DNA of 28,812 nt from a virus. The notes under the pieces were generated by a model, which was not told the DNA's origin, searched no databases, and saw only the letters and a program-made list of their open reading frames with translations. Positions within the stretch are counted from its first letter, which is position 1, and every line of letters begins with the position of its first letter. A program made the position numbers and the translations under genes. The stretch is from IMG/VR virus record IMGVR_UViG_3300030390_000339, positions 1-28,812 of that record, one strand, 5' to 3'. This document shows, piece after piece, positions 1 to 28,812 of this stretch.

Positions 1-288
1 GGTAACAGCGATGTAGTATATAACGTACATTGGTCTGTATTAGCAACGTCTGACCAAAAAGACTCAAAAGATGAGTTTTACTATGCTGGTGTATATGGAA
101 CTCAATCAGTCCCAGCACCAGAAGGAACTTTTATTCCTTTTGCAGACTTAACAGAGGCTGACGTAGAAGCTTGGACTAAGGCAGCAATGGGTGACGAAGA
201 GGTAGCGTCTTTATACGCTGGTTTAGATGCACAAATTGAGGCAGAGATAAATCCAACGTCAGTACAAATGGAAATTGGTGGCCAGTAG
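1..288 (+). CDS. Virion-region protein, 3' part (5' end cut by window)
   Basis: Open in frame 1 from the first base to a TAG at 286-288, giving 95 residues. The text reads GNSDVVYNVHWSV near the window edge and ends NPTSVQMEIGGQ. I recognise the general pattern of a small protein common in marine tailed phages, often next to tail fibre genes, that begins MAQ-x-YKW and carries a VVYxVHW strand; its function is not known to me. The matching N-terminal start, MAQSYKWNCKTVD, is found at the other end of this window (28773-28812). The two pieces probably belong to one gene split by the way the contig was opened. No catalytic motif or membrane segment is visible. Confidence 0.8.
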   Translation, partial: GNSDVVYNVHWSVLATSDQKDSKDEFYYAGVYGTQSVPAPEGTFIPFADLTEADVEAWTKAAMGDEEVASLYAGLDAQIEAEINPTSVQMEIGGQ

Positions 289-340
289 AATAATAATAAA
301 TTAATTTTGTATATTTAAGCAAACTTAAAAAATATATATT

Positions 341-484
341 ATGACAATTACTAAAGAACAAATCCAAAAGGTAAATCAAGTTATTAACTCACTGCCTATA
401 GCTTATTTAGCACAGGCTCAAGAGATTGTAAAAATCTTAAACGAGTCTATTCCTAAAGAAGACGAGGCAGAAAACAACGAATAA
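341..484 (+). CDS. Hypothetical 47-aa acidic-tailed protein
   Basis: ATG at 341 follows an A/T-rich leader. The protein starts MTITKEQIQKVNQ and ends in a very acidic tail (PKEDEAENNE). The middle is predicted helical (INSLPIAYLAQAQEIVKILNES). The stop at 482-484 abuts the ATG of the next gene at 485, so the two are probably translated together. A TATATTT box at 309-315 could be the -7 part of a Bacteroidota-type promoter, but I see no convincing -33 box. Function unknown. Confidence 0.6.
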   Translation: MTITKEQIQKVNQVINSLPIAYLAQAQEIVKILNESIPKEDEAENNE

Positions 485-631
485 ATGATAAAAGCGTTAA
501 GAAAATTAGCAGATTTTTTAGAACAGGAACGATGTCACTTTGTAGACAGTTATAATTCTATATGTGAGAAATTAAAAATAACTAAGGACCTTAACTGTGA
601 AAATTGTTTATGCGAAAAATCAATAAAATAA
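485..631 (+). CDS. Hypothetical 48-aa Cys-containing protein
   Basis: ATG at 485 directly follows the previous stop codon. The product is a short basic, partly helical protein (MIKALRKLADFLEQE) with five cysteines, three of them near the C-terminus (DLNCENCLCEK), which could form a metal site. It overlaps the amidase gene by 22 bases in another frame, as is common in this tightly packed genome. I do not recognise a family. The coupling with the upstream small gene and the downstream endolysin suggests expression with the lysis genes. Confidence 0.55.
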   Translation: MIKALRKLADFLEQERCHFVDSYNSICEKLKITKDLNCENCLCEKSIK

Positions 632-1029
632 TAATACATTGTACCGCTACGCCTGAAGGTAGAGACGTTAGTCTAAAAGAAGTTAGACAATGGCATACTA
701 AAGAGCGAGGCTGGTCCGATATAGGTTATCATTTTTTAGTTTTATTAGACGGGTCGGTCGAAGAGGGTCGGCCCCTAGAACGTACTGGTGCGCATACTAA
801 AGGCCATAACTGGGACTCTATAGGCATAGCTTACGTTGGTGGTTTAGATACTGAAATGAATCCTAAAGACACTAGGAATGATAAACAAAAAGATTCTTTA
901 GTCGACTTACTTTGTCAGCTAAAAGACGCTTACGGTGGTGTTATATACGGCCACAACAATTATAGCACTAAGGCTTGTCCAGGCTTTGACGCTAAAAAAG
1001 AATACGATAATATTTCAACTAGGTATTAA
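610..1029 (+). CDS. N-acetylmuramoyl-L-alanine amidase endolysin
   Basis: This 139-residue single-domain protein matches the Amidase_2 / T7 lysozyme family, Zn-dependent enzymes that cut the bond between muramic acid and L-alanine in peptidoglycan. Zinc ligands are visible as H10 (IIIHCTATPEG), H115 (YGHNN) and C123 (TKACPGFD), with the 8-residue H-to-C spacing of T7 lysozyme. Y40 (GWSDIGYHF) and K121 match its catalytic Tyr and Lys. I chose ATG 610 because a TTG at 604 adds only two residues. There is no signal peptide, so export should need a holin, and one lies just downstream. The stop overlaps the next start (TAATG). Length is close to T7 lysozyme, with no separate binding domain. Confidence 0.93.
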   Translation: MRKINKIIIHCTATPEGRDVSLKEVRQWHTKERGWSDIGYHFLVLLDGSVEEGRPLERTGAHTKGHNWDSIGIAYVGGLDTEMNPKDTRNDKQKDSLVDLLCQLKDAYGGVIYGHNNYSTKACPGFDAKKEYDNISTRY

Positions 1030-1181
1030 TGGATAAGTACGACTTTACTATATTGGAACGTTTTACTACTGGACCAGTATTAGGGTTTTCGTATTACGAG
1101 CCTGACCCAGTCGGTGAATTTAATTACTACGAAATTGATATATACCTAATCTTTATACAACTAAGAATCCGCTGGGAATGA
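1029..1181 (+). CDS. Hypothetical 50-aa protein in lysis cassette
   Basis: The start overlaps the amidase stop (TAATG) and the stop overlaps the holin start (ATGA), so it sits translationally coupled between the two lysis genes. The product is rich in aromatic residues (GFSYYEPDPVGEFNYYEIDIYLIFIQLRIRW, quoted in part: YYEPDP, IDIYLIFIQ). The C-terminal third is hydrophobic but short and looks more like a beta strand than a transmembrane helix. I recognise no family. Its position suggests a lysis-related or simply coupled small protein. Confidence 0.6.
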   Translation: MDKYDFTILERFTTGPVLGFSYYEPDPVGEFNYYEIDIYLIFIQLRIRWE

Positions 1182-1573
1182 AAAAAATACTAGACTTTTT
1201 AAGTAGCAATGTTTTTAAGGGTGTTAGCGACTTACTAGACGATTTAATTACCAATGACGAAGAGAGGCTAGACGCAAAGCGTAAAATCTTTGAAACGCTT
1301 AAACAACGAGAGTTAGAGTTACAGAGAATGCAAGCCGATGTTATAATAGCCGAGGCTCAAGGTAACTGGTTACAACGTTCCTGGCGTCCTATATTAATGC
1401 TAGCGTTTGGCTTTATAGTTGTTTACTGTAAATTTATAGGTCCGCTATTTGATTTAAGAATTCCTGTATTAGAAGACGAGTTTTGGAATCTACTGCAAAT
1501 AGGCATAGGAGGCTATGTAATAGGCCGTACAGGCGAGAAGATAGCTAGAGAGTACGCTAGTACCAAAAAGTAG
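1178..1573 (+). CDS. 3TM-type holin
   Basis: This 131-residue protein has an amphipathic charged N-terminal half (about 1-66, with a KQRELELQRMQADVIIAEAQ helix). A WLQRSWRP junction follows, then hydrophobic segments at about 70-89 (ILMLAFGFIVVYCKF) and 103-117. The C-terminus is basic (STKK). Charged helix, then W-x-x-R-x-x-RP, then membrane hairpin is the pattern I know from the Holin_3TMs family of phage and gene-transfer-agent holins. It would open the inner membrane to let the signal-less amidase at 610-1029 reach the cell wall. The start overlaps the preceding stop (ATGA). Confidence 0.85.
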   Translation: MKKILDFLSSNVFKGVSDLLDDLITNDEERLDAKRKIFETLKQRELELQRMQADVIIAEAQGNWLQRSWRPILMLAFGFIVVYCKFIGPLFDLRIPVLEDEFWNLLQIGIGGYVIGRTGEKIAREYASTKK

Positions 1574-1611
1574 TTTAAGTGTCTTAAAAACGCTTATAAG
1601 CCCTTTATAGT

Positions 1612-1695
1612 AGTCTAGTTAATATATCTAGTCTATTAGTAGATGTATATAGTATTCTAGTATATATCTAAGTCTAGTTATTATAACTAGTCTAT
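1612..1695. repeat. Two 25-bp palindromic direct repeats
   Basis: Copies lie at 1612-1636 and 1671-1695, starting 59 bp apart, and differ at two positions (11 and 16). Each begins AGTCTAGTTA and ends CTAGTCTAT. The second copy contains a perfect 17-nt palindrome, CTAGTTATTATAACTAG, at 1674-1690. The block lies in the 176-bp gap between the lysis genes and the early genes. Two spaced palindromes are typical of operator or replication-initiator sites; which one applies here is inference. Confidence 0.75.
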
Positions 1696-1749
1696 AATAG
1701 TAAAAAATACATAAATTTTATTAACTTACAAAATAAAAATATATATTTT

Positions 1750-1983
1750 ATGGATTTAGAATTTCAAGTGCTTAAAATTGTAGGTTATAAAACCTGGTCG
1801 GATAGAAAAAAAATAGATGCTATGCTAGAGTTAGATTGTATAAATTATACTAACCTAGGTAAAGACTCTTTACAAAAGGAAAAGGACTTAGTTAAAAAAC
1901 AAAGTAGATTTATATATCGAGCTATAAAAACTATAGACGAATCTTTAGGCAATTCTTTATACAAGGCCAGAGATAAAAAATGA
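1750..1983 (+). CDS. Hypothetical 77-aa protein, first gene of early region
   Basis: ATG at 1750 lies 55 bp after the 25-bp repeat block, behind an A/T-rich leader. The product is basic and helical (MDLEFQVLKIVGYKTWSDRK ... KKQSRFIYRAIKTIDESLG). The opening has a look of small helix-turn-helix or phage regulatory proteins (KTWSDRKKIDAML), but no certain motif is present. It overlaps the NinG-like gene by four bases (ATGA), so the two are co-translated. A role as binder of the adjacent repeats is possible by position only. Confidence 0.7.
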   Translation: MDLEFQVLKIVGYKTWSDRKKIDAMLELDCINYTNLGKDSLQKEKDLVKKQSRFIYRAIKTIDESLGNSLYKARDKK

Positions 1984-2375
1984 GAAAACCAACCCGTAAG
2001 TCACTTATAAAAAAGCTAGATACAATCTTTAGCGAATACGTTAGACGTAGTCACGCCGATAAGAATGGAATAGTAAAATGTTACACTTGCGAGAAAAAAG
2101 CATACTGGAAAGGCAAGGGAATGCAAAACGGACACTTTATCTCTAGAGCCTCTAGAATACTACGTTGGTCGCCTGAAAACTGTCGTCCGCAGTGTTACGC
2201 TTGTAATTGTATGCGTTACGGCCAAAACTATATATTCGCTATGAATCTTAATAAAGAGTTTGGTTACGATATAGCAGACGAGCTTTTACAAAAGTCTAGA
2301 GAAACTATAAAACAAGCTGACTTTGAATTAATAGAATTAATAGACCATTATACAGATTTAGTTAATAAATTATAG
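1980..2375 (+). CDS. ninG: NinG/Rap-like HNH recombination nuclease
   Basis: This 131-residue protein matches the lambda NinG (Rap) pattern. It has a basic N-terminal helix and a zinc knuckle C34-x2-C37 (KCYTCEKK). A GHFISRAS motif follows, with H52 as the probable first HNH histidine. Next is NCRPQCYACNCMRYG, with C72 and C75 closing the zinc site, then a helical C-terminus. NinG-family proteins act on branched recombination intermediates in phage DNA metabolism. Its neighbours (single-stranded-DNA-protein-like genes, helicase, exonuclease) fit a role in replication and recombination. The start overlaps the previous stop (ATGA). Confidence 0.87.
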   Translation: MRKPTRKSLIKKLDTIFSEYVRRSHADKNGIVKCYTCEKKAYWKGKGMQNGHFISRASRILRWSPENCRPQCYACNCMRYGQNYIFAMNLNKEFGYDIADELLQKSRETIKQADFELIELIDHYTDLVNKL

Positions 2376-2383
2376 TATATTTG
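2376..2383 (+). promoter_or_regulatory. TAnnTTTG-like -7 box after ninG
   Basis: TATATTTG begins on the base after the ninG stop codon and matches the Bacteroidota -7 consensus TAnnTTTG exactly. No clear TTTG -33 box is seen at the expected distance, so the call is tentative. A terminator-like hairpin lies about 40 nt downstream. Confidence 0.4.
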
Positions 2384-2417
2384 AGAGCGGTTAACCTGTT
2401 TTCATATCGTAAACTCT

Positions 2418-2449
2418 AGGGGTTTTAGTTTTATACTTAGCCCCTTTTG
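2418..2449 (+). terminator. Hairpin terminator after ninG
   Basis: AGGGGTT (2418-2424) can pair with AGCCCCT (2439-2445), seven pairs with one G-U, with a 14-nt loop. TTTT follows directly and more T-rich sequence after it. It lies in the 154-bp gap between ninG and the next small gene. Confidence 0.6.
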
Positions 2450-2480
2450 TTGTTTTATATAAAAAAAGTTTTAACAATTA

Positions 2481-2513
2481 TTGTGATTTATTAACAATAT
2501 TTTTATATATTTG
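2481..2513 (+). promoter_or_regulatory. Bacteroidota-type promoter candidate
   Basis: TATATTTG at 2506-2513 matches TAnnTTTG exactly. TTGTG at 2481-2485 can serve as a -33 box about 20 nt upstream. It follows the terminator at 2418-2449 and precedes the small gene at 2530, so it is well placed to drive the run of genes up to the tandem terminators near 3629-3709. Confidence 0.55.
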
Positions 2514-2529
2514 GAAAAACGATAACGAT

Positions 2530-2694
2530 ATGACTTACTGCGAAGACCTTAACCGAATGCTTAGATACTCAGTCGAAGCTTTACAAAAAGAAAACAACGA
2601 TTTAAAAAAGACTAACCTAGAGTTAATTAACAAACTAGAAGAGGTTGAATCTAAGCTTGACGTAGTTTACAATCTTGAGTTAAAAGAATATTAA
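2530..2694 (+). CDS. Hypothetical 54-aa coiled-coil protein
   Basis: ATG at 2530 lies 17 bp after the TATATTTG box of a probable promoter. The sequence is a heptad-like helix (LNRMLRYSVEALQKEN, then DLKKTNLELINKLEEVESK) ending in LKEY, typical of a short coiled coil that would dimerise. No family is recognised. It heads the cluster of single-stranded-DNA-protein-like genes and may be a small accessory protein of replication, but this rests on position only. Confidence 0.65.
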   Translation: MTYCEDLNRMLRYSVEALQKENNDLKKTNLELINKLEEVESKLDVVYNLELKEY

Positions 2695-2711
2695 TAATCA
2701 AACATTTATTT

Positions 2712-2939
2712 ATGAATCAAATTTACAAAGGCAAAATCACTGCTATTGTGCCAGACGGCAAATGGACCGAGTTTAACAAATTTAAAGTCTCTATAGAAAA
2801 CGAAGACAAAGAAATTGGCGAATTTAACTTTTTATCTAGAGGTCTATTTAAAAAAGCTATTGGCGAAGACGTAGAGTACGAAATTAAAAATCCTACTTAC
2901 AACTCAGCAAAATTACATTATAAACCATTTAATAACTAA
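2712..2939 (+). CDS. OB-fold-like early protein, short paralog
   Basis: The 75-residue product reads GKITAIVPDGKWTEFNKFKVSIEN, here quoted in part as GKITAIVPDGKW and FNKFKVSIE. Alternating strands follow (GEFNFLSRGLFKKAIGEDVEYEI) and a final NPTYNSAKLHY. It is clearly related to the N-terminal half of the next gene: G-K-I-x3-x-P-x-G-x-W, then KFKV/KYKV, FNFLSRG/YTFFAKG, GEDVEYE/GETIAYE and Y-x-x-AK/AR. The small all-beta pattern resembles an OB fold, which would suit nucleic-acid binding. I do not recognise a named family. No tail or catalytic residues are visible. Confidence 0.75.
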   Translation: MNQIYKGKITAIVPDGKWTEFNKFKVSIENEDKEIGEFNFLSRGLFKKAIGEDVEYEIKNPTYNSAKLHYKPFNN

Positions 2940-2952
2940 AAACACTTACTTT

Positions 2953-3324
2953 ATGAAAACAGGCAAGATTAAACACATTGACCCTAATGGTCTTTGGAAC
3001 GGATTAACAAAATACAAAGTTACATTTGCAGACGGCGCACAATATACGTTTTTTGCTAAAGGTAATTTCAAATTTAATATTGGTGAAACTATAGCTTATG
3101 AGGTTACAAACCAGGAATACAAAAACGCTAGAATACCACAAGACCAATACAAAGAAGAGGTAGTTGAAGAGGCTAATACAAAGCCAGTATATTTTGACAA
3201 AAACGATTTAATTATTAGACAGACTTGTGTAAAGGCCTCGTCTGAATTAAACGCTGGTAAAGGTACTGACGTAGTACAAGTCTTATTAGACGCTGAAACA
3301 ATGTATAACTGGATAAAACAATAA
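2953..3324 (+). CDS. OB-fold-like early protein with C-terminal helix domain
   Basis: Residues 1-60 repeat the fold of the preceding gene (GKIKHIDPNGLW, KYKVTFADG, FFAKGNFKFNIGETIAYEV, NARI). After an acidic linker (about 66-77) comes a domain with IIRQTCVKASSELNAGKG and AETMYNWIK. I associate this I-x-RQ-x2-x-KAA-like, W-I ending with phage single-stranded-DNA-binding or annealing-associated proteins, though without a search this is recollection. It stops one base before the next gene. A tandem duplication followed by gain of a C-terminal domain, or loss of it in the shorter copy, is a fair reading. The likely role is binding DNA during replication and recombination. Confidence 0.75.
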   Translation: MKTGKIKHIDPNGLWNGLTKYKVTFADGAQYTFFAKGNFKFNIGETIAYEVTNQEYKNARIPQDQYKEEVVEEANTKPVYFDKNDLIIRQTCVKASSELNAGKGTDVVQVLLDAETMYNWIKQ

Positions 3325-3325
3325 T

Positions 3326-3622
3326 ATGGAAAAGAAATACGAATTTGTAAACGACTTTGTTAATTGCGTAATACCTAAACACAACGAGAGAGATTTTGTC
3401 TATTTAGACTTGCATATTAAATTAACAGAGTTTGAAGACTTTGTAGCGAAGTATAAAGAACACATAAATAAAAACAACGGCTTTTTAAGTATCTCAATTA
3501 ATAAAGCTAAAAAGGACCCGAATAAATTATATACTAACTTTAGTCGTAAAGTAGAGGTTAGTAATGAGAAAATAGTAACACATAAAGAGCAAATGCCAGA
3601 TAGAGACGGCCTACCTTTTTAA
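3326..3622 (+). CDS. Early protein with SSB-like C-terminal tip
   Basis: This 98-residue protein has a mixed alpha/beta body (FVYLDLHIKLTEFEDFVAKY, GFLSISINKAKK, NKLYTNFSRKVEV). It ends QMPDRDGLPF. A flexible end carrying acidic residues and finishing in Pro-Phe is the hallmark of SSB proteins, whose DDxIPF-like tip recruits other replication proteins. I did not recognise a standard SSB OB fold, so I call it an SSB-like candidate. It starts one base after the previous gene and is followed by two tandem terminators, closing the transcription unit. Confidence 0.7.
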   Translation: MEKKYEFVNDFVNCVIPKHNERDFVYLDLHIKLTEFEDFVAKYKEHINKNNGFLSISINKAKKDPNKLYTNFSRKVEVSNEKIVTHKEQMPDRDGLPF

Positions 3623-3628
3623 TAATTA

Positions 3629-3676
3629 GGGGGGTGGTTATATAAATAATTTGGGTTAAATCCACTCCCTTTTTTA
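3629..3676 (+). terminator. Terminator 1 after SSB-like cluster
   Basis: GGGGGTGG (3630-3637) pairs with CCACTCCC (3662-3669), eight pairs with one G-U. The loop is 24 nt and A/T-rich, and a T-run follows (3670-3675). Confidence 0.65.
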
Positions 3677-3680
3677 TTTT

Positions 3681-3709
3681 AGGATAGTTAATAGCTATCC
3701 TTTTTTTTT
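3681..3709 (+). terminator. Terminator 2, strong, in tandem
   Basis: AGGATAG (3681-3687) pairs perfectly with CTATCCT (3695-3701). The 7-nt loop is followed by an uninterrupted T-run to 3709. It starts 5 nt after the first hairpin's T-run and ends 30 nt before the helicase gene. Confidence 0.85.
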
Positions 3710-3739
3710 ACTATATTACTAATCTTAAAACTTTACGAT

Positions 3740-4648
3740 ATGTTTGTCGACTTCAATAAGCAAATAGAAACCATACACAAAATTAGGACTGGTGAGATTA
3801 AAACAGGCCTTAAGCTAGGCGTACCAGAGTTAGATACACATTTCGTTTTAAAACCTTCAGACCTCAACTTATTTCTAGGCCACGCCAACGTTGGTAAAAC
3901 GTCACTAGTATTATTTATGATGCTTTGCTATAGTGTCAGACATAACTCCAAATGGCTTATATACAGCTCAGAGAATGAGCCTTACGAATTAATTAGAAAA
4001 CTACTAGAGTATTTAGTAGAAGAGCCTATAAATAGAATTATACCAAACGACTTTAACAAAGGCATAGATTTTATAAAAAAGCATTTTAAATTTATATCTA
4101 ACGAGAGACTTTATACATACAAAGAATTAATAGACGTAGCTGAAAAGGCTAAGGTAGGATTTAAGTATAACGGTTTCTTAATAGACCCGTATAATAGTTT
4201 AGCTAAAGATAGAGAAACGTCTAAGGCTTTAGGTATGCACGAATACGACTACGAGGTCTTAAGCCAGTTTAGAATGTTTTGCCAGCGTAATAAAGTTTCT
4301 TTATGGTTATGCGCCCACGCTAACACCGAAGCCCTTAGAAGAGTCTATAAGGCACCCCACGAATACCAAGGCTATCCGATGGTCTGCGAGTCAAGCTCTA
4401 TAGAGGGTGGTGGTAAGTTTGTTAATAGATGTGATTCCTTTGCTGTAGTTCACAGATTTATACAACACCCTACAGAGTTTATGTATTCATTTCTACATAT
4501 AAAAAAGATTAAGTCAATAGAGACAGGCGGACGATGTACAAGTTTAGATGCGCCAGTAAAGATGCGAGCGCTTATTAACAACGTAGGTTATTCTATTAAC
4601 AACGAAAGCATAGTTAAAATTCTTAAAAGAGCCAACGCCCCGTTTTAG
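3740..4648 (+). CDS. RecA-fold replicative helicase (DnaB/Twinkle-like)
   Basis: The 302-residue protein is a single RecA-fold motor domain. Walker A is GHANVGKT (47-54), with a following Glu in YSSENEP (E78). Walker B is FLIDPYN (about 146-152, D149), and an H-motif strand follows in LWLCAHANTE (H193). Order and spacing match DnaB, T7 gp4 C-terminal and Twinkle-type hexameric helicases. It lacks the N-terminal primase or DnaB-N domain, and no separate primase gene is seen, so priming is probably left to the host. It would unwind the fork for phage replication. It begins a new unit after tandem terminators, and its C-terminus also ends in Pro-Phe. Confidence 0.85.
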   Translation: MFVDFNKQIETIHKIRTGEIKTGLKLGVPELDTHFVLKPSDLNLFLGHANVGKTSLVLFMMLCYSVRHNSKWLIYSSENEPYELIRKLLEYLVEEPINRIIPNDFNKGIDFIKKHFKFISNERLYTYKELIDVAEKAKVGFKYNGFLIDPYNSLAKDRETSKALGMHEYDYEVLSQFRMFCQRNKVSLWLCAHANTEALRRVYKAPHEYQGYPMVCESSSIEGGGKFVNRCDSFAVVHRFIQHPTEFMYSFLHIKKIKSIETGGRCTSLDAPVKMRALINNVGYSINNESIVKILKRANAPF

Positions 4649-4676
4649 AATAGCATAATTTTTGTAGCTTGTAAGG

Positions 4677-5288
4677 GTGGACATTTTAGAACTCTTATAT
4701 AAAAAACACAATAATTGGTTGCAGATTACCGAATCACTAGGCGTCAATCCTGAGACAGCTAAAGACATAGTATCGGAATTATATTTTAAAATCAAATTAC
4801 ATTTAGAAGAAAATAAGGACCAGTCGATTATGTATAATAACGATGAGGTTAACTATTACTTTATATATGTGACTATTAGAAACCTGGTCTTCGACTTAAA
4901 GCGTAGAGAAAAAAACATAAAGTTTGTTAGCTTAGATACTAGAGAGGACCTATCCGAAGACTTAGAATATAAAGAATGGTATAACCAGGAGTTTAACGAC
5001 AGTGACGAATACTTAAAACACAAAGTTATAAACGACTGGTACGAAAACGACAACTACTTACAAATGCTAGAAGACGCTAACCTACTAGACAACTTTAGCC
5101 AGGACAAAATGAAAGTCTATTATATGAGACGTATATTTAAAGAAGTCTTTTTAGATAAAACCAAAGTAAGCGTATTGTCCAGGAATACAAATATTACTTA
5201 TTGGAGTTTAAGAAATACCATAAAAAATATAAAAAAACAAATAAAAGAAGACTATGAATTTAGGCGACATATTAGAGACGATTTTTAA
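4677..5288 (+). CDS. ECF sigma factor-like protein
   Basis: This 203-residue protein uses a GTG start (4677). Residues 28-80 resemble sigma region 2: AKDIVSELYFKI, like the DIVQEVFLKL helix, then YVTIRNLVFDLKRREKN, like the IARNLALDYLRR helix that recognises the -10 element. After an acidic linker (about 89-125), residues 142-192 resemble region 4: KMKVYYMRRIF, then SVLSRNTNITYWSLRNTIKN as a helix-turn-helix. Length and two-domain build fit an ECF (group 4) sigma factor. Such a protein would redirect host RNA polymerase to phage promoters. The CAAAT/CGTTATATA motif upstream of late genes is a natural target. The overall family match is good but divergent, and a non-sigma HTH protein remains possible. 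Confidence 0.7.
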   Translation: MDILELLYKKHNNWLQITESLGVNPETAKDIVSELYFKIKLHLEENKDQSIMYNNDEVNYYFIYVTIRNLVFDLKRREKNIKFVSLDTREDLSEDLEYKEWYNQEFNDSDEYLKHKVINDWYENDNYLQMLEDANLLDNFSQDKMKVYYMRRIFKEVFLDKTKVSVLSRNTNITYWSLRNTIKNIKKQIKEDYEFRRHIRDDF

Positions 5289-5424
5289 AAAGACTGGCAT
5301 TAAGTGGTTAGTAGAAAAAATAGTAATAGATATACTAGGGTATAAATCTTGCGGTTGCGAGCGCAGAAAAAAAGTGTTAAACGATATAAGAATATTTAGA
5401 ACTGAAAAAGATGAAATTAAATAA
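5254..5424 (+). CDS. Small CGC-motif phage protein (56 aa)
   Basis: The ATG at 5254 lies inside the end of the sigma-like gene in another frame. The sequence opens MNLGDILETIFKKTGIKWLV and carries SCGCERRKKVLNDI. The GD-I-x-E-x-I-x-K-x-TGIK start joined to a C-G-C-x-x-R-x-x-x-LN motif recurs, as I remember, in small proteins of flavobacterial phages of unknown function. The two cysteines could bind metal with partners or in a dimer. It overlaps the next gene by 14 bases, which starts in yet another frame. Function unknown. Confidence 0.75.
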   Translation: MNLGDILETIFKKTGIKWLVEKIVIDILGYKSCGCERRKKVLNDIRIFRTEKDEIK

Positions 5425-5614
5425 AAAAGATTATAAGTACTGGACTAAATTTAGAGACGCAAAAAAGTCTACTATAACTAAAGAAGAGCTAAACGAGATT
5501 TCGGTTTTACATTCACATTATTTTAAGCATAAATTTGTATTGCCTTGTACCTGTAATCCTAAGCAAATTCAAAGTTGGGTAAACGAGATTAATACTTTAT
5601 ATCTAGAGTCATAA
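5411..5614 (+). CDS. Small C-x-C hypothetical protein (67 aa)
   Basis: ATG at 5411 overlaps the preceding gene. The product is basic at its N-terminus (MKLNKKDYKYWTKFRDAKK), then helical, and ends LPCTCNPKQIQSWVNEINTLY. It carries a C-T-C pair, like the C-G-C of its neighbour, so the two coupled small proteins could share a metal or form a complex; this is inference. The stop overlaps the next start (TAATG). I do not recognise a function. Confidence 0.7.
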   Translation: MKLNKKDYKYWTKFRDAKKSTITKEELNEISVLHSHYFKHKFVLPCTCNPKQIQSWVNEINTLYLES

Positions 5615-6078
5615 TGGATATAGAAAAAACTACTAAGTGGGAAAAGGCCGTAGTAAAAATATTAAATCTAGACGGTTGGCAGTTAAAACATATAGGCGGT
5701 ACTAGTAGATATGACGCTAAGGGCCTAACCCCTAAAGGTTACCCAGCGGTTATTGAAATGAAGTTTAGAAATAAGTATTATGAAAATAAGCTAATAGAAA
5801 AAAAGAAATACGATGCGCTTATGAATTTGCCTAATGACGTAGTTAAGCTATATTTTGTAGCAGACTCAAAAGGTAACTATTTGTTTTGGTTAAATAATAT
5901 GACGCTTCCGCCTTTAGAAATTGTCTTAGCTGGTAAAACTACTTATTGGGGTGGTGATAAAGAATCTAAAGAAGTTTACTATTTACCAGAGTCTAAAGCT
6001 TCTATAGTCTCAGTAAACACCAAAGACCCAGAGCCAGGTCCCTGGACAGAATATTTTGCCAATAGAAAAAAATCTTAA
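5614..6078 (+). CDS. PD-(D/E)XK nuclease-fold protein
   Basis: The 154-residue product has the core of a PD-(D/E)XK nuclease. A helix (WEKAVVKILNLDGWQ) leads into GGTSRYDAKG with D34. Thirteen residues later comes the strand VIEMKFR, with E48 and K50. A helix (YENKLIEKKKYDAL) and a further strand (VVKLYFVAD) follow. This order suits a small endonuclease or Holliday-junction-resolvase-like enzyme acting on phage replication or recombination intermediates. It could also be a nuclease of VRR type. It is coupled to the upstream small gene (TAATG) and followed by a probable promoter. The D, E and K are seen; the exact substrate is not. Confidence 0.65.
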   Translation: MDIEKTTKWEKAVVKILNLDGWQLKHIGGTSRYDAKGLTPKGYPAVIEMKFRNKYYENKLIEKKKYDALMNLPNDVVKLYFVADSKGNYLFWLNNMTLPPLEIVLAGKTTYWGGDKESKEVYYLPESKASIVSVNTKDPEPGPWTEYFANRKKS

Positions 6079-6086
6079 TAAGATGC

Positions 6087-6117
6087 TTTAGTTATTAACA
6101 TTTTGTCGTATATTGTG
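6087..6117 (+). promoter_or_regulatory. Bacteroidota-type promoter candidate
   Basis: TTTA at 6087-6090 and TATATTGTG at 6109-6117, about 18 nt apart, resemble the -33 and -7 boxes of Bacteroidota promoters with mismatches. They lie in the 60-bp gap before the gene at 6139. Confidence 0.4.
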
Positions 6118-6138
6118 TAAAAACAAACAACATACAAT

Positions 6139-6321
6139 ATGACAGGTAAACTTAAATTAGGACAAACATTAAATGTTTATTATTCAAATAGAATTCACAA
6201 AGGCAAAGTAGCCTGGTTAAAATCTGATAAAGCTGGCTTAGTTTTAGAAGACCCTTTTAATTGGCGTTTTGGTGAAAAATTTATAACTATTCCATTAGGT
6301 CCGCATGGCGGACAAATATAA
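6139..6321 (+). CDS. Hypothetical 60-aa beta-rich protein
   Basis: ATG at 6139 follows a promoter-like stretch. The sequence (LKLGQTLNVYYSNRIHKGKVAWLKSD, in part; then AGLVLEDPFNW and FITIPLG) reads as a small beta barrel such as an SH3-like or KOW-like fold. It ends GPHGGQI. There are no cysteines and no catalytic pattern. The stop overlaps the start of the next gene (TAATG), so it leads a coupled run of small genes up to the exonuclease at 6841. Family not recognised. Confidence 0.65.
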   Translation: MTGKLKLGQTLNVYYSNRIHKGKVAWLKSDKAGLVLEDPFNWRFGEKFITIPLGPHGGQI

Positions 6322-6635
6322 TGGATATACTTAACGACATAAAAAGCAACGTACTAGACATAGAAGAGTTTAATTTCTATAACGAGTTTCAATTACTATC
6401 TAGTATATTAGAATCCTGGCATAAAAAATCACAAAACAAAAAACTAACTGACAAGGCTAGAGCTGAAATCGACTCAGCTATTAAGTCTTTATCTACAATC
6501 AGTTTATATGTGATGAGTATGCAACAAAGACAAAGAGGTTATAACGTACAACTTAATAGGTTTAGAGACGCTACTATAGCCGCAGAGACAAAACTTAAAA
6601 ACTTACAATATGAGACAAAAAAACTACGAGAATAA
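6321..6635 (+). CDS. Hypothetical 104-aa coiled-coil protein
   Basis: An almost wholly helical protein. Residues 1-60 have a mixed helix pattern (EFNFYNEFQLLSSILESWHK), and the C-terminal 40 residues (QLNRFRDATIAAETKLKNLQ, YETKKLRE) look like a coiled coil. I see no catalytic residues or membrane segment. The start overlaps the previous stop (TAATG), and a tiny membrane peptide gene begins inside its 3' end. It may act as an adaptor in the early region, but function is unknown. Confidence 0.7.
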   Translation: MDILNDIKSNVLDIEEFNFYNEFQLLSSILESWHKKSQNKKLTDKARAEIDSAIKSLSTISLYVMSMQQRQRGYNVQLNRFRDATIAAETKLKNLQYETKKLRE

Positions 6636-6702
6636 TCTAAAATCCTTTGCTTTCGCTTTTATAGGAATAGTGCTAACTTTAATACTAACCAAATGTTTAT
6701 GA
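6610..6702 (+). CDS. Tiny transmembrane peptide (30 aa)
   Basis: ATG at 6610 lies inside the previous gene in another frame. After a polar start (MRQKNYENNLKS) it has one clear membrane segment (FAFAFIGIVLTLILT) and ends KCL. The stop overlaps the next start (ATGA), so it is stitched into the operon. Small single-span proteins in phage early regions can alter the host membrane or block superinfection, but nothing specific supports that here. Confidence 0.5.
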   Translation: MRQKNYENNLKSFAFAFIGIVLTLILTKCL

Positions 6703-6851
6703 ATGAGTACGAAATAGAATACTGGAAACTTACCGAAGATGGTTACGATAATTGTTATATATTAGTACAAGCCGAAGACGAACACCAGGCAATCTTAAAA
6801 GCCAAAATGAAAACTACTAACTCTAAAGGACATAAAGTATATGAAAGGTAA
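6699..6851 (+). CDS. Hypothetical 50-aa protein
   Basis: The start overlaps the stop of the tiny membrane peptide (ATGA), and the 3' end overlaps the exonuclease gene by 11 bases. The sequence (EIEYWKLTEDGYDNCYILVQ, then AEDEHQAILKAKMKT) suggests a short beta hairpin followed by a helix. This strand-then-DEHQAIL-helix look appears in many small phage proteins of unknown role. No motif is recognised. Confidence 0.6.
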   Translation: MNEYEIEYWKLTEDGYDNCYILVQAEDEHQAILKAKMKTTNSKGHKVYER

Positions 6852-7623
6852 GATTAAGTTATTAGACGGTAATTACTACGATAAAAAAGAGTTACTAGAA
6901 AAAATGGTAGACGATGAGTTTTACTACGGTGAGTTAAATAAACTAGCTTTAAGTAGCTCTAGTCTAAAGCTTATGCTAGACAGTCCAAAGACTTATTACT
7001 ATGTAACTAAGTACGGCCAGAAATCTAATAGTCCAGCTTTAACCGCTGGTCATTTATTTCACCTAGCAATCTTAGAACCCGAAAAGTATGCAGACTTAAA
7101 ATTTATAGACGTACAAAGTAAAAACACTAAAAAGTTTAAAGAGGCTAAAGAAGAGTACGGCGAAGTATATACCGCTAAAGAGCAAACCGAAAACAATAGG
7201 CTTATAGACGCCTTTTATAAAAACCCTAGAGCTGTCGAGTTATTAGGTGATAGCAAAACTGAGGTGTGTGGTATTGTAGATATATTTGGTAAACCGTTTC
7301 GAGCTAAGGCAGACGTACTTAAAAACAAAGGTGGCATAGTAGACCTTAAGACTACAGTAGACGTACAAAACTTTAACAAGTCAGCATTTAGATATAAGTA
7401 TCATTTACAAGTCGCTATATACTGCGAGGCGTTTAATTGTGATTATAAGGATTTTACGTTTCTTTGTATTGACAAGGCTAATCTAGATATAGGCATCTGG
7501 AATGTTAGCGAAGAGTTTTACGAGTACGGACGTAAAGAATTAAAAAAAGGAATAGACTTATACGAGACCTACATAAGAGAAGACTTTGATATAAACGATT
7601 ATACAATACAAGGCACATTATGA
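6841..7623 (+). CDS. RecE/YqaJ-like PD-(D/E)XK exonuclease
   Basis: The 260-residue product has the arrangement of the PD-(D/E)XK exonuclease domain found at the RecE C-terminus and in related phage proteins. An SSSSLKLML helix motif (38-46) is followed by AGHLFHLAILEP (69-80), the usual G-x-x-x-H-x-x-x-LEP motif. Then come KADVL with D158, GGIVDLKTT with D168 and K170, and HLQVAIYCEAF with Q190 and Y194. These residues bind metal and DNA to resect double-stranded ends. The partner would be a strand-annealing protein; the cluster at 2712-3622 is the best candidate here. The stop overlaps the next tiny gene (ATGA). Confidence 0.85.
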   Translation: MKGKIKLLDGNYYDKKELLEKMVDDEFYYGELNKLALSSSSLKLMLDSPKTYYYVTKYGQKSNSPALTAGHLFHLAILEPEKYADLKFIDVQSKNTKKFKEAKEEYGEVYTAKEQTENNRLIDAFYKNPRAVELLGDSKTEVCGIVDIFGKPFRAKADVLKNKGGIVDLKTTVDVQNFNKSAFRYKYHLQVAIYCEAFNCDYKDFTFLCIDKANLDIGIWNVSEEFYEYGRKELKKGIDLYETYIREDFDINDYTIQGTL

Positions 7624-7700
7624 ATTTAATACATTCAATAGTAATAACGTTTTGTTTAGGCTTATCGATTTATGTAATATATAAACACTTTAAAGAATAG
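7620..7700 (+). CDS. Tiny transmembrane peptide (26 aa)
   Basis: The start overlaps the exonuclease stop (ATGA). Nearly the whole peptide is one hydrophobic span (LIHSIVITFCLGLSIYVIY), followed by KHFKE. It is the second such microprotein in this operon, after the one at 6610. Very short, so the call rests on the tight overlap and the clear membrane segment. Confidence 0.4.
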   Translation: MNLIHSIVITFCLGLSIYVIYKHFKE

Positions 7701-7701
7701 T

Positions 7702-7878
7702 ATGGTTAAAGAAGTAAAATCATATAGAACAGTCGAACACTTAGTTAGAGGACAGATAAGCAAATCATTATTAAAAAGTTTTAATTTAGATTATGTATTT
7801 ACTAATTATAGTAGAACGTTAAATAAAAGATTAGGCTTACATAAACTTAATAAAAAGCAAGAATATAAAAAACAATGA
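7702..7878 (+). CDS. Hypothetical 58-aa basic protein
   Basis: ATG at 7702 follows the previous stop by one base. The product is strongly basic (RTLNKRLGLHKLNKKQEYKK) and helical, with VEHLVRGQISKSLLKSFNLD in its first half. Charge suggests nucleic-acid binding, though no known fold is recognised. The stop overlaps the next start (ATGA). Confidence 0.6.
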   Translation: MVKEVKSYRTVEHLVRGQISKSLLKSFNLDYVFTNYSRTLNKRLGLHKLNKKQEYKKQ

Positions 7879-8012
7879 AAGCAAAGAAACTAACTCAGGT
7901 CCAAAGGATTGGCCAGCTAGAAAAAACTATATCCAAAATATATTTAATACTAATGGAGTACAACAGAAACGTAGCGGAACTAAAAAAACAAATTGATGAC
8001 AAAGTTAAATAA
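7875..8012 (+). CDS. Hypothetical 45-aa helical protein
   Basis: The start overlaps the previous stop (ATGA), and the end overlaps the DnaA-like gene by 17 bases in another frame. The sequence (MKAKKLTQVQRIGQLEKTIS, then KIYLILMEYNRNVAELKKQI) reads as one amphipathic helix or short coiled coil. No family is known to me. It may help the next protein, with which it is coupled. Confidence 0.55.
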   Translation: MKAKKLTQVQRIGQLEKTISKIYLILMEYNRNVAELKKQIDDKVK

Positions 8013-8424
8013 CGTATTTCAAATACCGTTTACTAATAAGCAAATGAAACGGGTAGCAGACTTAGTTATACATAATACTAAACTAGATATATTTGATAAG
8101 TCTAGAAGACAAAAATATGTAGAGGCTAGAGCTTTATTTAATTATCTAATAAAAGTCGAATTTGGACAGACGTTATTTAGAATAAGAGACTACTACTTAA
8201 GCAAAGGTAAAAAGTCTCATCACACTACAATACTACATAGTATAAAAAGCTTTAAAGAGATAGCATTTAAAAACCCTGAGTATGTCGATATAATAGACGC
8301 CATTAAAGTACAAGAGGTTTCACCTAGACAAATCAATAATCTTATAGTAGATGTATGTAAGATAAAAAGCAAAAAGCAATTAGAGTCTACAAGAGAGTTT
8401 CTAAAAAATGTTTTACAAGAGTAG
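7996..8424 (+). CDS. DnaA domain IV-like DNA-binding protein
   Basis: From ATG 7996 the product has 142 residues; a TTG three bases upstream adds one residue and is not needed. Residues 38-90 resemble the DNA-binding domain IV of DnaA: RRQKYVEARALFNYLIK is the basic helix, LFRIRDYYLSKGK the middle, and KSHHTTILHSIKSF matches the RDHTTVLHA signature that reads DnaA boxes. The AAA+ ATPase of DnaA is absent. DnaA-tail proteins of this kind occur in phage replication regions. It may mark the phage origin or compete with host DnaA. It ends the early run, just before the first late-type promoter. Confidence 0.7.
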   Translation: MTKLNNVFQIPFTNKQMKRVADLVIHNTKLDIFDKSRRQKYVEARALFNYLIKVEFGQTLFRIRDYYLSKGKKSHHTTILHSIKSFKEIAFKNPEYVDIIDAIKVQEVSPRQINNLIVDVCKIKSKKQLESTREFLKNVLQE

Positions 8425-8450
8425 CAAATTAACAAAAAGTACGTTATATA
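8425..8450 (+). promoter_or_regulatory. Late promoter motif copy 1 (before small terminase)
   Basis: CAAAT at 8425-8429, then 12 nt, then CGTTATATA at 8442-8450. The CGTT starts 13 nt before the ATG at 8455. The CAAAT begins on the base after the stop codon of the DnaA-like gene. The same two blocks at the same spacing occur at 10784, 17866, 18730 and 22585. Confidence 0.7.
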
Positions 8451-8454
8451 TATA

Positions 8455-8808
8455 ATGACTGACAATACTGACACTAAAAAAAAGATGCTAGAAGCCCTGG
8501 AGTTTAACCTGGGTATCGTTTCGCATAGCTGTAGAACTGTTAACATAAGTAGACAGACACACTACCAATGGCTTAAAAACGATGAGGAGTATAAAGATGA
8601 GGTCGAGGCCATTTCTGAAAGTGCTATAGATTTTGTAGAGTCCAAACTATATGATAGAATTAAAGCAAACGATACGGCTAGTATAATATTCTTTTTAAAG
8701 ACTAGAGCTAAGAGCCGAGGGTACCAGGAACGAACTGAACTTGTAATGCCTGAAGCTAGAAAATTTGAGATAGAAGTTTTAGGACCAGCAAATGAAAGTA
8801 CAAACTAA
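8455..8808 (+). CDS. Terminase small subunit
   Basis: The 117-residue product begins with a helix-turn-helix region (KKKMLEALEFNLGIVSHSCR, then TVNISRQTHYQWLKNDEEYK). A helical oligomerisation segment follows (ESAIDFVESKLYDRIKANDT, ASIIFFLKTRAKSRGYQER). This is the classic order of phage small terminases, in which the HTH reads the packaging site and the helices form the ring. It overlaps the large terminase gene by 17 bases, confirming the pairing. The first late promoter motif ends 4 nt before its ATG, leaving little or no leader. Confidence 0.85.
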   Translation: MTDNTDTKKKMLEALEFNLGIVSHSCRTVNISRQTHYQWLKNDEEYKDEVEAISESAIDFVESKLYDRIKANDTASIIFFLKTRAKSRGYQERTELVMPEARKFEIEVLGPANESTN

Positions 8809-9949
8809 TATAGTCTACGACTATTTAAAACAAACCGATTCTAAGATAAAGATATTCCAGGGTGGGACTAGGTCTGGCAAGACTTACAATATTCTTATGT
8901 GGCTAATCTTTGGCTATGGAATGACTCAGACAGGAAAAACAATAACAATCTTTAGAGCTACTTATCCAGCGTTAAGAGCTACAGTAATGAGAGACTTCTT
9001 TGATATACTAGAGAGGTTCGACTTATACCTAGACGTAGACCACAACAAATCCAATAGCGAATATAAACTAAACGGTAACCTATTTGAGTTTGTATCAATA
9101 GACCAGTCTAGCAGACTTAAAGGACGTAAAAGAAATATAGCCTTTTTAAACGAAGCTAACGAGGCCAGCTACGAATCCTATAACCAAATACTATTTAGAA
9201 CCGAAGAGCAACTTATACTAGACTATAACCCTAGTGACGAGTACTCTTGGATATACTCAAAGGTTAAGACTAGAGACGATGCGTTTTTCTGTATAACAAC
9301 TTATAAGGACAATAGGTTTCTAAGCAAAGAGATAGTAAAAGAAATTGAACGTTTACAATATACAGACCAGGACTATTGGCGGGTGTATGGACTTGGCCAG
9401 GTAGGTAGAAATAAAGCAACTATATTTACATATTTAGAAGTGGACCAGATACCTAAAGAAGCAGAGTTTATCTCAGGCGGTTTAGATTGGGGCTTTGTAA
9501 ACGACCCTTCGGTTTTAGTTTTTGTTTATGTACTAGAAGACAATCTATATATAGACGAGCAATTTTATCAGTATGGAATGACAAACAGAGACATACATAA
9601 TAAATTTATAGAGTTAGGCTTTACAAGACAGACAGAGATATTTGCAGATAGTAGCGAACCAAAATCCGTAGACGAACTTCATAGGTTTGGCTGGAATGTT
9701 AAATCAGCATCTAAAGGCCGAGACTCAATTAACATAGGAATAGATTTACTAAAAAGATATAAGCTACATATAACCAGCAAGAGTATAAATACTTTAAAGG
9801 AGTTTAAAAACTATAAGTGGCAAGAGGACAAGAACGGTACGTTATTAAATGTACCAATACAAAAGAACGACCATTCAATCGATTCAAGCCGTTACGCAAT
9901 TATTAAGAAGCTGACTAGACCTAGAGTTGCCAGGTATGCAATAAGATAA
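8792..9949 (+). CDS. terL: Terminase large subunit (ATPase-nuclease)
   Basis: The 385-residue packaging motor has both expected domains. The ATPase has Walker A GGTRSGKT (24-31), Walker B IAFLNEAN (116-123) with catalytic E121, and a coupling motif LDYNPSD (about 143-149). The RNase H-like nuclease domain shows SGGLDWGF with D232, IFADSSEP with D286, and DHSIDSSRYA with D364. These acidic residues bind the metals that cut the concatemer. The size is at the short end but complete for PBSX-type terminases. It acts at the portal with the small subunit encoded just upstream. Confidence 0.95.
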   Translation: MKVQTNIVYDYLKQTDSKIKIFQGGTRSGKTYNILMWLIFGYGMTQTGKTITIFRATYPALRATVMRDFFDILERFDLYLDVDHNKSNSEYKLNGNLFEFVSIDQSSRLKGRKRNIAFLNEANEASYESYNQILFRTEEQLILDYNPSDEYSWIYSKVKTRDDAFFCITTYKDNRFLSKEIVKEIERLQYTDQDYWRVYGLGQVGRNKATIFTYLEVDQIPKEAEFISGGLDWGFVNDPSVLVFVYVLEDNLYIDEQFYQYGMTNRDIHNKFIELGFTRQTEIFADSSEPKSVDELHRFGWNVKSASKGRDSINIGIDLLKRYKLHITSKSINTLKEFKNYKWQEDKNGTLLNVPIQKNDHSIDSSRYAIIKKLTRPRVARYAIR

Positions 9950-9972
9950 TCTAAAAGTTTTATTAACATAGC

Positions 9973-10002
9973 TTGTGTATATCGCTTATATATTGTATAT
10001 TG
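9973..10002 (+). promoter_or_regulatory. Promoter candidate before the structured RNA region
   Basis: TTGTG at 9973-9977 and TATATTG at 9996-10002 lie 18 nt apart, near the Bacteroidota -33/-7 arrangement. A transcript from here would begin near 10010 and cover the tRNA-like element and the two small genes that end at the terminator at 10753. Confidence 0.35.
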
Positions 10003-10066
10003 TAATTGTTAATGAAACATAAAGTAAGTGCTAACTATAACTGCGCCTCTAAAAAGAAACATTAAT

Positions 10067-10183
10067 AACGAGATAGTGTAATAGGCAGCACAATTTATTT
10101 AGCAACTATAAATAATAACAAATTCTTTTTTTAATTCACAACGCTAAAATAGATAAGCATAGGTTCAAATCCTATTCTCGGAA
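10067..10183 (+). ncRNA. tRNA-like element with very long anticodon loop
   Basis: A cloverleaf can be drawn. Acceptor arm: 10067-10073 with 10176-10182, five good pairs (CGAGA/TCTCG) and two outer mismatches. Linker: TA. D arm: GTGT (10076-10079) with GCAC (10088-10091), and a loop holding GG. Anticodon stem: ATTTA (10093-10097) with TAGAT (10150-10154), one G-U. Variable loop: four bases. T arm: ATAGG (10159-10163), loop TTCAAAT, CCTAT (10171-10175). The T arm is textbook. The anticodon loop, however, is 52 nt rather than 7, so this is not an ordinary tRNA. It may be a degraded tRNA, a tRNA with an insertion, or another RNA that mimics one. No CCA is encoded. Confidence 0.4.
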
Positions 10184-10356
10184 CTAAGTAATTGTTAAAG
10201 TCAAATTCCCAATATATACGGAATGGTAGCGCAAGCAAAGGTCAAAGCAAAACCTAACGAGGCAATAAAGGAACTATCCTAGAAATAGTAATAAGGTATA
10301 TAATGAGAGTACCTACTCAAAGACAAATCAAAATCTCTATAATTTAAATTAATGTT

Positions 10357-10518
10357 ATGGAAAAAAATACTAAATTGCTATTGCAAAAAATAATAGACTT
10401 ACCTGAATACGAGCGTAAGCAAATTATATCCGTTCTTATAGCTTCAATGCTTAACAGCGAAAGCCAAGAGGACGCAAAGAAAACATACGATAGCATTATT
10501 AATCAATTAAGCAAATAA
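10357..10518 (+). CDS. Hypothetical 53-aa helical protein
   Basis: ATG at 10357 is preferred over one at 10352, which is out of this frame. The product (MEKNTKLLLQKIIDLPEYER, KQIISVLIASMLNS, then SQEDAKKTYDSIINQLSK) is helical and amphipathic. It ends one base before the next gene. No family is recognised. Its position right after the structured RNA region suggests that it is translated from the same transcript. Confidence 0.6.
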   Translation: MEKNTKLLLQKIIDLPEYERKQIISVLIASMLNSESQEDAKKTYDSIINQLSK

Positions 10519-10519
10519 G

Positions 10520-10744
10520 ATGGCAGATAAAAAAAAGAAAAACGACAAGTGGTTAGTTATGCAACTCTTAACCGATAAGTATATAAACTCTATAGTTATA
10601 GACAGACATATAAATTTAACCTCATCGACTACAGTAATAGACGCCAGGGTATGGACCAGCAAAGAGCTAGACGAGCTTTATAAAATATATCCTTTAGGAC
10701 GAGAGGGGTTCCACGCAAACTTTACTCTTATCGAGTATAAATAA
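10520..10744 (+). CDS. Hypothetical 74-aa protein
   Basis: Starts one base after the previous stop. A lysine-rich N-terminus (MADKKKKNDKW) leads to a body with strands and helices (YINSIVIDRHINLTSSTTVI, then VWTSKELDELYKIYPLGREG) and a final FTLIEYK. I see no motif that names it. A strong terminator lies 9 bases after the stop, so it closes the unit that includes the structured RNA. Confidence 0.65.
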   Translation: MADKKKKNDKWLVMQLLTDKYINSIVIDRHINLTSSTTVIDARVWTSKELDELYKIYPLGREGFHANFTLIEYK

Positions 10745-10752
10745 GAAACTAG

Positions 10753-10777
10753 CCTACAGAAATGTAGGTTTTTTTTT
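10753..10777 (+). terminator. GNRA-loop terminator before tail module
   Basis: CCTACA (10753-10758) pairs perfectly with TGTAGG (10763-10768) across a GAAA tetraloop, followed by nine Ts. It separates the two small genes from the tail operon, and late promoter motif copy 2 begins only 7 nt beyond. Confidence 0.9.
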
Positions 10778-10783
10778 GTCACT

Positions 10784-10809
10784 CAAATAAATTAAATTTA
10801 CGTTATATA
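10784..10809 (+). promoter_or_regulatory. Late promoter motif copy 2 (before tail operon)
   Basis: CAAAT at 10784-10788, 12 nt, then CGTTATATA at 10801-10809. The ATG at 10819 is 18 nt from the CGTT, the longest spacing of the five. It sits directly after a strong terminator, so a new transcription start is needed here. Confidence 0.75.
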
Positions 10810-10818
10810 TATAAGAAT

Positions 10819-11415
10819 ATGAAAAAAATAGAATTATTAGTACCTACTGACTTACAATCTATTCCGTTGTATCAATACCAGGAGTTTCTTAAAACTTTTG
10901 AGAATGTTGAAGATATGACAGACGAAGAGGCAAGCTTAAAGATGCTTAAAATATTTTGTGGTCTTACTCAAAAAGAAGGCTTAACATTTAAGATGTCTGA
11001 CGTTACTAAGGTAGTAGATAAGCTAAATAAAATACTAGTAACTAAACCTAGCTTAATAACTAAGTTTACTTTAGGTGGCCAGAAATTTGGATTTGTACCT
11101 CAGCTAAGCGACTTAAGCTTTGGCGAGTATATAGACGCTGAGAATAATCTAGGTGACTGGGACAATATGCATAAAGCAATGGCTGTATTATACAGGCCTA
11201 TAAAAGAAGAGTATAAAGATAAATATACTTTAAAAGATTATGACGGTGAACACTACGCCGAGATATTAAAAAATATGCCTACCAGTGTGGCCGTTAGTTG
11301 TCTGGTTTTTTTTTACGCTTTAGAGACGGAATTATTAGAAGTTACTCTGAACTCTTCGCTAGAAATAATCAAGACGAACAAACCGCTTTTGGAGTCGAAG
11401 AGGATTTTAGAGTAA
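10819..11415 (+). CDS. Tail assembly chaperone, G-like frame
   Basis: The 198-residue zero-frame product opens MKKIELLVPTDLQSIPLYQY and has a helical body (DEEASLKMLKIFCGLTQKEG) with a GFVPQLSDLSFGEYIDAEN segment. I recognise this pattern from tail chaperones of Bacteroidota phages, corresponding to lambda gpG. It would bind the tape measure protein and recruit tail tube subunits. A run of nine T (11306-11314) inside its 3' part allows a -1 frameshift into the overlapping frame that ends at 11588. The residues after the slip site in this frame (YALETELLEVTLNSS and on) form the short product's own tail. It is first in the tail operon, behind a terminator and a late promoter motif. Confidence 0.8.
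   Translation: MKKIELLVPTDLQSIPLYQYQEFLKTFENVEDMTDEEASLKMLKIFCGLTQKEGLTFKMSDVTKVVDKLNKILVTKPSLITKFTLGGQKFGFVPQLSDLSFGEYIDAENNLGDWDNMHKAMAVLYRPIKEEYKDKYTLKDYDGEHYAEILKNMPTSVAVSCLVFFYALETELLEVTLNSSLEIIKTNKPLLESKRILE
11307..11313 (+). promoter_or_regulatory. Programmed -1 frameshift site (T TTT TTT)
   Basis: Zero-frame codons are GTT TTT TTT TAC, so bases 11307-11313 form the X XXY YYZ heptamer T TTT TTT. A shift back by one base continues as TTA CGC TTT into the frame that ends at 11588. This matches the placement of lambda G/GT slippage. Confidence 0.75.
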
Positions 11416-11588
11416 GGTACGGCTGGTATAATAGCCTATATAAATTAGCGGGTGGTGACGTTACTAAAATAGAAGAGGTTAGTAAAACTAACTTACATTA
11501 TTGCTTAACTATGCTACAATACAAGATTGAGCTTGACAAGGCAGAGACAAAGAATTTAAAAAACAAATTTAAAAACAATGAGCGATAA
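11313..11588 (+). CDS. Tail chaperone, T-like frameshift extension
   Basis: This frame has no ATG near its beginning and overlaps the G-like gene for about 100 bases, so it is most sensibly translated only after the -1 shift. The fusion would be 165 residues of the G-like protein plus 91 from here, about 256 in all. The extension carries EEDFRVRYGWYNSLYKLAGG, then DVTKIEEVSKTNLHYCLTML. The W-Y-x2-LYKLAGGD element is what I expect in the GT part of such phages. It overlaps the next gene by 11 bases. Translation from TTG 11298 is an alternative but less likely. Confidence 0.75.
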   Translation, partial: LRFRDGIIRSYSELFARNNQDEQTAFGVEEDFRVRYGWYNSLYKLAGGDVTKIEEVSKTNLHYCLTMLQYKIELDKAETKNLKNKFKNNER

Positions 11589-12057
11589 CCAGGGAGCAAC
11601 GGCATTCTTTACAATGCTAGATACATTAAGATTATATTTATTAGAAGACCCTAATATTAACACTTGTACATATGGGGACTTGGCTCAAATTGATTTATCG
11701 AAACAAACTATTTTTCCTTTAGCGCACCTAGTCCCAAACAACGCTACAGTAGACGCCTCTGGCCAGACTATAACATTTAACGTAAGTGTTATTCTTATGG
11801 ATATAGTAGACATATCTAAAGAGACTAAAACAGATATATTTTACGGCATTACTAATGAACAGTTTATTTTAAATACAATGCTAGCTATTGGTAATAGATT
11901 ATTTAGTAGGTTTAAAGGTGGTGACTTAAGGCTAGAAGGCTACCAGGCTAATGGCGGTTTAAACTGCGAGCCATTCTACCAAAGATTTGAAAACCAATTA
12001 GCGGGTTGGAATTGTACATTTGATTTAACATTTAAAAACGATATTTATATATGTTAA
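11578..12057 (+). CDS. Tail terminator or neck-type protein
   Basis: The 159-residue protein begins with a helix (ATAFFTMLDTLRLYLLEDPN). Strands follow (TITFNVSVILMDIVDIS), then a helix (NEQFILNTMLAIGNRLFSRF) and a final strand, CTFDLTFKNDIYIC. The helix-strand order and the closing F-D-L-T-F strand fit small tail-completion or tail-terminator proteins that cap the tube. I know related proteins in Bacteroidota phages only as uncharacterised. It overlaps the chaperone extension and the next gene, which places it firmly in the tail operon. Confidence 0.65.
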   Translation: MSDNQGATAFFTMLDTLRLYLLEDPNINTCTYGDLAQIDLSKQTIFPLAHLVPNNATVDASGQTITFNVSVILMDIVDISKETKTDIFYGITNEQFILNTMLAIGNRLFSRFKGGDLRLEGYQANGGLNCEPFYQRFENQLAGWNCTFDLTFKNDIYIC

Positions 12058-12704
12058 GCGATGAGGTTGTTAGAGAGCTGGAGACATACGCACTAAACGT
12101 AATAAGCCAAGCTAAAGCTAATTTAAAAGATAACAAAGGTGGTGACCTATCTGAAAGTCTAGACTATAGAATTAACGATACGTTTGACTGGGGTGGCGTA
12201 TTAGAGTTTGTAGCTTTAGAGTATGGTAATTTTTTAGACCAAGGTGTACAAGGTGCTAACCCAAATGATTTATCCGCACCAGGCACAGATAAAAAAGGTA
12301 ATTCAACTCCAGGTTCTAAATGGTATGGAATACAAAAAGCTCCTTATAGCCCGTTTAGATTTGGTAGTGGTAATGGTCCTAGTGGTGGCCTTAGAGGTGC
12401 TATAGACAAGTGGACAATAACTAAAGGCATTCCAGACATAAGAGGCAAAGATGGTAGGTTTCTACCTAGAAAATCTTTAGTCTATTTAATGACTAGAAGT
12501 ATTTATCTAGCTGGACTATCACCGACTTATTTCTTTACAAAAGCTCAGGCATCTTATGACAGTACTTTAACCAATAAACTAGGCCTAGCTTTTTTAGATG
12601 ACGTAAGACTTAAAACATTAGAACTATTAGACCCATTAAAAACAAATGCAGCTTACACCCAGTTTTCGACAAGCCGAAGACCTAGAAAAAAATTTAATAT
12701 ATGA
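12051..12704 (+). CDS. Neck/tail completion-like protein
   Basis: The 217-residue product begins with a helix (MLSDEVVRELETYALNVISQ). A VALEYGNFLDQGVQG segment follows, typical of HK97 gp10-like head-tail joining proteins, in which a helix and a G-x-F-L-D-x-G turn recur. A glycine- and proline-rich linker (about 72-115) and an LSPTYFFTKA segment come later. It probably joins head and tail or completes the tail. It overlaps both neighbours (12051-12057 and 12701-12704). Naming rests on recalled family patterns, not on catalytic residues. Confidence 0.65.
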   Translation: MLSDEVVRELETYALNVISQAKANLKDNKGGDLSESLDYRINDTFDWGGVLEFVALEYGNFLDQGVQGANPNDLSAPGTDKKGNSTPGSKWYGIQKAPYSPFRFGSGNGPSGGLRGAIDKWTITKGIPDIRGKDGRFLPRKSLVYLMTRSIYLAGLSPTYFFTKAQASYDSTLTNKLGLAFLDDVRLKTLELLDPLKTNAAYTQFSTSRRPRKKFNI

Positions 12705-13681
12705 TATTACTTAGAAGCCCCTATATAATAAGCGTTGGCGAAATTGATAACTTAGGGTTTTGTATTTTAAGCCTAACCATAGACGGAGCCACAACTCCGC
12801 AATATACTATAACTAAAAATGCTTATCAGTTTATAGACTCTAACGATGACAATCAAGGTTTTTGTAGTTTTGATATTGCTGAATTATGTAGAGACTATAT
12901 AACAAACACTTATCAAGATTTAGCTGTTACAAATACTGTTGACACCGTTGCTATATCTTGGTCTATTCTAAAATACAGCTCAGCAAATCCTAGCGTATTA
13001 ATAGGTTCACCAGTTACAGGTTCAGACACAGGCATAAACGGATATACTGAATTTTCTGAGGGGCTTAATGCAGAAATAACAACTGACACAATACTATTAT
13101 CTGGTCAAAAAATATACTTACCTTTAAATGTTAGAACTACTATATTTACTTTTGAAAGTGGGTCTATAGTAAATAACGATGTCTCTTCTTCGGCTACCAG
13201 TATAAGCGTATTAGGCGGTAAAGGAATAGAAGTTGAAAGAATAAGAGAATGTAAGTACAGACATTTTAAAGTAACATTTATAAATAAATACGGTGTTTTA
13301 CAAGATTTATATTTTTTTATGAAAAGAATAGACAGTACTTCGGTTACTAATGAAAATTACAAAGCCAACGTACTTAATTTACTACAGGCAACACCGAGTT
13401 ATTCTACAACTAGCCACGTTAATAAAACGTTTAACTTTAAAGGGCAAGAATCTTTTACTATGTCTACGGGCTATGTAGATGAGTCTTATAATTCTTATTT
13501 ACAAGAGCTTATGCTATCGGAGTTTATTTGGGTTAAAAGGTCGGCTGGCTCTAACAGCCCTGTTGTACCTTGCGTTTTAAATACTCAAAGCTTTGTTAAG
13601 AAGACTAGTTTAAATGATAAGCTAGTAGAATACACTTTAGAATTTTCACCATCTAATCAAATTGTAAACAACGTCAGATAA
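12701..13681 (+). CDS. Distal tail/baseplate-like structural protein
   Basis: This 326-residue, strand-rich protein opens with RSPYIISV and carries FCSFDIAELCRDYITNTYQD. I know this pairing from a structural protein family of Bacteroidota phages, where RSPY is followed by F-x-I-x-x-L-x-RDY. There are few helices and no enzyme motif. The position before the tail hub and tape measure suggests a tail-tip or distal tail protein. The start overlaps the previous stop (ATGA), and its stop overlaps a tiny lipoprotein gene. Confidence 0.65.
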   Translation: MILLRSPYIISVGEIDNLGFCILSLTIDGATTPQYTITKNAYQFIDSNDDNQGFCSFDIAELCRDYITNTYQDLAVTNTVDTVAISWSILKYSSANPSVLIGSPVTGSDTGINGYTEFSEGLNAEITTDTILLSGQKIYLPLNVRTTIFTFESGSIVNNDVSSSATSISVLGGKGIEVERIRECKYRHFKVTFINKYGVLQDLYFFMKRIDSTSVTNENYKANVLNLLQATPSYSTTSHVNKTFNFKGQESFTMSTGYVDESYNSYLQELMLSEFIWVKRSAGSNSPVVPCVLNTQSFVKKTSLNDKLVEYTLEFSPSNQIVNNVR

Positions 13682-13791
13682 TGAGATTAATAATATTAGT
13701 TTTATGTTTTATTATTTTAAGTAGCTGTAAGCCGTTTAAGAAAATACCTAAAGACTTACCTAGTATTGCAAAAAACCAAAACTTTAAATAA
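13681..13791 (+). CDS. Tiny lipoprotein (36 aa)
   Basis: The start overlaps the previous stop and the stop overlaps the next start (both TAATG). The first 15 residues form a type II signal (MRLIILVLCFIILSSC) with lipobox L13-S14-S15-C16. The mature 21-residue peptide (CKPFKKIPKDLPS and on) is basic. After processing it would be a lipid-anchored peptide. Possible roles include an outer-membrane spanin-like part or superinfection exclusion; it is far too short for a known spanin, so I leave function open. Confidence 0.65.
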   Translation: MRLIILVLCFIILSSCKPFKKIPKDLPSIAKNQNFK

Positions 13792-15995
13792 TGAGAAAAG
13801 AGTTATCATTATACGTTAGAAATATTTACGGTTTAAACGAAGCTGAACTAGCAGACCAAGCAATACAACCTTTTGAGAGAGTAGATTTTTTTAAAGACGA
13901 GACAGTGACGTTGACTCAGACAATTAAAAACTCCACAGCACCAGACAAGTTGTTTACAGACTTTACTCAAGGTTTTACAATACCAGCTAGCTCGGTTAAT
14001 AATAAAATATTTAAACACTATTACAATAACGGTATAGTAGGTTATGACGCTAGAATAAAAGTCCCAGCAAGATTAGAGTTAAACTTAATGCCATTTAAAG
14101 ATGGTTTTATAAAACTAGAGTCTGTCGCTATGGAATTTGGTAAACCTAAAAGCTATAAGATTACATTTTTTGGTAATACGGTAGGTTTAACCGAATTATT
14201 TGGTGAAGACCAATTATCAAATTTAGAGTGGTTAAATAATTTTACCTTGCTTTATGATGGTGCGGTTATAAAATCTAGATTTACAAATAACAATAACAAT
14301 GTTACAGTAGACGGGGTTCAATATACAGACCCTATTATAACACCGCTTATAACACATACTAGAAGACTGTATTACAACTCTGGTCAGACTGTTGTACTTG
14401 GTGACGGAAACTTATCTTATACAGCTAACGATTTAAAAGGTGTTAGAGCTACAGACTTAAAATATGCAATAAGAAACGAAGTTATAATAAAGGCTATAGA
14501 AAAAACATATCCTACAATTAGTTTTGGCTCTAGTGCTACAAGCTTTTTTAGAAATAACAACGCTCCGTTTTACAATATGTATATGTGGCTTAGTAGACGT
14601 AAAGGTAGTGTAGTCGCTGACTCAAACTTTGAGGCTCCTGTATATCCGTCTTTGGTTCCGTTTTCTACAATTACTTCTAGTGATGTGGCTTTTGGTAGCG
14701 TAGACCCAGTGACAGGTATTACGGTTAATATACCTAGCCAATATACTAGTTTTGACGGGTCTGTTAGTTGTTCAATTCAGCCCGCTGGTGGTTCAGGTAG
14801 TGTTATATATAATTATGAATTATCTTATAATGGTTTAGCTGTTAGCTCGGCTTTAAATGTTATAGGTAGTCAAAATGTAGTTATACCAAATAATTTACAA
14901 AACGTAACTTCAGGAACTTTCACTTTAATTATATCACCTCAGTCAACTTTAGTTTTAACACAAGTTTCTTTAACTTTAGAGAGAGCTTATGTTAATGATT
15001 CTGGCGGTGATATAGAAGAGTCTTCACAATTTTCTACAGGGTCTTTTACTATAACAGCGGCGTTTAATTTTGAAATTACTCAGCAAATGCCACAGATGCA
15101 AATACTAGACTATTTAACAAATTTGTTTAAGATGTTTAATTTAATTGCGTATGTAACATTTGACCCAGCGTCTGGAATATCTACTATAGAAGTACAAGAC
15201 TATAACCAATATTATTTTGGTAACACTAGTGAATATGACCTTGGATATAAGTCTATAGACATAACAAAATATGTAACCGTAGACAAAGAAACTATAGCTA
15301 CAGCTTTACCTTATGGCGAAATTAATTTATCCTATAAAGATTTAAAAACTTTTTTTGCTTCTTTTCATAAACAAATAACAAATCAAAATTGGGGTACTGA
15401 AACTTATAGAGGGAATGATAATAGTTTATTTAGTGGCGATACTTATAAAGTTGAAATTGGATTTGAACACCAAAAATATGAAAGGCTAATAGACGGGAAT
15501 GGTCAAATAACAAAAACAATTCAGTGGGGTTGGTCTGTAGACGATAACGAAGAGTCTTATATAGGTAACCCTTTACAATTTTATGCTTATCGTAAAGTCG
15601 GTGGTACAACGTTATCTTTTATGATAAACGACAGTACTGTAGAACCTTTAACTAATTATTGGTTACCAGCTAATAGTATTATAACAGGCAATACAACGGC
15701 TAGCCAGAGTTTAAACTTTTTTCCTGAAACTGACGAGTGGACCTTTCAAGTTAATCTAAATACTTTATTTAAAAACTATTACGAGATTTATATGGAGGGT
15801 ATATTTGATTTTGCTAAAAGAATTATATCAGTAGAAGCTTATTTACCAGACTCAGTACTTAACGACTTACAATTAAATGACCGATTTATTATAGGCGATA
15901 GGACATACTTAATAAACTCTATAACCACAGACTTTGCTACAGGTAAAAGCAAACTAGAATTATTAACAGAAAACTTAAAACAAATACTACTATAA
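13791..15995 (+). CDS. Tail hub / large tail structural protein
   Basis: A 734-residue beta-rich protein. The N-terminal 130 residues include FTQGFTIPASSVNNKIFKHY, a pattern I know from large virion proteins of Bacteroidota phages. The middle (about 280-420) reads like an inserted Ig- or carbohydrate-binding-like beta domain (FDGSVSCSIQPAGG, TFTLIISPQS). The C-terminus (LNDRFIIGDRTYLINSITTD) resembles the end of tail hub proteins (T4 gp27-like), with strands around a D-R-F-I-I-x-x-x-x-Y core. It would form the tail tip on which the fibre sits. It lies just upstream of the tape measure gene. Confidence 0.65.
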   Translation: MRKELSLYVRNIYGLNEAELADQAIQPFERVDFFKDETVTLTQTIKNSTAPDKLFTDFTQGFTIPASSVNNKIFKHYYNNGIVGYDARIKVPARLELNLMPFKDGFIKLESVAMEFGKPKSYKITFFGNTVGLTELFGEDQLSNLEWLNNFTLLYDGAVIKSRFTNNNNNVTVDGVQYTDPIITPLITHTRRLYYNSGQTVVLGDGNLSYTANDLKGVRATDLKYAIRNEVIIKAIEKTYPTISFGSSATSFFRNNNAPFYNMYMWLSRRKGSVVADSNFEAPVYPSLVPFSTITSSDVAFGSVDPVTGITVNIPSQYTSFDGSVSCSIQPAGGSGSVIYNYELSYNGLAVSSALNVIGSQNVVIPNNLQNVTSGTFTLIISPQSTLVLTQVSLTLERAYVNDSGGDIEESSQFSTGSFTITAAFNFEITQQMPQMQILDYLTNLFKMFNLIAYVTFDPASGISTIEVQDYNQYYFGNTSEYDLGYKSIDITKYVTVDKETIATALPYGEINLSYKDLKTFFASFHKQITNQNWGTETYRGNDNSLFSGDTYKVEIGFEHQKYERLIDGNGQITKTIQWGWSVDDNEESYIGNPLQFYAYRKVGGTTLSFMINDSTVEPLTNYWLPANSIITGNTTASQSLNFFPETDEWTFQVNLNTLFKNYYEIYMEGIFDFAKRIISVEAYLPDSVLNDLQLNDRFIIGDRTYLINSITTDFATGKSKLELLTENLKQILL

Positions 15996-16141
15996 TGTTA
16001 AAAATAATTATTGACTTGTTAGAAAACGCTAACGGCGAGACAGAGAATATTAAAATAGCTCAAGGTAAATATAAACTAGCTGGTAGTATTAAAGAATCAT
16101 ATAACCAATTTAAAAAAGAATATAGATGGTTGAAAAAATAG
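15995..16141 (+). CDS. Hypothetical 48-aa protein
   Basis: ATG 15995 overlaps the hub stop (TAATG), and the 3' end overlaps the tape measure gene by 16 bases. The product (MLKIIIDLLENANGETENIK, then YKLAGSIKESYNQFKKEY) is short, basic and helical. No family is recognised. Its place between hub and tape measure suggests a minor tail assembly protein, by position only. Confidence 0.55.
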   Translation: MLKIIIDLLENANGETENIKIAQGKYKLAGSIKESYNQFKKEYRWLKK

Positions 16142-17862
16142 GCATTGAGGTTGAGGTTAAATCCAAAGGAGCCGCAGCCGCATTTAAAGAACTAGGAAAC
16201 GATATAGGTGCTTTTAATAAAAGCTTAGATAAAAATAGAGACGCAGTATCAGCTTTTGATTCTGTCACAGGCGGAGCAGTTTCTCAAGCTAGAAATATGT
16301 CTAAGTCTATTAAGGGAGCCGCTGTAGCAATTAAAGGATTTAACGCTAGTTTGTCTTTAACTAAAAAAGCAATATTAGCAACTGGTATTGGTATTCTAGT
16401 TGTAGCTTTAGGAGCTGTTATAGCATACTGGGACGATATAAAATCTATAATGTCAGGTGTATCGGTAGAGCAAAAAAACATTTTAGAGAATCAAACTAAA
16501 ACTACAGAAAACGCTCAGAAAAATTTAGATATGATTTCAGCTACTGAGAACATTCTAAAGCAACAAGGTAAAACTGACAAAGATATATTAAAGCTTAAAA
16601 TAGCTCAAACTAACGAAACTATAAAAGCTTTAGAAGCTCAGCTAGAAACTCAAATAACACAACGTCAAGAAGCTAAAGAGCAAGCTATGCGTATGCAAGG
16701 TTATTTGTCTGGGTTAATTCAATTTGTAGTTGGTCCTATAGGCTGGATATTAAAAGCTTATGATAAACTAACAGGAAGCAATACGTCACAAATTTTTGAC
16801 AAAATGGCTAGCTTAGCATTTAGTGCCGAAGACGAAGACGCTGACAAAGCTATTGAAGACGCTAAAAACAACTTAACTAAGCTTAAGAATATGAAGGCTG
16901 GTTTTGAAAACACTGTTAAAGCCAAAGAAAAAACTGATAGAGAAAAAGATAAAAAAGAAGAAGAAGAAGCAGAAAAAGCTAAAGCTGAGGCTATAGAGAG
17001 AATCCGTAAAGGCCTTATAGATACTGAAGCAAAAGAGAGAGCCGATAAATTAAAACAAATAGAAGACGATTACAAAGAGCAAATAGCTTTAGCTGAAAAG
17101 TATTACGGTATTGAGTCTGACAAAGTTTTAGAATTAAGAGCCGCTCAAAAAATAAAAGAAGACGAGCAACAAGCTATATTTGACGAGCAAGACGAGAAAA
17201 AAGAGTTAGACGCTCAAACTAAAAGACTAGAAGAGTTAGCCTTAGCTAAAGAAACTGAGCTAGAAGACTTTCAAACACAAAGAGACTTATTAGCTGAGCA
17301 AAGACAACTATTAGAAGATGACGAGCTATTGAGTGATGACCAAAAAAATGCAGCACTAAAAGCCAACTCTGAAGCTAGCGAAAAAATAACTGAACTTGAA
17401 TACATAGCTAAAAGAAATTCAGTGTTAAGCTACGCACAGTCTTTAGCACAATTTAGCGACATACTAGGTAAAGAAACGGCGGCTGGTAAAGCCCTAGCAA
17501 TAGCCTCTACTTTGTTTTCTACCTATCAAGGTGCTAGTGATGCTTTAAAAGACGAAACGATACCAAATACGTTTGCTAGAGTCGCTGCGGTTGGTACGGT
17601 ATTAGCAACAGGTTTTAAACAAGTTAAGGGAATTATGAGTACTCAGGTTCCTGGTGGTAGTGGTGGCCCTAGCCCTGTAATGAATGCTAGCGTAGATAGC
17701 TCACCTTCTTTTAATGTAGTAGGCCAAGGTGGTAGTAGTCAACTAGCTTCAGCTATTGCAGACCAACAAGCTGCTCCGTCTAGAAGTTATGTAGTAGCAC
17801 AAGACGTAACCACAGCACAAGCTTTAGAACGTAGTATAATAGACTCAGCTAGTTTAGGATAA
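16126..17862 (+). CDS. Tail tape measure protein
   Basis: The 578-residue protein opens with a VEKIGIEVEVKSKGAAAAFK segment typical of tape measure proteins. It has a membrane-like helix at about 82-101 (ILATGIGILVVALGAVIAYW) and a second hydrophobic stretch (LIQFVVGPIGWILKAY). A long charged coiled coil follows from about 260 to 420 (REKDKKEEEEAEKAKAEAIE and on), then a Gly/Ser/Pro-rich end. Tape measure length sets tail length; at about 0.15 nm per residue this gives a tail of very roughly 85 nm, short for a siphovirus. It ends the tail operon; late promoter copy 3 begins 4 nt later. Confidence 0.9.
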   Translation: MVEKIGIEVEVKSKGAAAAFKELGNDIGAFNKSLDKNRDAVSAFDSVTGGAVSQARNMSKSIKGAAVAIKGFNASLSLTKKAILATGIGILVVALGAVIAYWDDIKSIMSGVSVEQKNILENQTKTTENAQKNLDMISATENILKQQGKTDKDILKLKIAQTNETIKALEAQLETQITQRQEAKEQAMRMQGYLSGLIQFVVGPIGWILKAYDKLTGSNTSQIFDKMASLAFSAEDEDADKAIEDAKNNLTKLKNMKAGFENTVKAKEKTDREKDKKEEEEAEKAKAEAIERIRKGLIDTEAKERADKLKQIEDDYKEQIALAEKYYGIESDKVLELRAAQKIKEDEQQAIFDEQDEKKELDAQTKRLEELALAKETELEDFQTQRDLLAEQRQLLEDDELLSDDQKNAALKANSEASEKITELEYIAKRNSVLSYAQSLAQFSDILGKETAAGKALAIASTLFSTYQGASDALKDETIPNTFARVAAVGTVLATGFKQVKGIMSTQVPGGSGGPSPVMNASVDSSPSFNVVGQGGSSQLASAIADQQAAPSRSYVVAQDVTTAQALERSIIDSASLG

Positions 17863-17865
17863 AAA

Positions 17866-17892
17866 CAAATAATTAATTTAAAACGTTATATA
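17866..17892 (+). promoter_or_regulatory. Late promoter motif copy 3 (before protease)
   Basis: CAAAT at 17866-17870, 13 nt, then CGTTATATA at 17884-17892. The ATG at 17896 begins 12 nt after the start of CGTT, so any transcript would have almost no leader. Confidence 0.75.
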
Positions 17893-17895
17893 ATT

Positions 17896-18507
17896 ATGAA
17901 AGTAGTAGAATTAATAATTGACGAAACTGACTTAGAGTCTGGAGTTGACTGTATAAGCATAGTAGAACACCCAGCAATAGAAGAAAATTGGGTTGCTCTA
18001 AAAGATGAGAAAAAAGAATTTCAATTTAAAGAGGTCGATAAAGACCAAAGAATATTATTAGGAGCTTTACTAGTCCCTAATAAAACTATATACCGCAAAG
18101 ACGGACCAGACCAGGAGCCTTATTATATATTTTTTAATAAAGATACAGTAAGACTTGCAAGTGAATTATTTATGCAAAGAGGCTATCAAAATAATGCTAG
18201 CTACGAGCATATAGAAAAAATCAAAGGGTTGACTTTAGTAGAGTCTTGGATAATAGAATCTAAAGACCAGGATAAAAGCAACTTATACGATTTAGACTTA
18301 CCTGTAGGCACTTGGGTCGGAGCGGTCCGAGTACATAACGATAAAATCTGGTCTGACATAAAAGAGTCAGGAACTTTAAACGGTTTCAGTATTGAGGGTA
18401 TGTTTGGCGAAAAATACAAGACAGACGTAAAAGCGCATAAGCAAGAAATAAAAGACGGACTTAAACTATTAGCAATTAAAAAAGCTTTATTAGAAAATGG
18501 CAAATAG
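17896..18507 (+). CDS. Prohead protease (XkdF / S78-like)
   Basis: The 203-residue protein shows GVDCISIVEHPAIEENW near the start. LLGALLVPNKTIYRKD and YYIFFNKDTVRLASELF follow, then ASYEHIEKIKGLTLVESWII and LNGFSIEGMF. This matches the XkdF-like prohead protease family, serine proteases with H105 and S165 as probable catalytic residues. It would process scaffold and capsid proteins during head maturation. It sits directly behind the third late promoter and upstream of the scaffold-region genes and major capsid gene, the usual place for a protease. It overlaps the next gene by 11 bases. Confidence 0.88.
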   Translation: MKVVELIIDETDLESGVDCISIVEHPAIEENWVALKDEKKEFQFKEVDKDQRILLGALLVPNKTIYRKDGPDQEPYYIFFNKDTVRLASELFMQRGYQNNASYEHIEKIKGLTLVESWIIESKDQDKSNLYDLDLPVGTWVGAVRVHNDKIWSDIKESGTLNGFSIEGMFGEKYKTDVKAHKQEIKDGLKLLAIKKALLENGK

Positions 18508-18724
18508 AAACCAAAATATTCCTTTACCTAAAGTAACTCCTACAAATGGTAAGCGAGCCTGTTATTGTAAGGACGAAAATACTTATAGTCGTAGATGCTG
18601 TGACGGGTCCTACTGGGCGCAAGGAATTGGGACTATTATAAGAACCGAATTTTTTATTATAGCAGAAGACAGAGACGAGTTGTTAACCGAAGACGGCAAC
18701 GACTTTATGGTACCCGAAGTTTAA
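18497..18724 (+). CDS. Cys-rich small virion-region protein (75 aa)
   Basis: ATG 18497 lies inside the protease 3' end. The middle has four cysteines (RACYCKDENTYSRRCCDGSYW) and an AQGIGTI turn, a combination I recall in small proteins of Bacteroidota phages next to structural genes. The C-terminal 24 residues (FFIIAEDRDELLTEDGNDF and on) closely match the end of the protein at 26164-26352, so they look like a shared module. Function unknown. Late promoter copy 4 begins 6 nt after its stop. Confidence 0.7.
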   Translation: MANRNQNIPLPKVTPTNGKRACYCKDENTYSRRCCDGSYWAQGIGTIIRTEFFIIAEDRDELLTEDGNDFMVPEV

Positions 18725-18729
18725 AAATA

Positions 18730-18756
18730 CAAATAAATTAATCAATACGTTATATA
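18730..18756 (+). promoter_or_regulatory. Late promoter motif copy 4 (before scaffold region)
   Basis: CAAAT at 18730-18734, 13 nt, then CGTTATATA at 18748-18756. The ATG at 18760 begins 12 nt after the start of CGTT, the same spacing as copies 3 and 5. Confidence 0.75.
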
Positions 18757-18759
18757 GAT

Positions 18760-19164
18760 ATGAATACAAAGAATACGGTGTTTGCTAAATTGTTTAGTAA
18801 TAAAACTAAATTGTCTAAAAAAGTTAATTTAGCTTATAGAGAATCTGAATTAGACTCTGCTTTTACAGAGTTTCAAAACGAAAGAGGTGAGTTAGATTTT
18901 ATATTAAAAAATAAATTACCAGACGTTATTAATGAATTAAAAGATTTTATATCAATTATTGATAACTCAGAGTCAGAATTAAACCGACTTATTGAATTAT
19001 ATAATGACGCTCGAAAATATTATGAAGATGCTTCAAGTGAGTTAGGTATAGACCCAGAATCTATTGTAAATTATAGAAATTTAGATACTGATGTTTTTAA
19101 AGCTGAAGAACAATTACAAATTGCTAGTCAATTAAGGTCAGACATTAATAATATTAATATATAA
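18760..19164 (+). CDS. Scaffold-region coiled-coil protein, paralog A
   Basis: The 134-residue acidic, helical protein starts MNTKNTVFAKLFSNK. It contains long helices (LPDVINELKDFISIIDNSES) and an ASSELGIDPES motif (about 91-101), and ends in another helix. The VF-x-KLF start and the ELGID motif recur in the genes at 19167 and 19798. Lying between the protease and the scaffold and capsid genes, it is probably an accessory scaffold or internal head protein. I do not know a named family. It follows late promoter copy 4. Confidence 0.7.
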   Translation: MNTKNTVFAKLFSNKTKLSKKVNLAYRESELDSAFTEFQNERGELDFILKNKLPDVINELKDFISIIDNSESELNRLIELYNDARKYYEDASSELGIDPESIVNYRNLDTDVFKAEEQLQIASQLRSDINNINI

Positions 19165-19166
19165 AT

Positions 19167-19601
19167 ATGAACACAAAAAAAGCAGTATTCAGTAAGTTAT
19201 TTGGTAAGAAGCCGTTAACAGCAACTCAGCTTAAAAATCAAAAAGTAGCTTTAGGCTTGGTCCAGGATTTAGAATATGACTTAATGAGTTTACAAGACCA
19301 AAGCGGTTTGTTATCTTATTTAGCTTACGAATGGCACGACGAAAAATTTGAAGAGTACCGTCAAGCTTGGATGCAATTAAATGACGAGTATACTCATAAT
19401 GGTAGCGCAGTTTTAAGATATGACGACGTATCTAGGGATTTAGGTATTTTAGACGAGATTAAAGTAAAAGCCGACGAGCTAGGTTTAGACGCTAACGACG
19501 TATACGACCAATGGGACGAACACTACGCAGAGTTAGAAAATATGAAAGCAAACGACGAGCAGTATATTCGTAACGAGCAAGAATTTAGAGATTGGACGTA
19601 A
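19167..19601 (+). CDS. Scaffold-region coiled-coil protein, paralog B
   Basis: The 144-residue product opens MNTKKAVFSKLFGKKPLT, nearly the same as paralog A, and carries KADELGLDANDVY (102-114). The middle is acidic and helical with several Trp (EWHDEKFEEYRQAWMQLNDE). It begins two bases after paralog A stops and overlaps the next gene (TAATG). The shared ends with differing middles suggest duplication followed by divergence. A structural or scaffold role is inferred from place and from the acidic coiled-coil character. Confidence 0.7.
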   Translation: MNTKKAVFSKLFGKKPLTATQLKNQKVALGLVQDLEYDLMSLQDQSGLLSYLAYEWHDEKFEEYRQAWMQLNDEYTHNGSAVLRYDDVSRDLGILDEIKVKADELGLDANDVYDQWDEHYAELENMKANDEQYIRNEQEFRDWT

Positions 19602-19798
19602 TGAGTACACTAGACATAATAAATAGAAAACTTTTTAGAAAAGACGAAACTGTCGAAATGATAGTTAAGCGAATGTATAAAAAGATGGACTTAGAGAATT
19701 ATCCTTTTGACCAGTGTATTGCTGAGCAGACTAAGAAATACGGTGCTGAAGATGCGCCAAAGATTTGCGGATATATAAAAGAAAAATACGGGAGTTAA
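19601..19798 (+). CDS. Small PFDQCI-motif protein in capsid operon (65 aa)
   Basis: ATG 19601 overlaps the previous stop; a TTG at 19592 would add three residues and is not needed. The product has NYPFDQCIAEQTKKYGAEDA followed by KICGYIKEKYG. I have seen this F-D-x-C-I-A-x-Q-x-K-x-YG, ICG-x-IK pattern as a short module in phage and related capsid-processing or portal-associated proteins, where its role is unclear. The two cysteines are conserved parts of that pattern. It separates paralogs B and C. The stop overlaps the next start (TAATG). Confidence 0.7.
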   Translation: MSTLDIINRKLFRKDETVEMIVKRMYKKMDLENYPFDQCIAEQTKKYGAEDAPKICGYIKEKYGS

Positions 19799-20259
19799 TG
19801 AAAGATAATAAAGTATTTGCTATTTTAAAAAAGACTTCACTAATGAAGCTTAAAAATTCTAAAGTAGAGTTAGCTGCTATAGACGACTTAGAAACCGCTA
19901 TAGACAAAGCTGAAATATACAGTAGAGTTATTTTAATAAACGAAGCTATTGCAGACTCAGATGAGATATTAGATTTATACGAAGAGTTAAAATTTAAAAC
20001 TGAATCATATTTTAATAAATACGAAGATATTAATAATTGGTATTCTCAATTAAAGATAGAGAGAGACAATCTAGAAGAAAAAATGAATACATACGAAACT
20101 CTGACAGACGAGTTAGGTATTGACGCTAATACTTCAGAGTCGTTTAGATATGGAGACGAATTAATTTTTGATATGGACGATGAGTTTTTAACATACGACC
20201 AAAATTATAACAGATTCGTAGAAGCAGAAAAAATAAGTAATAACCTAAATATAAATTAA
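19798..20259 (+). CDS. Scaffold-region coiled-coil protein, paralog C
   Basis: From ATG 19798 it has 153 residues; an upstream TTG at 19765 would add eleven and overlaps the previous gene. It opens MKDNKVFAILKKTS, a weaker version of the A/B start. It is helical and acidic (ADSDEILDLYEELKFKTESY) and holds TDELGIDANTSES (103-115). A long acidic helix ends it. The relation to paralogs A and B is clear around ELGID and weaker elsewhere. A scaffold or accessory head role is likely by place. Confidence 0.7.
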   Translation: MKDNKVFAILKKTSLMKLKNSKVELAAIDDLETAIDKAEIYSRVILINEAIADSDEILDLYEELKFKTESYFNKYEDINNWYSQLKIERDNLEEKMNTYETLTDELGIDANTSESFRYGDELIFDMDDEFLTYDQNYNRFVEAEKISNNLNIN

Positions 20260-20279
20260 TAATCAATAAATAAATAAAT

Positions 20280-20903
20280 ATGAACACAACAGAAATGTTA
20301 AATCAAATTAAGACGTTGTTAGGAGCAAAAATAAACCTAGCGCAACTTATTTTGGATAACGGGACCGTAATAGAAGCTGATAGCTTTGAAAACGATGCGT
20401 CCGTTTTTATTGTCTCAGATGACGACAGAATTTCCTTACCTGTTGGTGAATATACAATCGAAGACGGTCGTATGCTTATCGTAACAGAAGAGGGAGTTAT
20501 ATCTGAAATTAGAGAGAAAATGGTAGAAGAGGAATTAGAAACTGAAGAGGTTATAATCGAAGCTCCAGAAGAGGTTGCAGACGAAATGGCGAAAGTTATT
20601 GAAGCTGTAGTTGAAGTTGTAGCACCAATTATTGAAGAGGTTAAGGAAGAAATAGAAGAGCTTAAGCGTAAGTTTGAGTCTATTCCTGAAGCTGAAGAAG
20701 AAGGTTATAAAGACGGAATCGCTGACGAAAAGGAAGACGAAAGAGAAAAAATGTCTTCACAGAAATTAGCATCTAGAAAATTAAAGCATAGCCCAGAGGC
20801 AAAAAGCAATAAAAAGCCTATGCAAACTCTATCTCAAAACAGAAATATGAATACAACTTTAGACAGAGTAATGGCTAAGGTATCTAAATTTAACAATAAA
20901 TAA
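20280..20903 (+). CDS. Capsid scaffold-like protein
   Basis: The 207-residue protein starts with a beta-rich domain (LAQLILDNGTVIEADSFEND, FIVSDDDRISLPVGEYTIED). A very acidic helical stretch follows (about 80-140, EELETEEVIIEAPEEV and EEVKEEIEELKRKFE), then a basic C-terminus. I know this N-terminal pattern from proteins just before the major capsid gene in Bacteroidota phages. The acidic coiled coil with a basic tail is typical of scaffolds that guide capsid assembly and are then cut by the protease. The next gene is the major capsid protein. Confidence 0.75.
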   Translation: MNTTEMLNQIKTLLGAKINLAQLILDNGTVIEADSFENDASVFIVSDDDRISLPVGEYTIEDGRMLIVTEEGVISEIREKMVEEELETEEVIIEAPEEVADEMAKVIEAVVEVVAPIIEEVKEEIEELKRKFESIPEAEEEGYKDGIADEKEDEREKMSSQKLASRKLKHSPEAKSNKKPMQTLSQNRNMNTTLDRVMAKVSKFNNK

Positions 20904-20912
20904 TAATTAAAA

Positions 20913-21914
20913 ATGAAAAGAGCAATTAAAAATAGAAATGTAAACTTAAGAACTATCTCAACTAGTGGTTCTTTAGACAACTTTACTACTACTTATGAAG
21001 GTCAATTTGCAAATGAATTTGTAGCGGCGGCGTTGCTTTCGGGTGTAACTTTAGACCAAGGTTTAATCACTGTAAAGCCAAACGTTAAGTATAAGGAAGT
21101 AATCAAAAAATTAAATATGGATAATATCGTTGTAGACGGGTCTTGTGACTTTACTTTTACAGCGGACGCTATCGACTTAGAACAAAGAATCTTAGAAGTA
21201 GGCGATTATCAAGTTAACCTACAAATTTGTAAGGCTGATTTTATTTCGGATTATTTAGCTTTAGAGCAAGGCGCATCTGCATTCGTAGATTTACCAGGTT
21301 CTTTTGCTGACTATATGCTAGCTCACGTAGCGGCTAAAGTAGCAGAAAAAACAGAGCAAAATATCTGGAATGGTGATGGAACTACGACTGGACAATTTCA
21401 AGGTTTAGTACCTAAACTAGACGCTGAAGCAAACTCAGTAAAAGTAACTCTAGCAGCTACTTCTTGGGCGGCTGCAACTATTATAAGCTCCTTAGGAGAA
21501 ATGGTAGATTCAGTGCCAGCGGGAGTATATGGTAAAGATGACCTTTATATTTACCTCGGAACGCTAGCGTACAAAGCGTATGTTAGAGCGTTAGGCGGAT
21601 TTGCTGCTAACGGAGTAGGTGGTTCAGGTACAAATGCACAAGGTACGCAATGGTACGCAAACGGAAACGGATTATCGTTTGACGGAATCAATGTGGTAAT
21701 GTGTCCAGGGATGCCAGCAACTAAGGCCGTAATAGCTGAAAAATCTAATCTTTTCTTTGGCACGTCTATTATTGACGAAGCGAACGGGTCAGTCGTAAAA
21801 CTTTTAGATATGTCAGATTTGGACGGTTCTCAAAATTGTAGAGTAATCGTAAGATTCTTTGCTGGAGCGCAAATCGGAGTACCACAAGATGCTTTAGTAG
21901 CAACTTTAGGATAG
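20913..21914 (+). CDS. Major capsid protein (HK97-like)
   Basis: The 333-residue protein has a long N-terminal arm, then EGQFANEFVAAALLSGVTLD. An E-loop-like and spine-helix region follows (SFADYMLAHVAAKVAEKTEQ), then NIWNGDGTTTGQFQGLVPKL and the end IVRFFAGAQIGVPQDALVAT. Size and order suit HK97-fold capsid proteins. The place next to protease and scaffold genes and the codon use of an abundant protein support the call. A GC-rich hairpin lies 23 nt after the stop. Confidence 0.9.
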   Translation: MKRAIKNRNVNLRTISTSGSLDNFTTTYEGQFANEFVAAALLSGVTLDQGLITVKPNVKYKEVIKKLNMDNIVVDGSCDFTFTADAIDLEQRILEVGDYQVNLQICKADFISDYLALEQGASAFVDLPGSFADYMLAHVAAKVAEKTEQNIWNGDGTTTGQFQGLVPKLDAEANSVKVTLAATSWAAATIISSLGEMVDSVPAGVYGKDDLYIYLGTLAYKAYVRALGGFAANGVGGSGTNAQGTQWYANGNGLSFDGINVVMCPGMPATKAVIAEKSNLFFGTSIIDEANGSVVKLLDMSDLDGSQNCRVIVRFFAGAQIGVPQDALVATLG

Positions 21915-21936
21915 TAAATTAAATTAATCAAACTAA

Positions 21937-21963
21937 GACGCCAGGTTTAATCGCCTGGTGGTC
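21937..21963 (+). other. Hairpin between capsid and tail tube genes
   Basis: GCCAGG (21940-21945) pairs with CCTGGT (21954-21959), five Watson-Crick pairs and one G-U. The stem extends outward through C21939-G21960 and, past a bulged G21961, with A21938-T21962 and G21937-C21963. The loop is TTTAATCG. No T-run follows, so it is not a normal terminator. It may protect the capsid mRNA's 3' end or slow transcription. Confidence 0.6.
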
Positions 21964-21986
21964 AAGGTTTATAAAACATATAAAGA

Positions 21987-22526
21987 ATGGCTTGTTTAGC
22001 ATTAAGTACTGGTAGAGCCTTAGCTTGCAAAAACGTAATGGGGGGCATCAAAGCCGTTTATTTTGCGGATTATGGAACGCTTGGGGACTTAACCATCACA
22101 GACGGTGAAATTACTGCATTTGGCGGTACACCAGCATTTTTCGAATATGACGTTAAAGGAAGCTCAGGATTGGAGCAAACTATAAATGCGTCTAGAGAGA
22201 ATGGAACGGTTTTTTACGAGCAGACGTTAACTTTAGTATTAACAAAATTAGACTTACTAACTCAAAACGAGTTAATTAAGGTAATTGATGCTAGACCATA
22301 CGCTGTAATAGAAGACTATAATAATAATTACCTATTAATTGGAGCCGATAACGGAGCTGATTGTAATGGTGGGTCAATTACCACTGGCGTTGCCGCTGGT
22401 GACCTCACAGGATTTTCAATTACTATGGCTGGCCAGGAAAAACTACCAGCATTTTTCGTAACTCCATCAGTATTACAAGGGGCGGTTTCTGCATCTTTTG
22501 CATCACCAACTCAAATTGTACCGTAA
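21987..22526 (+). CDS. Major tail tube protein
   Basis: The 179-residue product opens ALSTGRALACKNVMGGIKAV. This S-T-G-R-x-x-x-CK-x-x-x-GG-x-K-AVYFADY start is what I know from tail tube proteins of Bacteroidota siphoviruses. The rest is strand-rich (TVFYEQTLTLVLTKLDLLTQ, LTGFSITMAGQEKLPAFFV), fitting the beta barrel that stacks into the tube. Its place right after the capsid gene, not with the other tail genes, is unusual but suits two highly expressed structural proteins on one transcript. A terminator follows the gene. Confidence 0.8.
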   Translation: MACLALSTGRALACKNVMGGIKAVYFADYGTLGDLTITDGEITAFGGTPAFFEYDVKGSSGLEQTINASRENGTVFYEQTLTLVLTKLDLLTQNELIKVIDARPYAVIEDYNNNYLLIGADNGADCNGGSITTGVAAGDLTGFSITMAGQEKLPAFFVTPSVLQGAVSASFASPTQIVP

Positions 22527-22553
22527 TAATAAATTTTATTTTTACTTAAATTA

Positions 22554-22579
22554 AGCTACTTTTACGAGTGGCTTTTTTT
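22554..22579 (+). terminator. Terminator after capsid-tail tube unit
   Basis: AGCTACT (22554-22560) pairs with AGTGGCT (22567-22573), seven pairs with one G-U. The loop is TTTACG and a T-run follows to 22579. Late promoter motif copy 5 starts 6 nt later. Confidence 0.85.
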
Positions 22580-22584
22580 ATTAG

Positions 22585-22610
22585 CAAATTTATTTTTATT
22601 GCGTTATATA
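22585..22610 (+). promoter_or_regulatory. Late promoter motif copy 5 (before portal unit)
   Basis: CAAAT at 22585-22589, 12 nt, then CGTTATATA at 22602-22610. The ATG at 22614 begins 12 nt after the start of CGTT. It follows a terminator directly, so a fresh transcription start is expected here. Confidence 0.8.
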
Positions 22611-22613
22611 TAT

Positions 22614-23033
22614 ATGCAAGTGTTAAAACCTACTACAGACCCGCAAACCTTTTTTATTATTCCTAGAATATATAATACTGGTTTAACGTTTAGCCTTAGA
22701 GACGACTCGACAAATACGAGTATTGCTTATACGCCTACTGTAGTCCAGGAAAACGACTATTTAAAGATTACTGGCGTATTTACGTTGGTAGAAGGTCATT
22801 TTTACGACATAATAGCGCATAACGATTATAATAAATGGAATACTAATAATGACTATTGGAATTTTAGCCCAGACACTTGGGAAAGTTTAACAAAAAAAAC
22901 ATTTAAAGTAACTTTAGATAGAATATTTTGTACCAACCAGACGATAGAACAGCTAAACAACCAGGGTTACAATGTAAACAAAGGCGTTTACAAAACAGAT
23001 AATTCATTTAATAACGATTATATAGTAATATGA
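22614..23033 (+). CDS. Virion-region protein upstream of portal (139 aa)
   Basis: ATG 22614 is chosen over a TTG at 22599, which lies within the promoter motif. The protein (LKPTTDPQTFFIIPRIYNTG, then ITGVFTLVEGHFYDIIAHND) is beta-rich and ends with a LDRIFCTNQTIEQLN segment and YIVI. I recall this RIFCT-NQT ending from proteins just before the portal in Bacteroidota phages, whose role is unknown. It overlaps the portal gene by four bases (ATGA), so they are co-translated. A minor head or neck protein is likely. Confidence 0.75.
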   Translation: MQVLKPTTDPQTFFIIPRIYNTGLTFSLRDDSTNTSIAYTPTVVQENDYLKITGVFTLVEGHFYDIIAHNDYNKWNTNNDYWNFSPDTWESLTKKTFKVTLDRIFCTNQTIEQLNNQGYNVNKGVYKTDNSFNNDYIVI

Positions 23034-24979
23034 GCAGAGGCAAGAAAAAAGAATACAAGAAAAATATACGAATGCTGAATTTAAGCCAGTATTCTCAGCC
23101 CTTAATAATAGAAGAAAAAAATAGAGAGTGGATTTCCTACGGGGCCGACAATTTATATTTTGATTATTTAATCAATTCTTATCAATCTAGCCCAACAGCG
23201 GTCGCTTGTATTACGGGTATTAGCCAAATGATATACGGTAGAGGTTTAGACGCTACAAATTCTAATAAACAGCCTGACGAATACGCTCAAATGAAGAGTT
23301 TATTTACTGATAAATGTACCAGGAAACTAGCTACGGATTTAAAGCTTTTTGGTATGGCGTCTTTTCAAGTTGTATATTCTAAAGATAGAACTAGAATAGC
23401 TGAAGTAGACCATTTTCCTGTAGAATGTCTTAGAGCTGAAAAATGCAACTACGATGGCGATATTGAAGCGTATTACTATATGGCAGACTGGGCCGACATA
23501 AAGCCTGGTGAAGAGCCTAAAAGAATACCAGCATACGGATTTAGTAGCGAAGAGATAGAAATATATTATATAAAACCTTATAGACCAGGCTATTTTTATT
23601 ATAGTCCTGTTGACTATGTTGGAGCTTTAGATTACCAAAATTTAGAAGCCGAAATTGGAACGTTTCATATAAACAACGTTAGAAATGGTATGACTCCTGG
23701 ATTACTTATGAATTTTAATTCGGGTATTCCAGATGAGGACTTACAAAACGATATAGAGAGAAAAATACTAAACAAATATACAGGCACTACAAATGCGGGT
23801 AAAATAATTATTGCATTTAATGACGATAAGGACCAGGCTGCTACAATAGACGCTGTTCAATTAAGTGACGCTCATAATCAATATCAGTTTTTAAGTGAAG
23901 AGTCGCAGTCTAAAATTCTAGTAGGCCATAGGGTGACAAGCCCTTTACTATTTGGAATTAAAAACACTAGCTCAGGCTTTGGGTCCAATGCAGACGAGTT
24001 GTCTACTAGCTCAACGCTTTTTGATAATACGGTTATTAGACCATTTCAAGACCTTTTATTAACGGCCTTTGACGAAATACTAGCGTTTAACGATATTAGT
24101 TTAAACTTGTACTTTAAGAGCTTACAACCTTTATCTTTTGTAGACTTAGAAAATGCTATGTCTGGCGAAGAGATTGAAGAGCAAACAGGAATAAAAGAAG
24201 ACGAGCGTAAAGAGTTTAAAGTTATTGATGGTAGCGAAGCTTACGAAACGATTAAAGAAGCTGAAGACAAAGCTAATGAGTTGGGTTGTATGGGCTATCA
24301 CGAACATTTAGAGCCAGACGGTAAAAAGTGGTATATGCCTTGTCAAAACCATACAGACTTAAGTAAAAAAGACAAAAGACCCTATCTAACAGACGATTTA
24401 AAGGACGCAATACTAAAAGAGTATGCTTCACTAGGCGAGGACGAAGATAGTATCTTAGAAGACTTTGATTTGATTGATAGCAGACCAGCTAATGACTATG
24501 ATAAAGCTATTAACGATAGTTTAGACTTAGCTACTCAATTAGCGTTTGTGCCTAAAAGCACACCTAACAAAAAGTCTGAGCAAGACACTAGTATTATAAA
24601 AGTGCGTTATAGATACTATGGTAGCAACAATCCTGAGCGAGAATTTTGTAGAGATATGTGGGCCGCTAAAAAGGTTTATAGAATGGAAGACTTAGATAAA
24701 GAGAGTAGTGCAAATTCTACTTTAGCACCTTCAGGTCAAAGTACTTACAATCTTTGGTTGTATAAAGGCGGTGTTAACTGTCAACATTATTGGGAACGTA
24801 GAACGTACTTAAGAAAAAACAACGAGAGAATTACGGTAGCGGAAGCCAGACGTAAAATACAAGCACTAGACCCTAGCTTAAGAGATGAGGCTAAAATAGA
24901 AACCAATGTACCAGAGGTGGCACAAATAGCTAAGCCTTCAAATAATTGGTGGTCTTTACAACCAGGATATAGAAGTTAA
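23030..24979 (+). CDS. Portal protein with Cys/His-rich C-terminal extension
   Basis: A 649-residue protein. Residues 1-370 follow portal patterns: SYGADNLYFDYLINSYQSSP near the start, TGISQMIYGRGL, then HVT-like SPLLFGIKN and SSTLFDNTVIRPFQ leading to the helical wing end. After that comes a motif with C420, H424, H426, C438 and H441 (ELGCMGYHEH, WYMPCQNH), then a second domain (about 524-600) with VRYRYYGSN, REFCRDMWAA and GGVNCQHYWER. I have seen both in phage head proteins of MuF type, but not as a known enzyme. The portal ring forms the DNA gate; the extension may be a zinc-binding fused morphogenesis part. Confidence 0.85.
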   Translation: MSRGKKKEYKKNIRMLNLSQYSQPLIIEEKNREWISYGADNLYFDYLINSYQSSPTAVACITGISQMIYGRGLDATNSNKQPDEYAQMKSLFTDKCTRKLATDLKLFGMASFQVVYSKDRTRIAEVDHFPVECLRAEKCNYDGDIEAYYYMADWADIKPGEEPKRIPAYGFSSEEIEIYYIKPYRPGYFYYSPVDYVGALDYQNLEAEIGTFHINNVRNGMTPGLLMNFNSGIPDEDLQNDIERKILNKYTGTTNAGKIIIAFNDDKDQAATIDAVQLSDAHNQYQFLSEESQSKILVGHRVTSPLLFGIKNTSSGFGSNADELSTSSTLFDNTVIRPFQDLLLTAFDEILAFNDISLNLYFKSLQPLSFVDLENAMSGEEIEEQTGIKEDERKEFKVIDGSEAYETIKEAEDKANELGCMGYHEHLEPDGKKWYMPCQNHTDLSKKDKRPYLTDDLKDAILKEYASLGEDEDSILEDFDLIDSRPANDYDKAINDSLDLATQLAFVPKSTPNKKSEQDTSIIKVRYRYYGSNNPEREFCRDMWAAKKVYRMEDLDKESSANSTLAPSGQSTYNLWLYKGGVNCQHYWERRTYLRKNNERITVAEARRKIQALDPSLRDEAKIETNVPEVAQIAKPSNNWWSLQPGYRS

Positions 24980-24982
24980 GAT

Positions 24983-25486
24983 ATGGCAACAGCGTTATTT
25001 ATAAATAGAACAGACTTAGTTAGAAACACTATAATAAATGGTGATGTCGATACGGACAAGTTTATACAGTTTATTCGTATAAGTCAACAGATGCACATTC
25101 AAAATTATTTAGGTTCCGCATTATACGACCAGATTTCAGCGGCCATAACAGCCGATACGTTAACAGCGGACCAAACACTTTTATTAAACGATTACATTCA
25201 GCCAATGTTAATTCATTTTAGTATGGTCGATTATCTACCGTTTAGCTCAGTCGAGCTTAGAAATGGTGGCTTATTTAAGCACACCGCAGAAAACGGGACA
25301 AGTCCTACAACTAACGAAGTAGACTTTTTAGTACAAAAACATAGGAACTTTGCAGAGTTTTATACTAGACGATTTATAGATTATATGTCGTTTAATGCTG
25401 CTAGTAAGTTTCCAAAGTATTGGGAAAATCAAAATAATCAAATGTACCCAGATATGAGTGCTACATTTACAGGCTGGGTTTTATAA
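24983..25486 (+). CDS. Head-tail connector (adaptor) protein
   Basis: The 167-residue helical protein has FIQFIRISQQMHIQNYLGSA, YDQISAAITADTL and LLLNDYIQPMLIHFSMVDY. These form the I-x-x-x-Q-x-x-HI-x-x-x-LG, then Y-I-x-PML pattern of a connector protein family in Bacteroidota phages (DUF6712-like, from memory). It would sit under the portal as the adaptor ring. It begins three bases after the portal stop, in the usual order. The C-terminus (PKYWENQNNQMYP) is polar. Confidence 0.75.
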   Translation: MATALFINRTDLVRNTIINGDVDTDKFIQFIRISQQMHIQNYLGSALYDQISAAITADTLTADQTLLLNDYIQPMLIHFSMVDYLPFSSVELRNGGLFKHTAENGTSPTTNEVDFLVQKHRNFAEFYTRRFIDYMSFNAASKFPKYWENQNNQMYPDMSATFTGWVL

Positions 25487-25487
25487 T

Positions 25488-25589
25488 ATGGATAAAAAAG
25501 AATATACTATTAAATTAAAAAACGTTAGTAAATTATTAAAATATGTTTACACTAAGGACGTAAAATATAAAGAAAATAAAAAGAAATAA
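25488..25589 (+). CDS. Tiny basic protein (33 aa)
   Basis: ATG 25488 follows the connector stop by one base and the stop abuts the next ATG at 25590. The product is almost all basic and helical (MDKKEYTIKLKNVSKLLKYV, ending KENKKK). No family is known. The snug fit between two genes is the main reason to call it. It may be a DNA-binding or membrane-touching peptide. Confidence 0.5.
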   Translation: MDKKEYTIKLKNVSKLLKYVYTKDVKYKENKKK

Positions 25590-26009
25590 ATGGCAAATTT
25601 AACCAATACACTAATAAGCGCAACTTACCTGTCTATATTAAAGACAAGTGATAATGCTATTTTGTCGGCTACGCCTGTTTTATTAACTGATGGCGGTGGC
25701 AATAGCTCAGGCCTTACAATTAATAATGCTGGTGACTTAGTCGCTGCGGGAACTATTACGTTTAATACTGCGATAAAAGACGGTAAAAACTTAGTGAACG
25801 TTACAAAATTTGTAGACGAAGCGGACGGAATAACTAATAACAATAACGATACTAGTATTCCAACAAGCGCATCTGTAATAGATTACGTCTCAAATCCTAG
25901 TGAATTGGTTAGTTTGAATTTTGCAAACGATACGTTAGCTGGGGCTGGTGGGGTTGCTGTAGGTGGTTTATACCATACTGCGGGGACTGTTAAAATTAGA
26001 CTAAGTTAA
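25590..26009 (+). CDS. Virion/fibre-like structural protein (139 aa)
   Basis: The protein is rich in T, N, G and A with short strands (LTNTLISATYLSILKTSDNA, GLTINNAGDLVAAGTITFNT). It ends GGLYHTAGTVKIRLS. The SGLTINNAGDLVAAGTI stretch and the VGGLYHTAGTVKIRL end look like fibre-shaft or tip proteins in phages, where L-Y-H-x-x-G-x-V-K-I-R recurs near the C-terminus. It probably forms part of the tail tip or a fibre. The stop overlaps the next start (TAATG). No enzyme motif is seen. Confidence 0.65.
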   Translation: MANLTNTLISATYLSILKTSDNAILSATPVLLTDGGGNSSGLTINNAGDLVAAGTITFNTAIKDGKNLVNVTKFVDEADGITNNNNDTSIPTSASVIDYVSNPSELVSLNFANDTLAGAGGVAVGGLYHTAGTVKIRLS

Positions 26010-26164
26010 TGTCAATGCAAGATATAAAAATATACGCCTTGAATACTAGTAGCTTAGCTATCAGTTTCACAGACATAGACACAATTTTAAAGGTAATACT
26101 GTTATTGGTAAGTATTGGATATACAGTTAATAAATGGTATTTAATGAATAAAAAAAATAAATAA
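26009..26164 (+). CDS. Possible second holin, single TM (51 aa)
   Basis: The start overlaps the previous stop and the stop overlaps the next start (both TAATG). It reads MSMQDIKIYALNTSSLAISF, then TDIDTILKVILLLVSIGYTV and NKWYLMNKK. One clear membrane segment is followed by a basic tail. I recall small proteins of flavobacterial phages with the same IKxYAL, SFTDIDxxLK, YTVxK layout, sometimes labelled holin. It lies far from the amidase on the linear map but only a few genes upstream of it if the window ends are joined. Function is therefore tentative. Confidence 0.65.
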   Translation: MSMQDIKIYALNTSSLAISFTDIDTILKVILLLVSIGYTVNKWYLMNKKNK

Positions 26165-26352
26165 TGAGTCCAGCAGAAATATACTATAAAACCTATTGGG
26201 GTATTGGAGCTTGTAATAATATCGGTTGGGGAATCGTATATAAGCCTTTTGTCGATTGTACGCCTTCGCCACAATTTGAGATTATAGCAGAAAACGGGGA
26301 CTTCTTATTAACTGAAAGCAATAACGAATTTTTAATAACGGAATTTCAATAA
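26164..26352 (+). CDS. Small virion-region protein with shared C-terminal module (62 aa)
   Basis: The start overlaps the previous stop (TAATG). The N-terminal half (EIYYKTYWGIGACNNIGWGI) has the YYK-x-x-WG, GWG-x-x-Y look of small proteins found near phage fibre genes. The C-terminal 25 residues (FEIIAENGDFLLTESNNEF and on) match the end of the Cys-rich protein at 18497-18724 at most positions. The module may be a beta hairpin that docks to a common virion partner. Function unknown. The fibre gene begins 12 nt after its stop. Confidence 0.65.
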   Translation: MSPAEIYYKTYWGIGACNNIGWGIVYKPFVDCTPSPQFEIIAENGDFLLTESNNEFLITEFQ

Positions 26353-26364
26353 AAATAAAAAACA

Positions 26365-28746
26365 ATGGCAAATAAAAAATTTAGCGAATTTGTACTAAAA
26401 ACTGACACTAGTGGCGTAAGTCATATTGTAGGGTATAATGGAGCAGAGAATGTACAAATAACACCAGCAAACTTCTTAGATACAACAGGAGGTCCATATC
26501 TACCTTTAGCTGGTGGCACAATGGTAGGCAATACTACCCACAATGACAATGTTAGGTCTTTGTACGGAACAAGCAGTGATTTACAAATTTATCACGATGC
26601 TGCAAATAGTTATGTTAGAGATGTAGGAACTGGTAATTTATTTTTAGATTCAAATGGAGTAGGTATAAGCATTATTTCTGATGGTAGTTTAGCAAGTCCT
26701 ATGGCTCATTTTTACAAAGATGGAGCAGTAGAATTATATAACACTAATATTAAAAAGTTTGAAACTACAAGCACAGGAGCTAATGTAAGCTCAAATAATG
26801 ATTCTTCGGTTGTTTTACAAGTTGGAGCTAGTACTTCAGCTACTGACAAAGAAGGAAGTGTTGAATTATACAGGGCTGACAGCAGCTCAAATAGAACTTT
26901 GGCTGGTCAATTTAAAACTGGTATTCCTGTTAGTGGAATTAGAGGTACAGAACTTATTTCTTTTCAAGCTATGGGATTTGAAACTCAAACTGGTAGTGGA
27001 CATTTTGTCTGGAAGAACGTTGGAGAAAAAATGAGGCTAACTTCGGCTGGTAATTTGGGTATAGGTACTTCGAATCCTGGTGTTAAACTGGAAGTTGCTG
27101 GTACTATTAATGCTTTTGGTAATAGTAGTGTAGCTTTACAATGGGGTGATACGTCAGCGGTTGGAGCTTTGTCTTTTGATGGCTCTGCAAATCCTGTTAT
27201 TCGTTCATATGCATCTAAATCTTTAATATTTCAAACAAATGGTGCTAATGAAAGGATGCGTATTTCAAGTTTAGGAAATGCTTTAATTAATCATACTCCT
27301 GGAGTTACAGAAACTAAACTTTATGTAGAAGGTAGTGAAATGCCAGAAGATGGCGACCCAGTAAGTGTTGAAGATATATTCACTTTATATAGATATGGTT
27401 CTGCTACTGTTTGGTCAGGGGCGGCAAGTTTAGCATTAGGTAGATATTTTCCAACTGGCTCAGCTCCAAGGTCAAGACTAGATTTTAAATTAAAAGAAGC
27501 GCCAGGTAGTAATACCGCTTTACCTGAAGTTACTGTAATGACAATGCAAGCAAATGGTTTTGTGGGCGTAGGTATTACGACTCCAAAAGCTAAAATGCAT
27601 ATTTTAGATGGTACGGCTGCTTCTTATACTGCCCCTACAACTTCTGATACTTTAGTAATTGAATCTGATGTACCAGGAGGAATATTATTGGTTGGTACTG
27701 GTGCTGGCTCGCTAAGTAAACAAAGTATAACTTTTGGAACACCCGCAGACCTTACAGGCGCGCATATAACTTATGATTCAAATAATAGTTTTATGAGTAT
27801 TGGAACAGTTTCAGCTAGTAATTTTCTTCAGTTTTTGTCTGGTAACGGAAGTGAATCTATGCGATTAGATGCAAGTGGTAATTGTGGTATAGGTACTTCG
27901 AGTCCAACAACTAAATTAAACGTATCTGGTGGTATATCTATTCCGTCTGGTGATAGTTTTGATTTTATAGACTCAAATTTAGGCGTTAATAGAATTAAAA
28001 GAAATACTAGTGTTGGTGGTCTAGAAATCATTACTGGTAGCTCAGCATCAGTAAATGTTTTAGATAATGGAAATGTGGGAATAGGTATTACGAGTCCAAA
28101 TTATAAATTAAGTATATCTGATTCAACAGCTTTAACGCCAGTTTATCAACACTTTACAAATGGAACTACAGGAACTGCGGCTGCTAATGGTGTTGTTATG
28201 GGTATAGATTCAGATGGTGATTTCTTAATTAATAATCAAGAAGCAAAAACAATTAAGTTATTTACAAATGATGCAGAAAGAATGCGACTAGATACTGCTG
28301 GAAACCTATCTATAGGTACAACTACAAATGCTGGTTATAGATTAAAATTACAAGGAACTGGAACTGTGCAGCTTAATAATAGAACAGGGAGCGATGGTGC
28401 TGTTTTTGCTGCTGCAAACGATGGAACTATTGTAGGGACAATAACTGTATCAGGTTCTGCAACTTCTTATAACACTTCTTCAGATTATAGATTAAAAGAA
28501 GATTTACAAGACTTTAAAGGTTTAGATTTAGTTTCTAAAATACCTGTTTATGATTACAAATGGAAAGCAGATGATTCTAGGTCTTATGGTGTTATGGCTC
28601 ATCAATTACAAGACGTTTTACCACAGGCTGTAACAGGCGACAAAGACGCTGAAGAAATGCAAGCTGTAGATTATAGTAAAATAGTACCAGTATTAGTAAA
28701 AGCAATACAAGAATTAAAAGCAGAAATAGAATTATTAAAACAATAA
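26365..28746 (+). CDS. Tail fibre with S74 intramolecular chaperone
   Basis: The 793-residue protein has a short N-terminal part (GGPYLPLAGGTMVGNT) that likely binds the tail. A long shaft of repeats follows, built around MRL-x-x-x-G-N-x-GIGT-x-x-P and K-L-x-V (for example SAGNLGIGTSNPGVKLEV, DASGNCGIGTSSPTTKLNV). The last 88 residues form a peptidase S74 domain with SSDYRLKEDL, where S706 and K711 are the likely catalytic pair for self-cleavage just before S706. It continues IPVYDYKWK, YGVMAHQLQ and a terminal coiled coil. The domain helps the trimer fold, then is released. The fibre would bind the host surface. Confidence 0.92.
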   Translation: MANKKFSEFVLKTDTSGVSHIVGYNGAENVQITPANFLDTTGGPYLPLAGGTMVGNTTHNDNVRSLYGTSSDLQIYHDAANSYVRDVGTGNLFLDSNGVGISIISDGSLASPMAHFYKDGAVELYNTNIKKFETTSTGANVSSNNDSSVVLQVGASTSATDKEGSVELYRADSSSNRTLAGQFKTGIPVSGIRGTELISFQAMGFETQTGSGHFVWKNVGEKMRLTSAGNLGIGTSNPGVKLEVAGTINAFGNSSVALQWGDTSAVGALSFDGSANPVIRSYASKSLIFQTNGANERMRISSLGNALINHTPGVTETKLYVEGSEMPEDGDPVSVEDIFTLYRYGSATVWSGAASLALGRYFPTGSAPRSRLDFKLKEAPGSNTALPEVTVMTMQANGFVGVGITTPKAKMHILDGTAASYTAPTTSDTLVIESDVPGGILLVGTGAGSLSKQSITFGTPADLTGAHITYDSNNSFMSIGTVSASNFLQFLSGNGSESMRLDASGNCGIGTSSPTTKLNVSGGISIPSGDSFDFIDSNLGVNRIKRNTSVGGLEIITGSSASVNVLDNGNVGIGITSPNYKLSISDSTALTPVYQHFTNGTTGTAAANGVVMGIDSDGDFLINNQEAKTIKLFTNDAERMRLDTAGNLSIGTTTNAGYRLKLQGTGTVQLNNRTGSDGAVFAAANDGTIVGTITVSGSATSYNTSSDYRLKEDLQDFKGLDLVSKIPVYDYKWKADDSRSYGVMAHQLQDVLPQAVTGDKDAEEMQAVDYSKIVPVLVKAIQELKAEIELLKQ

Positions 28747-28772
28747 ATAACAAATAAATAAAAATTAAAATT

Positions 28773-28812
28773 ATGGCACAATCTTATAAATGGAATTGTA
28801 AAACAGTAGATG
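28773..28812 (+). CDS. Virion-region protein, 5' part (3' end cut by window)
   Basis: ATG 28773 begins 26 nt after the fibre stop, behind an A-rich leader. The 13 full codons read MAQSYKWNCKTVD before the window ends. This is the typical start of the small phage protein whose later part (VVYNVHW and on) is at 1-288. Joined end to end the frame is off: one shared base or a gap of 3n+2 bases is needed to make one gene. Confidence 0.7.
   Translation, partial: MAQSYKWNCKTVD

Follow-up and report, generated by a model that had tools for sequence, protein, structure and literature searches.

Five exact copies of a two-box motif, CAAAT-N12/13-CGTTATATA, lie in the window, the whole 28,812-base record of a marine phage analyzed here. 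We propose, with a probability of roughly 0.83, that they are late promoters, with CAAAT as the -35 box and CGTTATATA as the -10 box, and that they are read by the host core RNA polymerase carrying a phage ECF-type sigma factor encoded at 4677-5288; sequence comparison and a structural model both point this way. In the proposed scheme, the host enzyme would transcribe the early region and the sigma factor would be made from it. As its fold and the rules of ECF promoters suggest, region 4 of the factor would then recognize CAAAT and region 2 would contact the CGTT box; transcription would start at an A some 12 nt downstream from the C of CGTT. A preliminary description of the window had anticipated a late promoter motif served by "a different sigma or an activator". 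The placement and conservation of the sites, the homology of the sigma factor, its co-occurrence with the motif, the spacing of the boxes and a T-A step downstream all favor that view, and the comparative evidence has supplied a candidate for the sigma, whose probable gene that description overlooked within its own window.

An exact search returned the five mismatch-free copies where they had been described, all on one strand, and recomputed distances between CGTT and the start codon agreed with those given (Table 1). No sixth copy was found anywhere in the record, none falls in the early region (1-8424), as had been claimed, and the shuffled-genome comparison that the preliminary description had suggested gave no copy in any of 100 dinucleotide shuffles of the window. 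A looser form, CAAA-N12-15-CGTTATA-ATG, occurs 5 times against a shuffle mean of 0.01. All five sites contain CGTT and therefore a CGT-containing -10 box, as found in ECF-type promoters. Their -35 box is CAAA[TA], which does not match the GGAAC-type -35 of many ECF sigmas, and this counts against our reading; the GGAAC type is a common feature of ECF promoters, not a universal one. The -7 box of Bacteroidota housekeeping (sigmaA) promoters, TAnnTTTG, is absent from the + strand of every site, again in line with the earlier account, and no classical TTG/TAnnTTTG pair was found on the + strand of the window.

Table 1. Proposed late promoters and associated features of the window
Feature	Coordinates (strand)	Gene or context	C of CGTT to ATG (nt)	Evidence
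Proposed late promoter 1	8425-8450 (+)	small terminase, ATG 8455	8442 to 8455 (13)	exact motif; same gene in relatives retains motif
Proposed late promoter 2	10784-10809 (+)	ORF 10819	10801 to 10819 (18)	exact motif; T-A step at +11/+12; hairpin upstream
Proposed late promoter 3	17866-17892 (+)	prohead-protease-like ORF 17896	17884 to 17896 (12)	exact motif; retained in relatives
Proposed late promoter 4	18730-18756 (+)	ORF 18760	18748 to 18760 (12)	exact motif; retained in relatives
Proposed late promoter 5	22585-22610 (+)	ORF 22614, then portal 23030	22602 to 22614 (12)	exact motif; hairpin just upstream
Putative phage ECF-type sigma factor	4677-5288 (+)	203 aa, GTG start; proposed activator of the five promoters		profile and predicted fold
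Terminator-like hairpin and T run	10751-10770 (+)	upstream of promoter 2		z -2.6
Terminator-like hairpin and T run	22553-22574 (+)	upstream of promoter 5		z -3.5
DnaA domain IV-like DNA-binding protein	7993-8424	directly before promoter 1		Pfam Bac_DnaA_C 6e-5

The genes that follow the sites fit late units in part. The first unit runs from the small to the large terminase, and the identities proposed earlier held for the small terminase, the protease (prohead-protease-like) and the portal unit. They were not confirmed for the supposed tail chaperone, ORF 10819, which matches phrog_32199, a group of unknown function, or for the supposed scaffold region, ORF 18760, which has no database match. 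Terminators had been said to precede two copies, and terminator-like hairpins do end ahead of copies 2 and 5, their T tails stopping a few nucleotides short of the motif. Elsewhere in the window, 10069-10180 gives an Rfam tRNA match of 33.7 bits over 112 nt, a length that implies a large insertion; ARAGORN called no tRNA, and the match is possibly an interrupted or remodeled one. An ORF cut at the end of the window (28773-28812) seems to resume at 1-288 with a one-base overlap (compare locus L131, 5205-5588). The genome may therefore be complete and circularly permuted, in which case the fifth late unit would extend toward the amidase and holin genes.

The sigma factor was identified through its family. 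On its own, the product of 4677-5288 matches the NCBIfam model TIGR02937 (sigma70-ECF) over residues 21-191 at E=7e-4, below the curated cut-off, and searched alone it shows no PHROG or Pfam sigma match. Homologues were confirmed at no fewer than 447 IMG/VR loci in one scan, and 56 non-redundant members were aligned. TIGR02937 matches 47 of these (best 9.7e-12), Pfam sigma region 2 (PF04542) matches 25 (best 1.3e-5) and phrog_1740, annotated "RNA polymerase sigma factor", is matched by 10; region 4 has no separate Pfam match in the 56-member family. An AlphaFold2 model of the window protein reached a pLDDT of 86, and ECF sigma factors lead the matches in a full-length fold search with it. The region 4 half superimposes on region 4 of E. 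coli sigmaE bound to -35 DNA (2h27; rmsd 2.0 over 68 residues, Z 8.6), and the region 2 half on sigmaE region 2 bound to -10 DNA (4lup; rmsd 2.6 over 75 residues). Fold-match Z values of 8-10 are modest for a protein this small and helical, and a sequence profile search of the PDB gave only weak ECF matches amid chance histone matches. As in ECF factors, there are two domains with neither region 1.1 nor region 3, joined in the model by a low-confidence linker at about 81-110. Both domains, the order in which they stand and the sequence profiles all agree, which makes a strong case that the ORF encodes an ECF-type (group IV) sigma. No relatives were found in bacterial genomes. Two ORFs of no known family, 5411-5614 and 5614-6078, adjoin the sigma gene and recur in each of the 19 profiled relatives; 5411-5614 is a candidate for a sigma partner or regulator.

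The motif search was extended to relatives, as the preliminary description had advised, and the motif recurs at their late genes. Among loci collected by portal homology, without regard to motif or sigma, CGTTATA placed exactly 12 nt before ATG was the top position-specific 7-mer (42 of 62 occurrences). When motif-scan records 18 kb or longer were compared, 8 of the 9 that carry the motif before an ORF had a sigma homologue, vs 2 of the 47 others (Fisher p=2.7e-7); one of those two, L077, has the motif 8 nt before an ORF, outside the placement rule. All 19 relatives profiled encode the sigma. The CGTT box follows CAAA at a distance of 17-18 in 50 of 52 matches from phages with a long sigma and of 19 in most phages with a short one (25 of 38; two of the remaining matches go with a single long sigma that a frameshift has split). 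Co-occurrence and subclade-specific spacing thus support a link between the sigma and the motif, with the qualification that these sequences are related and the counts are not independent; the spacing may simply be inherited. About half of the sigma-bearing loci have no detected site, often probably because the fetched stretch excludes the late region, and de novo motifs in these loci were mostly A/T-rich words with no clear alternative promoter. Two records stand apart: at 24093-24657 in that of L190 (G006) the sigma homologue is broken by a frameshift or assembly error, and at 29617-30105 in that of L120 (G074) a weak sigma relative (E 1.9e-14) occurs in a phage with no placed motif, which may use another promoter class.

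Cultured counterparts were reached through the portal gene rather than by sigma search; tblastn of cultured phages with the window sigma and two other family members returned nothing. The Nonlabens phages P12024S and P12024L (Inhavirus, 35.7 kb genomes) encode a diverged homologue of the short type (hhalign E 6e-11), annotated as a hypothetical protein with Sigma-70 region 2. Like the window, they combine the sigma with start-codon-linked promoters; their -10 box is CGTTAA where that of the window is CGTTATATA. Each genome has six CAAA-N-CGTTAA sites, 5 of them 12 nt before ATG, against 0.03 expected in P12024S, and one promoter precedes the gene ahead of portal. Neither sigma nor sites were found in the flavobacterial control phages Fpv5 and P12002S. 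We had considered sigma length as the determinant of box spacing, and this idea lost ground since the P12024S sigma is short yet the spacing is 18. In the literature searched, no description was found of the P12024S/L promoters or of crAss-like or flavobacterial phage promoters in general, most subscription papers falling outside the search.

Could a host sigma, of the ECF or housekeeping type, read the late promoters with help from a phage DNA-binding activator, for instance the DnaA domain IV-like protein? Flavobacterial hosts do own ECF sigmas whose promoters have CGT at -10 (PMC9723704), and the DnaA-like protein is present in 18 of 19 relatives, its gene sitting just ahead of promoter 1 in the window. 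Against this, the phage sigma is encoded by every relative profiled, its subclades differ in promoter spacing, and the TAnnTTTG box expected of the housekeeping sigma is missing from the sites. The DnaA-like protein was also downgraded as the specific factor because a relative of it occurs in P12002S, which has neither the motif nor the phage sigma. We therefore regard a host sigma as an improbable reader of these sites. No match to a T7-like single-subunit RNA polymerase was found among the scanned ORFs, a subset that included the large ones.

The start of transcription was approached by aligning sites according to d, the distance from the C of CGTT to ATG. At sites with d=12, T directly precedes the ATG in 91 of 93, compared with 46% at other starts. 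When the start codon lies farther away the pattern stays in place: for d=14-16, 20 of 21 sites have T at position 11 and all 21 have a purine at position 12, and for d of 17 or more, A occupies position 12 at 26 of 27 sites, with T at position 11 falling to 18 of 27. Since the T-A step at +11/+12 remains with the motif when the ATG moves, it belongs to the promoter and not to the start codon. It looks like a pyrimidine/purine initiator, and the exact start could be 1-2 nt off; its distance is about that expected for a start at ECF promoters. In three of the five window units the predicted start A coincides with the first base of the start codon, and strictly leaderless mRNAs are predicted for them; leaders of about 1 nt and 6 nt are predicted for copies 1 and 2. 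The earlier suggestion of leaderless or near-leaderless messages is thereby supported, with the refinement that copy 2 would have the longer leader. Such messages are uncommon in flavobacteria, which tells against our model: they make up 5.5% of the mRNAs in F. psychrophilum (PMC9723704), and 87% of leaders in F. johnsoniae exceed 10 nt (PMC6847099).

The same measurements bear on whether the CGTTATATA-ATG block might be a translation element, acting in the mRNA as a ribosome-binding signal or as context for the start codon. A modal distance to ATG of exactly 12 nt would suit such an element. It would leave unexplained the CAAA box that accompanies the block 17-19 nt upstream, the position of the sites at the heads of units, two of them behind terminators, and the restriction of the block to sigma-bearing phages among those tested. 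Above all, the T-A step tracks the motif at sites whose ATG is 14-23 nt away, and because it follows the motif rather than the ATG we rejected the translation reading, which is now very unlikely. Operators for a phage repressor, or replication or packaging sites, are hardly to be expected either: identical repeats of ~26 bp could indeed be bound by another protein, but the sites share a single orientation with the genes, a fixed start-codon geometry, an ECF-like -10 box and a spacing that varies by sigma subclade.

If the five sites are promoters for the phage sigma, a large family of phage proteins that lacked annotation gains a function (at least 447 loci), and the late-promoter rule can be used to read gene order in many uncultured marine phages. 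Both the rule and leaderless late mRNA are directly testable in the cultured pair P12024S/P12024L. The many natural pairs of sigma and promoter vary in spacing and -10 box and could also be material for studying sigma specificity. More tentatively, and at somewhat less than even odds, we suggest that in a widespread family of Bacteroidota phages the phage sigma starts late transcription on the start codon itself, so that the first messages of the structural genes are leaderless. Should this be true, leaderless late mRNAs in hosts that seldom use them could work as a late switch at the level of both translation and transcription.

The closest parallels are in mode of working. Phages phiEco32 and 7-11 encode their own sigmas, which read phage-specific promoters before structural genes (middle/late promoters in phiEco32, the 7-11 system being a prediction) and are distantly related to the sigmaA family (PMC4331800). 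They resemble the window in having such a distantly related phage sigma, phage-specific promoters for structural genes and, as presumed for the window, early genes expressed from host promoters (PMC4331800). Their consensus is a single extended -10 block, tAATGTAtA, whereas the window has a two-box CAAA-N-CGTTATATA element fixed to the start codon; the hosts also differ, and the window genome is smaller. Promoters of the ECF sigma SM6 of Flavobacterium psychrophilum share the CGT box at -10, but serve a chromosomal type IX secretion regulon rather than phage late units (PMC9723704). E. coli sigmaE and Mycobacterium tuberculosis sigmaH, the latter with strict promoter spacing (PMC6411747), are like the window sigma in the predicted fold of both DNA-binding domains and in a short GT-containing -10 box; they are chromosomal stress regulators with a GGAAC-type -35, in contrast to the CAAAT of the window. 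Taken together, phage sigmas that drive late promoters were already known from phiEco32 and 7-11, and what the window would add is a sigma family, a class of promoters and the joining of promoter to start codon.
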